Shown in pieces: positions 1-64,000 of a DNA stretch of 64,000 nucleotides. This DNA is from a virus. Each line of letters begins with the position of its first letter. Within the stretch, counting starts at the first letter, position 1. Under the pieces are notes generated by a model. The model saw only the letters and a program-made list of their open reading frames with translations. It made no database searches and was not told the origin of the DNA. Location: IMG/VR virus record IMGVR_UViG_3300010885_033832, positions 1 to 64,000 of that record. One strand, written 5' to 3'. Position numbers and translations under genes: made by a program.

Positions 1-374
1 ATCCCTGTAATGTTAAAAATAGCGTAGGTGTTGTCACCATTTGTGTTGCTTTTTATGATGAGTTGACCCTTGACAGTACTAGTGGAGTCTGCCCACGTCG
101 AAAGGTATGTTGTTACTGTTGCTCCGTCATACGTGGTCAGGGATACATCAATACTGGTAGTTGTTGCTGCGGTATTAGAATAAAATCTGATATTTCCTGA
201 ATTTACGTCATTCTCCCACGAAAAGTCTGAGTTGAAATAGTACTTCAGGCCGCCTTTGTCACCCTGGGCACCAGTGGGTCCCGTAGATCCTGTCGGACCC
301 GTAGGACCAATCGCCCCAGCAACAACTGGCTCCCACGCACTTGTGGAGCTATTGTAGGCTTTTACTTGAGTCAC
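1..374 (-). CDS. Collagen-like tail fibre protein, cut by window edge
   Basis: About 124 codons are visible and the frame runs off the left edge. Translation starts at a GTG (372-374) preceded by an AGGAG ribosome site; this GTG overlaps the TAG of the upstream gene (TAGTG). A short head is followed by a Gly-X-Y run at about residues 23-41, rich in GPTG and GSTG, then a beta-rich, Thr/Ser-rich segment. This is the pattern of trimeric phage tail fibres, where the collagen-like part forms a stalk and the C-terminal part, here missing, binds the host. It is one of three collagen-like genes in the fibre cluster. The fibre role is inferred from composition and position. Confidence 0.75.
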   Translation of the reverse strand, partial: MTQVKAYNSSTSAWEPVVAGAIGPTGPTGSTGPTGAQGDKGGLKYYFNSDFSWENDVNSGNIRFYSNTAATTTSIDVSLTTYDGATVTTYLSTWADSTSTVKGQLIIKSNTNGDNTYAIFNITG

Positions 375-547
375 TATTTATCTCCTACTGTTTCTTCTGG
401 CGTGGTACGCGCTAAAAACTCCACGTAGCGCGGGTTGGTCTCGTCTGCCGGGAACGATGTCACTGACCCGTCCTCATTGTGAATAACAATGTGTGACGTG
501 AATACACCTACGATGTCTGTCTCGACGTGCACTGTTTCCCAGTTCAT
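374..547 (-). CDS. Small hypothetical protein between two fibre genes
   Basis: This is a 57-codon ORF. Its ATG (545-547) overlaps the TAA of the upstream fibre gene and its TAG overlaps the GTG of the next fibre gene, so it is translationally linked on both sides. The product is acidic, begins [14 protein letters not shown] and ends EETVGDK, with no membrane segment or cysteine motif. I do not recognise a family. Its place between two fibre genes suggests a fibre-associated or assembly role, which is inference only. The tight overlaps are the main evidence that it is real. Confidence 0.6.
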   Translation of the reverse strand: MNWETVHVETDIVGVFTSHIVIHNEDGSVTSFPADETNPRYVEFLARTTPEETVGDK

Positions 548-2211
548 TATAGCTCCGCACTTGCTGCTAGGTATGGGACGGTTCCGCTTCCTACACCTTC
601 AAGAGCGTAGTTTATGCCCGCGCTTACGCCACTGTCTGCTAGGCTCACGGAAAGAAGTGTCGGCCTGCAGCCCGCCGCGTACAAGGTTATGGTGCCAGAG
701 ATAGTGTTAGAGCCGTTGTATCCGCGAAGGTTGTTGTACTCAATGGCTGTAGGCCTGACCCGCATTGTTGTTGGTAGAGGGATGCCAAAACGAGCGTTGT
801 TCCCGTCGTACCCAAAGCCGTGACCAAAGTACGTGACGTCTGTCGCGGCGCTTCCAGTAAAACGAATATAGTACCGCTGACACGCAGCCAACTCTGCTTG
901 AATACTGGGGGCGTTGCGACGGAACGGCGTAGCAACGGAGCCTTCTTCAAGTTGAACTCCAGTTATTTCGTAGTAGTCGTTTGCACCAGCCGTACCCACG
1001 GGAGTAAATTTCGTCTGCACGTGTAGTTGAGTTGCCAAAGATGAGACAGTCCCCGTGACTGAAAACCTTGTCCAAGTGGAAGTCAATGTAGCGTTTGTTG
1101 TTGCTACTGTTGCTTCACCTGACGGAGTAGTCGTTGCAAAGTTTTGGTCAGTACCTGTACTTGATAAAATGTTGGCGACCAGAATAGAACTTGCTGAAGA
1201 AAAGTTAGCCCCTGAACGTGCCCAGAAACTTAAGGTCACGGTTTCTCCAGCAAGGGCAAGTGAGTTGACCGTCTCGAAACTTTGCGTGTGATACATAACT
1301 GCAGTGCTTGTATTTCCCGAATCACGTTGTACTCGCGCGCAGTACTGAAACCCAGTGAGTCCAGAAGCAAATCGAGTGATAGTTATTCCTGTTGCCGCAG
1401 CAGCGCGAGCCTGAGTCCATCTGTCGGCGTTGTAAACAGCGTGTCCAGTGACACTTGTTCCTCGTTGCCAAATATCAAACGCACCGTTGATAATGTAGTT
1501 GTACGAGGGCGAAGTCGCGTTGACAAAGTTTGTGCCGTTGTAGAGAAGCGTCTGCCCAGTGGCCGCGGACGTGATGGCCACATCAGAGAGATCGTCACTT
1601 GATAAGAGTGAGTTAGCCCAGGCTGATCCTGAGTAACGAACCGTCTGCCCTGTAGCAGGAGACGAGACTGTGACATCATTGAGATCGTTGAACGCCATCT
1701 GAGTGCCATTGACCGTGGTGTCTCCCCACAACACATCGGTACTGACGGGTGCAGTGGCAGAGTAGACAATTCCTGCAGGACCAGTAGATCCTGTTGGACC
1801 GGAAACAGTTGAGTTAGCTCCTGTATTACCAGTTGCACCTGTTGCACCCGTTGGTCCAACCGCGCCAGTAGGTCCAGCCACCGTTGAGTTTGCTCCCGTT
1901 GCTCCAGTAACACCCGTGTTTCCTACCGCGCCAGTTGCACCTGTGACTCCCTGTGCCCCAGTATTTCCCACCGCGCCAGTCGGACCAGTATTTCCCGTAA
2001 GACCTGTATTCCCCGTGAGCCCCGTTGCTCCAGTGTTCCCAACCGCACCAGTTGCACCAGTAACACCCGTGTCGCCAACAGCTCCGGTTGATCCTGTTGG
2101 AGCGGGGGTGGTAACTGATTCCCAGACAACACCAGTCCACACCCATGATCGGGTACCGACAGTATGAATGTCGTTGACAAGGGGTGAGTTTGGGAAATCG
2201 ATTGCTGCCAT
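547..2211 (-). CDS. Tail fibre with collagen-like stalk and C-terminal binding domain
   Basis: The product is 554 residues. A short head (1-36) is followed by a Gly-X-Y collagen-like region (about 37-150, with units such as [10 protein letters not shown]). Two copies of a roughly 30-residue repeat follow ([16 protein letters not shown] and [16 protein letters not shown]). The last 300 residues begin near [13 protein letters not shown], a sequence typical of the C-terminal domain of many phage and prophage tail fibres, often annotated as carbohydrate-binding-like. The protein probably forms a trimer at the tail tip and contacts the cell surface. The start is an ATG just after the delta-60 gene. 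The receptor cannot be inferred. Confidence 0.85.
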
Positions 2212-2229
2212 AATTATATTCTACCTGAC

Positions 2230-3537
2230 TTAGTATCCAGGATCCCCACCAACTATAGCCAGATTTTGTAGAAGAATGTCCGATGCACCACCATAGACTC
2301 CATTATTTAAGTATGATTCAAAAATACCGCCCAAAACTAATTTATCATTATTTAAATTAATTGAAAGACTATATATGGTAAGGGGTGTAGCTCCCGCATT
2401 AGACATAAATTTTGTATCTAGTGTAAAATCGGAGTTGAGTCTAAATATTGATGAATTACTTGCATATCCAGTAATGTATCCACTCGTGAGTGCTGATATC
2501 TTTCCATTACTGTGTCTAGACATTGAATCTATCTGTGGAGCAGAATTCTGTGCAAGATTCCAGCTTATTGCTGGGAGTGTGGCGTCGTATACTCCTAAAT
2601 TGCTTATTCTTACGATACATCGAGATGCATTACCCTTAAAAGTTGTAAAACTCCCATATGCAACAATATTATTTCCATCTGCTATAGCGCCAAATACTTG
2701 TCCACTAAATGCAGTGCCTAGATTTGTATTAAATGTTGTATATAAAGTTCCATCATTTTTTAGAGCTACTGCCCGGTTTATTGTGGTGCCATTAAAACTT
2801 GTAAAATTACCGACTACAAAATAATCAGTGGTGCCAGGAATATGTATAACTGATCTCACTGTTCCTGTGCTTGAGGTTCCAATATTTGTATTAAATGTTG
2901 TATCTGCTGTGCCATCGCTATTTAATCTATAAAGCCTATTTTTTGATACACCATTAAAAGATGTAAAATCTCCATAAATTAAAATTTTGTCATTTGAATC
3001 AACAAATACCCCATTTATTCCTAAATTTGCGCCAGTACCAGTATTAGTGATAAATGTCGTGTCTCTTGTCCCGTTAGCATTTAACCTGACAATTCTTCCT
3101 ACAGCGGACCCATTGAAGTTAGTAAAATCATCTCCAACAAGTATAATTTTGCCATCCGACTGTACGGCAATTCTATGTGGGAGCACACTAGAATATGGCG
3201 ATAAAAGAAATCCTGTTCCAACGTTCGTAAGAAAGTCCGTATCTATACTTAAGTCTTTATTTATTCTAATAATCCTGGGACAAGATACGCCGTTGTAAGC
3301 CGTGAAACTACCATAAAGAATTATTTTTTCATCTGATTGAACTGCTAGTGAAGCTAAAGATGAATTTGGACCAACGTATGTCACTGAGGTATCTAATAAA
3401 CCCCCAGATAGATATATTTGTTTCCAGGTTCCATTTATTTTTGTATATAGCTCTTTTGCTTGTACCCAGACTCCACCGGATTTTGCATATGGAGCAACTG
3501 ATGGGTATCCTGTTGGTGTTTTAGCGTATACGGTCAT
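2230..3537 (-). CDS. Delta-60 repeat beta-propeller protein in the fibre cluster
   Basis: The product is 435 residues. From about residue 50 it carries repeats of the form AVQSDGKIILVG-(10)-RIVRLNANGTRDTTF, about 50 residues apart and at least six in number. This matches the delta-60 repeat (DUF5122 family), which builds beta-propellers in bacterial surface and secreted proteins. The N-terminus (MTVYAKTPTGYPSVAPYAKS) resembles small phage tail attachment segments. The gene sits between two collagen-like fibre genes, so a host-recognition role is likely but inferred. It is visibly more AT-rich than its neighbours (runs such as ttatttaaattaattg), which suggests recent acquisition. Confidence 0.8.
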   Translation of the reverse strand: MTVYAKTPTGYPSVAPYAKSGGVWVQAKELYTKINGTWKQIYLSGGLLDTSVTYVGPNSSLASLAVQSDEKIILYGSFTAYNGVSCPRIIRINKDLSIDTDFLTNVGTGFLLSPYSSVLPHRIAVQSDGKIILVGDDFTNFNGSAVGRIVRLNANGTRDTTFITNTGTGANLGINGVFVDSNDKILIYGDFTSFNGVSKNRLYRLNSDGTADTTFNTNIGTSSTGTVRSVIHIPGTTDYFVVGNFTSFNGTTINRAVALKNDGTLYTTFNTNLGTAFSGQVFGAIADGNNIVAYGSFTTFKGNASRCIVRISNLGVYDATLPAISWNLAQNSAPQIDSMSRHSNGKISALTSGYITGYASNSSIFRLNSDFTLDTKFMSNAGATPLTIYSLSINLNNDKLVLGGIFESYLNNGVYGGASDILLQNLAIVGGDPGY

Positions 3538-3539
3538 AT

Positions 3540-5465
3540 TTAATACCTAAACCATAGGTCGCCATTAGTGCCCCCTGTGGGTCCAGATGTAGAGATTGTT
3601 ACAGGATACACTGGGCCTGTAGATCCCGTTGACCCAGTCGAGCCAGTCGAGCCAGTGGCTCCTGTTGGGCCAGTTGGACCAGTAGGCCCGGTGGACCCTA
3701 CTTGACCTGGAACTGATCCAGTTGTTTCCACCCAGTAGGAGTCGTAGTAAACAAACTGCTTACCTGTTTCTGAGTTATACCAGACGTCCCCAGTCACTGG
3801 ACTTGGAATAGTAGGTGCTGTAGTTGACACAGTATATGTTCCTTTTGTGCCTGTAGGTCCTGTGAGTCCAGTTGCACCTGTGTTTCCGGTGAGACCTGTT
3901 GGGCCGACAGCACCCGTTTGGCCGACCTGCGTGTACATAACCTGAGTAATGCCGACAATGACTGAAGGCGTGACTGGGTGGACGGGGGAAGTTCCCGCCA
4001 CAGAGTGGTTGAGCGAAAGACTGGTATTGGTACCGTGCCAATAAATCTGAACATAGTCATTGACAGCAGTCGATGTTCCAACAAAAGTTACAGTTACGAG
4101 TTGGGCACTTGGCTCCCCCGCTGACTTTCGAGGGGAGATGGTGACGGTAGTAGACGAGTTAGCGTAGTCCGACCCATTCAGTTTGAGCCAGAAAGTGGCT
4201 TCTTCAACTGAGTTGGCTGTGTTGTATATTTGAGCAACAGCGGTCATGGTGTACGTGCCCGGTTGGGAAATAGTTATTTTGCTACTATCAACAATTGAAA
4301 TACCAGAAGATCCATTGGGGTAAGTAGAGTTGATTGTAACTACTTGAGCAGTATTGATATTTGCAATGGCTTGGTCAGTTGTGTCGTAGAACGATCCGTA
4401 GAGGCCAATAGTGCCGCCAGTTCCAGTTGGTCCAGTTGCGCCTGTATTGCCGATTGCACCTGTATTACCGACAGCTCCGGTTGCGCCAATCGCCCCAGTG
4501 TTTCCTACAGCTCCCGTGTTTCCGATTGCGCCAGTAACACCCGTGTTACCGACCGCCCCAGTATTTCCTACCGCGCCCGTTGGGCCCGTCGCACCCGTGT
4601 TACCGACAGCGCCCGTTGCGCCTATAGCACCCGTTGAGCCCGTTGGACCAGTAGGGCCAACAGATCCTCTAAGTTCAATGGCAATAAGAGTGGGAGAATC
4701 GGATGGAGAAGCTGATTCTCCATAAACCGTAGTATCCCCACCTTGAAATGCTTTGATGGTGTACGTGTAAGTTCCCGCAGCTACAGCGTCAACGTGCGAT
4801 ACGGCAAAAGGAATATTTGCAGAGGCCGTTGAGCCTTGATAAATAACAGCCTTGCCGAGTGCTGTCGTCCCACGATAAAGTTGAATATAGTTCCAAGCAC
4901 CACTTGTTGTGGGGTTTGCATCGCCAGTTCCCGATAGGTAGACAGGACCGCCAGTTGTTGTAATTGAAATCGTTGCAATAGTGGTGGGAGTAGTAGTATT
5001 TACAGTTACAGTTCCCGTAGTACTAGAAATTGCATAGTTCATGTTGCTAGGAGTTAGGGTCCCAGCCCCTGGTTGTTGTGGGTAGACAAGAACTTCGTTT
5101 GTGGCCGGATCAAAGGCAACAGTATACAGACCAGACGTACTTCCGAGCGAATCGTACGGCGCTTCGTATCGTAGTCCGTTAAGAATGAGGTGACCTTCAT
5201 TACCTACATTTAGAGAAAAACTTCCACCCGATGAGAGCGAAGTAATTTGAGACAAGTGCTCAGTGCTGATTGCTCCCAGCTCAATCTTGTTGCTGGTAAC
5301 GGCTCGATCTTGGACGTTGTCGGTAGCAACACCTGAACTAGCAATCTGGGTCGATCCAACAGAGTTTTCTTGGATCGTCTTCTTTTCGGTGGAGATAACT
5401 CTCGACTCGAGGTCGTTGAGCTTGTTTCCGACATTGCGGTTACGTCGTACGCGTCTAGTCGCCAA
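3540..5465 (-). CDS. Tail fibre with several collagen-like segments
   Basis: The product is 641 residues. It begins at a TTG that overlaps the end of the hub gene by 11 bases. The first 75 residues are basic then coiled-coil-like ([16 protein letters not shown]), probably the attachment end. Beta-rich domains alternate with Gly-X-Y stretches at about 275-350, 510-535 and 590-625 ([20 protein letters not shown]). The segment near 540-575 ([16 protein letters not shown]) is a common short tail-fibre domain. The role is likely a tail-tip fibre in the same baseplate as its neighbours. The collagen-coding DNA is itself repetitive and could be a site of length variation by recombination. Confidence 0.85.
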
Positions 5466-8400
5466 AGCCGTCCACCTCCCACTCAGGAATAACTTCCAGC
5501 GTAACTTGTTCAGGGAACGTCACACCGTCTGGGACGGTAACGGTATATGACTCAATTTTACGAACCAGCACGGTGTCCCTAGGCTCAAGGTCGGTGCTCA
5601 GTCGAGCCTGAATAAACGGGTCTCGTACTACAATACTACACCAGTCGCCAGGGGCATATGATCCGACGATGGGCTCTAACGACCCGTTAACACTGATGGA
5701 AAATTCAGCCATCGGCGGTGCGGCCTCGAGAGCGTATCGTCGAGCGTACCCATAAAGCACGGTTTTATTGTTGGCGTCATCGGCCTTCTCGTCAAAGTCA
5801 AGTAGCGGCCATTTGCGTCCCCGGGAACCATCGAGGAAGTCGGTGAGGGTAGCAACGCCAATGTTTGATCCGTAGTCGTCCCCCGCGTTCTCATTTCCGA
5901 CAACAAACATACGCGTGGCCGAGTCCTCGGCACTCTCATTAACGGAGAACTGGCCGATGTTTCCGGGGTACTCAAAGACCACTTCGTCTGCTCCGTACCT
6001 GCTTACGGGCGACACCACCCCGGCCGCTGGCGGGTTGGGGTACTCGAGAGGGAGCATAACAAAAGTCTTGGTAAAGGTCGATGTCGCCTCATCGTACTCG
6101 CAGTCAATTCGATAATCGAATCCGTCCACAGACGATGCGTACTTTTCTAGTGCCTCTCCAACAGTCGTGAGCTCAAATCCTCGGTGGATAGGGGGGTCGG
6201 TGTTGATGCCAGACGCCTCCCGGGTTGAGAACAGCAGCCCGATGTCGGCACTACCGGGGAAAGGACCAAACGTGCTGGCAATTGCAACAGGTCGGACAGT
6301 AGCTGAGCCTTGACTAATGATGAGTTCAGGAGATCGGTTATCATGCGTGACAGAGTATGAGAACGTCTTTGCCGTTGGGGCCGGACTAGACAGGATAGTT
6401 TTTGTTCCGTTATAGATGCTAGTGGCTTTAGCGTAGGCAACGGAGCTGACTACATCCTCTGTAATTGATGTGGTTTGTGCTCCAGCAGAGTAGTCAAAGA
6501 CATTGTTTGTAGCGTTACTAATTGTCTTATTAGTCCCATTGAATACACTGTTTTTAATGACGACACCAGCCAGTACTGGATCAGTCTTAAAATTTCGGGG
6601 AGGTGTTACAGCAAACGAAAGAGTACCACCATCAACCTTTGTGATAGTCCAATCACCATTTAAGATACTAGTCTTGGGAGTTACCTTAGGGTACGGCGTC
6701 TCAACATTCTTATCAGGTCGTTCTACAGCGACATTGGCAACTTCTGCTCCGTTTTGAACATAGGTAATCTGCGTAGTGGAGACACCAGTAAGCGGGTAGG
6801 TTCCGTTCATCGGGCTGAGAAAAAGAATTTTAGCAGCGGCCGCTGAAGAAGTTAGTGGTGAGTCGTAGGAGTTATTGATTTGATACGAGATTGTCGTAGC
6901 TGAAACTGCAGATACTTCGAAGTCTCCATTAAATATGGCCTCATTAGTAGTTACTGTCCCATCATCAGATTTTTCAGCTACGACAGTTTTCCTACCAGGT
7001 AATTTTATGTCCGCATCCCCGAGCACTACCTCATAGCTAAAACTATTGCTAGTCATGGGTTCGGTAACTCGATGCTCCCCACTAAACCCACCCCCCATGC
7101 TAGAGATTGTGACAGTATCCCCAGAGCTAAAGTTGTGCGGTCCACTCGTTGTAACAGTGGCATATCCACGAGAAGCTCGCTTGCTAATTAAATTTTCAGA
7201 GTCGGTACAACCTTGAACTTTAATCTTGGTACCAACCGTAATTCCATGACCTGTAGGGACAGTTAAAGTTGCTACCTCACTACCAATTCTTTGCTTCTGA
7301 ATAGTGACATAGTCATATATATCTTGGACTACTACATTATCGCCAATTGAGTAGGGGTGCTTGTATGTAGCATCTGTGCTCAGAGTGAGCGTGACGCTGT
7401 TACTAGTGCGAGACTTGTGAGTGACTATTATCGGTGTACTGATCCCAGAAACTTTTACTGTGTCACCATTTTTGAAGTTGACTGATTTAGAAGTCTTGAG
7501 TGTAGCAATATTATCTTTAACGTACACCGACTCGATGAAAGCTGCATCTTGAAGCCCTGTGATGTCAACTACATCACTGTCATTGAGAATGTGGTCTACT
7601 CCAGTTCGGATTGTGGCAGTACCAGTTCCAGATGCAACGCGAAGTGCTCGGGAGGAGATGGAGATAAGCGGAGATACGTTGGCTACCACAACCGACTGAC
7701 CCGCAGTAAACCCGTGGGCTTTATCTGTCGTGATGGTCGCAACATTGGAGGTAAGTTTTGCCTGCACAACACCAACCGCGCTGGCACCAACAGTAGCAGT
7801 AGCATTGTTAAAAGAAGTTTCTGGGATGCTAGCTTTAGACGCTTCTTGGTATGTAAAAGTTGTTGCCGTTGCGGCAGTAATTTTTTGTACTCCATTAAAG
7901 TAGCCTCCATACCCAAGGGATCCGATTTGAGTATTGACTTCTACGGTCTGTCCAACCCTGAATCCATGGTCTGCAGCTGTTGTGATTGTAGTTAGGCCCT
8001 CGACCGCCATCATCTTTGTAACGGTTGCTTTCGACTTTGCTACTGTAGTTGGGGAGAGTGTTCCGGTCTTTTCAAACGTAAACGTGGTGGGACTGGGAAC
8101 CGAGTAGACGCGATATTCACCATCAAAGTTATCGTCAACATTTTTGATCTGAACAGCCTGCTCCGAAACCAGACCGTGCGGCTGAGCCGTTGTGATGGTG
8201 GCAAACCCGTTAGCCAGTTTCTTAGAGACAATGTCGAGTGAGTAGCTGAGTCCGGGCTCAATGTAGACGTTGGGAAAGTTGACACCAACAAAGTCACTGG
8301 CCATGCCCGACAACAAATCTCGAATGTAGTCGTAGGTATCGGTACGCACTGAGACGTTGACATTATTGTAGGTTCCATCTGGAATAGTCCGAGTCCCTGT

Positions 8401-9159
8401 ACCAGTAATGGTAACACTATCGGCGTTGGCTAAGGTTAGGGCATATGAAAATTGCTTTCCGTCTACCCCCGACGCCGTAATTTTAAAGTCGGTTCCATTG
8501 ATACTAGTCAAGGAAGAAGCAATAGTGATAAGATCATCAGTCTTAAATTTGTGATCGTCAACGGTTGTGATGGTCACAACGTTGTCTGCAACTGAGGCAG
8601 AGGACAGCGTCGCCACACTATTGATACTACTAAGGGTGAATTGTTTAGTGGTGGGGGCAGGGCTTGACGCAATTGTGTAGATGCCGTCATACCGGAAGTC
8701 CGCAAACTGCAGTTCTACTGTGCGGCCAGACTTGAGAGCACCGCTAGTGTAGCCCAGGTCGAGATCAACGGTCCCAACTCCGCTGACCACGGTAAGCGTG
8801 GATCCGAGAGTGTGGCTGTAGGTCTTCCAAATCTTGCGGTGGTAGAGGTAGCTAGGGAACTCTGACCCACTGACAGATAGCGTTTTCTGAACGACGTCAT
8901 ACGATCGGGACCAAATAATCCCACCCCATACGCAGATTCCGTCTCGAACAATATATAGAGCGGTATTTCCAGGTGTCGTGCTGGAGTACAAGTTGAGATA
9001 GTTGGTCTGCTCGAACGTCGGGATAGACCCAGAGAAATAACCAGCACCGTTCAAGGCACGTTGATATGACACTCCACGGAATGGGATTTCCTCAAGAATT
9101 TCATTAGTGAGAAGATCGGCGGTGAAGTATCGATAAACGGGTGCGGATATGGTAGCCAT
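5455..9159 (-). CDS. Baseplate hub-like minor tail protein with inserted beta repeats
   Basis: The product is 1234 residues. Residues 1-125 (start [17 protein letters not shown], then [14 protein letters not shown]) and about 1000-1234 (ending [14 protein letters not shown]) resemble the two parts of the Gp37-like minor tail/hub proteins of actinophages, which form the ring at the end of the tail tube. Between them lie about a dozen copies of a beta repeat of the pattern (A/V)TITT-x-x-x-HGF-x-x-G-x-x-V. The same repeat occurs in the distal tail protein and the tail tube protein of this window. The gene lies between the FN3 tail protein and the fibres, as expected for a hub. The exact family assignment is inferred from pattern. 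Confidence 0.75.
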
Positions 9160-9193
9160 GTGCCTAGTCTTTTGTCGTTACTTTTATTTTACA

Positions 9194-11317
9194 CTACCCA
9201 ATCCAGCCCGAACGGTATTCTATTTCCGCAGAGGCTGTGCTGGATGTTCGTCGGGCCGTTTCTTCTGGAAAAGCCAGGGCCACATCTTCATTGGTTGCAC
9301 CAGAAGCAGGGACGGTAGTTGCATAAACCACCGTGTCATACCGGGGAATACTTGTGACAATCTTGTCGACAGCGTTGTAAAGATTTTTATTGGCTGGAAC
9401 AGTGACTGTACCAGTAGTGACAGCTTCAGCTTGATCTGTAGCAATGGGCAACGAATAGGTAAATGACGAGGCAGTTGGGACTAATACTACCGCTGTCGTA
9501 GTGGCATTGAATACGCTTGCGTCTAGGCTGTTTGCAGTTCCACCAGTGGCAACGGTAGTAATGTTTGAACCAAGTACCGCACCTGTTACCGAGTAGTAAA
9601 CAGTTGAGCTGGGAGTCGACGTGCTGGAGTCTACTGTAAAATTGCCGCTCAAAGTAGCATTCGTCTTGTTGGTGACAGTAGAACTGATACCAATTGGAGC
9701 AGTGGTACTGGGCTGAAGGCTAGACAATGCAAAAGTAAAAGAGGTAGCTGCCGCTGTCGCAATGGGATAGTCACTACCAAAGATTGGGAGTAATACTTCT
9801 GAGACAGTCCCAAAACCACTATCGACTGATTGAACTGAGTAGGCTGTTCCGCCCGTCACGGGGTAGCTAAATGTCGTGGGGTTGATTACAGTGACTAAAT
9901 TGTCATAGGTCCCATCAAACTCAGCGTTGGTCAAGTTTGCCACAGTGTCGGTAACTTCTTGGATGGAACCATCCACTGGGATGCCCGAGACAGGCGCTGT
10001 CAAACTACCGACTTCAGTAGAGGTTACCAAATACGCTCGAATTGTGTAAGTGTATGAGGTTCCAGCATTCAGAGTCAGACTGCTATCAATATAGCTAGGA
10101 TTTGTCATATTTCCAACAATGGATCCCGCCACACCAACCCCAGCAATTTGCACACCGTCTCGGTAGATTTTGTATCCTCCTGTGTTAGTCATACCAGCAG
10201 GGGCCGTCCACGATAGGCGAAGCTGTTTGGGGACTTCAATTGAGGCCAAAACTGTTGTTGCAATAATTGACGTAACAGCGAGAGCCGATGGGGCGGCCGC
10301 AAAGCCGGGCGCTGTTGCAGTTGCTGTGTTGGATGAACCACTCTCTGTGGTGGAGGTGATAGAGGTGACGTAGAACGAATATGAGAGACCAGGAGATAAG
10401 CCAGTGACGGAGAAGGTCTCAGCCGGGTCTGACGATATCGCTATAGTTTGAATAAGTACACCGTTTTGGTAGATTTTATAGCCATAGTTCCCCGCCACGG
10501 AGGCTGGTGGTGACCACGTCAAATCAATACGCCCCGATATGGCGTTCGGTGTAGCCACCATGTTTGTTGGGTTGCCTACTACTGCTGCAAAGTTTGCTGT
10601 CGCAGTTGCATAGCTGGAGGCTTTACTGGTGGTATTGTCTGCAATTGTTACTTCGTTTTTGGCTCTAACGTCGTAGTAGTAGAGAGTGTTGTTTGGTGCC
10701 GTGTACGAAAATGTTAGTGCAGCAGTACTACCGATTAGCGTTGTAATAGCTGTTGACGTTGTGCCCCGGTAAATGTCGTATCCAGTTACATTTGAGCCGC
10801 CGTCATCTGCGGGAGCGGCCCACGTAAAGTTAACAACACCCGAAGTACCGCTGGGGGTTGCTAGAAACGATGTTGGTGCATCTGGTGATTCGATGTACCG
10901 ATACTCGCAATACGCTGTTCCAGCCCAGGTATATCCAGTACCTTGTTGCGTGGTAGACCCTGAACCAGATCGCTTAAAATAGAGACCACCCTCAGTAGAT
11001 GGATTAAGTCGGAAATTAGTAGAGGTACCACCATAGACAATAGATCCAGAAAGTGTCAACCACGCAGAAAGCCCAGGGGATGAGTCAATGGCAACGTTAT
11101 TAAATGTTCCGCTAAACCCGCCAATGGAAGCAACGATGTTTCCCTTAAGATCATAAGACCCTACATAGGTGCGGAGCTCGGTAATTATCATTGGCTTATT
11201 GTCGTTGAATGCCGTTTTCACTGCAGCAGAGGGCAGTGTCACTGCTGTTTGTACGTAGCTTCCATCCTTACTATAAGGGGTGTAAGTTGTGCCACCAATT
11301 GTTACTGACGTTGCCAT
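9194..11317 (-). CDS. Tail protein with fibronectin type III domains
   Basis: The product is 707 residues. After an N-terminal domain of about 145 residues that looks beta-rich, there are at least three fibronectin type III-like domains with the usual landmarks: PDAPTSFLATPSGTSGVVNF, WAAPADDGGSNVTGYDIYRG, LTWSPPASVAGNYGYKIYQN and LSWTAPAGMTNTGGYKIYRD (about 148-450). The C-terminal 250 residues are Thr/Ser/Val-rich with degenerate repeats ending in PTTFSYPVTGG-like units. FN3 domains are common on phage tails and are thought to help weak surface binding. It lies directly between the Dit-like and hub-like genes, so it is probably a baseplate component. Confidence 0.8.
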   Translation of the reverse strand: MATSVTIGGTTYTPYSKDGSYVQTAVTLPSAAVKTAFNDNKPMIITELRTYVGSYDLKGNIVASIGGFSGTFNNVAIDSSPGLSAWLTLSGSIVYGGTSTNFRLNPSTEGGLYFKRSGSGSTTQQGTGYTWAGTAYCEYRYIESPDAPTSFLATPSGTSGVVNFTWAAPADDGGSNVTGYDIYRGTTSTAITTLIGSTAALTFSYTAPNNTLYYYDVRAKNEVTIADNTTSKASSYATATANFAAVVGNPTNMVATPNAISGRIDLTWSPPASVAGNYGYKIYQNGVLIQTIAISSDPAETFSVTGLSPGLSYSFYVTSITSTTESGSSNTATATAPGFAAAPSALAVTSIIATTVLASIEVPKQLRLSWTAPAGMTNTGGYKIYRDGVQIAGVGVAGSIVGNMTNPSYIDSSLTLNAGTSYTYTIRAYLVTSTEVGSLTAPVSGIPVDGSIQEVTDTVANLTNAEFDGTYDNLVTVINPTTFSYPVTGGTAYSVQSVDSGFGTVSEVLLPIFGSDYPIATAAATSFTFALSSLQPSTTAPIGISSTVTNKTNATLSGNFTVDSSTSTPSSTVYYSVTGAVLGSNITTVATGGTANSLDASVFNATTTAVVLVPTASSFTYSLPIATDQAEAVTTGTVTVPANKNLYNAVDKIVTSIPRYDTVVYATTVPASGATNEDVALAFPEETARRTSSTASAEIEYRSGWIG

Positions 11318-11320
11318 GCG

Positions 11321-14275
11321 CTAGCTCGCCTTCGTGTATGTGAATGTCGTGGGGGATGGGACGGATGTGATGGCCGTACCCGCACTGTTAAGTCCAGTGT
11401 TGGTCAAATTTGTGATTGTTCCGGTGGCCGTACCGTCCTCTACTACGGCAGCAGTTTGTGAACCAAAGTAGTAGTAGGTGAAAGACGTCGTAGTCGGGAT
11501 GGACTGAATGTAGTAGGTACCCTCATATGAGTCGTAGGTACTATTAAATAAGGGGCTGATTTGATCCCCAATTGAGAACCCATGCGCGGCTGTTGTTGTG
11601 ACGGTGACAAGCTGAGTGGCATATCCGCCGTAAGCAAAGGCGTCAACTGTGGCGGTGGTTGGCAGATCGATAACTACACGGTCGCCAAGGGAGAATCCAT
11701 GTGCAGCTGTAGTGATCATAGTCACCGTTGTTCCGCTCAGAGCCTTGAGGGCCAGAGTTGTGCTCACTGGGAGGACAACCGACGCATCCCCACCACTGGT
11801 CAATCCGTGCGCTGTTCGAGTAGTAAGTGTTGCAACGCCCGATTCGTTCATGCTCTTAGTGGCAATTGAGGAAAGGGACGGACTAGCAATATTGATTATG
11901 TCGCCCGCGGCAAATCCGTGTGCTGGTTGAGTTGTAATTGTCACAATATCGGTACTGGTGTTAAAAGCGTACGATGTTGCGGTGGTCGTAGAGGGGAGTG
12001 CCACATTAATTCGACTACCATCAGCCCAAGAATGGTTTGAGTTGAGGGTGAGAGTGGCAATATCAGTTGTAGCGTTATAGGCTTTTTGCGTAATGTTTCG
12101 TTCTTCTGTCCCCTCTACTGTAACAAGATCACCAATACCAAGACCATGAGCAGTTTGTGTACTGACAGTTACAATATCAGTTGACGCAACTGCCGAAGTC
12201 GTTGAGATATCAAGAATTTCTGGCAAGAAAACATTTACTGTATCTCCCAATCCAAGGAAGTGTGCCCGATCAAATTTGAGTGTAGCAAGAATAATTTTTG
12301 CGGTGCCCGAATCTGACCCCGCTCCAGCTACGTTTCCACTCGTCGTATGATCAAATGAAAAAGTAAATGGTGACTCGGTAGTGACTCCAGTAATAGACCA
12401 CAGCCCATTGAAAGCACCAGACCCATTAGTAGTCCCTGAAACTCTAACGGGGTATCCAATTTTAAACCCGTGAGCAGCGGAGGTTGTGACCGTTACAGTC
12501 GAGCCGCTTCGCGTTGTATTAGTGATAGTAGCGGTAGTAGTTGCGTACGATTTATTTACAGTGTTGTAGTTATCAAAGCTGTCAGTGAGAGTGATATCAG
12601 TCGAACCAGCGTCAAGTTTGATCCAGTCAATGAGAGGCTCGAGCTTGGAACGCTGACCAACAGTGATGCCATTGAATGATACTTCTTTATTGTAGGTGTC
12701 TACTACCAAAGTGTCTGGGTTTGTGAGCTTTACATCAACCCCGCCGCTAATTGTGGTGGTGACAATGTCTTCCCCATCATCAGTTCCAAATAGAAGTACA
12801 TCGACTAGCGAGTAAGAGAATGTATATGGCGTCTCAGTGGTGGTAGCAGTGACAACATGACTACCCCCTTGCGGGTCGATGTTCGGGTCATTAGATAGCC
12901 AATTAAAAGAAATGGTATCCCCCACTAACAAACCGTGGTCAGCATCAGTAGTAACTGTGACTATCAAGTTATCTCGGGTGTACGACGTACCCCGTGCAAT
13001 GGCCCCAGCATCACGCAACGCCGAAACAAGTGTGATTGTTTCGTCACGGTCTCGGCTTGTAGCATGGATGGTACTTCCCGACCCGATGGGTCCGAGAACA
13101 GTGATACTTGGCGTGACTGTTGTGTTTCCGGCGTTTACTGCCGTCACTGATTTTGATGCACCCGTTGGGCTAGTGGTGGTGTCGGGGACCAGACCATTAA
13201 TACTCTTGACTTCATATCCATTAACCTGGTTGTCAGCCCATGCGTACTTGATTGGGTCAGCGGCCCGAAGAGTGATAGAGAACTCGGTACGACCGCGAGC
13301 GTTTACCGTCGTAATGATTGGCTGTCCGACAAGACGAACTTTGGCAACCTTGGTGGGAACCTCGTCGACACGGAGAGTTGAGACGCGCCGAACCAAGTCT
13401 GTTTCAGTAATTAGTCGGCCAAGTGCCTTGGGGAGGTAGTCCCGGCTTTGAGGGAGGAATACTCCCGAGAGCGTAATGACGCGAGCCATGTAGCGTCCTG
13501 AGACATCGAACGATCCGTCTTCGGTACCGCGTGTGATATCTGGAACGTCGGGAGATGTCTGCCCCCACCAACCAGTGAGGTCTGTACAGACCCACACGGT
13601 GCCATCTTCATCGATGGTGTTAAATATGAGGCGTCCTAGGGAGATGTCGGCATTGAGCTCTGGTCCCGTGATATGTGGGATTGGCGTTGGGGTGAGCGCG
13701 CGGTTGACAAGTTCTTTTTCGCGTCCCTGTTCGTTAGCAGGGGTATCGCTGAGTTGATCAAAGTATTCATTAACCTGAGAAGCCTGCTCGATGAGAAGAG
13801 CATCGAGATAGAAGATTTCACTCGCTGTAGAAACATCAGTAGTAGCTTGGATTGTTGCAATAGCGTAAGAAACCCCAGTAGGTGCTGTTGTTACGATAGA
13901 GAGTCGGTTATCTTCCCAGCGGTCAGTGTCGTATACGCGGTGGATACCCGAGGTTGGCGATGTAGAACCAAGTGTGTTGTTACTACTGTCGTAGAACGTG
14001 ACCAGCATTTCAATGTCGTTGTAGTACGCAGTAGCGGTGGGGTTGTCTGGTAGGTACACATACACCGAGAACGCATAAGACAGACCTGCGGTAAATCCGG
14101 TGATGTTGGTGGTAGTAGTGCCGTAGAGGCCTGTACCCTTGTTGGTGATCTTGAGAGAATTGTCACCAAAGAACGAGACATTGCTCGATCGAAGGATGGT
14201 GGAGTTGGAGGTTGCTTCCCACCCCGTTGTGTTAGTTTTGAAAGACGGGTTGGGGGCTAGATTAATTCGTGCCAT
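11321..14275 (-). CDS. Distal tail (Dit-like) protein with N-terminal carbohydrate-binding-like domain and beta repeats
   Basis: The product is 984 residues. Residues 1-165 start with NLAPNPSFKTNTTGWE and end with a FYLDALLIEQ segment, the signature of CBM4/9-like jelly rolls on phage tails. Residues about 170-390 (ISLGRLIFNTIDEDG, MARVITLSGVFLPQSRDYL, EFSITLRAADPIKYA) match the siphovirus distal tail protein fold that caps the tube. The remainder holds roughly ten copies of the TT-x-x-A-HGF-x-x-G-(D/Y) beta repeat. The ATG overlaps the TAA of the tape measure gene. Position directly after the tape measure supports the Dit call. Confidence 0.82.
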   Translation of the reverse strand: MARINLAPNPSFKTNTTGWEATSNSTILRSSNVSFFGDNSLKITNKGTGLYGTTTTNITGFTAGLSYAFSVYVYLPDNPTATAYYNDIEMLVTFYDSSNNTLGSTSPTSGIHRVYDTDRWEDNRLSIVTTAPTGVSYAIATIQATTDVSTASEIFYLDALLIEQASQVNEYFDQLSDTPANEQGREKELVNRALTPTPIPHITGPELNADISLGRLIFNTIDEDGTVWVCTDLTGWWGQTSPDVPDITRGTEDGSFDVSGRYMARVITLSGVFLPQSRDYLPKALGRLITETDLVRRVSTLRVDEVPTKVAKVRLVGQPIITTVNARGRTEFSITLRAADPIKYAWADNQVNGYEVKSINGLVPDTTTSPTGASKSVTAVNAGNTTVTPSITVLGPIGSGSTIHATSRDRDETITLVSALRDAGAIARGTSYTRDNLIVTVTTDADHGLLVGDTISFNWLSNDPNIDPQGGSHVVTATTTETPYTFSYSLVDVLLFGTDDGEDIVTTTISGGVDVKLTNPDTLVVDTYNKEVSFNGITVGQRSKLEPLIDWIKLDAGSTDITLTDSFDNYNTVNKSYATTTATITNTTRSGSTVTVTTSAAHGFKIGYPVRVSGTTNGSGAFNGLWSITGVTTESPFTFSFDHTTSGNVAGAGSDSGTAKIILATLKFDRAHFLGLGDTVNVFLPEILDISTTSAVASTDIVTVSTQTAHGLGIGDLVTVEGTEERNITQKAYNATTDIATLTLNSNHSWADGSRINVALPSTTTATSYAFNTSTDIVTITTQPAHGFAAGDIINIASPSLSSIATKSMNESGVATLTTRTAHGLTSGGDASVVLPVSTTLALKALSGTTVTMITTAAHGFSLGDRVVIDLPTTATVDAFAYGGYATQLVTVTTTAAHGFSIGDQISPLFNSTYDSYEGTYYIQSIPTTTSFTYYYFGSQTAAVVEDGTATGTITNLTNTGLNSAGTAITSVPSPTTFTYTKAS

Positions 14276-17200
14276 TAGATACTACCTCGACGCATTTGAC
14301 GCATAAGTTCTTGAGAGACGACGGACGCGAGTTCGCGCTCGTCCATTCCGGGGGATGGGTTTACGGTAATGTTGACGGTTGATCCTGTGGATCCTGCGGC
14401 TCCTCCGTAGTTTATCGCATTGAGGGTAGAAAGGTTTCGAGCAGTTGCTGCCGAGTTCACGACGTACTCACCGTTGGAGAGCATAGCGGGGATGCGATCG
14501 GACCGACCTCCGCCATAGCCACCAGAGACCATGCCACCGTCCGCGAAGCCCATCATGTTGAGGCCACCGACCATGCCACCGTTCTTGAAGCCTGAGAACT
14601 TGAAGGGGATGGGGATTCCGGCAATTGTAACGGTACCAGCCTTTGGTTGGGCACTGGCGCTAACCCTGATTTTACTTACAGCTGATGCTTTATCAGCGGC
14701 CATTTTTGCGTTGGTTTCAATAAGACTGAAAGAACTCGTGTCTGCGGTAATCTTGACAGCTGGTGGTTTCCAGTCTTTAATAGTTCCATTAATAACACCA
14801 ATGAAAGTTGCGTTATCAATCAAACCCTTATCATATGCTATTTTGGCTTGTCGTTGAATCTGGGTAGCTCCTGCAGCAGTAGCCTGCGCCATAGCAGAGC
14901 TAAACTCCCCTGTCTGCCCGAGGATAGCGTTATTCATTTCGCCAAGTTTTTCAGGCCCATAGGTAGCAATCTCGTCGAACACAAGGTAAGCCTGAGCTCC
15001 ATATGTTTCTTTAATGTAGTCGACTGCTTGTTGACTCAGACCGTTGGCTTGTGCTGTTTGAATGTTGTTAAGGTTCTCAACTAACATCTTGGCGTTTTCT
15101 TTCATGGCGTCCATGAAGCCTTCAACCTGGAATTTTCCATCCTTAAAGCTTGAGGCCATGACATCAACACGATCAGCTGTTGCGTACGAGGCAGCTCCCA
15201 TATCAATGGCAGCCTGCTTAGCAGCTTCGGCCTCTCGTCGGAAAGCAACTTCACCCTCACCGAGGGCGTAGTTCATGGCAAGCTGGGCATCAATCAGACC
15301 ATCTTTACCGACGAGTGAGATACCTTCGGCAGCAGCTGATGTTTGGAGAGACTTGACATACTCATCACCAAATGCTTCGACACCACCTGTAAGTTCAATA
15401 AACTCGGCGGTAGTTGCTCCGGTGCTGGTCTTAAATCCTTGGAGAGCTTGCTGAGCAGCTCTAATGTCAGTCGTGGCGACTTGGGCTAGCGAGGCACCTA
15501 CTTCGTCTAAGCTACCTCTAAATTTTTCAACGTCTGCTAGTCCCTGATTAAATGCAGTTCCAGCGTAGCCGTACATACCACTATACGATCGACCTAGACT
15601 TGTATTTACTTTTGTAAGATTAGTAGTTTCATCTCGGACAGCTTCTAGAGCCGAAGTCATGTCAGATGTATCAAACTTATTGAAAGTGTCGCCAGTCTTA
15701 CCCAAAGCAGCATTGACAGTGTCAATGGCACTGGCATTTGCTTTGAGGGATACAGTTGTTGCCTCTACGCGGGCTTGGAACTGCTTCTCAATTTCTCCTG
15801 AAATGAAAGTAATAGCTGCCATTAAGGCTTCTAAGCCAATCAAGATAAGACCAATAGGGCCTAGTGAGGCGTAAAGTGCTTTACCTAGAAATGCGATGGA
15901 TTTAGTCATACCACCAACCGAACCTATAGCAGCCCTGAATGATGTACCCATAGTGAGGCCAGCATCTCGAGCTTTGTTAAATTCGCCAGAAAGTGAGCTC
16001 CATGCTGCTCGCAGGGGAGTCATTTCAATTCCCATTTTAGCAAAACCAACTGTTAGATTGGAAAGAAGACCAATCATAATTGTCTTAACTTTATTAACTG
16101 TTCCCATGACAAACCCAAGAGCGGAAAAACCAGCAAGAATTGGACCAAAAAAGTCAAGAAGTGGTTTAAATGTCTGCGCTAAAGATGCGAATCCATTTAC
16201 CAGAGAAGACACAACATTGAGGAATACAATGGCAGAATTAGAGTCAGCAAAAGCTGCAGCAAGTTTAGTAAGACCAAGGATAATTTGAGCTAGTGGGGCG
16301 GAGGCTTTGAGAGCTTCTTGAACGAGGTACTCCAGGTAGTACGCACCCTGATTGAGGGTGTTATAGAACTTTTCAATCTCAGGAGACCCACCAGCTTGCG
16401 CCAAAATGTCTACAAGAATTCCAAGCGAGTTTCCGAGAGCAATAGTGTTTTTGGCGGCCTGGACGAAGTAGTTTTGCAAGAATGTCTGGTTCATATTGGC
16501 CCAGCCGTCGGAGGCATCAATCATCCACCCGAGGAGGAGATCACCACCCGATCCTGGACCAAAGTTCGCGGCAATGATGTCTCCAAAGCCATTGAATAGA
16601 TTTCCAAATATTTTGCCAAACTGACCCGCAACTTCGCCCGCCCGAGTGAAGAATGTTTCAAGTTGGCCAGTGGCATTTTTTGTGTCAAGGAACTTGGCAA
16701 AGTCGGCTGCTTTACCGTCAATAAAGGCTGTGAATTTATCAATAAGCGGAGAGGCGGCGTCAAAAATAGTGAGAAGAGATGAGAATACTGAACCAAGAAT
16801 AGATCCAACCTTAGGCATGACATTCGCAACCATGGTAAAGAATTTACCAAGATCATCAATGGCACCAGACTTCATAAGTTGATCAGTAAAGTTTTTGACT
16901 GCTAGGCCGAGAGAGTCACCAACTTGACCAAACCCGTCACGAATTTCTGCAAATAGCCCAGCCTTAGAGAGGCGACGCATTTGTATTTCCAGCATTGGCA
17001 GGAATCCACTGGCCACTTCTTCACGGAGACCGACAAGTTGAGGCTGGATTTCGCGCCTGAGGAAGTCGGCAAATTTTTTCTGACTCTTGGTAAGTTTGTC
17101 ATATGCGGCTGTGGCAGCGCCAGCACCGGCAGTTCGGGCATTGGCTAAGGCTTCTTCAGCATCGAGTTGCGCCCTCAGATTATCTCGTACAGTGCGGGCT

Positions 17201-18105
17201 AGTTCTTCTTCAGCGTCAATCAGTCGCTGTTTAGCGTCAATGACTATATCAGTGGCTTCGACACCATTTTGTGCATACCGCTCTTGTTCAGTGGCAAGAT
17301 CACTTGATCGATCAGCAGCTTGACGGTAGTTAAGATCTGCTTCCTTAAAAGCAAGTTCTGCTTCTCGCCGGGCCCGAGAGTTGGGTGGGAGGTCTTGGAC
17401 CCGAGCAAGATTTTCTCTTGCTTCCTCAAGCGACATGGCTGCGCGTTCTTGGCTGAGAGCGGCATCCTCAGCCTCAAATCCTAGTTGCTGTAGGTACTCA
17501 GCGCCCTCTTTGTACGCGTCATTCAGACCAATCTGAGCACTACGAACATTCTCATTAGCAGCTGCTAGAGACTCTGCATTACGTTCTACAGTAAGGGCTA
17601 AGTTTTTTAAGGCCTGTGCTGTTGCATCAACCCCGGAACCACCACCTCCAGTGGTAGTTTTAAGAGCTGCTCCAATACCACCAAGGGCAAACTTCATGAG
17701 GGCAAACCCAGTTGCCGCTGCGGCCATTGCCCCACCAAGTGCAACCACGGAGGCAGCAGCTAAGCCAGCAGAACCAATCAGAGCACCAAGACCGCCAATA
17801 ATAGAGCCAATAGTTCCAGCAAGAGCCCCAAGTCCTGACTGCAGGTAGTAGCCCTTACGAACTAACTTAGTGAAAGCTTCTGCGGCCTGCTCACCACCAG
17901 GAGCAATTTCCCGGAGGTTGGTAAGAAACTTACCAATCCGCATATCGGCTATCTTGCTCTCAAAGCCCTTTTTGTAGCTATTACCTGCGCGGGTACCTGC
18001 AGACTGAACTTCTCGGTCTACTGTGTTAAACCCGCGCTTAATGTCATCCGCTACCTGACTTGTCAGGGCACGGACGACAATCTCGGCTCTACCTACAACT
18101 GCCAC
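14275..18105 (-). CDS. Tape measure protein
   Basis: The product is 1276 residues and starts at GTG. The N-terminus (residues 1-75, VGRAEIVVRALTSQVADDIK) is helical. Gly/Ala-rich hydrophobic segments follow at about 95-150. Long coiled-coil-like stretches (170-330), a hydrophobic centre (about 600-830) and a Gly-rich end with GGMVGGLNMMGFADGG complete it. This is the classic siphovirus tape measure layout: it fills the tail tube, sets tail length and is ejected with DNA. At about 0.15 nm per residue it predicts a tail near 190 nm, an estimate from the general rule. It follows the frameshifted chaperone pair, the usual order. No lytic peptidase motif was seen. Confidence 0.93.
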   Translation of the reverse strand: MAVVGRAEIVVRALTSQVADDIKRGFNTVDREVQSAGTRAGNSYKKGFESKIADMRIGKFLTNLREIAPGGEQAAEAFTKLVRKGYYLQSGLGALAGTIGSIIGGLGALIGSAGLAAASVVALGGAMAAAATGFALMKFALGGIGAALKTTTGGGGSGVDATAQALKNLALTVERNAESLAAANENVRSAQIGLNDAYKEGAEYLQQLGFEAEDAALSQERAAMSLEEARENLARVQDLPPNSRARREAELAFKEADLNYRQAADRSSDLATEQERYAQNGVEATDIVIDAKQRLIDAEEELARTVRDNLRAQLDAEEALANARTAGAGAATAAYDKLTKSQKKFADFLRREIQPQLVGLREEVASGFLPMLEIQMRRLSKAGLFAEIRDGFGQVGDSLGLAVKNFTDQLMKSGAIDDLGKFFTMVANVMPKVGSILGSVFSSLLTIFDAASPLIDKFTAFIDGKAADFAKFLDTKNATGQLETFFTRAGEVAGQFGKIFGNLFNGFGDIIAANFGPGSGGDLLLGWMIDASDGWANMNQTFLQNYFVQAAKNTIALGNSLGILVDILAQAGGSPEIEKFYNTLNQGAYYLEYLVQEALKASAPLAQIILGLTKLAAAFADSNSAIVFLNVVSSLVNGFASLAQTFKPLLDFFGPILAGFSALGFVMGTVNKVKTIMIGLLSNLTVGFAKMGIEMTPLRAAWSSLSGEFNKARDAGLTMGTSFRAAIGSVGGMTKSIAFLGKALYASLGPIGLILIGLEALMAAITFISGEIEKQFQARVEATTVSLKANASAIDTVNAALGKTGDTFNKFDTSDMTSALEAVRDETTNLTKVNTSLGRSYSGMYGYAGTAFNQGLADVEKFRGSLDEVGASLAQVATTDIRAAQQALQGFKTSTGATTAEFIELTGGVEAFGDEYVKSLQTSAAAEGISLVGKDGLIDAQLAMNYALGEGEVAFRREAEAAKQAAIDMGAASYATADRVDVMASSFKDGKFQVEGFMDAMKENAKMLVENLNNIQTAQANGLSQQAVDYIKETYGAQAYLVFDEIATYGPEKLGEMNNAILGQTGEFSSAMAQATAAGATQIQRQAKIAYDKGLIDNATFIGVINGTIKDWKPPAVKITADTSSFSLIETNAKMAADKASAVSKIRVSASAQPKAGTVTIAGIPIPFKFSGFKNGGMVGGLNMMGFADGGMVSGGYGGGRSDRIPAMLSNGEYVVNSAATARNLSTLNAINYGGAAGSTGSTVNITVNPSPGMDERELASVVSQELMRQMRRGSI

Positions 18106-18108
18106 GGG

Positions 18109-18423
18109 TTATCCTAGCGGTGTATCGAGAACTCCGCCAAATGGGTCTGGGCTCTCGGGGTTGAAATCAGTGGGTGGGGTGTACGGCTTTGCCGTGGGGT
18201 TAACTGGAGTAACATCGTTAAGATTATCCTCAAGATCCTCGGGATCGAGATATTGTCGACCCTGAGGTTCGTCGGTGACTCCATATGTGTAGTCGCGATC
18301 ATAGAATTCTCGGTACATAACCTTCCTTACCCGAGTTTTCTGCGTGGCTTGTTCCCTAGAGTCAGCAAGGTAGTCATCCTCCATATAATAATGAAGTAGA
18401 TCAAGCATTTTACTTGCCCCCAT
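18109..18423 (-). CDS. Tail assembly chaperone, downstream part (gpT-like), probably made by -1 frameshift
   Basis: The ORF from the first ATG encodes 104 residues, but the same frame is open upstream to a TGA at 18523-18525 and overlaps the end of the preceding gene. The upstream part encodes ALDLWPTVNGRALSNNIHLE joined to KMGASKMLDLLHYYMEDDYL, a coherent gpT-like sequence, so the true product is likely a fusion with the preceding protein. The shift needed is -1. G/GT chaperone pairs of this kind lie just before the tape measure in most siphoviruses and guide tail tube assembly. The tail of the protein is acidic and proline-rich. Confidence 0.75.
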   Translation of the reverse strand: MGASKMLDLLHYYMEDDYLADSREQATQKTRVRKVMYREFYDRDYTYGVTDEPQGRQYLDPEDLEDNLNDVTPVNPTAKPYTPPTDFNPESPDPFGGVLDTPLG

Positions 18424-18494
18424 CTTCTCTAGGTGTATGTTGTTACTTAGGGCTCTTCCGTTGACCGTAGGCCAGAGGTCTAACGCCCACTGGA

Positions 18495-18830
18495 TTAGAC
18501 CTCGGACGGCGATTCCGGGCGGTCACCGTACTGGGACATTACCCAGCCTACAATTTCACCGAGCGTCTCAGCACTGACAATTTTCTTTTTATCCTTGACA
18601 AGAGCCTGGAATCGCTTGTAGCTTTCCTCTTCAAGAGCTGCAGAGAAGAATTGTGTGATCGAACGAACTGAGTCGCCAGAATCATCACTCGAGCTGGCCG
18701 CAACCAGTTCAAGAATGACAAGTCCCTGCATCTCCTCGACGCAGAAAAACTCTTCGTCGTGAATCTTGAAAGAAATTTTTTCGGAGGCAGCATTGCGCTT
18801 GCCTTCACCAAAGTCTTTAAACTTTGACAT
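18495..18830 (-). CDS. Tail assembly chaperone, upstream part (gpG-like)
   Basis: The product is 111 residues (MSKFKDFGEGKRNAASEKIS...), mostly helical and acidic, with a hydrophobic middle (GLVILELVAASSS). By size and position between tail genes and the tape measure it is the G part of the G/GT chaperone pair. Its last codons (RPESPSEV then TAA) overlap the open frame of the next gene. A fraction of ribosomes would have to slip back one base here to make the longer GT form. The assignment rests on gene order, length and frame overlap rather than on a strong motif. Confidence 0.78.
   Translation of the reverse strand: MSKFKDFGEGKRNAASEKISFKIHDEEFFCVEEMQGLVILELVAASSSDDSGDSVRSITQFFSAALEEESYKRFQALVKDKKKIVSAETLGEIVGWVMSQYGDRPESPSEV
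18496..18522 (-). other. Predicted -1 ribosomal frameshift window
   Basis: The gpT frame has a stop at 18523-18525 and the gpG frame ends at 18495-18497, so any slip must occur between them. No perfect X-XXY-YYZ heptamer is present. The best candidate is the CCG (Pro) codon preceded by C, where tRNA-Pro could re-pair on CCC. The slip is predicted from frames; the exact site is uncertain. Confidence 0.5.
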
Positions 18831-18861
18831 GAGTAGTACCTCTATTCTTAGTTATGTCGTT

Positions 18862-18889
18862 TTAGGCGTACATGCCTAAGATAATTATA
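18862..18889 (-). promoter_or_regulatory. TATAAT box followed by a small hairpin ahead of the chaperone genes
   Basis: A perfect TATAAT on the minus strand (18884-18889) is followed within a few bases by a 6-bp hairpin, TTAGGC-6-GCCTAA (18862-18879). No good -35 is visible. It may be an internal promoter or simply an attenuator in the only roomy gap of the tail operon. Confidence 0.35.
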
Positions 18890-18902
18890 CCGCAGAACAT
18901 AA

Positions 18903-19433
18903 CTATCGAGGAGTGAATACTCCACGGTCACTGCGAATAATCTCTTCCAGACGGTAAGTAAGGTATGGATTGGGCGCAGTACCGGGGTGGAAAATCTGCT
19001 TTGAGTAGACCGTCCGACCTTTAGACGAAAATCTTAATACCTCTTCTTGATCTGCCTGAATAACGTGTGGTGGAGTCCCCTCGTGGTGGTCGTAGGCATA
19101 AGAAGTGTAGGCACCGATGATACGCTCTTGGCCCCCAGCAAATCGGTTGGCTGACCACCTAATTGAGTTTCTCAGGCGTCCAGTTCTAACGCCAACTTTT
19201 AGTCGAGCAGCATCAGCAACTCGGTTAGCAATACGGTTCATATACAGAGCCACAGGACCCGTCGGACCGTTAACCACCTCATCCAGAATCTCTGGGTAGA
19301 GAATTAGACCGCTAAAAGTATAGCTAAATTGAGGTACTGAAAAAGAGCCCCCACTTGGACGACTACGGTGGGTTGCTCCTTTAACCCGCTTGTACGTTCC
19401 ATACAGCAGGCTATCAGGAAGGCCGTAAGTCAT
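18903..19433 (-). CDS. HK97 gp10-like neck/tail completion protein
   Basis: The product is 176 residues. The central stretch, with MNRIANRVADAARLKVGVRT followed by GRLRNSIRW and later YAYDHHEGTPPHVI, is the characteristic pattern of HK97 gp10-like proteins, which join the tail to the head-tail connector. The C-terminus (GTAPNPYLTYRLEEI) also fits the family. The ATG lies just inside the end of the preceding gene. It is encoded directly before the tail chaperones and after other connector genes, the usual order. The assignment is by motif and gene order. Confidence 0.8.
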   Translation of the reverse strand: MTYGLPDSLLYGTYKRVKGATHRSRPSGGSFSVPQFSYTFSGLILYPEILDEVVNGPTGPVALYMNRIANRVADAARLKVGVRTGRLRNSIRWSANRFAGGQERIIGAYTSYAYDHHEGTPPHVIQADQEEVLRFSSKGRTVYSKQIFHPGTAPNPYLTYRLEEIIRSDRGVFTPR

Positions 19434-19951
19434 TAGGGAATAGCCATCGTGAGGCTAAGGGTGGTCACAATATATCCACCCTGAACTGCTCCGATTTCAA
19501 CGGTAGCAATAACGCCAGGACCCGATAGGGAGCCGAGATCTTCATCCCAATAATCAAACTGGTTTAGAGATTGGAGGAGAACCCACGAGTCTATAAGGGC
19601 AATATCGGAAGCGCCCTGGATCACTTCAGCAGACGGTGTTCCACCATTCTGCCCAATGACGGGGATAGGTCGAGAAATGTCAACGCTCATTACCGCAGTA
19701 CGAGGCATGTTGCATCGTTGCGGACCAGAAGCTTGATCTCCGGGAGGGCCTAGGTACCCTTGTAAAAATGAGACAGTCAACTGCTCGCAGTCAATGACTG
19801 GCTGCCCAATCGTGTAGTAGCGACGAGACGGCAAAGGCACGCCAAACGACGTGAACACACTCTCTACACGTTCAAGAACGCCAGCGAGTAGGTCACGAAG
19901 ATTGAGCGCCTCCGCGTCAATGTCGTAATTTGCTACCTGAATGGATGGCAT
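19433..19951 (-). CDS. Putative head-tail connector or tail terminator protein
   Basis: The product is 172 residues (start MPSIQVANYDIDAEALNLRD). It is predicted to mix an N-terminal helix and beta strands. The segment around FLQGYLGPPGDQASGPQ followed by MSVDISRPIPV resembles small neck or tail-terminator proteins that actinophages carry at this position. Its end overlaps the start of the gp10-like gene by one base. I cannot assign a family with certainty; the role is inferred from its place between the connector and the gp10-like gene. Confidence 0.55.
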   Translation of the reverse strand: MPSIQVANYDIDAEALNLRDLLAGVLERVESVFTSFGVPLPSRRYYTIGQPVIDCEQLTVSFLQGYLGPPGDQASGPQRCNMPRTAVMSVDISRPIPVIGQNGGTPSAEVIQGASDIALIDSWVLLQSLNQFDYWDEDLGSLSGPGVIATVEIGAVQGGYIVTTLSLTMAIP

Positions 19952-19954
19952 GGA

Positions 19955-20104
19955 TTACTCCGCAGGAGCCTCGTCTACCTCTTCAACAGGGGTTTCGACA
20001 ACAACGGGGGCAGGGGCTTCAACTTTTTTTGCCACAGGGACAGTAACGGTAGGCTTCTGGTTTCCGGGCATATCTTGTGCTCGGAAGTTGGTCATAACGG
20101 TCAT
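19955..20104 (-). CDS. Small proline/valine-rich protein in the connector region
   Basis: This is a 49-codon ORF with ATG at 20102-20104 and an AAGGAGA ribosome site at good distance upstream. The first half (MTVMTNFRAQDMPGNQKP) is followed by a low-complexity Pro/Val/Glu-rich tail. It exactly fills the space between two connector genes and ends two bases before the next start. Such short Pro/Glu-rich proteins occur in actinophage head-tail regions without known function. I do not recognise a domain. The evidence is the ribosome site and tight packing. Confidence 0.65.
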   Translation of the reverse strand: MTVMTNFRAQDMPGNQKPTVTVPVAKKVEAPAPVVVETPVEEVDEAPAE

Positions 20105-20121
20105 GAGGTCGTTCTCCTTAT

Positions 20122-21177
20122 TTATGTGAGGTCTACATCTAGGTTACCAGATGTAATATAGGTGCTTGCGCCGTTTTGTACTCCATACAGATCCCATGTT
20201 CCAGGATCAATCATGCGAAGTACAGAAAAAGCATCAGCATAGGGGATGGTGATAGAAATATTTGTTGAGGTAACCGTGATGTAGGACGCGCCCGAGACGG
20301 TCTTAGAGTACGTCCCGTCATAACTGCGTAGAACCACTTCAGGAGTCCAACCTGCCTGCGAGTATAAGAACGCAGCATTGATAGAGGCAAGCGTTACGGT
20401 AATGGTTTTGGATTCGCCAGCGGGAACAATGATGTCCCGAGCACTGGCAACAAGCTTTCGTGTCTTGCGTGTGTACTTGCGGGCACGGGGGATGTCCGGG
20501 GTAAAGACGCGAGCGCGCTTCTTTGCTCCGTCTGGGTTGTTGGTCTTGAGGAACAGGTCGATTTCGTAGATACCTGTACGGAGTTCAGCGATAAAGTCCT
20601 GCTGATCGAGGATGGTGTAGTTCACTCCTTGACGCGAAACGGAAGTTACACGACGAGGAAGAGCGCAGTCATCGTCACCTGTCCACAGTCGGATGAACTC
20701 CTGAGCAAGACGCTTGGCCGCAACCTTTCCCATGGTGGGTGGGTTCATGCCGTAGGTGTAGGTGACTTCGATGTCAGCGGGGACAATAAGAGCGCCCTCG
20801 GAGAACTGGATTGTCGATCGATCGACAACGTAGTACTTATCTGGGGAGTAAACCTCACCCTTTGTGCTACGAACAGTCTGAATAGATTGAACGGGCTGAC
20901 TGCGAAGTCGGATACGGGTTTCAGCCGAGACCCACGGCTCAATCATCTCCGTTGTCTTGGTGATAATAGCATTGACGAGAGCCGCTTCTTGAAGCAGGTG
21001 CATGTTGAGGAGCGGTGCAAATCGGACGTAGCGCTCGGTGATTGTTTGCGTTCCGAAATACTTACGGCCCGACATTGACCACATCAAGTAGGACGCAGTC
21101 TTCACCGCATCCTGAGCGTATTCATTTTCTTGGAATTGAGGTTCGAGTTCGTCGACCGTGATCCAAAGTCCAGCCAT
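20122..21177 (-). CDS. Head-tail adaptor protein with C-terminal Ig-like extension
   Basis: The product is 351 residues. Residues 1-200 (MAGLWITVDELEPQFQENEY; AVKTASYLMWSMSGRKYFG; KVAAKRLAQEFIRLW) look like the helical head-to-tail adaptor found in many siphoviruses, with a substrate-like middle (YSPDKYYVVDRSTIQF). Residues from about 245 to the end are beta-rich (VPAGESKTITVTLASI...) and may form an Ig-like domain exposed at the neck. It lies between the tail tube gene and the small connector genes. The adaptor call is by pattern and context, moderately sure. Confidence 0.65.
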   Translation of the reverse strand: MAGLWITVDELEPQFQENEYAQDAVKTASYLMWSMSGRKYFGTQTITERYVRFAPLLNMHLLQEAALVNAIITKTTEMIEPWVSAETRIRLRSQPVQSIQTVRSTKGEVYSPDKYYVVDRSTIQFSEGALIVPADIEVTYTYGMNPPTMGKVAAKRLAQEFIRLWTGDDDCALPRRVTSVSRQGVNYTILDQQDFIAELRTGIYEIDLFLKTNNPDGAKKRARVFTPDIPRARKYTRKTRKLVASARDIIVPAGESKTITVTLASINAAFLYSQAGWTPEVVLRSYDGTYSKTVSGASYITVTSTNISITIPYADAFSVLRMIDPGTWDLYGVQNGASTYITSGNLDVDLT

Positions 21178-21203
21178 TTTTTATTCCTAATCCTTTATGG
21201 TAA

Positions 21204-21235
21204 ATGGGTGGCACACCGTGAGACGTGCCACCCAT
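21204..21235 (-). terminator. Strong hairpin after the tail tube gene
   Basis: ATGGGTGGCAC (21204-21214) pairs perfectly over 11 bp with GTGCCACCCAT (21225-21235), loop of 10. On the minus strand it is followed by TTTACC, a weak T tract. It lies between the tail tube stop and the adaptor start, so it may reduce read-through from the abundant tube gene or stabilise its 3' end. Confidence 0.6.
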
Positions 21236-21254
21236 CCACCTAGTTAACTATTGG

Positions 21255-22283
21255 TTAGGGCGCTCCAGTTGGGCCTGTCTGCGCGACTACCACGTTGTCG
21301 ATGGCGTTGTCAGCGTTGTAGTTGACGTTTCCAGGAACGTTGATAGCGATGTCGCTGTCAAGAGATCCTGTTGCAACTTCGGCGTAGGATCCGTAGCTCG
21401 TGACGGTTCCAGTGTCCGTGCCAGGTGCTGCAATAGTAGCTGTCTTGGCAACGGTGAAGGTAGTCGTCGTAGGAACAGTTGCAATGGTGTAGGTTCCATT
21501 GACGGTGGTACTTGTACCTGCCGCGATAGTTACCTCCTCACCAACGCGGAATCCGTGTGCGCCATCCGTGGTGACGGTAGTAACGCTACCAGCAGCAGTA
21601 ACGTTAGTGATCGTGTCAGTAACACCCCACGTGTAGAAGCCCTTGAGTCCGGTTGGAGCCCATGTCGAACGTGCGTACGAGTAGGGACGGTCCGAAGCCT
21701 GTGGGAACTCCCAGCGGTTGTCGGGTCCGAAGTCAAACGCAATGTTTCCAAGGCCGTAACCTTCGAATGTCGTTGCGAGCATTCCGTTCTCGATAACGCG
21801 GTCGCCCGACTGACGGAGCTTGGCGAATGGGAAAACCCAGTGGAAGTAGGGGTACGAAGCAGCCTTACGTCCATCCTTGATGGCAATCGACCAAGCTTCA
21901 ATGGAAACACCGTTACCAGCAGGGTCGTCTCCAACGCCGGGAGCAGCCCAACCAATGGACTGTACTGCCGATCCGGTGTTCTTGCGAAGCAAGAGTCCAC
22001 CAGAGAGGAGGGCCGAGAGTTCGGGGTCGGGCTCACAGATAGCGAGTTCCATTGTGATGCGCTTGAGTGTGTCGGGGGACTTGTATGTCACGCAGACAGC
22101 ACCGTTGGCGCTCTTTTCCGTGAATTCGTCACCTTCTTCATACTCGGGGGTGAACGATACGCGCATAAACGCGGATGTGGTGTATGAGTCACCAGCACCG
22201 TTCAGAAGGTTGCCGTTGGCATCGAGGCGGGTAACACGAATGGCAACACCTTGAATGCTGGCGGCGTAGTCTTGAGTAGCCAT
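21255..22283 (-). CDS. Major tail (tube) protein with an inserted beta repeat
   Basis: The product is 342 residues, a normal size for a tail tube subunit with an extra domain. It begins MATQDYAASIQGVAIRVTRL with features such as RVSFTPEYEEGDEFTEKSAN and YFHWVFPFAKLRQSGD typical of actinophage tube proteins. Near residues 235-290 it carries one copy of the VTTDGAHGFRVGEEVTI repeat seen in the distal tail and hub proteins. A good AAGGAGA site precedes the ATG. Flanking gene order (capsid proteins upstream, connectors and tape measure downstream) supports the call. Confidence 0.82.
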   Translation of the reverse strand: MATQDYAASIQGVAIRVTRLDANGNLLNGAGDSYTTSAFMRVSFTPEYEEGDEFTEKSANGAVCVTYKSPDTLKRITMELAICEPDPELSALLSGGLLLRKNTGSAVQSIGWAAPGVGDDPAGNGVSIEAWSIAIKDGRKAASYPYFHWVFPFAKLRQSGDRVIENGMLATTFEGYGLGNIAFDFGPDNRWEFPQASDRPYSYARSTWAPTGLKGFYTWGVTDTITNVTAAGSVTTVTTDGAHGFRVGEEVTIAAGTSTTVNGTYTIATVPTTTTFTVAKTATIAAPGTDTGTVTSYGSYAEVATGSLDSDIAINVPGNVNYNADNAIDNVVVAQTGPTGAP

Positions 22284-22310
22284 GTAGCTATTCTCCTTAT
22301 TTGTTGTAGG

Positions 22311-23210
22311 TTAGGCCGCTGTCAGATCAACTCGAACAGCGAGGTGGATCGAAGTGTCAAAGAAGACCGATGCGGATCGGTATGCCTTGATCTTCATGTC
22401 ATTTGCATTTCCCGACACGTCATAGCCCTGGGCCAGTGTGTCGTTGACGACCTCAGGCTTACCGAGGTGAACTCGGAGTGTGCCTGTGGCGTACATCCAT
22501 TTGTTGGTGTCGGTAGCCGAAGCTCCCGTTGCGCCAACGGGTCCAGCGCCGGAGTACCCCGAGCCAATAATGACTGGAGTTCCACCCATTGTCTGGTGGT
22601 GGTCTTTTCCCTTTTCGTGGAACAGCATCTGGCTGTTCGAACTCAGAAGAGCTGCAACATCGCGAGTCATGTGAATAAACCCTTGCTCACCAAATGGCGA
22701 GACGTCCCCAATGTAGTGCTCAAGCAAGGCAAGAGCGCGCTTGGGAGAGAGAGCAGTCCCAGAGTTGAGAGTGGTAACCGTCGAGGCCTTGGTGAGATAT
22801 GGGTTAACGAGGGATTCTCCCTGAGCAATCGTACCGCTCCAAAGTTCGGTTTCAACGGCTTTCTGTGTTCCAGCTTCAAGCTGGCGAATAACACGAGCAA
22901 AACGATCTTCGGCAACGAGACCAAGAGTAGAAGCGTCGTCCTCTACTTCAATAAAGAATGGACGAATTTGAGCGATAAATCGATCTGCCCTACGAGCACC
23001 TGAATCAGGGCCGTGGATAACGTCATCAGTGTCACTGGTAATGTCCCAGTTGGTGAAGGCATAGGGAGAAGATTCAAGAATTTGTGCGTAGCCGCGTTCC
23101 CAGCGCTCGTCGTAGTCGCGCGAAGCGTGGGTGATTGGGGGAACCGCAGCGAAGAGTCCGAACTGAGTCGGCTCGAGGGGAAGTGCCGGGTGGACTCCAT
23201 TGAATGCCAT
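22311..23210 (-). CDS. Capsid-related protein, possibly a second HK97-like subunit
   Basis: The product is 299 residues (MAFNGVHPALPLEPTQFGLF). The middle (RRADRFIAQIRPFFIEVEDD, then RQLEAGTQKAVETELWSG, then RALALLEHYIGDVSPFGEQG) resembles HK97-fold capsid-like proteins: an extended loop, a long helix and an A-domain. It immediately follows the major capsid gene. It could be a minor capsid subunit, a decoration protein or a vertex-specific subunit. No scaffold segment is present. The fold suggestion is pattern-based and should be treated as moderate. Confidence 0.55.
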   Translation of the reverse strand: MAFNGVHPALPLEPTQFGLFAAVPPITHASRDYDERWERGYAQILESSPYAFTNWDITSDTDDVIHGPDSGARRADRFIAQIRPFFIEVEDDASTLGLVAEDRFARVIRQLEAGTQKAVETELWSGTIAQGESLVNPYLTKASTVTTLNSGTALSPKRALALLEHYIGDVSPFGEQGFIHMTRDVAALLSSNSQMLFHEKGKDHHQTMGGTPVIIGSGYSGAGPVGATGASATDTNKWMYATGTLRVHLGKPEVVNDTLAQGYDVSGNANDMKIKAYRSASVFFDTSIHLAVRVDLTAA

Positions 23211-23249
23211 TTGGTTCTTTCCTTAAGGTCTGATCTTGTGTGGGGAGTC

Positions 23250-23273
23250 CCCCAGGGGCCGAAGCCCCTGGGG
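23250..23273 (-). terminator. Hairpin with UUCG loop after the major capsid gene
   Basis: CCCCAGGGGC (23250-23259) pairs perfectly with GCCCCTGGGG (23264-23273). The minus-strand loop is TTCG, a very stable tetraloop. There is no T run afterwards, so it is more likely an attenuator or a 3'-end stabiliser for the capsid message than a full terminator. Confidence 0.6.
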
Positions 23274-23303
23274 AACAACCACGGGGTGGTTACCTATCGA
23301 GGA

Positions 23304-25307
23304 TTAGTACTCGATGGTTGCTGCAGCCGTGCCACCAGTGGTGTCGCGGAGTGCTGCGGCGGTACCGTTGACGTTGATCGTCGAGGTGATGGCGAGAGAC
23401 TCGACACCAACCTTGGCGACGCCTTCGAAGGTTTCAACGAACATCTTGTAGTCGTTGGTTCCGACGAGGGTCGAGTCACGGATGATACCGAGGTCGAGGG
23501 TTCCACCGTCAAGGAAGACGAAGGTTCCTTCAGCAAACAGGTACCAAACGAACGAGTCAGGGAACTCGAGGAGTGCAGCAGCACTCTGCGAGCCGAAGAC
23601 CGACGAGTCGAACGAGGCAACGAGCGTCACGTTCGAGGTGGCAAGGTATCCGTTGATTTCTGACATCGAGATCGAGATTGTACCGTCACCAGGCATCGAC
23701 AGCGTGAGGTCTGCTGCGATTGCGTCATATACCCAGTCAGGGATGATGGCGCGAAGCTGGGTGCTGGTCTCGATACGGTGACGCGAGCGGTAAGCTGCGG
23801 CCGCACGACGGATCTGAACGAGGAAGTCGCGACCAAAGCCGATGAGGCTTGTGGTTGTGACTGCTGTCGAGTCAGTTGCGATACGCGAGAGCAGGTTCTG
23901 CTCTGCCTCACGAGCGTGCTGGATCAAGCCAAGCTCGTTGTGGCGAGCGAGGAGCTCGGGGTACGCACGGGTGAACAGGTTACCAAACTGCATCTGCAGA
24001 GTAACAGCGTCGGTGACGGCTGTAAGCTCAGCAGCAGCAGTAACGGTCAACGACAACTTCGACGCAGGCGAAGGAGTTGTTGCTGAGTCGTTAGCAGCGG
24101 TCCACACACCAACAGCGTTAGCGTAGGAGCTAAGTACTGGAGGAGTGACGTAGCGAACGCCGCCACGGTCTGCCTGGAAACGGGGGAGTGAGTCGCGGAC
24201 AGGACGCATGTTCGTTCCAAGTCCAAAGACGTCGTACTTTACCTCGAGAGGCGTTGCAAATCCACCGGAAGCGATAAGAGCTTCTGGGCCAACAACTGCT
24301 TGGATCTTTGCGCGGTTCTCTTCGGGGTCCGAGCTCAAAACGCGAGAGTCGGGGTACTGGGTCGAGAGGGATGCAACAATGTGCTGTTCTCCATCTCCAC
24401 CATTGACGCGACGGAGGGTGTGCAGGCGCTTTTCAAAAGCCTGTGCCACCTCCGACATGTCTGTAAGGGTGCTTCCAGCCGTGTAGCCAGGGATGTCCGC
24501 GCCCGCTGTGATAGCAACGGGTGCTGCGGGTGCAGCCTGAGCAACTGGACGGCGGTCTGCTGGAGCTTCGAAAGCTCCTTCTGCTGCGGCGGTCACGGGT
24601 GCCTCTTCCTGCGCCTCGGGCGCAATGTCGGTGATTTCTTCGGTTGGTGCCTCAGCCTCTTCAGCACCCTCGACGGAAGCAACAACTGCTTCTTCGCCAG
24701 CGGGAGCCTCTTCGGCAGGGGCGGGTTCTGCTGTTTCAGCAGGGACGACTTCCTCATCAGTTGAGAATTCAGCAACAGGAGCATCGACATCAGCCGATCC
24801 ATCCAGTACTTCTTCAACAACTTCGGGTTCTTCATCCGTCGAGAATTCGGCATTCTCATCGGAGACAGTCGATGCCTCAGACATTTTGTCTTTCTTGTCC
24901 TCTTCGGGCATGGTCATTGGAGCTTCTTCTTCTACAACGATCTCTTCCTCAGTTGGAGCGGTGGGCTCTTCGGTCTCTTCTACCATTTCTGGTTCAGTAG
25001 CCATTGGGGCTTCCTCTTCTTCCTCGGCGGGGATCATCTCTTCAGATTCTCCATCACCATATACTCGATTAGTGGCTTCGGCGGCCATGGAAACAAGTTC
25101 CTCAGCCTGCGCCTCACGGCGCTGTACCTCACCACGGACGGTCTCTAGCATGTCCGCTAGAGTTGTCATGGCATCCACTGACTCAGGTGTGAGATCGCCG
25201 TTCTCGTCGATAGACTCGAACTCGGTGATGATGCCCGCCTGAAGCTCCGAGACTTGCTCGTCGTTCAGTTCGGACAGTCGGTCCAGTTGGTTCTTAAAAG
25301 AATCCAC
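23304..25307 (-). CDS. Major capsid protein, HK97 type, with acidic N-terminal scaffold domain
   Basis: The product is 667 residues with a GTG start and an AAGGAGAGG site. Residues 1-60 are helical (MDSFKNQLDRLSELNDEQVS). Residues about 70-270 are extremely Glu/Ala/Pro-rich (EEEEEAPMATEPEMVEETEE), typical of a scaffold (delta) domain removed by the prohead protease. From about residue 280 it has capsid sequence: GFATPLEVKYDVFGLGTNMR, DSLPRFQADRGGVRYVTPPV, LTVTAAAELTAVTDAVTLQM and the A-domain stretch FPDSFVWYLFAEGTFVFLDG. The neighbouring protease gene is the likely processing enzyme. Cleavage probably falls between about 265 and 300. Confidence 0.93.
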   Translation of the reverse strand: MDSFKNQLDRLSELNDEQVSELQAGIITEFESIDENGDLTPESVDAMTTLADMLETVRGEVQRREAQAEELVSMAAEATNRVYGDGESEEMIPAEEEEEAPMATEPEMVEETEEPTAPTEEEIVVEEEAPMTMPEEDKKDKMSEASTVSDENAEFSTDEEPEVVEEVLDGSADVDAPVAEFSTDEEVVPAETAEPAPAEEAPAGEEAVVASVEGAEEAEAPTEEITDIAPEAQEEAPVTAAAEGAFEAPADRRPVAQAAPAAPVAITAGADIPGYTAGSTLTDMSEVAQAFEKRLHTLRRVNGGDGEQHIVASLSTQYPDSRVLSSDPEENRAKIQAVVGPEALIASGGFATPLEVKYDVFGLGTNMRPVRDSLPRFQADRGGVRYVTPPVLSSYANAVGVWTAANDSATTPSPASKLSLTVTAAAELTAVTDAVTLQMQFGNLFTRAYPELLARHNELGLIQHAREAEQNLLSRIATDSTAVTTTSLIGFGRDFLVQIRRAAAAYRSRHRIETSTQLRAIIPDWVYDAIAADLTLSMPGDGTISISMSEINGYLATSNVTLVASFDSSVFGSQSAAALLEFPDSFVWYLFAEGTFVFLDGGTLDLGIIRDSTLVGTNDYKMFVETFEGVAKVGVESLAITSTINVNGTAAALRDTTGGTAAATIEY

Positions 25308-25427
25308 TGTACCTCTCCTTAGGTCAGTCGGCAGACGGGATGTCTACCTGGGGGATATAGTCTGAGGCGTAGGGACTATCATCATCGATGCAGGCGCTAC
25401 ACCCTTCTTACTAATTGTAACTTATTA
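25308..25427. other. 120-bp spacer between protease and capsid genes
   Basis: No gene is supported here. On the minus strand the spacer begins within an AT-rich hairpin and ends with the ribosome site of the capsid gene. It is one of the longest gaps in the head operon, so it could hold regulation for the capsid gene; I see no clear promoter. Confidence 0.5.
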
Positions 25428-25435
25428 TTAAGTTA
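25418..25435 (-). terminator. AT-rich hairpin at the end of the protease gene
   Basis: TAACTTA (25418-25424) pairs with TAAGTTA (25429-25435), loop of four. The stop codon of the protease fusion lies inside it. It is a weak 7-bp AT stem, so a mild attenuator or chance structure is possible. Confidence 0.35.
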
Positions 25436-28319
25436 GCAATCGAAGCAAACGATTCATCTGCGATGAAATATCTGCTTGACTGTATACATCCGATCCTGCT
25501 TGGAAACCTTTCAGTTCCCGGGTAGCAATATCGGCGTCCTCTTTCCCAATTTTATCTTCGACACGGGTTACCATGTCGTCCATCAACTTCTTCAGCGTAG
25601 GGGGAAGATCGCTGTAGCGAACTTTCTGCGCTTGGTTGTCAAATGGGAGAGGAAGATTTGCAATCGCTTTTCCAAGTTCTGTTGTGGAAGAGCGAACATT
25701 TTCGAGGGAGTCGGCGTTTAGTGCGCCAGCATCAAGACGATCAATGATGTCAATGAGGTCCTTTGAGGCCATAACGGAACCCAAGTAGTTTCCAGTGTTG
25801 TCAAGGTTCTCAATGTCTTCAATTTTTTGAAGAACATCTTGACTACCTGAGTCTCCAAGGTCTTGCTTCAGTCGAGCAAGAACCTGACGGAATCGACCCT
25901 GAGCATCACGAGGCTGAGTCTTGGGTGTGTACTTGACACGACCATCGTTCTTTCCCTCTTTGGCATCGATGATGTCCTGAATGTTGACACCAGGGAGGAG
26001 AATCTCCAACTGCTTGGGGTCAACCTCAGTAAGGTCAGGAGTGTTTCCGGCACGGATTTGGCGAACAGCCTCAATAACTGCATCTCCACTAGCAGAGGCC
26101 AAGATTGTCGCACGGTTACGCATTGACTCAAGACTGGCGGTGATGGAGTCTGAGGCCGCAGTCTTCCATTTTTCAGGAATCATCTTTGCTTCACCCAGCG
26201 CACGAGCGCGCTTGGCGATGTGCTTACGAACCTTGGCTTGGTCAGACTTCTTAGCGCGACCATATGCTTGGATGGCGTTCTTCAGGTCTGAGGCATTACG
26301 GATTGGATATGAGCCATCTGGAAGAGCCTGACCCTTGTCAGCAAGAGTCTCGCGCTCTTTTGAGGTAAACTTGGCAAACTCTGTAATAGCCGAGAGTTCG
26401 CGAACGCGCTGGACAATGTCGCCCGCGCTAGCCGTGAGGCCAGCCTCGAGGATACCCTGCTTGGAGAGAGATGCAAAGAACATGTCGTAGTTCTCTTCCT
26501 CCATCTCGTAGGGCTCTTCGGTCTTTTCAGAACGCTCTTCTTCGTACTCGTGCTTCTCATAGTTAGCGAGTGATACGCGCAACTGCCATGCCCACTTCTG
26601 GTGCATTTCAATGCGTCCACCAATGAAGTTGGTAATACCCTGCTCATTGACTTCATTTGCCACGTCAAAGACGGCCTTGAGAAGTCCAACAACACTTTCG
26701 TTGACTTCATGAAGATCAGCCACCATATCTTGAGGCGTTGCGTCACTACCGAGGGTAGACTCACCAAACTGACTCATTTTAGCAAAAGTAGCAAGATCAA
26801 AAGGAGCCTTGTATCCAAGCTTTCGGATATTCTCCGCAAGTGGATCAAGTGATTCTTCGACATCTTCATAAATTTCATCAAAGAGAGCGTGAAACTGTGG
26901 GAAGTCATTTCCTTCAACGTTCCAGTGGTAGCCCTTAACCTTGGCCGCAAAGACAGATACATCAGCGAGGGTCTGCTGGAGAATCTCAGCCAGACGTCCA
27001 TCAATCTTAGGAGCGTAGGACTTCATCTTCTTGTCAGCAAAGTCAACCCGAGCTTTTTCGGCAGCTGCTGTAAGAGCATTGCGCTCTTTTGTTTCGATGC
27101 GTGCAATGCGCTCGTGAAGCTCGTCAACGGGATTGGACTTCATACGAGCGAGAGTGGCAGCCCCAGCAGCAACCAGAGCCATGACCTGACCTGAGGCAAC
27201 GCGGGCACGAGCAATTGGGAAGCCGGGAACATTGACCTGGCATACGGCTACAAGCTCAAGTGAGCCGCGGATCGGACGCCAGTCACCCGAAGGTGCCGAC
27301 GCGCGAAGGGCACGAACCTGCTCAGGCTGGACTCCGGGGCGAAGTGCTCCAGCAACCCAGATTCCATAGCGGTCCTCGCCAGCGTGGACATCGGCAACGG
27401 CGCTCGCCGTGTCATCGTAGTGCTTGATGGCTTCGGCTGCTGATGCGGTAAGGTCGGCGTGTCCACCAGCGAGAGTGAGCTGACCAACAGGAACATCTGT
27501 TCCTCCGTCGGTGCGGATAACTCCAGTGTGGAAGAATCCATAGTCACTACGACTACGAGGTGGCTTAGTACCAAAGGGAAGACCAATGTGGTCGGTATCC
27601 CATGACGCAATGTGTCCGTATACATGACCGTCGTCAGAAACAGTAAGTGGGGTCGCCCTTTCAAGGCGTGGGTTTTCGAACCACATTGTGGGTGGTACGA
27701 CGGGGATCTGCTGAGCAACCATGCCGCACGCCACTAATGACGCGGCATCCATGGGGTCAGCATCGTCGGCGTATACGCCATCTGTCAACACAGTTTCCTC
27801 CTGAGTATAAGCTTCTTGCCCTTCATCGGCAAGAGCAATTTGACACTCTTGAAAAGCGGGCTTTGATACTATTGTAACCGCCATTACACGAGCCTTATTT
27901 ACAACAATTTTGTCTTTCTCGATTTTGTCCGGTTTCTTGGCCATATCCGAGACGTCTTTATCTTTTTCCTTGCGATTGTCTTCCGCTTCAAAGCGATCCA
28001 TGTCCGCAGAAACACCGCGCAGGAAACCGTTTCGGACGAGGCGCTCGGCCTCACGTCCATATGGGCCGTCATCGAAAGTGCCGTAGCAGTTTCCAATTCC
28101 GTTCTCAGTGCGTTCCATTTGATCGATGCGACCAACAACTACCGAACCATCGTGACCAGAGCCAGTCTTAATCTGCCACAGAAGCGGGAGGGGTAGTTCA
28201 CGAATCTCAATGGCGTCCTTGCGGAACATACGACCATCGCCAGACTCAACCTCCTCAGGGATAACAAGAGGAATAATAAACTTAGACCCGTTCATGCGAA
28301 TTTCACTGTCGTCGTGCAT
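25428..28319 (-). CDS. Prohead protease fused to a Dps ferritin-like domain
   Basis: The product is 963 residues. Residues 1-190 look like the actinophage capsid maturation protease, with likely catalytic His56 (SGHDGSVVVGRI) and Ser104 (GVSADMDRF). Residues 230-390 follow a pattern common in such proteases. Residues about 440-590 match the Dps/ferritin-like family: KGYHWNVEGNDFPQFHALFD and onward. All five ferroxidase ligands align with E. coli Dps: His465, His477, Asp481, Asp492 and Glu496. Residues about 650-720 resemble DUF6582 (LPDGSYPIRNASDLKNAI). Near 804 is a PRDAQGRF motif shared with neighbouring proteins. The ATG overlaps the previous stop (TAATG). The protease would mature the head; the Dps part could bind iron or DNA in the capsid. 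Confidence 0.85.
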   Translation of the reverse strand: MHDDSEIRMNGSKFIIPLVIPEEVESGDGRMFRKDAIEIRELPLPLLWQIKTGSGHDGSVVVGRIDQMERTENGIGNCYGTFDDGPYGREAERLVRNGFLRGVSADMDRFEAEDNRKEKDKDVSDMAKKPDKIEKDKIVVNKARVMAVTIVSKPAFQECQIALADEGQEAYTQEETVLTDGVYADDADPMDAASLVACGMVAQQIPVVPPTMWFENPRLERATPLTVSDDGHVYGHIASWDTDHIGLPFGTKPPRSRSDYGFFHTGVIRTDGGTDVPVGQLTLAGGHADLTASAAEAIKHYDDTASAVADVHAGEDRYGIWVAGALRPGVQPEQVRALRASAPSGDWRPIRGSLELVAVCQVNVPGFPIARARVASGQVMALVAAGAATLARMKSNPVDELHERIARIETKERNALTAAAEKARVDFADKKMKSYAPKIDGRLAEILQQTLADVSVFAAKVKGYHWNVEGNDFPQFHALFDEIYEDVEESLDPLAENIRKLGYKAPFDLATFAKMSQFGESTLGSDATPQDMVADLHEVNESVVGLLKAVFDVANEVNEQGITNFIGGRIEMHQKWAWQLRVSLANYEKHEYEEERSEKTEEPYEMEEENYDMFFASLSKQGILEAGLTASAGDIVQRVRELSAITEFAKFTSKERETLADKGQALPDGSYPIRNASDLKNAIQAYGRAKKSDQAKVRKHIAKRARALGEAKMIPEKWKTAASDSITASLESMRNRATILASASGDAVIEAVRQIRAGNTPDLTEVDPKQLEILLPGVNIQDIIDAKEGKNDGRVKYTPKTQPRDAQGRFRQVLARLKQDLGDSGSQDVLQKIEDIENLDNTGNYLGSVMASKDLIDIIDRLDAGALNADSLENVRSSTTELGKAIANLPLPFDNQAQKVRYSDLPPTLKKLMDDMVTRVEDKIGKEDADIATRELKGFQAGSDVYSQADISSQMNRLLRLLT

Positions 28320-31063
28320 TACTCTGCTCCTTCTTCCGCGTAAGCGCTAAATACCTTGGCTTTGACGTAGTCATTGCCATTGAGGTAGTTGCCGACACAT
28401 CGGTGGTGGCCATCGATAAGTTTGTAGCCTTCGTCGTCTTTCCAGACCTTGACAGGCTTGTCCGAAGTGTAGTTACGCCCGACTCTACGCATGTTGACAC
28501 TCTTCTGGGTAGGGATGAGATCCATAAACAAGATTTCTTCAATCTGATCTGAGTCACCATCTTCGACCATAACGCGAATAGATTCTGGGACCTCTACACG
28601 ATCAAGGTTGAAATAGTTAGCGGTGCTGGAGTTGTAGTCGTCACCAACGGTCTGGATCTGCCCGCCTGCACGGAGCGCAGACATACGTTGCACTAAATCG
28701 TCACGCTCAGCACGAAGGACAGCCGCAGTGAGAACTTGCTCTTCCGATACAAGGTATGTGGCGTCATCAATTATTCCGGCCTCGTGGTTACGCTTGTCAC
28801 CAGGCCAGTAGCCGTTCATTTCCTTGTGACGGAGAGCACAGTACCCCTTGGCGCGAGGGCCCATGTACTTGCGAAGGTTACGAACACAGCGAGTCCAGTC
28901 GCCGGGTGTCGTCCAGCGGATCTTGAGCCCGCCGCGACCAATGGTCCAGTATCGACGAAGTTCTTCGGCATTGCCGCGGTTGCGGTCAAGACCGCCCGCT
29001 GCCGTAACAGGGACGCTGGGTCCGAGTAAGACGGCGAGAGCAACAGAGGCAGCCATAGGCTTGTTGGGATCTTCCTCTTTTTTAACTCCGTGGCTTGAAT
29101 CAACCTGCTTGAGTACGTCGTTAAGCGTGTCATTATCGAGGGGGACAACGGGAGGAGGCGTTGTAGAGTTGAGTTCAGCAAGGCTCTGTGGGTCGCGGTT
29201 CCACTTTCCATCTTTGCGGGTGTAGACCATGGGCTGGCTCGACTGCGAGCTGGCGGGGATCAGGCTGATTAGTTTGAGAACAGCGCGGGGGTCATTGGAG
29301 TCAACGATAGCCATATACATAGGCTGAACGTCGGTGGTCTTGGGGGTAAGTTCTTGCTCGGGGTCTTTGTTGACACCAGCAGCAGTAATGGGGTTGTACC
29401 AAATGCTATTCTTGACACCTAAACCGCTAGTTCTTTTGAGCCAATTCTTGAGGAGCGGGTGGTAGTCAGGAGTTGTCTCCATCTCCTTGCCAACCTTGCG
29501 CTCAAGCTTCTCGCCGTAGGCTCCCTTTCCTCGGTAGCCCTTGTCTTGGACATCAATCTGAGGAACATCCATTGGGACGTAGTTATCACGCTGGGACTGA
29601 ACCCATGCAGGCCAGTCGCGGAGGATTTGCTGAAGGTCTTGGCTTGTCAGGCGAGGGAGTGTTCCGGGGAGGACGGCGTCGGGGTTAAGTCCCGAGTCGC
29701 GAGGCTCACCAAGAATCCCACTTGTGTCTAGTTGAGGAGATTCAGTCTGCGCGGCTACAGGAGCTGACTCGGCAGGTGAAGCCGAAGGAGCTCCTTCAGC
29801 AGTTGGGAGCATGGTTTTAGCAGGAGCAACACTCTTACCGGGGACGTTTACCTCGGTACCGTTATCCATCTGGACAGTGACGGAGCCACGAGAAGGATCG
29901 ATAGCGGTGATGTTACCCTGACGCGATGAGTCGCCGTCAATGGTTACGCGAGTCCCAGTCTTGGCAAACTTTCCAGTAGCGTCGCGGACCTGCTTTGACG
30001 CTTTCTGCGATCGCTCTTCAGGAGTGTAAACGCCGTCTTGATTGGTAACTGGCTCCCCAGCAGCGGTAAGGCTGTCGATGAAAGACCAATCAATTTCGTA
30101 GACGGCACTAGCAGCCAGTGTGGCCTCTTCAAGGTCAAGGTCTTCGAGACCGACAAACTGATGGGGACGGTACGTTAGTGAGGCAGCAATAGCAATAGCA
30201 GATTCTGGATCAACATCAAAGTGACTGACCTCAGGGTAGTGCTCTGCCTCCGAATCCATAATCTCGTCGATGTAGTAGATATTGGTATGTGGGTTTCCAA
30301 GATCGTCCCACTGGCCGTCGTCCCACATATAGGTGCGACCATCGAGATCTACTTTGTAGAGTCGATCGATGCCTGATCCGTCGTGGTGGAGGCGCACAAT
30401 AAAGTGTGGAATAATTTCTTCGACTTCGGTCTTGGCAAGCATGAAGTCGGAAAGCTCAGTAGTTGGGTGGATGTAGATGGGTTCGTACATCGGAGTTGCG
30501 TAACCATCGGCGCGGATAGCGGCCTTGTTCTCGCGCTCTACAATTGCTCGCGCCCAACGCCATGCTGGATCGCCACCCCACAAAGCCCATGCAATGCGTC
30601 CGTTGCTGGGGAATCCGTCTTCTCCTGGCGACCAGCCCTTGCCCTTTTTGTCAACTTCGTGACGGGGGAAATACTTAGCAATGTGGCGGACCTTCTCAAT
30701 GCCGATCTGTCCACCCTTAGCAAGAGTGCGGGCAGTGTTGACGCCGACAGGCGTACCACCGCGCTTCTCTTCTTTGCGCCATTCGAGGGCTTTTTTAGCT
30801 TCTTCTTGTGCGGTCTTGGGGATAGTGTAGAGCCGAGATTTGCCCGCAGCGGTGATAGAAACATCAAGAGTAGTCAGAGCTGAGTTGGCTAATTCAGTGG
30901 CAGGGCCCGCGTAATAGGGTTCTTCCCAGCCAGATTGAGACATCTTTACAACTTCAAAGTTGCCGGAAGCAACGACCACATTTAAAGAGGAGTCGATGAC
31001 GACTCCCTTTGATCCGTTGTTATACAGAAGTAAATCTCTGTACTGCCCGACTAGCTCTGTCAA
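28319..31063 (-). CDS. Large head-region fusion protein with ParB-like C-terminal domain
   Basis: The product is 914 residues, with a TTG start and an AGGGA site. Recognisable parts: residues about 78-185 (EEAKKALEWRKEEKRGGTPV, then GRIAWALWGGDPAWRWARAI), a segment often found in actinophage head proteins; near 359 the VRDATGKFAKTGTRV motif shared with neighbours; residues about 690-756 (GNAEELRRYWTIGRGGLKIR, then AKGYCALRHKEMNGYWPGDK), another actinophage capsid-associated segment. The last 100 residues are ParB/sulfiredoxin-like with LIDGHHRC near 883, the usual nucleotide-binding loop. It may be a minor head protein with a DNA- or nucleotide-handling end. The overall function is unknown. 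Confidence 0.7.
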   Translation of the reverse strand: MTELVGQYRDLLLYNNGSKGVVIDSSLNVVVASGNFEVVKMSQSGWEEPYYAGPATELANSALTTLDVSITAAGKSRLYTIPKTAQEEAKKALEWRKEEKRGGTPVGVNTARTLAKGGQIGIEKVRHIAKYFPRHEVDKKGKGWSPGEDGFPSNGRIAWALWGGDPAWRWARAIVERENKAAIRADGYATPMYEPIYIHPTTELSDFMLAKTEVEEIIPHFIVRLHHDGSGIDRLYKVDLDGRTYMWDDGQWDDLGNPHTNIYYIDEIMDSEAEHYPEVSHFDVDPESAIAIAASLTYRPHQFVGLEDLDLEEATLAASAVYEIDWSFIDSLTAAGEPVTNQDGVYTPEERSQKASKQVRDATGKFAKTGTRVTIDGDSSRQGNITAIDPSRGSVTVQMDNGTEVNVPGKSVAPAKTMLPTAEGAPSASPAESAPVAAQTESPQLDTSGILGEPRDSGLNPDAVLPGTLPRLTSQDLQQILRDWPAWVQSQRDNYVPMDVPQIDVQDKGYRGKGAYGEKLERKVGKEMETTPDYHPLLKNWLKRTSGLGVKNSIWYNPITAAGVNKDPEQELTPKTTDVQPMYMAIVDSNDPRAVLKLISLIPASSQSSQPMVYTRKDGKWNRDPQSLAELNSTTPPPVVPLDNDTLNDVLKQVDSSHGVKKEEDPNKPMAASVALAVLLGPSVPVTAAGGLDRNRGNAEELRRYWTIGRGGLKIRWTTPGDWTRCVRNLRKYMGPRAKGYCALRHKEMNGYWPGDKRNHEAGIIDDATYLVSEEQVLTAAVLRAERDDLVQRMSALRAGGQIQTVGDDYNSSTANYFNLDRVEVPESIRVMVEDGDSDQIEEILFMDLIPTQKSVNMRRVGRNYTSDKPVKVWKDDEGYKLIDGHHRCVGNYLNGNDYVKAKVFSAYAEEGAE

Positions 31064-31099
31064 AATAATCCCTCGCTGTTTGGATACAGTCTTATTACT

Positions 31100-31375
31100 T
31101 TATTTTACCGCTGATTTGTCGTCGCCACTAAACTTTCTTGAGGCGTCAAACAATTCCATCTTTAGTGGCGAGAGCGGGAAGTCTGGGTCATTAATTTCCC
31201 GAGTTTCGAGGTCGAGAATAAAGCGTTGATCCTCTTCAGGGAGTTCCTCAAATGTCTGGTATCGAGCCTTCTGGGCGCGACCTTTGATCTCCATAAACTG
31301 GATATTTAGTTCAGGGAAGAACAGGCGGACGGCAGAACCTGACCACCCAAGTCGGCGTGCTAAGTCTGGACTCAT
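31100..31375 (-). CDS. Small hypothetical head-region protein
   Basis: The product is 91 residues (MSPDLARRLGWSGSAVRLFF). It is mixed in charge and likely helical, with a highly charged middle (FEELPEEDQRFILDLETREI). A GGAGTAGATA ribosome site precedes the ATG. It lies between the 4425-codon gene and the ParB-like fusion, ten bases after the former. There is no cysteine motif and no membrane segment. I do not recognise a family. A role with one of the two large neighbours is possible but not shown. Confidence 0.65.
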   Translation of the reverse strand: MSPDLARRLGWSGSAVRLFFPELNIQFMEIKGRAQKARYQTFEELPEEDQRFILDLETREINDPDFPLSPLKMELFDASRKFSGDDKSAVK

Positions 31376-31384
31376 TATCTACTC

Positions 31385-34300
31385 CTATGCTAACTCGTCT
31401 GGGGTGAACCCCATCAATTCTAGTGCCTGCATGATCTCTTCGATTGAGGCGTTGTAGCGGTTAGCCACACCACCAGCAGAGTACTCAAGCGGTACGGACA
31501 TACGACCCTCAGACATGGCTTTCCGGTACTGAGCAAGAAGCGCATATCGGTCGAAGATCTCAGCCATAGTATCGGGCGAGAGCTGGCTCTGGCCTGTGGT
31601 CGGTGCTTGGCGAGAACCTGCGCCCTTGCCTGAATCTTCTGGCTTGTCAGCAGAATCTCCGCCCATCAAGAAATCAAAACTCTTGAGGATGTCGAGTACG
31701 TCCTCTGAAGCTTTTGGCGCTGGCGTCTCTTCTACTGGCTCGGCTGGAGGCTGCGCGGGCTTGCGCGGTGGACGTGGCTTACGCGGCGCTTTGGGGGGAG
31801 TAACTGTCTCAGTGGGCGGAGCCACTTCTGGGGTGTCTGGCGCAACAGGCACCTCTGGAACCTCAGGAACCTCAGGTGCGTCAGCAGGCTCAGCAAAGTA
31901 CGCGTTGAGCTTATCCAGCTCACCATCAAACAGCGCAGCAAACTGACGACGAACTTCTGGAATAACCACTCCTGCATTCTCTTTAGCTCGGAGTCGCTTG
32001 AAGATTAATCCTTCATAGAGTCCACGCAGGTTAGTTTTACGCTTATACAGCGCCTCAATTGCTGGATCGCCGGTGGGGATCTCGAGAGACGGATTGTTGT
32101 TGCGATCAACTAAGAACTTAGCAAACCCAAGAAGCTGTTCCTCCGAGAACTTCTCCAGAATTGGGAATGGAGCATCCCCGGGAATACGTCGCCAGTCTAG
32201 TGAGTTGTCGAAGGGCTCTGGGAGTGCCGGGAAGTCCTGGTAGTGAGTAGAAGTAGAAGTTGGGCTTCTCCACTGCACGCTTGGGTTCTCAAGGTTGATT
32301 CCCTCAGGCAGAGCCATCGTTGCTCGGGACGCCCGTCGTGCGCGGGAGCTGGTGCTGGCAGGTCCTGCGCCTTTCTCCTTGCCCTTTTCCTGCTCTTCGT
32401 AGGCTTCTTTGTACTGTTCAATGAAGAAGTCAGTTGGGTAGGCGGACGTGGTGGTACTCCAGATGTCGTAATCCTCGAGATCCTTTTTATCGATTCCACG
32501 TTCTTGGAGAAGATCCTCTACTGTGGCGGCGATTTCCAGGAGGCGAGCCATGTTACCAATATCCATGGCTTCTTCAGCTCGGGAGAGAGCGACATAGAGC
32601 ATGTTAGCCTGTTGCATAATCTCGTCATCTGAGAGATCACGGAGTTCGCGCTTTGGCTCACCATCTGCGTTCTTTTCAACTTCCCAGAAAGCAAAGACAC
32701 TGTCACCTACCTTAACATTGGGGGCTTCCAGACCTTTTGCGCCGTGCACGGTCAGCAAGGCCACATCGTAGCCCAGCTCGTCAGTGTAGGGGTCGCCAGA
32801 TTTAGTTCCATCAATCAATGCGCTGTACTTTGTACGAGCCGACTTGTCGACAGCGCTCATCTGGAAAACAGTTTGACCCGGACGGATTGTCTCATATTGA
32901 GCGTAGGCCACGGCGTAGAAGAGATCATCGGTAGATTCTTTGTTCTTTGCTCTACCGTCGATAAACTGACCAACTACCTCTTCGCGCGGCTTGGGCGACC
33001 CAACAGCCTTGCCGTTAGACCATAGTGTCAACATATCTTCGCCGTCAGAGCCTTCACTAACAATATATGTGCGAAGACTCTCAATGGTAGGAGTCCCCTC
33101 TTCATCAGGGGCTCCCTCGAGTCCAAAAGTAACAAGGTTTCCCGCTCCCAATGAGTACTTGAAGTCAATTAAGCCGGGTAGATTTTGCTTAAGAGAGGGT
33201 TTTTCGTTAGGACTATTGGTTCTCTTTTTGTCCTCTTTGCCCAGATTATTTGTGTAAAACTTAGAGAACTCTCCTGGAGTAGGTTTGTCGGCTTTTTCAG
33301 CCTCACGATACGTAGACTCAAATCCGAGGACATTGAGAGCGTCTTTACTGAGTGGGTTGTGCACCGAAGCATCTGCTTGGTACTTGAGACCACCGTCCAG
33401 GATTGATACAGTGACAATCTTTGTGCCTTCATTGCGCTCGAAGAGAAGCTCAACAACGCCCTCACCGAGGATTACACTAGGATTGCCAGCTTTGTTAATT
33501 TTATCTGGGTCCCGGAGTACGTTTCCGTCTTCATCACGGAGGGCAAAATTGGTGGAGGTGTAGAACTGCTTGACAATCGGCTTACCACCAGCGGCCCGGA
33601 ACTCAGCGTCAGTTGGCATACTGACATCGCCCATCAACTTGTCTTTGTCGAGAGCTTCAATTCTACTGCGGGCTTTGGCTGCTTCTTTGAGCAAGACATT
33701 GACTGTATCAGAGCCTGGGTACACATTTGCAATTCTCATACCCTCGAACTCTTTGTCGGTGGTGTTGAATTTAATTAATTCAAGCTCTTCCCGCAGTCTG
33801 TCTGAGATGTTTGGATCGGCCAGCAGGTCACGCTTGGAGCGCTCGAGTCGCTGACGGAAGCCTAACAATCCAATGTTCGAACCTGTGATTCTAAGGTTTA
33901 ACAGCTCGGAAGACTTTCCCTTTGTAACCGCGTACTTGAATCTGCCGGGAACGAGGGGCTCAAAGTCAAACCCATCACCATCAAGATCAGCCATCCGCTG
34001 AGGAATGTTGGGAGTTATTAGTCCCTCATACTCTTCGACATAGTCCTTTTGTCCGGAGATCAGGTATGAAGGCTTGGGAGATACAGTCTGACGGATAAGT
34101 CGGAGCATTTCTTGACGCCGTTCAACTGCCTTGACAACTACATCTTTCTTTATGGTTTTTCCGTCAGAAGATTTTTCTTTTACGGTTTTGGTATCATCCG
34201 AAATCATGCCAAATTCTTCGGCGACTCGGAGGAAGGCAATCACCTTGGAAGACAAGCCAGCACCACCTTTTCGGTACTTATCCATGATAGATTGCTCACC

Positions 34301-37300
34301 GCTAGTTCCAGGAGCGTTCAACCGAAGATCGGGGTAGTTTTGGAATACGCCCATTTCATGGTTGGCAAATGCCTCTTTACGAGACCTAGTTGTTGGTCTC
34401 ATTTGCATCAAACTTAGAGCTTCAATGTTTGTGATGAACTCTTCACGTCGGTTGGCGTTGATTGCAACGCGACGTCCAGCAGAGGCATATGTAGGTAGGA
34501 CACCTAAGAGTGCGGTGTTAGTGGCTTCGATGTGCATGTCAACTTGTTCAGTTGGCATAGAAGTGCCGCCAGCGCGCTTGATAGCCGCTTGAATTTCAGG
34601 AGTCATCTTTTTCAAAACTTCGGGGGGAAGAATTCTAGAGAAGATTTTTCCCTTGGGTGCTTCGTCTGACTTGCCAGAGGTAGTACGAAGCGGCTCACCC
34701 ATCAACCACAGTGGGACGTTCGCCACATCAACGAGTGCCTGGGGGGAGCGGTATGTTTTGGTAAGACCATTCTTGACGTCAGCGACGCTATCTGCTTGAT
34801 CGTAGAACTTGAACATCTGGTTGACAGCACCACGGAACGCGTACAGAGCTTGTCGGTTGTCACCGACTACAACCACTTGCACAGCTAGCCCATCTTCGTT
34901 CGGCATAGCAAGCTGGTTTACTAGGTCGATTTGTGCAGCGTTAAGGTCCTGAGCTTCATCAACAAACAGAGTGTCTGCTGTGGAACCTCCAGGGACTTTT
35001 TTCACAACATTGGCAAGGCCCGATAACTGCCAAATCTTTGACAACATAGAGTTAGTGACTGGAAGCGGGGAGAAGGGCTGTCCATCGATAGCGCTAAACG
35101 CCAGCTTATTCTTGATGGTGATAGGGACCGTTATATTTTCGTCCCACATCCTCTGTGCAATTTTGACATAGTCCCATGCAAGCGCCTCATCTTTAAGAAC
35201 CTTTTTTCTTAGAGCTGAGCTCATGTGTGGGAGCAGGTGATCTAGTGTTATTTTTCTATCTGCTGTAGACGCAAATCCATTCGCAATACCGCTCATGAGG
35301 TCGCTAAAAATAATATCAGAAGTTATTTTGTCATCTTTACTGATTACTACTTCTTCAATACCGTAAAGCTCGGTGGCCTCATAAGCAGACATAAATGAGG
35401 TGCTATCTAGTTTGGCGGACCTTCCGTCTTTGGCTCCCATCGACAAGTCGAGCTTGGCGTTGAGAGTGGCTCGTTTTGTTGCTTTGAGGTCAGAGTCAAC
35501 GTAGGTTGTGTTGGGGTCGTCGAGTGTCATTTCTACCCCGAAGAAACCCAAGCTGTCCAAGGTTCGAGCCTGTACGTTGGCTCCAAATCGAGCAGCGGCT
35601 TCCTCGGCAGTGCTACGGTTGAACGCGGCCAAGAGTATCTTGTGTTCGGGGAACATATCGGACAACAGTTTGAGCGTACTGGTTTTTCCGGTACCAGCGC
35701 GGGCGACAATCACCATACTCTGGTTCTGACCAAAGTCGTTGATGATCTTCAGCTGTTGCTCACTGGGGGTAATACCAGTCTGTTGGTAGACCTGCTCAGC
35801 GGTATACGTCCGGGCCTTGTAGCCACCCACTTTTCCTCGACGAATCTTGGAGAAGTTGTCAGGCTCGCCAGACTTGCTCACACGCGAGGCGGCCCCAGTA
35901 CCAGTTGAATTTTGCTGATCCGACAGGGCGTCGCGGAGGCTTTGCTTCTTATCGGAGATGAAGATCATGCCAGAGTCAATCTCGGAAATGAGCGCACTCT
36001 TTTGGGCATCGCTAATCGGGTCTTCTTCGGTGAGATCGGTTTCAGGGGAGACACGGTACCACTGGCCGTCTTCACCCTTGGCGTAGGTGTCCAAGGAGAC
36101 CTGACGAGCGCCCTTAGTTGACTCTCCATCTGCGCCTGCGATTACGTCGCGGGAAATACGAGCACCTGTTGGAGCCACATCGAAGATGTCCGCCGACGTT
36201 ACGCGGGTACGAGAAGCAGACTGGTTACGGTCCTGAGAAGTGACCGGACGCTCAGAGTTGGTAAGGCTCGGAGTGAAAGGAGCGCGCGAACCGCTAATCT
36301 CAGACTGACCGTCGGCTGCATCAAGAGCGTCAAACACCTCAGACGATGAATACGAACGCGTGTTGTCGGAGACTCCAGCATCGTCAGCCGCGTACCACAG
36401 TCCGTCGGATCCCCGGACAAAGTTGTCTACTCCGTTGGATACTATATCTCCAGCAGTTGCTGAGTTGAGATCGTCAACGGTAGAGATAGACATATCAATC
36501 TCATCGGGCAGCGCTGCACCAGCGCCCTTACCTTCTTCAGCATCTTCTTGTTTAGGTGCTCGTCCTCGGTCAGGACGGCGGCCCGATGCTTCGGTAAAGG
36601 CAGCGATGACACGCTGGACGGTTTCTTGTCGTTCTTGCGCCTTAGCAATTCGCTCGCTGTACCCATTGAGGATTTCGCGCTGTTCGTCCGTCAGGTACTG
36701 CTCGTCAGGGTTGTCAAGCGAGTTGGCGTATTCGCTCTTCTCGTTGTTTAGTTCCCCGAGAAGTTCTTGGTACTCACGCCACTTACGGAGTGCCTGTTTG
36801 CGTCGACGAGCAAACTCCTCAATGGGGATACTGAGGAAGTCGCGGTAGTTAGTCGACTCTGTGTAATCTTCTTCGTCCTCGCTAGCAGCAGAAGGCCTCG
36901 ATCCGTCGCCATCACTCGGCTCGGGCTCTGGTTTGCTTGGCTCGCTGGGTAGGGCACCCGGACCCTTGGGTGGTGGGTTACCTTCAAGAGGGAGGAATGG
37001 ACCAGACGGTCCTCGGCCATCAGGCTGTCCGTCTTGAGAGTCGCTTTTACCCTTCTTTCCCAACTCAATGAGTGGGATAAGTCCGCCAAAGAATTCGATG
37101 TGCTTGATGTAACCAACCATGTCGTTTTCGTCGTACATCTTGCGAATCTGGACAGAGCGCTTATACGCCCAACGATCCCAGAGTGCCCGCTCATTGGGGT
37201 CCAGTCGCTGAAGGAACTTGTACGAGTCAGTGACAAAGTCTGAACGCTCTTTTTCGGCGCGCTGAAAGTTAGCGAAAGCTGCGGCTTTTTCAGAGGCAGA

Positions 37301-40300
37301 AGCATCGGGATTTTTCTGAGCTTCGCGCGCATCAAAGTAAGCACGGCGGACACGATCTTCAAGGTAGTCGATGTTTGAGATGATGTCGTCGACCTTGAGA
37401 GGCATGAACTTGGTATCTTTGAATGCCTGCCATGCATTGAATACGGCTCGGGGATCGGCCCCGACCGGACCATCAGCAAAGCGATCTGCTGTAGGGGAGT
37501 AGGGGGCTCCTTCGTCGTTGACGTAGTCCCCACTCTTCATCTCTTCGTTGATGCGGTCGTCGAGATCCTTAATGGATATGTTAAGTTTTCGCTCTTCAGC
37601 AGCAATCTGGTTCTCAAGGATGGTGATACGCCCACGCCAGAAGTTGAAGTCGCGAAGCAGCTCAGTGCGGCTAATGATGCCCATTTGATCAGCGTTCTCG
37701 ATCATCTTACGCACACGGTTGTATTCGCGGTGAGCATCTTCGAGGCGACGCTGAATATCGATTAGCTTGCGGACACGCTTGTCTTGGAAGATTGGAGCGT
37801 TAAAGTCGGTACGCGAGTTGATGGGTAGTTCTTCTTCTACCAACTCAGGGTATTCATCCCACCAATTTTTCTTACCTCGGGGCTCCTTGTCGCGTGGACG
37901 TCGACCGCCACCGCCACCGCCGCCTCCGGATCCCCCACCACCGCCGGGTCCGCCCGGACCACCAGGAGGGGGAGTCTTACCGCCAGGCTTGGCTCCTTCG
38001 CCTTGACCAGTGCCAGGTTGTTCGCCTCCTTGACCGGATTCTCCGCCTTCTTCTGGTTCAGGGTCAGGTTCAGTGTAGTCTTTTCCGTTGATAACGCCAG
38101 CCAAAAGTTTGCGACGGCGCATTATTTCTTCGATGCGACGTTTTTTCTCAGCCATCGACAGACGAGCGTCCTTGAGGCGATCCATCTCAACACCGTAGTC
38201 GTTGTAGAGGCCACGCAGAGCATCTTTTTGATTGTCGTTTAAGTTCTGGCCCAAATCCGTAAGGTCTTGATTAACTCCATCAACAAAATCAGCGTAGTTT
38301 TCAGCGTTAAGGAAGAACTTTCTGGGTTGATCTACACCCCTATCGTCCTTTTCAGTGCCGTAAACAACCTCAACTTCACCAATCTCTTCGATGTCGTTCA
38401 GGATTTGCGTAAATGACTCATACGCATTGAGAGCGTCCTTGAAACGCTTAATAGTTTCTTTAGCTTCGGCCTTTTCGTCTTTGTCCTGGTCCTTATCCTT
38501 ATCCTGCCCAGCACCAGTATCACGCTGGCCCTGACCGCCAGAAGTGGGGGGAACTTCTTCCTCGGCACCGTCAGGAATACCGGCGTCCTGGTTGATAAAC
38601 ATCTGACCAGTGCCCTCCATGCGTTTGAGCTTGGAGGGGTCATAACGACGCTTCTGGATGTCGATTAGATCGGCTGCGGTATAGCTTTCAGGGAAGAATT
38701 TTCCAGTTGCTGGGTTGAGTCGTCGCCACGACGTAGTTCCGTCTTCTCGAACTTGGTAGAACTCAAAGATGTTCTTTTTGGTTTCGTCGTCCTCGTACCG
38801 AATAACTACACGCGATCCCCGAGGAACTCCGGTTACATCTGCAATTCCCGTAACAGGGGTGAGGTTTTCTTCGTCGGTGGTGGTTGTGGTTTCATCGTCT
38901 TCGTCGCCGGGACCCTGCAGGTTGATATAGCCGTTTTCAGTCTTGGCAAAAAGCTCTTCGCTAGAGAGTCCTACAGCGTCTTCGCCGTCGGCCACATTAA
39001 ACCAAAGACCGTCTCTCTTGGTGTAGAACTCGTCGTCAAGCTCAGGGTCGTTAATGCGGAAGTCAGCTTCTGCGCCCTCGACGGAGTCATTAAGTTGGTC
39101 GACACTATCAACTTCGTCGCCCAGAAAAAGCGTAATGTTGTCGTCAGTAAGTTCAGAGATAAGATCAAAAATTTCTTGGCTATCAGGAGTATCTCCAACG
39201 AGTTGTTCAATATCCTTGAGATACCCTCGGAGATCATCGCGATCTTGACGGTTTGATAGATCATCCAGACCTTCAATAGTGCTGTTGAAGTCGTCAATGA
39301 GCGAGAGTACTGCATCACCGTCTTCTTCACCGAGCAATGCCTTGAGGCGCTCGCGTTTGAGCTTGCGAGCAATCTCTTCGTCGGAATCTTCCGTGGTGGT
39401 AGCGGTGCTGGCAGCCTTGAGCTTTTTGATGGCTGCTTCGTGAATACGAGCCAGCTTTTCAAAATTAGCTTTGTTCTCGAGGTTGTCGTCAAAACGTCCC
39501 GAATCGATGGCGGCCCTGATTTGGTCGAGTTTTGCTTGGAGAGCTTCGACGTCGTTGTTCATTTCCGCAATGAGATCGTCGACATCCTTATCGCTGAAAG
39601 CATTGGGGTCGACTTCTTCTTCGATACCGAGGAGTTTGTTGACCTGCTTCTTGATGTCTGAAAGTGCTTCTTGAGCAAGCTCCTGCACTTCAGGGTCGTC
39701 GTCAAAATCTCGCATTCGAGTTTCAACAGCCTCAACCAAAGTGTTCAGCGCCTCAATAAGGCTTTGGCGGTCTTCGTCAGAAATTTCATCCAGCTCGTCG
39801 ACGTAGTCGAATAGGTCTTTCACATCACTCAACGCTGAGTCAACGTCTGGGTCTAGCAACGAGTTCTTTAGGTCATTGTATGGATCACCCGTTGAGCTGA
39901 CCGCTGTCTCTTCTTCGGAGAGGTCCGCCACCTTTGAGTTGATATATCCGTTGTATACCTCGGTCGGGATAGCGACGTTGTCTTCCCGAGACTTGTTGAT
40001 GGCAAAGTCAATGTCATCGCGGTACTTGGTCAACTCGTCAACACGGTCGGGAGACAGGCTCAACTGTCCGTTGGCGTTGCGATTCAGAATGTCGTCAACT
40101 AGTTTGCGTCGCTTCTCGAGATTCTGGACATACGCTTTATTGGTCGGAGAATCAAATCCGCTAGGGGTTTTGGCGCGATCGATGGCGGCTGCCAAAAGCT
40201 TCATAACAAGTTCTGCTCGAGCTTTGCGCTCTAGAGTGTCATTGAAGACTCCATCATCGTAGTCCTTCTTGACTGCGTCATAGTCAGCCTGCATCTCATC

Positions 40301-43300
40301 AATAGAATTGTTGTACTTATCAAGAATTTCTTGGATGTCATCGTCAGAAACAGCAGTAGACGTTGGTGTAGCCGGGACTGCTGGGGCTGCAGGAGCCTTT
40401 GTCGTACGAGCGGCTTTTTTGGCTGCATCAATTTTATCTTGCTCAACTTTGAGAGCTTGGAATGCTTCAGAGGAGAGTTTGACACCCTTATCGTTGCGGG
40501 GGAACTCTCCCTTGTACAGGTTTGAAATGCTACCTTGATCTAGGGCAGCAGCAAGATCCTCGCCACTAGCAATTCCAGTGTCTGGGTTGTTAGCGTCGTA
40601 CCAGTACCCGTCGTCGCCTCGAACTACTTCTTGGAACTTTCCGCCTCTTCGGTTGAAGAATACTCGGTCTCCGGTTTTACCATTGAGAAGGAATGCCTTT
40701 GTCGCACGCGTGAGTACGTTGGCCTGTGGCTTAGGGGTTGCAGGAGCTGCAGGTGCTTTGGCCTCAGGCAAAGTCTCAACTGTATAAGTACGCTCCTTGA
40801 GGAACTCTGCTACTTGCTCTTCGGACGGCACAACCATGCCGTTCCAGACATTCTTTGTATTCTTCTTGAGTAGCTGTGCGCCGTTGACCTTGCCGTCTGG
40901 ACCAACAGTGAGTCGCATGGCCTGCTTGCGACCTGACTGAGGTGTGAAAATAACTGTGTTGAGTGGCAGAGTCTTGAGCTCATCAAGCGTCGTTACTTGA
41001 TCCCCTACTTTGAGGGGTGCAATCTCCGGCTTGGCTGGGCCGACACGTTCGACGGTTGACTCTCGTTGGCCAAGCTGGTAGGTGATGTCCTTGTCTGAGG
41101 GGAGCACTGCTTGTTCGAGCCACTGGCCACTGTTAGTCTGTAGCTCTCCCTTAGAGACGAGGTTGTTAGGGTCATTGCTGTCACTACGCGTGTAGCGGAA
41201 TGGAAGATTAGTTCCCTGTCGCAGAATGATGGTGGACCCGGCAGGAAGGTTCTTAAAATCTTTAATGGTGGCAACATTATCGCCGACCTTAGGGGTTGCA
41301 GGAGTCGCAGGAGTTTGAGCCTGCTGACGAGCTTTTAGCCAATCTCTGAGGGCCTCTGTCTTTTTTATGTACGGCTTAACTCCGTCTGTCCAACCCCAGT
41401 CCATGTCCACATCAGAGGCGTCTAAATCCTTGGTTAGTTTCTTAGCTTCGAGGAACTTGCGATTTCCTTGAATGACGAGTCCCGTGGGGATGTGATATAT
41501 AACAGATTCCCCTGGACGTCCACCAACAACACCAAGAAGACCGCTCGGAGAGATGTCTTTCTTCTTAATAACAGCAACCCCTAGGCGGAGAGATTGTCCA
41601 TTTGGACCGAATTTTTCGATCTCAATGTCGCCGTTTTCTAGACGAGTAACACGGGTTGTTCCCCCATCCTCGCCGTAGGGAACAAATCGCTCTGCGGCAG
41701 TCTTTACGTCGGCAGGGGTTGCAGAAGTTGCAGGAGTTGCAGGAGTTGCAGTCTTTGCTACAGGATCCTTGAGCAATTTTTCTGGAACAACAGACTTAGC
41801 CCGGGGAGCCCCCTTGACGGGGAGCTTGTCCGTACCCTTGACATACCTCTTGAGCAGAGTGGGCCAGACCTCAAAAGTGTAGTGAGACTGAAGTGCGGCA
41901 ATCGCGTTCTGAACGTGGGTCTGGTCTGCATCTGGGCGACCCTTCCACTCATTGATTTTGTCGACAGCCTTGTAGTACTCGGCCATGTCTGGGTCAATCT
42001 CTGCCAATTTACGCAGGAATTCGACGCCAGCTGTTTTATCTTTTTGTTCCTTGGCAGCGGCAGCGCGAGCGTCCCAAAGCTTTTGCCCAAACTCAACCTT
42101 TTCGTCGTAGGACATGTTTGAGGTGTCTACGGAGAGGAGTTCGTCGGTAGCAGTGTCTGCGTCTGTCGCGGCAATCTCTTCCTCGACGATGAAAGCGTCA
42201 TAAACTTCCTTGCTAACCTCTACCTCGTGGTCTTCAGGGTCGGTTGCGGATGTTCTTTCATCTATACGAACAAAATACTTGTTAGTGTCCGGGTCAAATC
42301 TCTTAGCGTAGCCACCCTCTTTGAGAAGTTGTTCGAGTGTTAGAGCCTTACCGCTGGCTCGTCTCTCCGCTATGTTTGTGTTTAGGCGGCGAGCCAGACC
42401 AGGAGTAGCGTCAACTATAGCTTGATCAAAAGAGCCATACTTTTTGAGATCAGGAACAGTGGCGTCGCGGGACACCAAATCAAAATCTTTAATCTCAGTA
42501 GGATTTTCGTACTTTCGTTCAAGATCTTTTCTGGGGTTATCCGTGGCAAAGGTAATAATGACGCCTCGTCGTTCGTTGTCACGTCCAATCCCAGACCAAG
42601 TGACCCCAGTTGAGATGGATCGAACAGTTACGGGTTTTCCGTCAACTGTAACCACATCTCCAGCGCGAAGTTCTGAGAAGGGGAGCTTCTTAGGTGCATT
42701 AGTGTCGGCTGCAGGAATCGTGGCAACGGGGGTGGATTTTACATCTTTCTTAAACTTAACCTGTTCGAAGAGATCGTCGCTTCTAAAATCATCAAGGAGC
42801 ATGTCCTGCAACTCTTCGTCGTCAAGACCAAGTGCAGTAATCTCGGCGTCAGCCGCGTCCAGAAGATTGAATGCCTCTTCGCGCGTGAGGTCTTGGTTGT
42901 CCTTGGAAAGTGCGGCCTGCTGATTGATCTTGGCTTCGAGGGCTTTGAAGGCGTCGGTCTTTCGGAGGGCGAGGAGTTTGGTGGCGTCTTCATCTGAAAG
43001 CTCACGTCCGGTGACGGATTTGAAGTGCTCTTTGATCTTGGGGCGTGAGAGGTCTTTACTATCGACGTTGAAGTGCTTCTTGAAAGCGTCTTTGTAGGAC
43101 TTTTGGAAGTTGTTGACGTCGGCAATGAGGCTATCGTCGCGACCAGGAGTCTCGACGTCGGTAATATCCTCAGCGGTGACTGGGGTACCCTCTTTTACAG
43201 GAGGAACATCAGGAACGTCTTTGCCGTAAACATCTTCGAAAGACTCAGCTGGCTTGTCGCCGTTCAGTGTGGCATAAAGCTCTTTTGCCTTTTTACCTTG

Positions 43301-44662
43301 ACTGCGCTTGACAAGACCCTCAATGATACTACTTACGGTCTTCTTGACGCGGTTATCGTATTCTTCTTTAGTCTCTCCTGGGCGCGCCCTGAGGTTGAAT
43401 TTAGCACTAGTCGCTAGGTTTTTAGCAAGAGTCAATGTATATCCGTAGTCTTGCTCGAGAAATTTTTGATCGGCGAGTTTGCCAAACTTTTCTTGGTTGG
43501 CCGCTGCGGCTGCTTCGCGCTCTTCCTTGGTCATAGGGGGGGAAATTGGCGTCTGGAATCCGACTGACCGCTCCCGAGCGGGGGATTTTTTAGGCTTTTC
43601 TACAATCTCGCCATCTTCAGTAATATCGACAACATCTTCTTCATCTTGATTTTTAATGTCTTTATTAGATGGCTCTTCAGGCGTGACTACTTCTGGCTCT
43701 ACTTTTGTATCTTCTTGGGCTTTTGTTTCTTTGTACTGAGCGCGAGTAGCATCAATCTTCTGCTGGAGGGCGGCGTCTTTCTTGTCGAAGTCTTTGTCCA
43801 TGGGGTCGAGGTCTTGTTGCTTACCCTCGAGGGCAACAATCTCGTCAGCGAGTTGTGCTGAGGTCTTTTCGGTCGGCTTCTTAGCTGCAGCACCCTTACC
43901 CTTGGCAGTGCCGCTTGAGAGAGCGTCCCGGAGGGCACCCTTGGCACGGTTCTGCATGGCCGCGGCTTCTTCTTTAGACTCGGGGACCTTCTCGCCAGCC
44001 TCTTCAATGAGGGTGCGGTTGACCGTGGCAATAGCGTCTACCCAGTCGTCAGCCTCGTAACTCTCTCCGGTAAGTTTGTCTTTGATGAGGAACTTGCCCT
44101 CAGACGTAGTTGTGACGTCGAAGTCGCCACCCTCAGTTTCGTAGTGACGGTTGCCATCCGAATTAGTTCCGAGGTCTTTCCACCCAAGGGGGACGTCGCG
44201 ACGAGTGATGCTGGAAAGATCAGGAGTAGCGGTCGTTACCCGAGCTCCAGCAGGAGTCTTGACTCCGGCACGCTGAAGTGCTTCGGTGGAGAGTTCGGCC
44301 TCAACCTCAGAGGTTGCGCTGACGTCGACGTCATAGAATCCAGAGCGGATCCCAGCTTCTCGAGCCTGCTTGGGGTTGACGTAAATTTCAATGTTCTTGT
44401 CACCAGAACCAGGCTGGGTGACAGTACCTGTGATACGAACGGGCTTGGCGTTACCGTTCTTGTCGCGACCGAGAAGAGCAAACAAACGACGAAGGGCGCG
44501 CTTGAGGCCTCCACCCATATAAATCCACTGACCACCGTTTTCTCCGCCTGGGTCACGGAGCTGTCGACGGGCTCGAAGTGAGAGGGCTAGGCGGGAGTTA
44601 CCACCTGCTGCGATGAGCGCCTCAATCTCGTTGAAGTCGTCGAAGTCGTTATTGTCCGTCAC
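31385..44662 (-). CDS. Giant 4425-residue protein with embedded superfamily 1 helicase
   Basis: It starts at GTG with a GGAG site. Residues 35-52 carry LRDPGG...GGQWIYMGGG, shared with the zincin protein upstream. Long acidic/lysine-rich stretches, Ala/Pro/Thr linkers and repeated DGxWY modules (near 1355, 1877, 2755, 2865) follow. A Gly/Pro-rich hinge lies near 2207-2261. A complete UvrD/Rep-like helicase spans about 2955-4070: motif I ARAGTGKTS near 2987, motif II VDEAQD near 3232, motif III VVGDNRQALYAFRGA, motif IV TYRSP, motif V VHGAKGLEAPNV near 3972, motif VI LYVALSRAEEAMD near 4024. A proline-rich segment (about 4250-4315) precedes the end. Its place between portal and protease genes suggests a virion protein, perhaps ejected with DNA. 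That is inference. Confidence 0.88.
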   Translation of the reverse strand: MTDNNDFDDFNEIEALIAAGGNSRLALSLRARRQLRDPGGENGGQWIYMGGGLKRALRRLFALLGRDKNGNAKPVRITGTVTQPGSGDKNIEIYVNPKQAREAGIRSGFYDVDVSATSEVEAELSTEALQRAGVKTPAGARVTTATPDLSSITRRDVPLGWKDLGTNSDGNRHYETEGGDFDVTTTSEGKFLIKDKLTGESYEADDWVDAIATVNRTLIEEAGEKVPESKEEAAAMQNRAKGALRDALSSGTAKGKGAAAKKPTEKTSAQLADEIVALEGKQQDLDPMDKDFDKKDAALQQKIDATRAQYKETKAQEDTKVEPEVVTPEEPSNKDIKNQDEEDVVDITEDGEIVEKPKKSPARERSVGFQTPISPPMTKEEREAAAAANQEKFGKLADQKFLEQDYGYTLTLAKNLATSAKFNLRARPGETKEEYDNRVKKTVSSIIEGLVKRSQGKKAKELYATLNGDKPAESFEDVYGKDVPDVPPVKEGTPVTAEDITDVETPGRDDSLIADVNNFQKSYKDAFKKHFNVDSKDLSRPKIKEHFKSVTGRELSDEDATKLLALRKTDAFKALEAKINQQAALSKDNQDLTREEAFNLLDAADAEITALGLDDEELQDMLLDDFRSDDLFEQVKFKKDVKSTPVATIPAADTNAPKKLPFSELRAGDVVTVDGKPVTVRSISTGVTWSGIGRDNERRGVIITFATDNPRKDLERKYENPTEIKDFDLVSRDATVPDLKKYGSFDQAIVDATPGLARRLNTNIAERRASGKALTLEQLLKEGGYAKRFDPDTNKYFVRIDERTSATDPEDHEVEVSKEVYDAFIVEEEIAATDADTATDELLSVDTSNMSYDEKVEFGQKLWDARAAAAKEQKDKTAGVEFLRKLAEIDPDMAEYYKAVDKINEWKGRPDADQTHVQNAIAALQSHYTFEVWPTLLKRYVKGTDKLPVKGAPRAKSVVPEKLLKDPVAKTATPATPATSATPADVKTAAERFVPYGEDGGTTRVTRLENGDIEIEKFGPNGQSLRLGVAVIKKKDISPSGLLGVVGGRPGESVIYHIPTGLVIQGNRKFLEAKKLTKDLDASDVDMDWGWTDGVKPYIKKTEALRDWLKARQQAQTPATPATPKVGDNVATIKDFKNLPAGSTIILRQGTNLPFRYTRSDSNDPNNLVSKGELQTNSGQWLEQAVLPSDKDITYQLGQRESTVERVGPAKPEIAPLKVGDQVTTLDELKTLPLNTVIFTPQSGRKQAMRLTVGPDGKVNGAQLLKKNTKNVWNGMVVPSEEQVAEFLKERTYTVETLPEAKAPAAPATPKPQANVLTRATKAFLLNGKTGDRVFFNRRGGKFQEVVRGDDGYWYDANNPDTGIASGEDLAAALDQGSISNLYKGEFPRNDKGVKLSSEAFQALKVEQDKIDAAKKAARTTKAPAAPAVPATPTSTAVSDDDIQEILDKYNNSIDEMQADYDAVKKDYDDGVFNDTLERKARAELVMKLLAAAIDRAKTPSGFDSPTNKAYVQNLEKRRKLVDDILNRNANGQLSLSPDRVDELTKYRDDIDFAINKSREDNVAIPTEVYNGYINSKVADLSEEETAVSSTGDPYNDLKNSLLDPDVDSALSDVKDLFDYVDELDEISDEDRQSLIEALNTLVEAVETRMRDFDDDPEVQELAQEALSDIKKQVNKLLGIEEEVDPNAFSDKDVDDLIAEMNNDVEALQAKLDQIRAAIDSGRFDDNLENKANFEKLARIHEAAIKKLKAASTATTTEDSDEEIARKLKRERLKALLGEEDGDAVLSLIDDFNSTIEGLDDLSNRQDRDDLRGYLKDIEQLVGDTPDSQEIFDLISELTDDNITLFLGDEVDSVDQLNDSVEGAEADFRINDPELDDEFYTKRDGLWFNVADGEDAVGLSSEELFAKTENGYINLQGPGDEDDETTTTTDEENLTPVTGIADVTGVPRGSRVVIRYEDDETKKNIFEFYQVREDGTTSWRRLNPATGKFFPESYTAADLIDIQKRRYDPSKLKRMEGTGQMFINQDAGIPDGAEEEVPPTSGGQGQRDTGAGQDKDKDQDKDEKAEAKETIKRFKDALNAYESFTQILNDIEEIGEVEVVYGTEKDDRGVDQPRKFFLNAENYADFVDGVNQDLTDLGQNLNDNQKDALRGLYNDYGVEMDRLKDARLSMAEKKRRIEEIMRRRKLLAGVINGKDYTEPDPEPEEGGESGQGGEQPGTGQGEGAKPGGKTPPPGGPGGPGGGGGSGGGGGGGGRRPRDKEPRGKKNWWDEYPELVEEELPINSRTDFNAPIFQDKRVRKLIDIQRRLEDAHREYNRVRKMIENADQMGIISRTELLRDFNFWRGRITILENQIAAEERKLNISIKDLDDRINEEMKSGDYVNDEGAPYSPTADRFADGPVGADPRAVFNAWQAFKDTKFMPLKVDDIISNIDYLEDRVRRAYFDAREAQKNPDASASEKAAAFANFQRAEKERSDFVTDSYKFLQRLDPNERALWDRWAYKRSVQIRKMYDENDMVGYIKHIEFFGGLIPLIELGKKGKSDSQDGQPDGRGPSGPFLPLEGNPPPKGPGALPSEPSKPEPEPSDGDGSRPSAASEDEEDYTESTNYRDFLSIPIEEFARRRKQALRKWREYQELLGELNNEKSEYANSLDNPDEQYLTDEQREILNGYSERIAKAQERQETVQRVIAAFTEASGRRPDRGRAPKQEDAEEGKGAGAALPDEIDMSISTVDDLNSATAGDIVSNGVDNFVRGSDGLWYAADDAGVSDNTRSYSSSEVFDALDAADGQSEISGSRAPFTPSLTNSERPVTSQDRNQSASRTRVTSADIFDVAPTGARISRDVIAGADGESTKGARQVSLDTYAKGEDGQWYRVSPETDLTEEDPISDAQKSALISEIDSGMIFISDKKQSLRDALSDQQNSTGTGAASRVSKSGEPDNFSKIRRGKVGGYKARTYTAEQVYQQTGITPSEQQLKIINDFGQNQSMVIVARAGTGKTSTLKLLSDMFPEHKILLAAFNRSTAEEAAARFGANVQARTLDSLGFFGVEMTLDDPNTTYVDSDLKATKRATLNAKLDLSMGAKDGRSAKLDSTSFMSAYEATELYGIEEVVISKDDKITSDIIFSDLMSGIANGFASTADRKITLDHLLPHMSSALRKKVLKDEALAWDYVKIAQRMWDENITVPITIKNKLAFSAIDGQPFSPLPVTNSMLSKIWQLSGLANVVKKVPGGSTADTLFVDEAQDLNAAQIDLVNQLAMPNEDGLAVQVVVVGDNRQALYAFRGAVNQMFKFYDQADSVADVKNGLTKTYRSPQALVDVANVPLWLMGEPLRTTSGKSDEAPKGKIFSRILPPEVLKKMTPEIQAAIKRAGGTSMPTEQVDMHIEATNTALLGVLPTYASAGRRVAINANRREEFITNIEALSLMQMRPTTRSRKEAFANHEMGVFQNYPDLRLNAPGTSGEQSIMDKYRKGGAGLSSKVIAFLRVAEEFGMISDDTKTVKEKSSDGKTIKKDVVVKAVERRQEMLRLIRQTVSPKPSYLISGQKDYVEEYEGLITPNIPQRMADLDGDGFDFEPLVPGRFKYAVTKGKSSELLNLRITGSNIGLLGFRQRLERSKRDLLADPNISDRLREELELIKFNTTDKEFEGMRIANVYPGSDTVNVLLKEAAKARSRIEALDKDKLMGDVSMPTDAEFRAAGGKPIVKQFYTSTNFALRDEDGNVLRDPDKINKAGNPSVILGEGVVELLFERNEGTKIVTVSILDGGLKYQADASVHNPLSKDALNVLGFESTYREAEKADKPTPGEFSKFYTNNLGKEDKKRTNSPNEKPSLKQNLPGLIDFKYSLGAGNLVTFGLEGAPDEEGTPTIESLRTYIVSEGSDGEDMLTLWSNGKAVGSPKPREEVVGQFIDGRAKNKESTDDLFYAVAYAQYETIRPGQTVFQMSAVDKSARTKYSALIDGTKSGDPYTDELGYDVALLTVHGAKGLEAPNVKVGDSVFAFWEVEKNADGEPKRELRDLSDDEIMQQANMLYVALSRAEEAMDIGNMARLLEIAATVEDLLQERGIDKKDLEDYDIWSTTTSAYPTDFFIEQYKEAYEEQEKGKEKGAGPASTSSRARRASRATMALPEGINLENPSVQWRSPTSTSTHYQDFPALPEPFDNSLDWRRIPGDAPFPILEKFSEEQLLGFAKFLVDRNNNPSLEIPTGDPAIEALYKRKTNLRGLYEGLIFKRLRAKENAGVVIPEVRRQFAALFDGELDKLNAYFAEPADAPEVPEVPEVPVAPDTPEVAPPTETVTPPKAPRKPRPPRKPAQPPAEPVEETPAPKASEDVLDILKSFDFLMGGDSADKPEDSGKGAGSRQAPTTGQSQLSPDTMAEIFDRYALLAQYRKAMSEGRMSVPLEYSAGGVANRYNASIEEIMQALELMGFTPDELA

Positions 44663-44742
44663 AAAATCTCCAATGCGGATCTGGCTAGCAGAGCGTAGGT
44701 CTTAGAACTATTTTACACTAATAATGGTGTCTAGTGTTGAGT
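44663..44742. promoter_or_regulatory. 80-bp gap ahead of the giant gene with inverted repeat
   Basis: On the minus strand ACACTA...TTAGTGT forms a 6-bp inverted repeat, followed by TAAAAT, which resembles a -10 box. No clear -35 is seen at the right distance. A promoter or attenuator for the giant gene is possible. Confidence 0.3.
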
Positions 44743-44910
44743 CTACTTGTTCTTGCGTTCGGCTATTTTCTTGAGCAGGCCACGTCGGATGTACTCCGCC
44801 TCGTGCGCCAAAGAACCTCGGGATCCAGCAACAATGAGGTCGGACTCGGGGACCTGTGACAGGTCCTCATCGTCTCCAGGGAACAAGTTGTCAACAATTT
44901 CTTTAGCCAT
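44743..44910 (-). CDS. Small charged protein before the giant gene
   Basis: This is a 55-codon ORF with ATG at 44908-44910 and an AGGAT ribosome site. The N-terminal half is acidic (MAKEIVDNLFPGDDEDLSQV) and the C-terminal half is basic and helical (HEAEYIRRGLLKKIAERKNK). There is no known domain. It fills the gap between the zincin gene and the giant gene in the same direction. It may be a small head-associated or assembly protein; the evidence is packing, start signals and coherent composition. Confidence 0.6.
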   Translation of the reverse strand: MAKEIVDNLFPGDDEDLSQVPESDLIVAGSRGSLAHEAEYIRRGLLKKIAERKNK

Positions 44911-44939
44911 GTGTCTATCCTATCTAACTTTGTCTCAGA

Positions 44940-46421
44940 CTAGAAAACGTACTTCTCAATAAAGTCGCGGAGGGCGTCGGGGATTCGAGAGTCAATGCCA
45001 GCGCCAGAGAACTTTTCCATGAATACCTGAGCAAAAAGTTCGGCAAACGCTTCGTACGGGTTAGTCATTCCATACTCGCTGAGCGCGGCCAAGATCCATG
45101 GGTTAGCCTGAATGAGTTTGGCTAGTCGAGCTGAAAACTGAGCTGCGTCTTCGCGTTCTCCGTTGAAGTCGACCTCTTCTGTTACACCCTCAGGGGAGTC
45201 GCCAAAGTCGATGACGTGCCCCCACTCATGGTTGATCACATACTCAACAAATCGGTCTACCCCACCTGAGTAAGCAGCCATCATCTGCCATGCCTGATCA
45301 CCGCGCTGTGCTTTTAGACGTTGTCTATCAAAGAACCTGTCAAGACGGTCTTGCGCGGCAATGTTGTCAGGGAGGAGGACCGACGCGTCAACAATGATTG
45401 ACCTCGTGGCTTTGTCGTAAGTTGGTTCACCATTTTGATCTAAATACGAGACTGTGGAGCTTCGAGCATACCCAGTGTAATTATCGTTGTCTGTATCATC
45501 AGGAATTCGATTAGCCAAAATAGTTACTTCAACAAGTCCTCCAGTGTCCTTGGTGTTATCACGAAGCTTTTGAATATTCTTGAGGAAAGAGTCAATCTTA
45601 TTGGGGTGCGCCCTAAATTCTTTACTGATTGCAACGGTAACATTGCCTAGCCGATAAAGATCGACATTCTCGTAGGCTTCAGCCTGTTTCGCAATAAAAT
45701 CTTGCTGAATATCGAGGATATCCTTGCGAAGACGATCCTCCCACCCCGGACCATCAGCTTTGTAGCTATCGATGATGCTAGCGCTACTAGGGTCACTGAT
45801 AAATCGATCATATTGCCTACTCGCAACGCGCCCAGCAATCTCATCAAGATAGGACGAGGCCGATACATTTTCCCAGCCGTCGATATCTACGCGGGGGAGA
45901 GACCGAGCACTCCCAGCATCTCGCGCCATAGAAGACCCGGGAGTGACGTCGGGACTTTGATATCGCTGGGTGTAGTCGTCGTCAATGATGATTTCTATAC
46001 CATCGTCGTCTTCGCCCATCTGAGAGGCAGCACCCTTACCCATGTCGGAGAGATTAGGGATGTTGCTAAGATCGGTGGGAGGCTTGGATTTGATTCCCAG
46101 TTTACGAAGAGTGCTTTCGGGAATAATGGCACTGGCTTGAGTAAGATTTTTAGAATCAGCGAGGTAGTCTCCGCCGGGGACGTCGCCACCGTTCTTAGCA
46201 TCGACGCGGACAACGGCTTGGGTCGGCGACGTGATTTTGACAATCTTGCCAACACCACTACCAATTTTTCCATTAGCAAGGCGTGCAAAGAAGCGGACTA
46301 AACCGCCCATGTAAATCCACTGGCCTTCTGCATCTCGCAGTTGCCACTTCCAGTTGTCGTTTCCTTGGAAGGCGGCAGATACTAGTGAGTCAATGTCTCC
46401 ATCGTTACTCTGTGGTGCCAT
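44940..46421 (-). CDS. Head-region protein with zincin (HExxH) motif
   Basis: The product is 493 residues. Near residue 30 it carries LRDAEGQWIYMGGLVRFFAR, closely similar to the start of the giant protein. Near residues 395-410 it has YVINHEWGHVIDFGDS, a classic HExxH metallopeptidase motif, followed by an aspartate/glutamate-rich stretch and NPYEAFAELFAQVF, where the glutamate could be the third zinc ligand. The combination suggests an active zinc protease in the head gene block. Targets could be head proteins or a host protein after infection. The start overlaps the previous gene by 17 bases. The function is inferred from motif and place. Confidence 0.75.
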   Translation of the reverse strand: MAPQSNDGDIDSLVSAAFQGNDNWKWQLRDAEGQWIYMGGLVRFFARLANGKIGSGVGKIVKITSPTQAVVRVDAKNGGDVPGGDYLADSKNLTQASAIIPESTLRKLGIKSKPPTDLSNIPNLSDMGKGAASQMGEDDDGIEIIIDDDYTQRYQSPDVTPGSSMARDAGSARSLPRVDIDGWENVSASSYLDEIAGRVASRQYDRFISDPSSASIIDSYKADGPGWEDRLRKDILDIQQDFIAKQAEAYENVDLYRLGNVTVAISKEFRAHPNKIDSFLKNIQKLRDNTKDTGGLVEVTILANRIPDDTDNDNYTGYARSSTVSYLDQNGEPTYDKATRSIIVDASVLLPDNIAAQDRLDRFFDRQRLKAQRGDQAWQMMAAYSGGVDRFVEYVINHEWGHVIDFGDSPEGVTEEVDFNGEREDAAQFSARLAKLIQANPWILAALSEYGMTNPYEAFAELFAQVFMEKFSGAGIDSRIPDALRDFIEKYVF

Positions 46422-47115
46422 CGTACTTGTCCATTAGCGTCAGACCATCTGCGTCATCGAGGTCTGGGTCAAGAGCGGACGTTGGTGTCCACCGAGGTTT
46501 GTCGATGCGGTCAAGGTCGTTGGCTAAACGCTGTTCAGCGTTAGCCTCAATCTCAAGTAACTGCTGGACATACTGAGGGTCGTCTTCAGGATCGTCCACC
46601 TCATCTTGCTGGGCTATTTCTGCAGCAGCAACAATGACCGAGTCTGCCAAGTCAACAAGGTAGGCGTAACTCACGCCTTGGTCCATGATGGCGTAGTTGT
46701 TGAACTCACGCTCAAGGCTTCGTGGCTGAGCACAGATTGATGCAATAAGGGCATCTTCGATAGATGCAGGAGCCTGCGTCGAGAGGTATTCAGCAAGAGC
46801 AGCGCGGGGCTGAGCGTCGGGGCGTCGAGGGTGTCCGTCAGGGAGGAGTTCCGTGTAGGAGGTGAGGACGTTGCTGTGGATGTTCTCCGCGTCGGAGATG
46901 TAGTTCATGACCTCGCGGAATGCCTGGGCGTCTCCGTATCCTTGGTAGCGCTCGTTGGCGTAAATGTAGGACAAGACCTCGTGATCGATATAAACCCGAC
47001 TCTTGTCAGCAACCTCAAAGGCAGATGCGAGAAGAGGGTCTACCGCTGGTGCGGGGAGAGACTTCTTAGCGCGGAGAGGCTCTTCGTCGTAGGAATCAAT
47101 GATGTCTTGGAACAT
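46405..47115 (-). CDS. Hypothetical head-region protein
   Basis: The product is 236 residues (MFQDIIDSYDEEPLRAKKSL), predicted mostly helical, with an acidic C-terminus (DEVDDPEDDPQYVQQLLEIE). No domain is recognised. It lies between a small protein downstream of the portal and the zincin gene, and overlaps the latter by 17 bases, so it belongs to the same operon. A structural or assembly role in the head is the reasonable inference. No catalytic motif was seen. Confidence 0.65.
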   Translation of the reverse strand: MFQDIIDSYDEEPLRAKKSLPAPAVDPLLASAFEVADKSRVYIDHEVLSYIYANERYQGYGDAQAFREVMNYISDAENIHSNVLTSYTELLPDGHPRRPDAQPRAALAEYLSTQAPASIEDALIASICAQPRSLEREFNNYAIMDQGVSYAYLVDLADSVIVAAAEIAQQDEVDDPEDDPQYVQQLLEIEANAEQRLANDLDRIDKPRWTPTSALDPDLDDADGLTLMDKYDGTTE

Positions 47116-47124
47116 GGTGCGATT

Positions 47125-47562
47125 CTACCTCTCGGTCTTGTACGGAAGCAAATCAGCGTCGGGCGATTCGTAAGTCTGGGTCGCCAAGCTAGTTACGCGG
47201 GAGAAGGGGTCGTCACCTTCGGAGACAGCGCGGAGCCACGTGGCCCGAAGGGCGGGGACAATCTCGTGCCCGAGTCCCGAGTATTCTGCCAAAGAGAACA
47301 GCGCATGCTCAGGGGAGGAGTATTCCTCCTCAGGAAGGATGGTCGTGAAGGACGGAACCTCGGGAAGTTCATAAATAGGAATGTAGTTGTCCGAAACCGC
47401 ATACTGAGCCGCTTCTCGAGGGGTGAACCCTGACGCCGTAACCGCGTAGCGGTAGCGGGCACGTACATCAAGTGGGTCGAGGTTCTTTTCGTCAGCGGTC
47501 TTGTGGAGGAGTGACTCCACCTCAACCGAGAACATGAGTGGACGCTCTGGATACTGGTTCAT
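47125..47562 (-). CDS. Hypothetical protein after portal
   Basis: The product is 145 residues from ATG at 47560-47562, one base after the portal TAA; a longer in-frame extension inside the portal gene is unlikely. The sequence (MNQYPERPLMFSVEVESLLH...) contains SGFTPREAAQYAVSDNYIP, which looks like a small helical bundle. No known family. Its tight coupling to the portal gene suggests a head-assembly or portal-associated role, which is inference. Confidence 0.65.
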   Translation of the reverse strand: MNQYPERPLMFSVEVESLLHKTADEKNLDPLDVRARYRYAVTASGFTPREAAQYAVSDNYIPIYELPEVPSFTTILPEEEYSSPEHALFSLAEYSGLGHEIVPALRATWLRAVSEGDDPFSRVTSLATQTYESPDADLLPYKTER

Positions 47563-47563
47563 A

Positions 47564-49195
47564 TTAGACCTCGGGTTCTGCAAGTGGGACAGGAGGAAGT
47601 GCCTCAGGTGGTGCTTCACCTGGGTTTACGGGTGTGGGTCCGGGAGCGCCGAGAGGCTGACCTGCGAGAGCCTGTTGGACCTCGGGTGGGATCGGAGCGG
47701 GGTTGTTAGCCTGTGCGCCCTGACGGATTGTCTCCATAACCTCGGGTGCGAACGCCGAGAGCATGGCTTCGGTGAGTTCGGGCGTGATAACGGCGCGAGA
47801 CTGAAGCAGGCGGAGCGTAAGTTCAGTTGGCGTGGGTGCATCGGCGTCGGAGAAGCCGTGGGCACGTCGCCACGTCTGGTACGAGATCGCCATGTTGCTA
47901 AATCCAGCATCTGCATCAGCCGCGCGGTCGTTTCGAGTCGAAACTTCGGCGGGGTCATACCAAACTACAACGCGAGAGATCTCTTCGTCGATGAACCCGA
48001 GGCTTTTGAGGTAGGGGCGGAGGTAGACAACGGTCAACGCGTCAGACAGGAGCAACATGATGGGTTCGATGTGTGCCTTGTAGAGGCTTTCATCAATTTG
48101 GACGGCGTTGGAGTACTTGACGTTGGCAAGACCAGTAACGGTGTCCTTAGGAACGTCGAGGCCCTGCAAGATACGCTCCAAAACTCGGTCTGAACGCTGA
48201 GCGAGGGCTGGGTCAAAGGAACGCTCAAACTTAAACTGCTTAATCTTGTCGGCAAGCTCGGCTGGGCCGCGAATAATGAGTGGCACGACGGCGCTCGCAG
48301 AGGATTCGTCCGAGATCGGAGTCGTCATGGCGTCAACGAGTTGATCTTCGAAGTCGTCCTCCTGCTCCTCAGGCAAAATGTTGGTTCCTTGCTCGTCATC
48401 GTCCGAGTAGGGGTAGTCAGCATCGGCAGAAGCGGCCAAAGAGAGGCCGTCGGGGAGGTAGAGTGCTCCGGCGTTGAGGCGCGAGCGTGCTGTAGCGCGG
48501 AAGGTGCGGTTCAAGAGGAGAAGTTCGGCGCACAGGTCGAGGACACCGCGCATTGAAGAGTCTGGCTCGTCCGAGAAGCGGGGGTGAGCTCGCCAAATGC
48601 GTCCGACGAAGGCTGACTTAGAGATAGGGATAGAATCTCCTGCTGGTGAGTCGCGTCGCTGGAGGATGGAGTAGTTTCCACGTGCGTCCATGACTAATTC
48701 GTCGGTGGAACGGATATCCCAGCTCTCAAGGAGGCCAGAACCAATCATTTCGGGACGCTGGACGAGGTAGCACTCGCCTGTGACGCAGAGATTGAGAGCA
48801 GCGTCGCGCAAGAGGCCAGCCTGACCACCAAAGGTTGAGCTGAGGCGAGCAAGACCACGTTCTGCAGCCTCCGCCATACCGTCGGGGATCATATCGGACG
48901 AACGAGCGTTGACTGGAGTCTCGGCGGGGTTCTCAATAACGGCTGCGTAGAGCTTGATTCGGGAAACGATAGACGCAACGAGGTTGAAGGCATACTTGAC
49001 TTCACCAATAGCGTCGTAGTATTCCCACGCCTCTTGTTGCCACTGCGTTCCGCCCGATGCCTTGCGACGTTTGAAGGCTTCGCCCTCGGCTTTGTCGTCG
49101 AGACGCATGCGAGTAGCAGCAGCGGTCAGTCCTCGGGGGGCTGCGTAGGGGGCAGCGGTGAAGGGGATGCCCGAGTCCTTGCGAAAAACGCCCAC
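47564..49195 (-). CDS. Portal protein
   Basis: The product is 543 residues with GTG start. Features of siphovirus portals: QQEAWEYYDAIGEVKYAFNL near 52, LRDAALNLCVTGECYLVQRP near 130, GVLDLCAELLLLNRTFRATA near 220, a helix/stem region with LQGLDVPKDTVTGLANVKYS near 340, and a Pro/Ala-rich C-terminus. The portal forms the dodecameric ring at the packaging vertex and works with the terminase. It is followed by head genes and preceded by small genes, with the terminase several kb upstream. Motif and length agree with the family. Confidence 0.9.
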   Translation of the reverse strand: MGVFRKDSGIPFTAAPYAAPRGLTAAATRMRLDDKAEGEAFKRRKASGGTQWQQEAWEYYDAIGEVKYAFNLVASIVSRIKLYAAVIENPAETPVNARSSDMIPDGMAEAAERGLARLSSTFGGQAGLLRDAALNLCVTGECYLVQRPEMIGSGLLESWDIRSTDELVMDARGNYSILQRRDSPAGDSIPISKSAFVGRIWRAHPRFSDEPDSSMRGVLDLCAELLLLNRTFRATARSRLNAGALYLPDGLSLAASADADYPYSDDDEQGTNILPEEQEDDFEDQLVDAMTTPISDESSASAVVPLIIRGPAELADKIKQFKFERSFDPALAQRSDRVLERILQGLDVPKDTVTGLANVKYSNAVQIDESLYKAHIEPIMLLLSDALTVVYLRPYLKSLGFIDEEISRVVVWYDPAEVSTRNDRAADADAGFSNMAISYQTWRRAHGFSDADAPTPTELTLRLLQSRAVITPELTEAMLSAFAPEVMETIRQGAQANNPAPIPPEVQQALAGQPLGAPGPTPVNPGEAPPEALPPVPLAEPEV

Positions 49196-49197
49196 GC

Positions 49198-49494
49198 TTA
49201 CGTCCTATCTAGAAAATCAGAGATAATTCCCGTCACAGCAGAGAGTGCGAGCACCACGCAGACAGGGAAAAATATGGTTGGTATAAGTATACAACCGATT
49301 ACAATAAGTGAGGCCGTCCAAATGGACGTGCACCAGTTGCAGGTGAGGAGGTACCCGAGTTGAGTGTTCGGGGGGAACCGCTTCCAGATTCGATCCCGAA
49401 TGGGCGCGGAAATTTGGTCGGTTGTGATGATCCGCGCGAGGCGGAAGGTTGCCAAGGTGAGGGTCAGGAGAATTATGGGGTCTGTGAAACTCAT
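49198..49494 (-). CDS. DUF1360 family membrane protein
   Basis: The product is 98 residues from ATG at 49492-49494, overlapping the previous TGA (ATGA). An N-terminal hydrophobic segment (IILLTLTLATFRLARIITTD), then SAPIRDRIWKRFPPNTQLGY and LLTCNWCTSIW, match DUF1360, a small membrane protein common in actinobacterial phages. A second hydrophobic stretch ends the protein. Its molecular role is not established. It precedes the portal gene. Confidence 0.85.
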   Translation of the reverse strand: MSFTDPIILLTLTLATFRLARIITTDQISAPIRDRIWKRFPPNTQLGYLLTCNWCTSIWTASLIVIGCILIPTIFFPVCVVLALSAVTGIISDFLDRT

Positions 49495-49835
49495 GCGAGA
49501 GCCTTGTAGGGGTTCCATGAGCGGAGGCGCGACCCACAACCACAACTCGAGGTGATGTGGAAGGCGATTTGACGCCCTCCTCGAGTCTGGATGCGATGGA
49601 GGCCTCGACGTTCGGCGTCGCGGATGTAGAGTCCGGGGTCGTACTCTTCTTTGAACACAACTTGAGGCCCGCCCGGCCCGTCCTGCGCCATGATGATGTG
49701 CGTAGGAGTGACAATGATACGGACAGCCGTGATGTCATGCCTTTCCGCGACAGAGAAGTCAAAGGTGTTGAGGGGCTGATCGGTGGCTGGGCGGAGGATG
49801 GCCTCGGCGGGAAACAGGTCTTGGAGGATTTTCAC
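49491..49835 (-). CDS. Hypothetical protein
   Basis: The product is 114 residues with GTG start overlapping the previous TAG (TAGTG). Sequence is beta-rich in the middle (ITAVRIIVTPTHIIMAQDGP) and ends in a CGCG motif (SSCGCGSRLRSWNPYKALA), which might bind metal. No family recognised. Tightly packed with the HTH protein and DUF1360 genes, so likely part of the same late operon. Confidence 0.65.
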   Translation of the reverse strand: MKILQDLFPAEAILRPATDQPLNTFDFSVAERHDITAVRIIVTPTHIIMAQDGPGGPQVVFKEEYDPGLYIRDAERRGLHRIQTRGGRQIAFHITSSCGCGSRLRSWNPYKALA

Positions 49836-50323
49836 TAGTTCTTGATCCTTTTGTACATTGCGCGGTAGGAAACCTTGGCCGCGTCGGCTAGTTCTTGAAT
49901 CTTAACGCCATTTTCATAGAGAGAGACAACAAGAATAGTGAGTTGCTGATTCGCGAGGGCGTAAGGGTGGTTGAGGGCGTGACGCGAACGGAAAAGTCGG
50001 GCTTGTTGGGAAAGGTACAAGATGGTTGACAGGTCGGTCGGGTTGACACCAGGCGAGGGAAGTCGACGATTGACGTACTCGGAGAGGTGTGGGATGGGGA
50101 TTGGGGTGGTATCCGTGGTTAGAGTGAGGGTTTCGTGGATCCAGTAGTGAAGAGCGCTTCTCGAACGTCGAGCGTGGCGGGGGAGGGCTTCTTGGATGGA
50201 GCGAAGAGTCCATCCTGCATTGAAGAGATCGCGTACTCGTTCGCGGAGGTGTTGAGGGGCGAGATCGTACAGGTAGACGGATTCACATTCGGGGAGGTGC
50301 TGTCCACGGGCTGACTTTCTCAT
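49835..50323 (-). CDS. Helix-turn-helix DNA-binding protein
   Basis: The product is 162 residues, basic at the N-terminus (MRKSARGQHLPECESVYLYD). There are two HTH-like segments: LFNAGWTLRSIQEALPRHAR near 35, and the C-terminal VKIQELADAAKVSYRAMYKR (about 140-160), a clear recognition-helix pattern. It probably regulates transcription or marks a DNA site such as a packaging start. It follows the 770-bp low-gene region, where a GTTCAG-11-CTGAAC inverted repeat lies just ahead of its start, suggesting self-control. A small-terminase role is also possible because none is otherwise visible. Confidence 0.65.
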   Translation of the reverse strand: MRKSARGQHLPECESVYLYDLAPQHLRERVRDLFNAGWTLRSIQEALPRHARRSRSALHYWIHETLTLTTDTTPIPIPHLSEYVNRRLPSPGVNPTDLSTILYLSQQARLFRSRHALNHPYALANQQLTILVVSLYENGVKIQELADAAKVSYRAMYKRIKN

Positions 50324-50343
50324 GGTTTCATTTTACGCCATAT

Positions 50344-50366
50344 GTTCAGGACGGATAAAACTGAAC
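50344..50366. promoter_or_regulatory. Inverted repeat ahead of the HTH gene
   Basis: GTTCAG and CTGAAC are separated by 11 bases, about 20 bases upstream of the HTH gene's ATG, with a TAAAAT -10-like box between. It has operator geometry and may be an autoregulatory site. Coordinates may be off by one base. Confidence 0.4.
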
Positions 50367-50497
50367 AGAAGACGATGTTTTAGTACCTTTACGATAAATG
50401 CTTTTGGCCGGAGAGACGGATACGCGCTATTTTCGGGCCTTCGCGAAACGTTTCCAAAACACCGACGCCCCCCTTGCGCCACGTCGCCAAGTGTGGT

Positions 50498-50532
50498 AGG
50501 GGGTCAGTCTTTTCTAGAATGGTCGACCCCCT
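50498..50532. terminator. Hairpin in gene-poor region
   Basis: AGGGGGTC (50498-50505) pairs with GACCCCCT (50525-50532) with a 19-base interior. No T tract follows on either strand, so it may be a regulatory structure rather than a terminator. Confidence 0.35.
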
Positions 50533-51113
50533 CCCCCTCCCCTGCCAATCATCATGTCGTGCCTGTCGACGACGACGAGGTCGAGGTGGTCATGATGCCT
50601 GACCTTGATGACAGGGGGGGTGGGGGTAGGGGCTGGCTAAGTCACCACCTAGTCAACGAGGTTGAGTCACCACCTGCCCACGCCCACCACCATCGAGCAT
50701 GCCTAACATCACTTGATGAGTGTGACAGTCACGAGGGGGCTGGGCTAGGTGATAGACATCAAGGCTAGTCGACTAGGCTACCTGCCTCGACGATGCCTCG
50801 AGGTGACCCTGACCACGACCCTGCCCAGCCTGCCAGCCCGACCACCCTGCCAGCCCACCCTGCCAGATAGGCTAGCCGCATGACCTTGATGGTCGATACA
50901 TATTGTCAGGGACCATGACCACTACACGAGAACACGTCGAGAGATGCATCGAGGCAGGGGGGTGGATGCATCGACAGGTATGCACATCAAGGTTGATGGA
51001 CTCGACTCGACCATGCTCACCCGACCGACCATCGAGGGGATGCCCCTAGGTACCCATCACCTCGAGGTACATCACCTAGGTAGGACGGCGTAAAAGGCTC
51101 ACCGCAAGGGGTG

Positions 51114-52910
51114 TCAGCGACTCGTGCCAGCGGTGGTCAGAGCCTTAGCCGCAAGGCGACCCACGACCTCGACGACGTTGACGACTGACCCATTCCCGAG
51201 GGGTACGAATTCAGCTGACCCTCGAGTGCAGAACGCCTTAGCCTTGGACAGGCCATAGTCTCCAGCACCTAGCCATAGCACGCCCACCCCGGCGCGAGCG
51301 GCCTGAGCCAACCGCGCATCGACGGCCTTGAGCTGGTCGAGGCGGTACTGCCCATCGGACACGATCACGAGTAAGCGAGCACCCTTGCCCTCGGTCAGGG
51401 TCAGCCCACCATCGAGCGCGAGGAACGCCTTGTCGAACTCCTCGGTCGAGTCGGGGGCAGTGTAGACCTGCACCTCGTTCAGGTGTTGTCCAGGCTTGAG
51501 CGTCGAGAACACGGACGACCCATAGTAGACCATGGCCACTCGCCCCTGAACTCGGCGTACTGCTTCGGATAGCACCCACGCAGTTGAGGCCATCGACTTC
51601 ATCGCCGAGCCCATCGAGCCACTGACATCGACCATCACCCCAATGGTCAGGGGTGGGTTGTCAACATGACGATGCTGGACTCGATTCCATGGCTCGACGT
51701 CGACCATCATCCCACGTGCACGTTGCGCCTGCCCCTGTACGAGAGCACGAGTTCGGAGTCGTCCAGGTGGTAGTCGACTGGCTGACTCGGTGCGAACGCG
51801 GTCACGATAACGGGCCTTCTCGAGTTGACGTGCGAGGAGTACTGCTGCCTGTCGTTCTTGAGCGTTGGGGGCACGGGTCTCAACGAGCTTGGACGAGGTC
51901 GAGCTACCCCTGACCACGGACTTGACACCAGCCTGAAACACCTCGCGAGCCATCGTCTTGGCCTGTGCACGCTCGTTGGCCTTGGCCCTGTTCTCGACCG
52001 ACCTCTCATCGTACTCAGCCATCTTGGCCTGCCTGCCTGCCTCGGACTCGACAGCCATCGTGACAGTGAATCCATCCTCGCCTAGTGCATCGAGCATCTC
52101 GCCCAACTGCTTGGACGTGAGGATCATGCCCTCCTTGCCCGACTGACCCTGACGTTCAGCCTCAGTGGTGATGATCGTGTTCCAGTCTCGCGCGAGGTCG
52201 ATCATCCCATCGACATCACCATGTGAGGTGACAGCGAACTTGGACCATACGCGAGACAGTGCATCGACGACCTCGTCCGACAGGACACGTCCCACGAATG
52301 CGCGGACGTTGACCACGTCCTCGTCGAGGAGGATGCCCACGTCACGTCGCCCGAGGATGAGCGTTGCCATCTTGGCAGCCTGCCTGACCTTGGGGATGTC
52401 ATCGTCGACGCCCACCTTGAGGTCGGACATTACGATGCCCATCGCCGATGCTCGGAGCATGATCTGATTCTCTGGGTACTCCAGAACACCTCGTGCCTCG
52501 ATACGTACCTCCTCGAGGACGACCATTGCATCCCATACACCAGCCTCGTGCTTGAGGCGTTCTTGGGTCGCCTCGAGTGGCCACAACGAGTATCGTGCAT
52601 GACACGCCTCGTGGAAGATTGCCCCTGTCGCCTTGGCATTCTCGAGCTGGACCACACGACGTGTGAAGTCACCAATCACCTCGGGGTTGCCATGGTCGAA
52701 CGCGATGTCGGAGTTGACCTCGATCTCGGACGTGGCAGGGTTGTACGCTGCGGGGGCACCATGGTCCATGCCTACCCATGGGCCGACGAATACAGTGAGG
52801 TCACCACGACCTGACCACTCGTTGACCATCGACCCAATCGAGGCACCGACCTTGAGCCACTTGGATGATGTGGTGCGACGTGCAACGACGCTGTGCCCGA
52901 AGTGTGTCAT
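51114..52910 (-). CDS. VWA-domain protein with HExxH metallopeptidase-like N-terminus
   Basis: The product is 598 residues. Residues 98-104 contain FHEACH (H100-E101-A102-C103-H104), a zincin motif, with E133/E134 or E138 (VLEEVRIEAR) as possible third ligand. A basic middle (KANERAQAKTMAREVFQAGV) follows. From about 415 there is a von Willebrand A domain with a complete MIDAS start, DVSGSMGS, near 427, and later TLTEGKGARLLVIVSDGQ. This combination resembles DUF2201/CobT-like partners of MoxR-type ATPases. The AAA+ gene lies nine bases upstream. Together they could remodel a protein or insert a cofactor. The target is unknown. Confidence 0.85.
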   Translation of the reverse strand: MTHFGHSVVARRTTSSKWLKVGASIGSMVNEWSGRGDLTVFVGPWVGMDHGAPAAYNPATSEIEVNSDIAFDHGNPEVIGDFTRRVVQLENAKATGAIFHEACHARYSLWPLEATQERLKHEAGVWDAMVVLEEVRIEARGVLEYPENQIMLRASAMGIVMSDLKVGVDDDIPKVRQAAKMATLILGRRDVGILLDEDVVNVRAFVGRVLSDEVVDALSRVWSKFAVTSHGDVDGMIDLARDWNTIITTEAERQGQSGKEGMILTSKQLGEMLDALGEDGFTVTMAVESEAGRQAKMAEYDERSVENRAKANERAQAKTMAREVFQAGVKSVVRGSSTSSKLVETRAPNAQERQAAVLLARQLEKARYRDRVRTESASRLPPGRLRTRALVQGQAQRARGMMVDVEPWNRVQHRHVDNPPLTIGVMVDVSGSMGSAMKSMASTAWVLSEAVRRVQGRVAMVYYGSSVFSTLKPGQHLNEVQVYTAPDSTEEFDKAFLALDGGLTLTEGKGARLLVIVSDGQYRLDQLKAVDARLAQAARAGVGVLWLGAGDYGLSKAKAFCTRGSAEFVPLGNGSVVNVVEVVGRLAAKALTTAGTSR

Positions 52911-52918
52911 GCCCGGCC

Positions 52919-53992
52919 TCAGATACGCGAGGGGAGCATGGACTCACCAAAAGCACGACTGAAGACATCGGACACTACAGGTCGGTCCATCTCAGGCGCG
53001 GAGGCCAACAGGTTCTGAATCGCGAATCGTGCCCCGAACTTCTCGGTCACATCCCTGAATGCCAGGAGCTCACGGAGCTGTGGAGCCCACGACACGTCGC
53101 CTGACTCGAGGCGCTTGTTGAGGTTCTGGGCCGCGGTCACTGCGAGGCGTTCGACGCCCAGCTTCTTGGCCAGTGCCCAGTCCGTCGTCATCTCAGTCTG
53201 GATTGCGAATCGAGACAGCAACGCCTCGGACAGGTTGACACCTGGGGCGTGGGGATTCGTCGCGGCCACGATGAAGAATCCAGCCTGAGCCTTGACGGTC
53301 CCGCGTTCAGGGTTGGCAGTGACGGTGTACTCGCGACGACCATCCATCAGGCCATAGACCACGGACAGGACCTTGGGGTCGATGAGGCCGACCTCGTCGA
53401 TGAGAAGGACCTTGCCCTCCTCGGCTGCCTTGATGAGCGGGCCGTCGACCCACGAGAATCCATCGGGGGTCTGGATGTATCCGCCAACGAGGTCGGACAC
53501 CTCGGTGTCGCCCGAGCCCAAGATCGTGTACAGATTCGTCCCGAACGCGGCCTCGACCAGCGCGGTCTTGCCTGTGCCGGGCGGGCCATAGAACAACGAG
53601 TACAGCCCTGACTCACGTGCCTCGCGAAGGACATCGACGTCGACGTGCTCGCCCCACTTGCGCGTGTAGTACTTCTCTCCGTTGGGCCGGAGGAACGACT
53701 CGTCTTCGGTTGCGTTCGGGAGCATCTTCTTCTCTTCTAAGGACTTGGGAGGAATCATGGCTTTCGAGGGGGTCGAGCCATTCTGACCGCGACCACGTGC
53801 TCGTGAGGACGGCGTTGAGTATGCCTCGAAGTTGCCCGTGAGCATGTCGACGTCGGCCCACTTCGAGTCTACCTCACTGAGTAGGGCCGAGACGAGGATG
53901 TATGAGATCTCCTCAGGCAGGTGGATGTCCTTGCCATAGTGATCGGCCAGTCTCTTGTTGATCTTGAATGGTGATGTGCTGTACGTAGGCAT
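52919..53992 (-). CDS. MoxR/CobS-like AAA+ ATPase
   Basis: The product is 357 residues. Walker A is GPPGTGKT (136-143), Walker B VLLIDE (195-200), sensor 1 AATNPH near 246 and SEALLSRF with an arginine finger near 261. Order and spacing are those of MoxR/CobS ATPases. The VWA partner gene follows, the usual arrangement of these chaperone systems in bacteria and phages. Residues 1-110 are a specific N-terminal extension, partly low complexity. The pair likely acts on one large substrate; near the terminase this could be packaging or host takeover. That is inference. Confidence 0.9.
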   Translation of the reverse strand: MPTYSTSPFKINKRLADHYGKDIHLPEEISYILVSALLSEVDSKWADVDMLTGNFEAYSTPSSRARGRGQNGSTPSKAMIPPKSLEEKKMLPNATEDESFLRPNGEKYYTRKWGEHVDVDVLREARESGLYSLFYGPPGTGKTALVEAAFGTNLYTILGSGDTEVSDLVGGYIQTPDGFSWVDGPLIKAAEEGKVLLIDEVGLIDPKVLSVVYGLMDGRREYTVTANPERGTVKAQAGFFIVAATNPHAPGVNLSEALLSRFAIQTEMTTDWALAKKLGVERLAVTAAQNLNKRLESGDVSWAPQLRELLAFRDVTEKFGARFAIQNLLASAPEMDRPVVSDVFSRAFGESMLPSRI

Positions 53993-53994
53993 GG

Positions 53995-54627
53995 CTAGAC
54001 TGCACTCCCCGTTGTCAGCAGTGCAGGGATCGACTTGCCTATGGGCTCGGTCACGGACTCAGGGAATCCGGCGTCACGACGGACACGCTCGAGACGTCGG
54101 AGCAGGGCCGATGGGGTCTGCTTGCTATACGCCTCGCGAGCATCGGTGTCGGTCACCTCGATGTACAACGGCTTCTGGATCGCGTACACCTCGGGCTTGC
54201 CCATCATCGCACCGAGCCAGTCCATGATGTACTCGTACGCGTTGGAGTCCATGACTTCGGACACCACCTCTTGGACATCGAGGAGACGATCGAAGACGAG
54301 GCTCTGCTGCTCGATTCGGGTCATGTAGTGCATCTTCGGGGCGGTGACACTGCCAGCGCTATGCACGACGCCGCCCGAGCTCGAGAACGTTTCATTACGG
54401 ACTGAGCCATGAATCGCAGCGAATCGCCAACGGGCTCGAGGATTGGTCGGGGCGGTAGAGCGGTGGAAGATCGACGGCCACTTCCACTCCCGAGTGGTCA
54501 CGTCGCGGTGGGGTGGCATCACCAGCACCTGACGGGTGTAGACCTCGGTCCCATTCCCAGCGATGGGTCGGGCCTCAAGGTACAGTGCGAATCGTTTCGG
54601 TGGGGCTTTAGTGGTGACGACAGCCAT
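53995..54627 (-). CDS. Hypothetical protein upstream of AAA+ ATPase
   Basis: The product is 210 residues (MAVVTTKAPPKRFALYLEAR). The middle is helical (LVFDRLLDVQEVVSEVMDSN) and the end has RLERVRRDAGFPESVTEPIG. No known family. It lies in front of the AAA+ and VWA genes, three bases from the former, so it may be a substrate or adaptor of that system. An AAAGGA ribosome site precedes the ATG. There is no signal peptide or membrane segment. Confidence 0.65.
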   Translation of the reverse strand: MAVVTTKAPPKRFALYLEARPIAGNGTEVYTRQVLVMPPHRDVTTREWKWPSIFHRSTAPTNPRARWRFAAIHGSVRNETFSSSGGVVHSAGSVTAPKMHYMTRIEQQSLVFDRLLDVQEVVSEVMDSNAYEYIMDWLGAMMGKPEVYAIQKPLYIEVTDTDAREAYSKQTPSALLRRLERVRRDAGFPESVTEPIGKSIPALLTTGSAV

Positions 54628-54657
54628 CAGAGTCCTTTCGTGGAGACGTAAGACTCA

Positions 54658-54888
54658 CTATACGCCCATGGCCTCCAGCGTCAAGCTAAGACACGCTGAG
54701 CACGAGATCTGCACATCACCATCGTCGGCCATCACGGCCCATCTCTCGGTGCCTTGAGCATCCTGACACCCAGCGCAGGCAATACTTCTACCCTCGTCGA
54801 CGATGCCTGACTTCTCAACGGCGTCGAGGTCACAGCGAAGTCCGGCGTCGAACTTGACGACCTCGAACGCGCGTACGGTCATGCTCAT
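54658..54888 (-). CDS. Small cysteine-containing protein after terminase
   Basis: The product is 76 residues from ATG at 54886-54888, overlapping the terminase stop (ATGA). It contains IACAGCQDAQG and later SCSACLS, two CxxC pairs that could bind zinc. The N-terminus is MSMTVRAFEVVKFDAG. Other longer frames here are shadows. The role is unknown; coupling to the terminase suggests packaging or simple operon placement. Confidence 0.65.
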   Translation of the reverse strand: MSMTVRAFEVVKFDAGLRCDLDAVEKSGIVDEGRSIACAGCQDAQGTERWAVMADDGDVQISCSACLSLTLEAMGV

Positions 54889-56303
54889 CGGACCCTGAAC
54901 TTCGATCCGCCAGCACCCTGCTGACCGATGCCGGGCAGGGTGAATCGGCGACCTGCTGGTGACTTGGCTGATAGCCCACCACCGAGGAATCCAGCGGGTG
55001 GCTTGATGAGCAACGCGGTCAGTGCATGCACGAGGGCGTCGACGCGGTCGGGGGACTTGCCCTCGCCAGGGATCCACGACATCATCTGGGACTCGAGCTG
55101 AGGGAACACGCCCACGTGGTGGACACGGCCCTGCTCATACGCGAGGGTGATCGGCTCAGCGCGGAGTGCCTTGCCATACTTGGAGTGCACCTCGAGGACC
55201 TTGATCGTGGGGTCGATTGTGTGGATGGCGTTCTTGACGAGCGCCCCACCCTGATTGACCTCGGCGACAACGGGGCATCCCCACTTCTTGGCCGCGGCGA
55301 CAACGGCCTGTGCCCACACGGTGGGGGACCCGAGGATAGATGTATCCTCGAGTACCCATGACTGACGCTTATACAAGTCTCGTTCGCCCGTTGAGCCTAC
55401 CACGACGATGCCACACTCGTCCTTGGGGCTCTCGGCGACGGATGGGTCGACACCGATCACGCGCAGTGGCATCTGTGGCGGGTAGGCACCCTGTCGATAG
55501 TTGTCGATGATGTCTTCGGTCCAGAGCGCACCATCAACGGAGTCGAGCATCTCACCATAGAGCTCTTGAGCGGCGAGGGAAGTACCACCATAGACACCGA
55601 GCATGGTATCGAGGTACGCGCTCGACAGGTTCCCGGCGTTGTCCATCGTCGATCCGCGAGTGACACGGACGCGGTTGGGGTGTTCCTCGGATTCCTTGAG
55701 AAGTTCGCGGAGCATGGCCACGCGCTTCGGTGTGGTCGTGATCATGATCTTGGGGACGGCTCCGAGACGCGTAGCGATACGGAGGTTCTGCCACGCGGTC
55801 AGTCCCGAGTCGTCGGGCATCTGTCGCCAAGCGGCGGCCTCGTCGGCGAGTGACGCGTGGAACTGTGGACCACGGAGAAGGTTGGGTTCGTCGGCGGAGA
55901 ACGTCGTCGCGATGGTTCCGTTGGGCCACGTCAGTCGTCGCTTCGACGGCTCGTACAGTGGCATCTCACTCGGTGGTGAGATCGACATAATCCCTGACTG
56001 TCCTTCGACCACAACGTCGCGGGCGTCGGCGGCTGTACGGGCAACGATGGCGATACGCTTCGGCCCTGTCTTACTGATGTCGCGGGCTTGCTCTCTGAGC
56101 CACTCGGCTCCGGTCCGGGTCTTACCCCAACCACGACCCGCGAGGGCAATCCAGATGTTCCAGTCACCATCCGGCGCGTGTTGTTCGGGGCGACCCCAGA
56201 ACGACCAATCCCACAGCAGACCCTCGGGGTCCATACCTGCCATCATCCGAGCGCGATCGTCGGGGGATAGCTCAGCGATTACCTGCGCGAGTGACTTCGA
56301 CAT
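54885..56303 (-). CDS. terL: Terminase large subunit
   Basis: The product is 472 residues. Residues 55-62 are the Walker A AGRGWGKT and residues 149-155 HASLADE form Walker B with the catalytic glutamate. IMITTTPKR (187-195) is the coupling motif. The nuclease domain begins near 284 with VIGVDPSVAES (Asp286), with VVAEVNQGG and SPDRVDALVHAL supplying other acidic residues. This is the DNA packaging motor that cuts and translocates DNA through the portal. An AGGTAGGA site precedes the ATG. A strong hairpin separates it from the upstream thioredoxin gene. No obvious small terminase is adjacent. Confidence 0.95.
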   Translation of the reverse strand: MSKSLAQVIAELSPDDRARMMAGMDPEGLLWDWSFWGRPEQHAPDGDWNIWIALAGRGWGKTRTGAEWLREQARDISKTGPKRIAIVARTAADARDVVVEGQSGIMSISPPSEMPLYEPSKRRLTWPNGTIATTFSADEPNLLRGPQFHASLADEAAAWRQMPDDSGLTAWQNLRIATRLGAVPKIMITTTPKRVAMLRELLKESEEHPNRVRVTRGSTMDNAGNLSSAYLDTMLGVYGGTSLAAQELYGEMLDSVDGALWTEDIIDNYRQGAYPPQMPLRVIGVDPSVAESPKDECGIVVVGSTGERDLYKRQSWVLEDTSILGSPTVWAQAVVAAAKKWGCPVVAEVNQGGALVKNAIHTIDPTIKVLEVHSKYGKALRAEPITLAYEQGRVHHVGVFPQLESQMMSWIPGEGKSPDRVDALVHALTALLIKPPAGFLGGGLSAKSPAGRRFTLPGIGQQGAGGSKFRVR

Positions 56304-56325
56304 GACACAATCCTACCTAAAGGTT

Positions 56326-56351
56326 GGACCCCCTAGAAAACTAGGGGGTCC
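56326..56351 (-). terminator. Terminator after thioredoxin
   Basis: GGACCCCCTAG (56326-56336) pairs perfectly over 11 bp with CTAGGGGGTCC (56341-56351), loop AAAA/TTTT. On the minus strand AACCTTT follows. It lies between thioredoxin and terminase, so it may limit read-through into the late genes. Confidence 0.75.
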
Positions 56352-56373
56352 CGACGGCGACGACAGCAGGGCG

Positions 56374-56694
56374 TTATACGAGGTAGTCCGATAGGTCAGA
56401 CTCGAGGGCTGGGCGTGGCTTCGCGCCGACAATTGTCTTGACGACTTCTCCGCCAACGAACACCTTCATCGTCGGAATCGAGACAACACCATACGCGGTG
56501 GGTGTCTCGGGATCCTCTTCGATGTTCAGCTTCACGATTGTAAGGCTGGGGTATTCATCGGCGATAGCGTCAAGTACTGGACCAACGGCGCGGCAGGGGC
56601 CACACCATTCAGCCCAGAAGTCAACGAGGACCGGACCCTCGGCGCTGAGCACATCGGCGTCGAAGGTCGAGTCGGTTGTTTTTCCAGCGGGCAC
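56374..56694 (-). CDS. Thioredoxin
   Basis: The product is 106 residues, the normal length. It has the active site WCGPC (Cys31, Cys34), the PVLVDFWAEW strand in front of it and the cis-proline segment VVSIPTMKVF (Pro74). It should reduce disulfides in the cytoplasm and may serve phage ribonucleotide reductase or a DNA enzyme, neither of which is visible here. It starts at GTG, overlapping the previous TAG (TAGTG), so it is co-translated with the peptidoglycan-binding-like gene. A terminator follows. Confidence 0.95.
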   Translation of the reverse strand: MPAGKTTDSTFDADVLSAEGPVLVDFWAEWCGPCRAVGPVLDAIADEYPSLTIVKLNIEEDPETPTAYGVVSIPTMKVFVGGEVVKTIVGAKPRPALESDLSDYLV

Positions 56695-57077
56695 TACACA
56701 ACCACCTTGACGGTGTTGTCACCCTTGAAGATAGCCTTGAGTGTATCGGCGTTGAGGACGTCGGTCACCTCGAGTCGGTTCTTCGACTGGAACTGCTGAA
56801 CGGCGATCTGGGTACCGTTCTGGTAGACACCGGGCTTGTCCCCAATTACGGACACGAACTCAAGTTCGCGGAGGCGACGCTGAAGTTCGGTGACGCTGGT
56901 GGACTCGCGCTGGTGCAGTGGGTTCTGCAGAATCGCAGCGAGCACAACCTGAACGGCGGTGCTCGGTGCTTCGACAGACGCGGGGGCAGACGGCGCAGCG
57001 GGCTTGGACGGAGTCGAGGCGGGCTCGAAGGGTTCGGGGACGATGGAGTCGATGTTGTTATCAGTCATGGAATTCAT
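56694..57077 (-). CDS. Peptidoglycan-binding-like protein
   Basis: The product is 127 residues. Residues 1-60 are Ala/Pro/Ser-rich (PAAPSAPASVEAPSTAVQVV). Residues about 65-125, with ELQRRLRELEFVSVIGDKPG, TQIAVQQFQSKNRLEVTDVL and NADTLKAIF, fit the peptidoglycan-binding domain 1 pattern. No catalytic domain is present. It follows a two-helix membrane protein, so the pair could belong to lysis or cell-wall passage. Start: the first ATG (57075-57077) has a weak GGTAG site; an in-frame ATG three codons later is also possible. Confidence 0.7.
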   Translation of the reverse strand: MNSMTDNNIDSIVPEPFEPASTPSKPAAPSAPASVEAPSTAVQVVLAAILQNPLHQRESTSVTELQRRLRELEFVSVIGDKPGVYQNGTQIAVQQFQSKNRLEVTDVLNADTLKAIFKGDNTVKVVV

Positions 57078-57088
57078 TCTACCGAAGG

Positions 57089-57274
57089 TTACTCACCCTT
57101 ACTCGAGAGGACGGCGAGCGCCACCGCGGCCAGTCCTAGAGCTTGGATAGTAGCGAACGGATTACCGAGATCGACGGCGACGACTATCGCAGCGACGGCG
57201 AGCGCCAGCGCGACGACAGGTAGCCAGTTGGTGTTGCTGATGATGAAACGGATTCGTCGGAGTAGTTGATTCAT
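57089..57274 (-). CDS. Small two-helix membrane protein, holin-like
   Basis: The product is 61 residues. After a basic start (MNQLLRRIRFIISN) come two hydrophobic segments, WLPVVALALAVAAIVVAVDL and IQALGLAAVALAVL, separated by a short loop, ending SSKGE. This topology and size fit a class II holin, but many small phage membrane proteins look the same. The neighbouring peptidoglycan-binding-like gene supports a lysis link. No endolysin is visible in the window, so the role remains a guess. Ribosome site AGGAT. Confidence 0.6.
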   Translation of the reverse strand: MNQLLRRIRFIISNTNWLPVVALALAVAAIVVAVDLGNPFATIQALGLAAVALAVLSSKGE

Positions 57275-57286
57275 ACCGAAATCCTA

Positions 57287-57466
57287 TCACGACTCTTCAT
57301 CGCGGATCGTGGCCCGGAGATCGTCGGCGCGAGTACGTCGGCGCTTCGTGCGCTTGTCGGCATGCGTTCCCCACGCGTTCGATTGGGCGCGCTCGGCGTC
57401 TGCCCGTGCCTTGTCTGGATTCGCAGCGGGCACGTAACGGCGTGGCTTCTTGTCGTCGGCGCTCAT
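57287..57466 (-). CDS. Small highly charged basic protein with leaderless-type promoter
   Basis: The product is 59 residues from ATG at 57464-57466 (MSADDKKPRRYVPAANPDKA), very rich in Arg, Lys, Asp and Ala, with RTKRRRTRADD near the end. It may bind nucleic acid. No known domain. There is no proper ribosome site: the promoter -10 TACAAT ends seven bases before the ATG, so the message probably starts at or next to the ATG. A longer in-frame start is therefore not needed. Confidence 0.7.
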   Translation of the reverse strand: MSADDKKPRRYVPAANPDKARADAERAQSNAWGTHADKRTKRRRTRADDLRATIRDEES

Positions 57467-57472
57467 CCCCCC

Positions 57473-57502
57473 ATTGTACCGCGAGCGCCGGAGTCCCGTC
57501 AA
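57473..57502 (-). promoter_or_regulatory. SigA-type promoter, leaderless
   Basis: On the minus strand TTGACG (57497-57502), an 18-bp spacer and TACAAT (57473-57478) form a near-consensus promoter directly before the ATG at 57466. The spacer holds a near copy (CGCGAGCGCC, plus strand 57480-57489) of the dispersed GGCGAGCGCC element. Confidence 0.75.
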
Positions 57503-57666
57503 CGGCGCTCAGCGCCTCTCTGACGGCGTAACGCGTTCCGGCCACTACGACAGACGGCCTGCCGGAGTGACGCGTCTAACGACGGCGCAGAGCGTCGGCG
57601 AGCGCCTAACGGCGTCGGCGTCCGGCGTCCGCGATCGCAGCGCAACGGCGAGCGCCGACCAACGGC
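57503..57666. other. Gene-free GC-rich spacer
   Basis: This spacer lies between the leaderless promoter and the terminator of the next unit. It consists of many CGGCG and GAGCGCC words, with two exact GGCGAGCGCC copies (57597, 57647). No ORF with a start signal was found. Confidence 0.5.
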
Positions 57667-57702
57667 GAAACGCCCAACCGTTTCCACTCGGCTGGGCGTT
57701 TC
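57667..57702 (-). terminator. Terminator after the 71-residue protein gene
   Basis: GAAACGCCCA (57667-57676) and TGGGCGTTTC (57693-57702) form a perfect 10-bp stem downstream of the stop at 57710. Confidence 0.7.
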
Positions 57703-57709
57703 GTCGGCG

Positions 57710-57925
57710 CTAGTTGTTCGGGTCGAATTCTTCGACGTGGCGGACGTTGCAGACTTCGCAGTCGTCGACGATGGCGAGCGCCTTACCGTCGGCGAAGTAC
57801 TGGAACGTGGCGGGCTGGTTGTGGAGCGTGGTGTCGTCGTTGTCCCAGCCACAGGCTCGGAATCCAAACTCTCCCTCGTTCTCGGCGACGCACCCGTTTG
57901 GGTCGGTGTCGTAGTATCCGCTCAT
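57710..57925 (-). CDS. Small cysteine-containing protein (71 aa)
   Basis: ATG at 57923-57925 is preceded by CGAAAGGAAACACA, a strong ribosome site; longer in-frame starts upstream cross the promoter and are rejected. The product MSGYYDTDPNGCVAENEGEF... has four cysteines including a CEVC pair (DDCEVCNVRHVEE), so a small zinc-binding fold is possible. Acidic overall. No family recognised. It is the last (leftmost) gene of the array of one-gene units and has its own predicted promoter and terminator. Confidence 0.7.
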   Translation of the reverse strand: MSGYYDTDPNGCVAENEGEFGFRACGWDNDDTTLHNQPATFQYFADGKALAIVDDCEVCNVRHVEEFDPNN

Positions 57926-57968
57926 TGTGTTTCCTTTCGTCGCGGTCGGCGTTTCCTCCCGCGTAATC

Positions 57969-57995
57969 AGTCTATCGGCGGGCACCGACATGTAA
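57969..57995 (-). promoter_or_regulatory. Promoter of the 71-residue protein gene
   Basis: TTACAT (57990-57995), spacer 15, TAGACT (57969-57974) on the minus strand. The following leader carries a weaker CGCGG/CCGCG stem instead of the AACACG hairpin. The short spacer makes it less certain than its neighbours. Confidence 0.5.
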
Positions 57996-58013
57996 TAGCC
58001 TCCCCTCCCCGAC

Positions 58014-58048
58014 TGTGGCCGGAATCAGGCCGGCCATCGATGGCCACA
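58014..58048. promoter_or_regulatory. Nested palindromes upstream of a small-gene promoter
   Basis: TGTGGCC (58014-58020) and GGCCACA (58042-58048) enclose the perfect 14-bp palindrome GGCCATCGATGGCC (58032-58045). It lies just upstream of a promoter and could be a regulator site; no matching gene is known. Confidence 0.4.
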
Positions 58049-58098
58049 ACGTCACGACGACGAGCGCCGAAGTCGCCGCGGACAGTCGACGCAGACGA

Positions 58099-58130
58099 CG
58101 AAACGCCTACCCTTTCGGGTAGGCGTTTCG
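58099..58130 (-). terminator. Terminator after the 81-residue protein gene
   Basis: CGAAACGCCTACCC (58099-58112) pairs perfectly over 14 bp with GGGTAGGCGTTTCG (58117-58130); minus-strand loop GAAA. It lies just after the stop at 58138. Confidence 0.8.
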
Positions 58131-58137
58131 GAGGGAC

Positions 58138-58383
58138 TCACGCCTGAGGGTAGGCGCGAGTGGACAGGCTCTCGGTGCTCTGAGCGAGTCGGGCAAACGT
58201 CTTCGCGAGACGGTACAGTGCGTCTCCGACGACGACGCGGACGCGGTACTCGGCGTCGACCTTCGGCGTGAAGGGGTAATCCTCCGTGATGGTCGCAACG
58301 ATGTCGGCATAGCACGTCGCGCAGACTGCGTCGTACGCTCCGTCGGCGAAGTTGGCAGAGCAAAGGCGCTCGTCGTGGTACAT
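58138..58383 (-). CDS. Small protein with CxxC (81 aa)
   Basis: ATG at 58381-58383 follows the ribosome site CGAAAGGAATCGACC; the longer frame upstream crosses the promoter and leader hairpin and is rejected. The product (MYHDERLCSANFADGAYDAV) has CATC (C21, C24) and a helical basic C-terminus. No family recognised. It has its own promoter, a GGAGG-AACACG-CCTCC leader hairpin and a terminator. Confidence 0.7.
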   Translation of the reverse strand: MYHDERLCSANFADGAYDAVCATCYADIVATITEDYPFTPKVDAEYRVRVVVGDALYRLAKTFARLAQSTESLSTRAYPQA

Positions 58384-58403
58384 GGTCGATTCCTTTCGGT
58401 TGG

Positions 58404-58419
58404 GGAGGCGTGTTCCTCC
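58404..58419 (-). promoter_or_regulatory. Leader hairpin GGAGG-AACACG-CCTCC
   Basis: A 5-bp perfect stem with the conserved minus-strand loop AACACG, 8 bases after the -10 and just before the ribosome site of the 81-residue protein gene. Confidence 0.75.
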
Positions 58420-58427
58420 GTGACTCC

Positions 58428-58454
58428 ACTCTATTGGCGAGCGCCGACATGTAA
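58428..58454 (-). promoter_or_regulatory. Promoter of the 81-residue protein gene
   Basis: TAGAGT (58428-58433) with TTACAT (58449-58454) 15 bases upstream. The spacer holds an exact GGCGCTCGCC (minus strand; 58436-58445). Confidence 0.55.
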
Positions 58455-58494
58455 CGGTATCCCCTCCCCATCGGCGAGCGCCGCACAACGACAA

Positions 58495-58518
58495 ACAGCC
58501 TCCCCGAAGGGAGGCTGT
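58495..58518 (-). terminator. Terminator after the 64-residue helical protein gene
   Basis: ACAGCCTCCC (58495-58504) and GGGAGGCTGT (58509-58518) form a perfect 10-bp stem with TTCG loop on the minus strand, then TTTGTCG. Confidence 0.85.
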
Positions 58519-58530
58519 CGGTCGTCCAAG

Positions 58531-58725
58531 TCAGGCGAAGTCGGGGAGGTGATACTTTGCGGCGAGAGCGGATTCCATTGCTTGGAGCGAGGCGATGGAC
58601 TCGGCGATGTGGTCGCGCATATCTCCGACCTCGTTCGCTTTCCACAGCACCATCGCGTCGGTGAGTGACGCGGCGGCGGCCGCGTAGTTTGACAGCACAG
58701 CGCTGTCGGTAGCGTCGTACAACAT
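58531..58725 (-). CDS. Small helical protein (64 aa)
   Basis: ATG at 58723-58725 with ribosome site CGAAGGAGTCACC. The product is Ala-rich and helical (NYAAAAASLTDAMVLWKANE; HIAESIASLQAMESALAAKY) with no cysteine. No family recognised. It has its own promoter (TTGTTG-18-TAGTCT), an AACACG leader hairpin and a terminator. The function is unknown; its isolated expression unit suggests dosage control separate from its neighbours. Confidence 0.7.
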   Translation of the reverse strand: MLYDATDSAVLSNYAAAAASLTDAMVLWKANEVGDMRDHIAESIASLQAMESALAAKYHLPDFA

Positions 58726-58743
58726 GGTGACTCCTTCGATTCG

Positions 58744-58759
58744 GGAGGCGTGTTCCTCC
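58744..58759 (-). promoter_or_regulatory. Leader hairpin GGAGG-AACACG-CCTCC
   Basis: A perfect 5-bp stem with loop AACACG, 8 bases after the -10, before the ribosome site of the 64-residue gene. Confidence 0.75.
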
Positions 58760-58767
58760 GTGATATC

Positions 58768-58797
58768 AGACTACGGCACGGCACGGACAAACAACAA
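58768..58797 (-). promoter_or_regulatory. Promoter of the 64-residue helical protein gene
   Basis: TTGTTG (58792-58797), 18-bp spacer, TAGTCT (58768-58773). Confidence 0.65.
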
Positions 58798-58829
58798 CCT
58801 CCCCTCCCCGAATCGGGAGGAGAGGTTGT
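58794..58829 (-). terminator. Terminator after the zinc-ribbon gene
   Basis: A long stem: ACAACCTC then CCTCCC, paired with GGGAGG then GAGGTTGT; the only internal mismatch on the plus strand is C-A, a G-U pair in the minus-strand RNA. The T-rich tail TTGTTGTTTG holds the next -35. Confidence 0.8.
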
Positions 58830-58836
58830 CGGCGCG

Positions 58837-59031
58837 TCAGAGGATTATCGGCTCAACGACTAGGCGCGTTTCGTTCAGCGCACCGCAACCGCACCGATAC
58901 CATTGCGCGATTCGACCATCGGTGCGCCAGATGATATGAATGGTCGGGTGTTCGTGACCGACTCGGCATCGTGGGCAACGGTGATTCAGCGGGGAACGGC
59001 GTTCCTCCGTCTGGATGATATCGTCTAACAT
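58837..59031 (-). CDS. Zinc-ribbon-like protein (64 aa)
   Basis: ATG at 59029-59031 with ribosome site CGAAAGGAATCCCGA. The product contains HRCPRCRVGHEHPT and later YRCGCGALNE, two CxxC-like pairs as in zinc ribbons. Basic N-terminal half. It could bind RNA or DNA or act as a protein adaptor. It has a predicted promoter with a clear -10 but weak -35, no AACACG leader hairpin, and a terminator. Confidence 0.75.
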   Translation of the reverse strand: MLDDIIQTEERRSPLNHRCPRCRVGHEHPTIHIIWRTDGRIAQWYRCGCGALNETRLVVEPIIL

Positions 59032-59057
59032 TCGGGATTCCTTTCGTTCGTGATTCC

Positions 59058-59087
59058 AGACTACGGCCGCAACGGCATAGACGGCGA
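59058..59087 (-). promoter_or_regulatory. Possible promoter of the zinc-ribbon gene
   Basis: TAGTCT (59058-59063) is clear; the -35 at 18 bases (TCGCCG, 59082-59087) is poor. Confidence 0.4.
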
Positions 59088-59118
59088 TAGCCCCCCTGAC
59101 GGTGTGTCAGAGGGGCTA
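59088..59118 (-). terminator. Terminator after the 78-residue protein gene
   Basis: TAGCCCC (59088-59094) with GGGGCTA (59112-59118) and CTGAC with GTCAG inside; the C-A mismatch on the plus strand is a G-U pair in the transcript. Confidence 0.75.
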
Positions 59119-59128
59119 CCGTATGGCG

Positions 59129-59365
59129 TTACGCTTGGCGAGCGTATCGGGCAACCGCATCGGCAATTCGCGTACCGATGTAGTCGGGCGTGAGCATCGA
59201 ACGGCGAGGCGCGCGTGCTTGGGCGAACCGTCCAGAGGTGTTGCCGACCTCGTGAACGATGACAACATAATCGCTACGCGAGATGTTGCCGAGGTAGCGG
59301 AGTAGGTACTCCGCACCCTCGTAGGTGAACGGCGTGAGGGTGCCGCGTTTGAGTGTGATGGACAT
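59129..59365 (-). CDS. Hypothetical protein (78 aa)
   Basis: ATG at 59363-59365 follows CGAAAGGAGGACACA, a near-perfect ribosome site. The product MSITLKRGTLTPFTYEGAEY... is beta-like at the start (YVVIVHEVGN) then basic (RAPRRSMLTPDYIG). It has no cysteine motif. No family recognised. The promoter is TTGTTT-18-TAGTCT and there is no leader hairpin; the transcript would start almost at the ribosome site. Confidence 0.7.
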   Translation of the reverse strand: MSITLKRGTLTPFTYEGAEYLLRYLGNISRSDYVVIVHEVGNTSGRFAQARAPRRSMLTPDYIGTRIADAVARYARQA

Positions 59366-59385
59366 TGTGTCCTCCTTTCGTTTTC

Positions 59386-59415
59386 AGACTACGGCATACC
59401 CCCGACACGAAACAA
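59386..59415 (-). promoter_or_regulatory. Promoter of the 78-residue protein gene
   Basis: TTGTTT (59410-59415), 18-bp spacer, TAGTCT (59386-59391). The -35 overlaps the T-rich tail of the preceding terminator. Confidence 0.7.
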
Positions 59416-59447
59416 CCAACCCCCACCGCATAGGCGGTGAGGGTTGG
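59416..59447 (-). terminator. Terminator after the small membrane protein gene
   Basis: CCAACCC and CACCGC (59416-59429) pair with GCGGTG and GGGTTGG (59434-59447); one plus-strand C-A mismatch is G-U in the transcript. TTGTTTCG follows. Confidence 0.85.
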
Positions 59448-59456
59448 CGTTTGGCG

Positions 59457-59687
59457 TTACCGCGAGCGCCGAAGACTACGGCGGTACACTTCTTCCCCGA
59501 CATTCCAACTGAGTAGGGCAGAGGCGACAACGATACAACCGACAACCATAACGCGGTCGAATGTAGCGTTGTAGGACAGTCCCGACATCTCGGCGGAACG
59601 GGCGAGGCTATCGGCGGTAAGCGCGGTGACAACCGCAACCGCATACAGCCCCAGCGCCATAAGGGCGCGGAATCGACGAATGGACAT
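59457..59687 (-). CDS. Small membrane protein (76 aa)
   Basis: ATG at 59685-59687 with ribosome site CGAAAGGAGAATGGA. Two hydrophobic segments, ALMALGLYAVAVVTALTA and VMVVGCIVVASALLSW, flank a short polar loop; basic residues at both ends (MSIRRFR, YRRSLRRSR) suggest both termini inside. No family recognised. Its promoter spacer (TTGCCG-18-TAATCT) holds an exact GGCGCTCGCC element. Confidence 0.7.
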   Translation of the reverse strand: MSIRRFRALMALGLYAVAVVTALTADSLARSAEMSGLSYNATFDRVMVVGCIVVASALLSWNVGEEVYRRSLRRSR

Positions 59688-59713
59688 TCCATTCTCCTTT
59701 CGTTGGTGATATC

Positions 59714-59743
59714 AGATTACAACGGCGAGCGCCGAAACGGCAA
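59714..59743 (-). promoter_or_regulatory. Promoter of the small membrane protein gene
   Basis: TTGCCG (59738-59743), 18-bp spacer holding GGCGCTCGCC (59724-59733), TAATCT (59714-59719). No leader hairpin. Confidence 0.7.
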
Positions 59744-59776
59744 CAACCCCCCACCGCATAAGCGATAGGGGGTTGT
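59743..59776 (-). terminator. Terminator after the 34-residue protein gene
   Basis: ACAACCCCC and GGGGGTTGT form a 9-bp stem; an inner region is less paired. The tail TTGCCG is the next -35. Confidence 0.75.
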
Positions 59777-59790
59777 CGGCGGCGACTACT

Positions 59791-59895
59791 TCATCGGTTG
59801 AAGACGAAGTCGAGGTCGTGCGTGTGGTACGCAATTCCCTCGGTGTCGCGAGTACCGCACTCGGGGCACGGGTCGGTGAGGTCACCAGTAGCCAT
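59791..59895 (-). CDS. 34-residue zinc-finger-like miniprotein
   Basis: ATG at 59893-59895 follows AAGGAGGTGACTCTT, a very strong ribosome site. The product MATGDLTDPCPECGTRDTEG... has CPEC and then HTHD, a possible zinc site. The longer upstream frame crosses the leader hairpin and promoter and is rejected. It is one of the shortest genes of the array, yet it has a full promoter, a 7-bp leader hairpin and a terminator. Confidence 0.7.
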   Translation of the reverse strand: MATGDLTDPCPECGTRDTEGIAYHTHDLDFVFNR

Positions 59896-59920
59896 AAGAG
59901 TCACCTCCTTGGGGCAACGG

Positions 59921-59940
59921 CGTGGGGCGTGTCCCCCACG
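59921..59940 (-). promoter_or_regulatory. Leader hairpin CGTGGGG-GACACG-CCCCACG
   Basis: A perfect 7-bp stem with loop GACACG, 6 bases after the -10 of the 34-residue gene. Confidence 0.8.
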
Positions 59941-59946
59941 CCGACA

Positions 59947-59976
59947 ACGATACGCGGCCCCACGCCGACAACGCAA
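59947..59976 (-). promoter_or_regulatory. Promoter of the 34-residue protein gene
   Basis: TTGCGT (59971-59976), 18-bp spacer, TATCGT (59947-59952). Confidence 0.7.
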
Positions 59977-60010
59977 CAACCCCCCACGCCGATTGGCGTG
60001 AGGGGCTGTT
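59975..60010 (-). terminator. Terminator after the ssb gene
   Basis: A long stem built on AACAACCCCCC and GGGGCTGTT with inner ACGCC/GGCGT; both plus-strand mismatches are A-C, so they pair as G-U in the minus-strand transcript. Confidence 0.8.
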
Positions 60011-60017
60011 GGTGGCG

Positions 60018-60419
60018 TTACTCGGCGGTGGCTTCGGCGGTAACGGGGGCGTTCGCGTTGGACACTACAACGCGCTTGGCTTCAGCGGTACACCAGAACA
60101 GGTCGTGACCGAGCGTTTCCGCTTCGATTTCGACATTCGTTCCCGTGCGGTCGTCGGTCTGCCAATCGCGAACGCGCAAGCGACCGACGACTACGATACG
60201 GTCGCCCTTGTTCAGCGACGCCATTGAGTTCACGGCGAGAGCGCGGAACGCCGTGACCGTGTACCAATTGGTCGAAGCGTCAAGCCACTTTTCAGTAGCC
60301 TTGTCGTATCGTCGCTGTGACGACGCGAGGCGGAATGAAGTGATGGGCAGACCTTCTGCCGTCACGATATGGCGTGGTGTCGTGGCGATAAGCCCCGTCA
60401 CCGTGAGCGTGTCGCTCAT
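60018..60419 (-). CDS. ssb: Single-stranded DNA-binding protein
   Basis: The product is 133 residues from ATG at 60417-60419. It has the OB-fold landmarks of bacterial SSB: TLTVTGLIATTPRH at the start, ITSFRLASSQRRYDKATEKW, then NWYTVTAFRALAVN, and LNKGDRIVVVGRLRVRDWQT. It should coat single-stranded DNA during replication. The C-terminus ends NAPVTAEATAE and lacks the DDDIPF-type acidic tip used to recruit partners, so it may not use the host SSB interaction network. It has its own promoter, an 8-bp leader hairpin and a terminator. Confidence 0.92.
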   Translation of the reverse strand: MSDTLTVTGLIATTPRHIVTAEGLPITSFRLASSQRRYDKATEKWLDASTNWYTVTAFRALAVNSMASLNKGDRIVVVGRLRVRDWQTDDRTGTNVEIEAETLGHDLFWCTAEAKRVVVSNANAPVTAEATAE

Positions 60420-60436
60420 GTGATTCTCCCTTGCTT

Positions 60437-60458
60437 GTGTGAGCCGTGTTGCCCACAC
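60437..60458 (-). promoter_or_regulatory. Leader hairpin of ssb (GTGTGGGC-AACACG-GCTCACAC)
   Basis: An 8-bp stem with one G-U pair in the minus-strand RNA (an A-C mismatch on the other strand), loop AACACG, 4 bases after the -10. Confidence 0.8.
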
Positions 60459-60462
60459 CTCA

Positions 60463-60492
60463 ACGATAGCGCGGCCACACCCGACAACGCAA
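60463..60492 (-). promoter_or_regulatory. Promoter of ssb
   Basis: TTGCGT (60487-60492), 18-bp spacer, TATCGT (60463-60468). The -35 touches the upstream terminator stem. Confidence 0.75.
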
Positions 60493-60526
60493 CAACCCCC
60501 CCACCGCATAAGCGATAGGGGGTTGT
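60492..60526 (-). terminator. Terminator upstream of ssb
   Basis: ACAACCCCC and GGGGGTTGT form a 9-bp stem with an inner CGC/GCG. The tail TTGTTGCGTTG includes the next -35. Confidence 0.8.
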
Positions 60527-60532
60527 CGGCGG

Positions 60533-60712
60533 TTAGACAGGTTCGTTGTTGATTGTTCCGTTGGCGCAGGCTTGGTTGTATTCCTCAACTAGTCGCGTTG
60601 CGTTGTCCACTACGATAAAGTTCGCACCTACTCCCTCACCGAAGATACCCTCTTCGGTAATCGCGCGAGTGATGAGCGTGTGGGCTTGTTTCAGGATTTC
60701 GTAATCCGTCAT
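60533..60712 (-). CDS. Hypothetical protein (59 aa)
   Basis: ATG at 60710-60712 with ribosome site CGAAAGGAACGAA. The product MTDYEILKQAHTLITRAITE... is helical at the start and has IVVDNATRLVEEYNQACANG. No family recognised. The gap to the preceding gene holds an 11-bp hairpin but no convincing -35, so it may depend on read-through from the coiled-coil gene. Confidence 0.65.
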   Translation of the reverse strand: MTDYEILKQAHTLITRAITEEGIFGEGVGANFIVVDNATRLVEEYNQACANGTINNEPV

Positions 60713-60741
60713 TTCGTTCCTTTCGTTCGGTTGAGAGTGTA

Positions 60742-60772
60742 GCGCGCCACCGTGTTCCCAACGGTGGCGCGC
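60742..60772 (-). terminator. Very strong 11-bp hairpin between two small genes
   Basis: GCGCGCCACCG (60742-60752) and CGGTGGCGCGC (60762-60772) with a 9-base loop containing GGGAACA. It follows the coiled-coil gene; a -10-like TACACT (60736-60741) lies beside it. It may end transcription or serve as a combined leader hairpin. Confidence 0.65.
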
Positions 60773-60780
60773 CGTGTCAC

Positions 60781-60963
60781 CTATTCGGTGACGGTGGCGT
60801 TCGCCGTGTTATCGGCGTTAGCCGTAGAGAGCTTTTCGATTTGGGCGTTGATTTCGCCCAACCGCATAGCGTTCTCCACCATCAACTCTGCCACCGTGTT
60901 TCGCATTTCTTTTAGGGTGGCGATTGAGTTTTCCAGAAACTCAATCTGTTCTTGCTTGTCCAT
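60781..60963 (-). CDS. Small coiled-coil protein (60 aa)
   Basis: ATG at 60961-60963 with ribosome site CGAAAGGTGTCCA. The product (MDKQEQIEFLENSIATLKEM, then INAQIEKLSTANADN) shows heptad-like spacing of hydrophobic residues and is mostly acidic, so it likely forms a dimer or trimer. No family recognised. Complete unit: promoter, 6-bp AACACG leader hairpin. The longer upstream frame crosses these elements and is rejected. Confidence 0.7.
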   Translation of the reverse strand: MDKQEQIEFLENSIATLKEMRNTVAELMVENAMRLGEINAQIEKLSTANADNTANATVTE

Positions 60964-60980
60964 TGGACACCTTTCGATTA

Positions 60981-60998
60981 GCGGGGCGTGTTCCCCAC
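60981..60998 (-). promoter_or_regulatory. Leader hairpin GTGGGG-AACACG-CCCCGC
   Basis: A 6-bp stem with one G-U pair on the minus-strand RNA and loop AACACG, 7 bases after the -10. Confidence 0.8.
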
Positions 60999-61005
60999 AT
61001 TCACA

Positions 61006-61035
61006 ACGATACGCCGAACGCCGAACAAACGCCAA
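61006..61035 (-). promoter_or_regulatory. Promoter of the coiled-coil protein gene
   Basis: TTGGCG (61030-61035), 18-bp spacer, TATCGT (61006-61011). Confidence 0.7.
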
Positions 61036-61062
61036 CACCCCCCACCTTTCGGCGGGGGGTGT
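61035..61062 (-). terminator. Terminator after the 41-residue protein gene
   Basis: ACACCCCCCACC and GGCGGGGGGTGT (12 bp, one A-C that becomes G-U in the transcript), minus-strand loop GAAA. The tail TTGGCGTTTG includes the next -35. Confidence 0.85.
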
Positions 61063-61071
61063 CGCGTTCCG

Positions 61072-61197
61072 TTATTTCAGTTTGTCCAAGATTGCCATTA
61101 TCTCGGCGCGTTGTGCTTCGGGCAACGCTTCGATTCGTTCCGCAGCGTCGGGGACGAAAAGGCTATCCAAATCGTCGGGGTTAGTCCAGTCGAACAT
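61072..61197 (-). CDS. 41-residue hypothetical protein
   Basis: ATG at 61195-61197 with ribosome site CGAAAGGAAACA. The product MFDWTNPDDLDSLFVPDAAE... ends in a helical segment (QRAEIMAILDKLK). Acidic. No family recognised. Full unit with promoter, GGGGG-AACCG-CCCCC leader hairpin and terminator. Longer upstream frames run through these signals and are rejected. Confidence 0.65.
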   Translation of the reverse strand: MFDWTNPDDLDSLFVPDAAERIEALPEAQRAEIMAILDKLK

Positions 61198-61207
61198 TGT
61201 TTCCTTT

Positions 61208-61224
61208 CGGGGGCGGTTCCCCCA
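61208..61224 (-). promoter_or_regulatory. Leader hairpin TGGGGG-AACCG-CCCCCG
   Basis: A 5-bp perfect GC stem plus a U-G pair, with the shorter loop variant AACCG, 7 bases after the -10. Confidence 0.75.
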
Positions 61225-61231
61225 TACCGCA

Positions 61232-61261
61232 AAGGTAGCACCGGCATCGGCCAGAACGCAA
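61232..61261 (-). promoter_or_regulatory. Promoter of the 41-residue protein gene
   Basis: TTGCGT (61256-61261), 18-bp spacer, TACCTT (61232-61237). Confidence 0.7.
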
Positions 61262-61294
61262 ACACCCCCCACACCGTTAGGCGTAGGGGGCGTT
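61261..61294 (-). terminator. Terminator after the single-pass membrane protein gene
   Basis: AACACCCCC paired with GGGGGCGTT and an inner ACACC/GGCGT; all three plus-strand mismatches are A-C, so all pair as G-U in the transcript. Confidence 0.8.
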
Positions 61295-61302
61295 CGTTCG
61301 CG

Positions 61303-61485
61303 TTACTTGTTCTTGGACTTGGTGAACGGTGAGTGGTTCATCGCGTAGATGTATTGGCGTTGACGGCGATTGAACCGTGGGCGGTGCTTGAGCAGATAGA
61401 ACCAGTTGATCGTGAATAGCGTGACGGCGATACCCGTCACGAAACTCGCGACAACCGTCACGATGAATATCGTGTCGTTGGACAT
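61303..61485 (-). CDS. Small single-pass membrane protein (60 aa)
   Basis: ATG at 61483-61485. The product (MSNDTIFIVTVVASFVTGIA, then VTLFTINWFYLLKHRPRFNR) has one long hydrophobic segment (about 5-33) followed by a strongly basic cytoplasmic tail. It could be an anti-superinfection or membrane-signalling protein but no family is recognised. The upstream gap contains a hairpin and palindromes but no promoter, so it may be read with the preceding gene. Confidence 0.7.
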   Translation of the reverse strand: MSNDTIFIVTVVASFVTGIAVTLFTINWFYLLKHRPRFNRRQRQYIYAMNHSPFTKSKNK

Positions 61486-61509
61486 TGTTTCCCTCTCGTG
61501 AGAGTTGGG

Positions 61510-61543
61510 AACGGTGTGACCCTCTCGCGAGAGCCACACCGTT
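61510..61543 (-). terminator. Hairpin before the single-pass membrane protein gene
   Basis: AACGGTGTG (61510-61518) pairs with CACACCGTT (61535-61543), enclosing the palindrome CTCTCGCGAGAG (61522-61533). A second CTCTC/GAGAG pair follows near 61491-61504. Confidence 0.65.
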
Positions 61544-61550
61544 CGATGGA

Positions 61551-61838
61551 CTAGGGGAGGCGAACCGAAGTCACCGAAGCGACATTGGTGAACTCGCCTT
61601 TGGATACCGCTTCCGCGATAGCAGGGTACGCCGAGAGAATGGATTTGGTGTCCGTTGTCTTGCGTTCGGTGACGGTTACGCGAGCGATTGTCTGCCCTTT
61701 GTATTCCACCGTTCCCTCGCCGACCGCGCCGATGATGAGCGCGCGGAGCGTTTCACTCTGCTTGGTGAGTGTGTCGATTTCCGCCTTGAGAGCGCGGAAC
61801 TCGGCGACCGCGTCAGCGACCTTTTTGGTTACGACCAT
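61551..61838 (-). CDS. Hypothetical protein with N-terminal coiled coil (95 aa)
   Basis: ATG at 61836-61838 with ribosome site CGAAAGGACACGACA. The first half is a coiled coil (KKVADAVAEFRALKAEIDTL, then KQSETLRALIIGAV); the second half is beta-like (VEYKGQTIARVTVTERKTTD) followed by a helix with AYPAIAEAVSKGEF. Similar small proteins occur in phage DNA-metabolism regions but I cannot name the family. Complete unit with promoter and leader hairpin; longer frame upstream rejected because it crosses them. Confidence 0.75.
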   Translation of the reverse strand: MVVTKKVADAVAEFRALKAEIDTLTKQSETLRALIIGAVGEGTVEYKGQTIARVTVTERKTTDTKSILSAYPAIAEAVSKGEFTNVASVTSVRLP

Positions 61839-61857
61839 TGTCGTGTCCTTTCGTTGG

Positions 61858-61876
61858 GAGAGGGCGTGTCCCTCTC
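61858..61876 (-). promoter_or_regulatory. Leader hairpin GAGAGGG-ACACG-CCCTCTC
   Basis: A perfect 7-bp stem with loop ACACG, 8 bases after the -10. Confidence 0.8.
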
Positions 61877-61884
61877 GTGATTCC

Positions 61885-61914
61885 ACTCTACGCGGCCACA
61901 CCCGACAAACGCAA
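61885..61914 (-). promoter_or_regulatory. Promoter of the 95-residue protein gene
   Basis: TTGCGT (61909-61914), 18-bp spacer, TAGAGT (61885-61890). Confidence 0.7.
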
Positions 61915-61943
61915 ACACCCCCCACCTTTCGGTGGAGGGTGTT
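61914..61943 (-). terminator. Terminator after the 84-residue protein gene
   Basis: AACACCCCCCACC with GGTGGAGGGTGTT: 13 positions, one plus-strand C-A that is G-U in the transcript, loop GAAA on the minus strand. Confidence 0.85.
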
Positions 61944-61950
61944 CGTGGCG

Positions 61951-62205
61951 TTAGCCGATGTAGCGAGCGTAAACGGTAACGCGCTTACTGCGGTTGGAGT
62001 TCTTGCGCGAAGTCGCTTCAAACGACCCAGCAGGGGTGAATCCAATCAAGATACCTCGCTTGATTGACACCACATAACTTGCTGGTGCGTTGTCGCTAAC
62101 GACGGCCCATTCTCCTGGATTTGCTTTGAGGGCTTTAGCAATCGCCCCGTACTTACCTGTTTGCACAGCGCGCTTCGGCGGTGCTTCCCAGCGGATTTTT
62201 ACCAC
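61951..62205 (-). CDS. Small basic protein (84 aa)
   Basis: It begins at GTG (62203-62205) after the strong site CAAAGGAGAGAC. The product MVKIRWEAPPKRAVQTGKYG... is basic and ends KNSNRSKRVTVYARYIG. The middle (PGEWAVVSDNAPASYVVSIK) is predicted mixed helix and strand. It resembles small DNA-binding-like phage proteins by charge only. Complete unit with promoter, GAGGGG-ACACG-CCCCTC leader hairpin and terminator. Confidence 0.72.
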   Translation of the reverse strand: MVKIRWEAPPKRAVQTGKYGAIAKALKANPGEWAVVSDNAPASYVVSIKRGILIGFTPAGSFEATSRKNSNRSKRVTVYARYIG

Positions 62206-62218
62206 GTCTCTCCTTTGC

Positions 62219-62235
62219 GAGGGGCGTGTCCCCTC
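62219..62235 (-). promoter_or_regulatory. Leader hairpin GAGGGG-ACACG-CCCCTC
   Basis: A perfect 6-bp stem with loop ACACG, 8 bases after the -10. Confidence 0.78.
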
Positions 62236-62243
62236 TCGGTTCT

Positions 62244-62272
62244 ACTTTACGACCAGAGCGAACACAACGCAA
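62244..62272 (-). promoter_or_regulatory. Promoter of the 84-residue protein gene
   Basis: TTGCGT (62267-62272), 17-bp spacer, TAAAGT (62244-62249). Confidence 0.72.
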
Positions 62273-62273
62273 A

Positions 62274-62310
62274 CAACCCCCCCACCCGATAGGGCAGGGG
62301 GGCGCGGTTG
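62274..62310 (-). terminator. Terminator after the 30-residue protein gene
   Basis: GC-rich stem CCCCCC/GGGGGG with inner CCC/GGG and loop TATC, then GTTGTTTGCG on the minus strand. Confidence 0.75.
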
Positions 62311-62313
62311 GGG

Positions 62314-62406
62314 CTAGTACCCGAACACCCACTCACCTTTGTGTTCGCAGGTGAAGAGCGCACCGCACTCGTCGCACGGCACTAGCACAATCTCTTCGTT
62401 GTCCAT
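62314..62406 (-). CDS. 30-residue cysteine miniprotein
   Basis: ATG at 62404-62406 after CAAAGGAGAACCG, a strong site. Product: MDNEEIVLVPCDECGALFTC then EHKGEWVFGY, with CDEC plus one more Cys and a His, enough for one zinc site. It is the smallest ORF I support here. Support comes from the full unit around it: promoter, AACACG leader hairpin with two G-U pairs, strong ribosome site and terminator. Confidence 0.65.
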   Translation of the reverse strand: MDNEEIVLVPCDECGALFTCEHKGEWVFGY

Positions 62407-62422
62407 CGGTTCTCCTTTGTTG

Positions 62423-62440
62423 GCAGGGCGTGTTCCCCAC
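62423..62440 (-). promoter_or_regulatory. Leader hairpin GTGGGG-AACACG-CCCTGC
   Basis: A 6-bp stem in the minus-strand RNA with two G-U pairs and loop AACACG, 6 bases after the -10. Confidence 0.78.
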
Positions 62441-62446
62441 ATCTCC

Positions 62447-62476
62447 ACCGTACGCGATCGTGGGGCGAACCGACAA
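62447..62476 (-). promoter_or_regulatory. Promoter of the 30-residue protein gene
   Basis: TTGTCG (62471-62476), 18-bp spacer, TACGGT (62447-62452). Confidence 0.65.
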
Positions 62477-62507
62477 ACACCCCCCACCCTTTCGGGTGAG
62501 GGGCGTT
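62476..62507 (-). terminator. Terminator after the 162-residue protein gene
   Basis: AACACCCCCCACCC with GGGTGAGGGGCGTT; both plus-strand mismatches are A-C and pair as G-U in the transcript; minus-strand loop GAAA. Confidence 0.8.
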
Positions 62508-62516
62508 CGGTTCAGG

Positions 62517-63005
62517 CTACCAACTTGCTCGGTAGGTGAAGTCACAATCGGCGAGTGACTTGTTGGCGAGTATCTGCGAGAGTTCGTCACGAGTGGTTTC
62601 CAAGTCCTTCCAGTACCACTCGTCAATCTCGGTCGAACCGAAGAAGAAGCCAGCCTGTGGTGGCAGGTGTTCTTCCGCGATTGCCGTTCGGTTTGCTTCG
62701 CTCGCGCCGAGAATGATGTCGCACAGGTTTCGCAACGCTTCCAAGCCGTCACGCGGTACGCCGATTTCTTGGCACTCGTCAAGCCCATCAGCGAAGTTGC
62801 TCACGAACCATTGGTGAATGGCGTTCGCTTTCCGCCAATACATTACCGTCACAGCGAGGGTCGCAGACGGCGAGTATTCGGGCAGTATCGCAGGGTCGAA
62901 CCCTGCCGTTTCCAGCACACTCGCAAACTGCTCGCGGTCTGCTTCGGGTCGGTGTTCCCAACCCGATAGGTACTTCTCGGCAGATAGATACATATCCAGT
63001 CCCAT
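62517..63005 (-). CDS. MGLDMYL-type phage protein (162 aa)
   Basis: ATG at 63003-63005 with site CAAAGGAAACATA. It begins MGLDMYLSAEKYLSG, a start shared by a family of uncharacterised phage and bacterial proteins, then has VMYWRKANAIHQWFVSNFAD, PPQAGFFFGSTEIDEWYW and KDLETTRDELSQILAN, all typical of that family. Function is unknown. It is the longest gene of the array and has the full unit architecture: promoter, 7-bp AACACG leader hairpin and terminator. Confidence 0.82.
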   Translation of the reverse strand: MGLDMYLSAEKYLSGWEHRPEADREQFASVLETAGFDPAILPEYSPSATLAVTVMYWRKANAIHQWFVSNFADGLDECQEIGVPRDGLEALRNLCDIILGASEANRTAIAEEHLPPQAGFFFGSTEIDEWYWKDLETTRDELSQILANKSLADCDFTYRASW

Positions 63006-63023
63006 TATGTTTCCTTTGCTTGG

Positions 63024-63043
63024 TGTGAACCGTGTTGCTCACA
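63024..63043 (-). promoter_or_regulatory. Leader hairpin TGTGAGC-AACACG-GTTCACA
   Basis: A 7-bp stem with one G-U pair in the minus-strand RNA and loop AACACG, 5 bases after the -10. Confidence 0.8.
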
Positions 63044-63048
63044 TTTCC

Positions 63049-63077
63049 AAACTACGGCACCGGCGGCCACAACGCAA
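63049..63077 (-). promoter_or_regulatory. Promoter of the 162-residue protein gene
   Basis: TTGCGT (63072-63077), 17-bp spacer, TAGTTT (63049-63054). Confidence 0.72.
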
Positions 63078-63078
63078 A

Positions 63079-63106
63079 CAACCCCCCACCGTGAGGTGAG
63101 GGGTTG
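63079..63106 (-). terminator. Terminator after the cysteine-rich protein gene
   Basis: CAACCCCCCACC with GGTGAGGGGTTG, 12 bp; the single plus-strand C-A mismatch is G-U in the transcript. The tail TTTGCGTT holds the next -35. Confidence 0.85.
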
Positions 63107-63114
63107 CTCGGCGG

Positions 63115-63321
63115 TCACTCGTATTGAGCGTGGATTACATCCCAGCAGGGGAAGCAGTACGGCTCTCCGTTGTCGCGGTGAGTTTTCTTACCACAGGCAT
63201 CACAGGGAACTTTCCCCTCTCCACCGTCATAGCACGAATAGCAGGTGTAACCGTCTTCTTCGAGAATGTCCTCGTCGAGTTGGTCGCAGGTACAGGTCGG
63301 GTTGTTCGGGTTCTTTTTCAT
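63115..63321 (-). CDS. Cysteine-rich multi-zinc protein (68 aa)
   Basis: ATG at 63319-63321 overlaps the stop of the preceding 42-codon gene (TGATG), so the two are translated together; an upstream TTG start inside that gene is less likely. The product MKKNPNNPTCTCDQLDEDIL... has CTC, CYSC, CDAC and CFPC pairs plus histidines (KKTHRDNGEP), enough for two zinc sites as in DnaJ-type or ribbon folds. It may be an RNA- or protein-binding adaptor. No family named. Confidence 0.75.
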   Translation of the reverse strand: MKKNPNNPTCTCDQLDEDILEEDGYTCYSCYDGGEGKVPCDACGKKTHRDNGEPYCFPCWDVIHAQYE

Positions 63322-63449
63322 CAGTTCCCCTCGCAATCGTGTCCGTAGGACAGTTCCTGCTCGTCAACCTCGTTGGTCGGGTCGAACACTCGCGAGCATT
63401 CGACACACTTGAGCAGAAGTCCTGCTCGCGTAATGGTGAGTTCCATCAT
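63321..63449 (-). CDS. 42-residue cysteine miniprotein
   Basis: ATG at 63447-63449 (or the adjacent ATG at 63444-63446) after GAAAGGAACCGAG. The product MMELTITRAGLLLKCVECSR... has CVEC and a late H-x-C (SYGHDCEGN), a possible zinc site. It shares a message with the following multi-zinc protein through a TGATG overlap. Unit includes promoter and an AACCG-loop leader hairpin. Confidence 0.68.
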   Translation of the reverse strand: MMELTITRAGLLLKCVECSRVFDPTNEVDEQELSYGHDCEGN

Positions 63450-63462
63450 CTCGGTTCCTTTC

Positions 63463-63477
63463 AGGGGCGGTTCCCCT
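63463..63477 (-). promoter_or_regulatory. Leader hairpin AGGGG-AACCG-CCCCT
   Basis: A perfect 5-bp stem with the loop variant AACCG, 8 bases after the -10. Confidence 0.75.
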
Positions 63478-63485
63478 CTACTTCC

Positions 63486-63513
63486 AATCTACGCGATCGG
63501 GGCGCAAACGCAA
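63486..63513 (-). promoter_or_regulatory. Promoter of the two-gene cysteine-protein unit
   Basis: TTGCGT (63508-63513), 16-bp spacer (or TTTGCG with 17), TAGATT (63486-63491). Confidence 0.68.
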
Positions 63514-63517
63514 AGTA

Positions 63518-63549
63518 CCCCCCGAGCGAAAGGGATAACTCTCGGGGGG
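63518..63549 (-). terminator. Terminator with no gene directly upstream
   Basis: CCCCCCGAG (63518-63526) and CTCGGGGGG (63541-63549), 9-bp perfect stem, then TACTTTGCG on the minus strand. Confidence 0.75.
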
Positions 63550-63652
63550 CGTTTCTTTGTGTGTGGCGTTACCGTCAAGGGGTAAACACGATTCCCTGAC
63601 AACCACTCCGTCTAGGCTACCACACCGTGACGCGCGCAAAATACCAAAACAA
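63550..63652. other. Empty slot between two terminators
   Basis: About 100 bp lie between two terminators with no ATG-started ORF. A TAGCCT -10-like box occurs without good -35. It could be a degenerate unit or encode a short RNA. Confidence 0.4.
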
Positions 63653-63682
63653 CGAACCCCCCTACCGAAGTAGAGGGGTTCG
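63653..63682 (-). terminator. Terminator after the DUF2958 gene
   Basis: CGAACCCCCCTAC with GTAGAGGGGTTCG, 13 bp including one plus-strand C-A that is G-U in RNA; minus-strand loop TTCG, then TTGTTTTGG. Confidence 0.88.
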
Positions 63683-63691
63683 CGGTGACCG

Positions 63692-64000
63692 TCAGACGGT
63701 GAGGTTGCTTGCTTGGATTTCAGCGAGCGAGCGCGGTTCCCAGTAGAGGTCGCGTTCGACCATCATTCCCATCGGACCGACCACGCCTGAGAGTTCCGAG
63801 AGCGAGAAGTATCCCAACTCCATCTCGAAGCCGTTGACCAGACCGAAGAACTGGTCTTCGCCATCGAACTCGGTTGCGTACCAAGTCCAGTTCGCCCAGG
63901 GGGTGAAGTACTTGACCGTAGCCATCGTTTCCTCAAGCGACTTGTTCTCGTTCGTGTAGAGCGGTGGAAGTGCTGCGCGCACCTCGTCGTTCATCAGTTC
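63692..64000 (-). CDS. DUF2958 domain protein, start probably just outside the window
   Basis: The visible product fits DUF2958: ALPPLYTNENKSLEETMATV, then KYFTPWANWTWYATEFDGED, FFGLVNGFEMELGYFSLSEL and VERDLYWEPRSLAEI. The frame is open to the right edge; an ATG at 63992-63994 (MNDEV) is inside, but family proteins usually start M-(E/Q/K)-L, and the two codons before it encode EL, so the true ATG is likely at 64001-64003. DUF2958 proteins occur on phages and conjugative elements, often near anti-restriction genes, with no established activity. A terminator follows. Confidence 0.85.
   Translation of the reverse strand, partial: ELMNDEVRAALPPLYTNENKSLEETMATVKYFTPWANWTWYATEFDGEDQFFGLVNGFEMELGYFSLSELSGVVGPMGMMVERDLYWEPRSLAEIQASNLTV

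Follow-up and report, generated by a model that had tools for sequence, protein, structure and literature searches.

The window analysed here, a 64,000-nucleotide stretch of viral DNA, encodes a protein in which a head-maturation protease is joined to a Dps (ferritin-like) domain that retains the core metal ligands of the family. Fusions of this kind recur in the head modules of many phages. On balance we think it probable, though by no means certain, that the Dps domain is enzymatic cargo of the virus head.

A Dps domain inside a head-maturation protease

The reading frame is uninterrupted, and the gene lies in the head module, next to that of the major capsid protein. Its parts, and the neighbouring genes referred to below, are as follows.

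25428..28319, minus strand: 963-aa fusion of a head-maturation protease, a Dps domain and a C-terminal region, a single ORF (PHROG 859, 5e-93; PHROG 21470, 9e-84; PHROG 18402, 3e-57)
27720..28292, minus strand: N-terminal protease region, residues 10-200 (Peptidase_S78, 7e-4; PHROG 3244, 3e-4)
28152-28154 and 28008-28010, minus strand: codons of His56 and Ser104, respectively, both invariant in family alignments
27054..27701, minus strand: middle domain, residues 207-422 (PHROG 18402, 3e-57; PHROG 29860, 6e-53; tblastn)
26550..27002, minus strand: Dps (ferritin-like) domain, residues 440-590 (profiles, PDB, AlphaFold, Foldseek)
26925..26927, minus strand: codon of His465 (E. coli Dps His51), invariant in 334 domains
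26889..26891, minus strand: codon of His477 (E. coli His63), kept in 333 of 334 domains
26877..26879, minus strand: codon of Asp481 (E. coli Asp67), not conserved; Ala in relatives L002 and L004
26844..26846, minus strand: codon of Asp492 (E. coli Asp78), invariant
26832..26834, minus strand: codon of Glu496 (E. coli Glu82), invariant
26370..26552, minus strand: residues 590-650, an acidic linker (net charge -10) that follows the Dps domain
25431..25922, minus strand: C-terminal region, residues 800-963; a 183-aa gene of its own in phage DSL-LC01
23304..25307, minus strand: major capsid protein, the next downstream gene (PHROG 777, major head protein, 1.8e-78)
47564..49195, minus strand: portal protein (PHROG 776, 5.8e-103)

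Also in the head region is an open frame of 4,425 aa, 13.3 kb long (window positions 31385-44662, minus strand); Arthrobacter phage Mimi has a counterpart annotated as DNA helicase.

By its N-terminal part the fusion is a member of the actinophage family of capsid maturation proteases (PHROG 18402), hundreds of which share the middle domain. The match to Pfam Peptidase_S78 is weak and falls slightly below the Pfam cut-off, and a profile–profile comparison of the window protease with S78 was also weak (probability 19.6%, E 0.0012), over an alignment of 67 columns that takes in Ser104 and the VTIV..PAF motif. His56 and Ser104 are the putative catalytic residues, an assignment made from motif context and from this weak S78 alignment. 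An AlphaFold model of residues 1-600, built with just seven sequences, had a mean pLDDT of 43.5; in it a long helix is predicted, with low confidence, directly before the Dps domain (residues 397-431).

An earlier note on this DNA had placed a Dps domain within the protease fusion, and both profile searches and structure prediction confirm that residues ∼440-590 form one. Pfam PF00210 (Ferritin) matches residues 445-586 (E = 2.2e-20), PHROG 3636 matches the domain with E = 8e-28, and the best PDB sequence match is the Pseudomonas Dps PA0962 (8ff9; E = 1.6e-19). Prediction of residues 430-600 by AlphaFold from 62 aligned sequences, the check that the note had suggested, gave a four-helix Dps fold (pLDDT 91.8, pTM 0.85), with four long helices and the short BC-loop helix of the Dps type. 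When the model was compared with the PDB by Foldseek, each of the best 50 matches belonged to the Dps family (TM 0.74-0.93 on target length). A search with PF00210 across the 95-kb virus record found no second ferritin-like gene. The domain shares its fold, its HWN motif and a four-ligand intersubunit core with bacterial Dps proteins such as those of Vibrio cholerae (3iq1) and Pseudomonas aeruginosa (PA0962, 8ff9); unlike them, it is part of a phage protease, is very acidic and has no free DNA-binding tail.

Two other explanations were rejected. Chance similarity, or a dead domain, is ruled out by the profile, fold and ligand evidence together with the dN/dS ratios given below. An artefact of ORF joining or of assembly is ruled out because the fusion recurs in contigs from many metagenomes and in different protease backgrounds.

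Conservation of the metal site

All five ferroxidase ligands (His465, His477, Asp481, Asp492 and Glu496) are present in the window protein with the spacing of the E. coli protein (12/4/11/4). The earlier note had regarded all five as conserved, which proved correct for four of them. Among 334 domains (120 from fusions, 135 from standalone phage proteins and 79 from cellular ones), positions 465, 492 and 496 never vary and position 477 varies once; the four ligands are retained in the 120 fused domains with one exception. Position 481, by contrast, is variable even between close relatives. Over 62 domains it is occupied by E (26), A (15), G (11), Q (5), S (3) or D (2), with Asp found solely in the window protein and its closest relative, L003; L002 and L004, also close relatives, have Ala. 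Loss of ligands in close homologues, which the note had said would count against its reading, thus occurs at one position of the five, the other four being kept. We do not take the variation at 481 as a sign of lost function, because cellular Dps proteins vary there too: 79 cellular relatives carry mainly Met (46) or Glu (30). Nor does it argue against an active core, since the nearest cellular Dps proteins are not conserved at this position either. The Dps domain is under purifying selection (dN/dS 0.03-0.13). The best reading of the sequences is that the mini-ferritin of the window protein has an intact four-ligand core site, for which iron chemistry is predicted.

Recurrence and relatives of the fusion

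Related phages were surveyed, as the note had proposed, in four further scans of viral contigs with Dps profiles and local HMMs; the seeds were picked from earlier matches, and the resulting numbers are therefore not a census. The scans yielded at least 254 distinct Dps proteins and at least 79 distinct fusions of Dps to a head-maturation protease, nearly all on viral contigs; one (L169) comes from a contig assigned by binning to an Actinomycetota genome. The fusions span three protease backgrounds and both domain orders. Among the matches listed, Dps precedes an S78 protease in 68 proteins and follows it in two, seven are of the window type (the window included) and one is of the XkdF type; the 79th (L049) is an S78 protease with two Dps domains. 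Outside the 79, about eight more proteins, truncated where their contigs end, are probably S78 fusions too. The window's own form occurs on three IMG/VR contigs at 88-97% identity, one of them cut by the contig end. The protease identity of sampled fusions was established with Pfam and PHROGs (E down to 3e-48 and 5e-61), and the catalytic His and Ser are retained in all 67 Dps-fused S78 copies that cover the site. The gene order is terminase–portal–[Dps/protease]–major capsid protein: at 70 loci of the S78 and XkdF types, the portal gene lies upstream in 64, terminase upstream in 58 and the major capsid gene downstream in 64. The note's author had not seen such a fusion described for this protein class, and the open-licence papers that we searched likewise contained no earlier description of a Dps or ferritin-like domain fused to a maturation or prohead protease.

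Other domains were met in these proteins. A Cys-rich domain is fused into some Dps polyproteins (L032, L048, L049, L250, L251, L266, L308 and L311); it is a separate gene in DSL-LC01, where it is annotated as 'high potential iron-sulfur protein', and a motif search did not find it in the window. The L156 protein at 2807-5824, similar to a minor head protein, joins Dps to a Zeta-toxin-like kinase domain, and two proteins (L316:2-1993 and L319:4325-6262) consist of a HAD-phosphatase-like domain, then Dps, then an S78 protease.

The window's protease part (PHROG 18402), in the same place in the head module but without the Dps insert, is present in its nearest isolates: Actinomycetia phage DSL-LC01, Microbacterium phage Cece and Arthrobacter phage Mimi. 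Peptidase_S78 prohead proteases are comparable in protease part and head-module position, and those of the isolates likewise lack Dps. A similar picture came from the Dps–S78 protein of L358: 642 isolate records match it and none covers 80%, the best matches listed being to the protease half only. Its Dps-bearing half is matched by 18 isolate records, which, where annotated, are separate Dps genes or hypothetical proteins. Standalone phage Dps proteins (PHROG 3636, including that of phage Privateer; PMC7881722) belong to the same domain family; those of the isolates examined (EP335, S-SRM01 and Bmoc) are encoded by a gene of their own away from the head module, whereas here Dps is a covalent part of the head protease. 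In one large standalone group the Dps gene lies directly 3' of a portal gene of the window's family (PHROG 776); a second group has it between the terminase and portal genes. A third group (L090, L092, L100, L164 and others) has Dps on the strand opposite a baseplate gene cluster, unlike the head-module context.

In a tree of 114 Dps domains the phage sequences for the most part form one group (support 89, unstarred), separate from the majority of the cellular sequences. The arrangement with Dps before S78 requires five changes on this tree, at least three of them being forced by starred branches; the window type requires two, one being forced, and the window domain stands apart from those of L032, L044, L143 and L153. 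The tree was built from few columns by a quick search, and the changes may be gains or losses. Among the window, L002 and L004, dS is 1.1-1.2 in the Dps part (26550-27002 in the window) and 0.40-0.81 in other parts of the gene, a hint that recombination has exchanged the Dps module.

Possible roles of the fused domain

Maturation proteases of tailed phages enter proheads, and protein cargo has a precedent in the internal head proteins of T4, which go into the prohead and are substrates of the maturation protease; T4 uses a cleavable targeting sequence, whereas here the candidate cargo is covalently part of the protease. We suppose that the fusion is made alongside other late head proteins and that its protease part would carry the Dps domain into the assembling prohead. 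There the domain would be expected at least to dimerise, because the conserved metal site sits between two Dps subunits, and may assemble into 12-mers. Its predicted activity within the head is to bind Fe(II) and oxidise it, with H2O2 or O2 as the oxidant. Cleavage by the protease may later release the Dps part; the folded oligomer should be too large to exit the shell and so would stay with the genome, which it would shield from damage driven by iron and peroxide. Delivery of a ferroxidase into the head would explain the selected metal site, the acidity of the domain and its link to a protein that acts in the prohead; the simplest benefit would be that packaged DNA is shielded from iron and peroxide. 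Because the fusion recurs in many phages, a head-directed role is much likelier than it would be from one odd fusion.

Some of the evidence from relatives favours head cargo and some does not. Placement of a standalone Dps gene immediately 3' of the portal gene, or between that gene and terminase, counts for it in related phages. Mass spectrometry of CsCl-purified virions of Proteus phage Privateer detected its standalone Dps (PMC7881722), which indicates that phage Dps proteins can be virion-associated. Against it we count the absence of the domain from DSL-LC01, Cece and Mimi, the variable fifth ligand position, the many standalone phage Dps genes outside head modules, and the proposal that gut-phage Dps protects the host cell (PMC8008677).

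That last proposal extends to the fusions if, late in infection, Dps guards the host cell or keeps free iron low, with fusion to an abundant late protein setting only its dose and timing. It was put forward for standalone gut-phage proteins, and it fits both the position of isolate Dps genes among non-structural genes and the standalone group on the strand opposite baseplate genes; yet the fusions repeatedly involve the sole prohead-acting enzyme, through many origins or shuffles, rather than random late proteins, and we consider this explanation quite improbable. Dps might instead be an oligomerisation module that orders the protease and the C-terminal region into the inner core of the prohead, with metal merely stabilising it. 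Dps proteins form 12-mers, the domain lies between the two parts to be ordered, and the low-confidence helix at residues 397-431 is just ahead of it. The near-absolute conservation of four ligands across domain orders and protease backgrounds nevertheless exceeds what oligomer contacts need, Dps is found before, after or between other domains, and close relatives do without it, so that we regard a purely structural role as unlikely.

The earlier note had offered a virion-internal iron or DNA-protection function, or packing of DNA. The Dps fold within the protease, the four-ligand core and the head-module setting speak for a role inside the virion, but binding or packing of DNA by the domain found no support. 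Condensing or anchoring DNA on its way into the head, in the manner of E. coli Dps in the nucleoid, would be in keeping with the domain's family and with the place that it would occupy in the prohead as DNA enters. The fused domains, however, are more acidic (mean net charge -12.8) than standalone phage (-7.9) or the nearest cellular ones (-7.0). The window domain is at about -13 and is followed by the acidic linker. Both its ends are fused, leaving no Lys-rich free tail of the positively charged, DNA-binding E. coli type. Judged by charge, an indirect line of evidence, DNA binding by such strongly acidic domains is unlikely, and we give this role very little credence.

Phage Dps-like genes have so far been read as helpers of the host cell under stress, and the repeated link to the capsid protease points instead to the virion. 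If head cargo is the right reading and Dps is placed by the protease, an iron- and peroxide-handling enzyme would sit in the virus head beside the DNA. The fusion suggests selection for protecting packaged DNA from iron and peroxide, and it offers a case in which delivery of enzyme cargo by protease fusion can be tested directly. Encapsulins (PMC6668986; PMC11202242) combine a shell of the HK97 lineage with a ferritin-like enzyme; the likeness is an analogy, and theirs is a bacterial compartment without DNA, its cargo targeted by a short peptide and not by fusion to a maturation protease. We tentatively entertain the broader idea that phage heads may serve as iron- and peroxide-handling compartments. 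Widespread uncultivated phages would then build Dps into the virion by way of the maturation protease, as a viral counterpart of ferritin-loaded encapsulins that may protect the packaged genome or carry iron chemistry to the next host.
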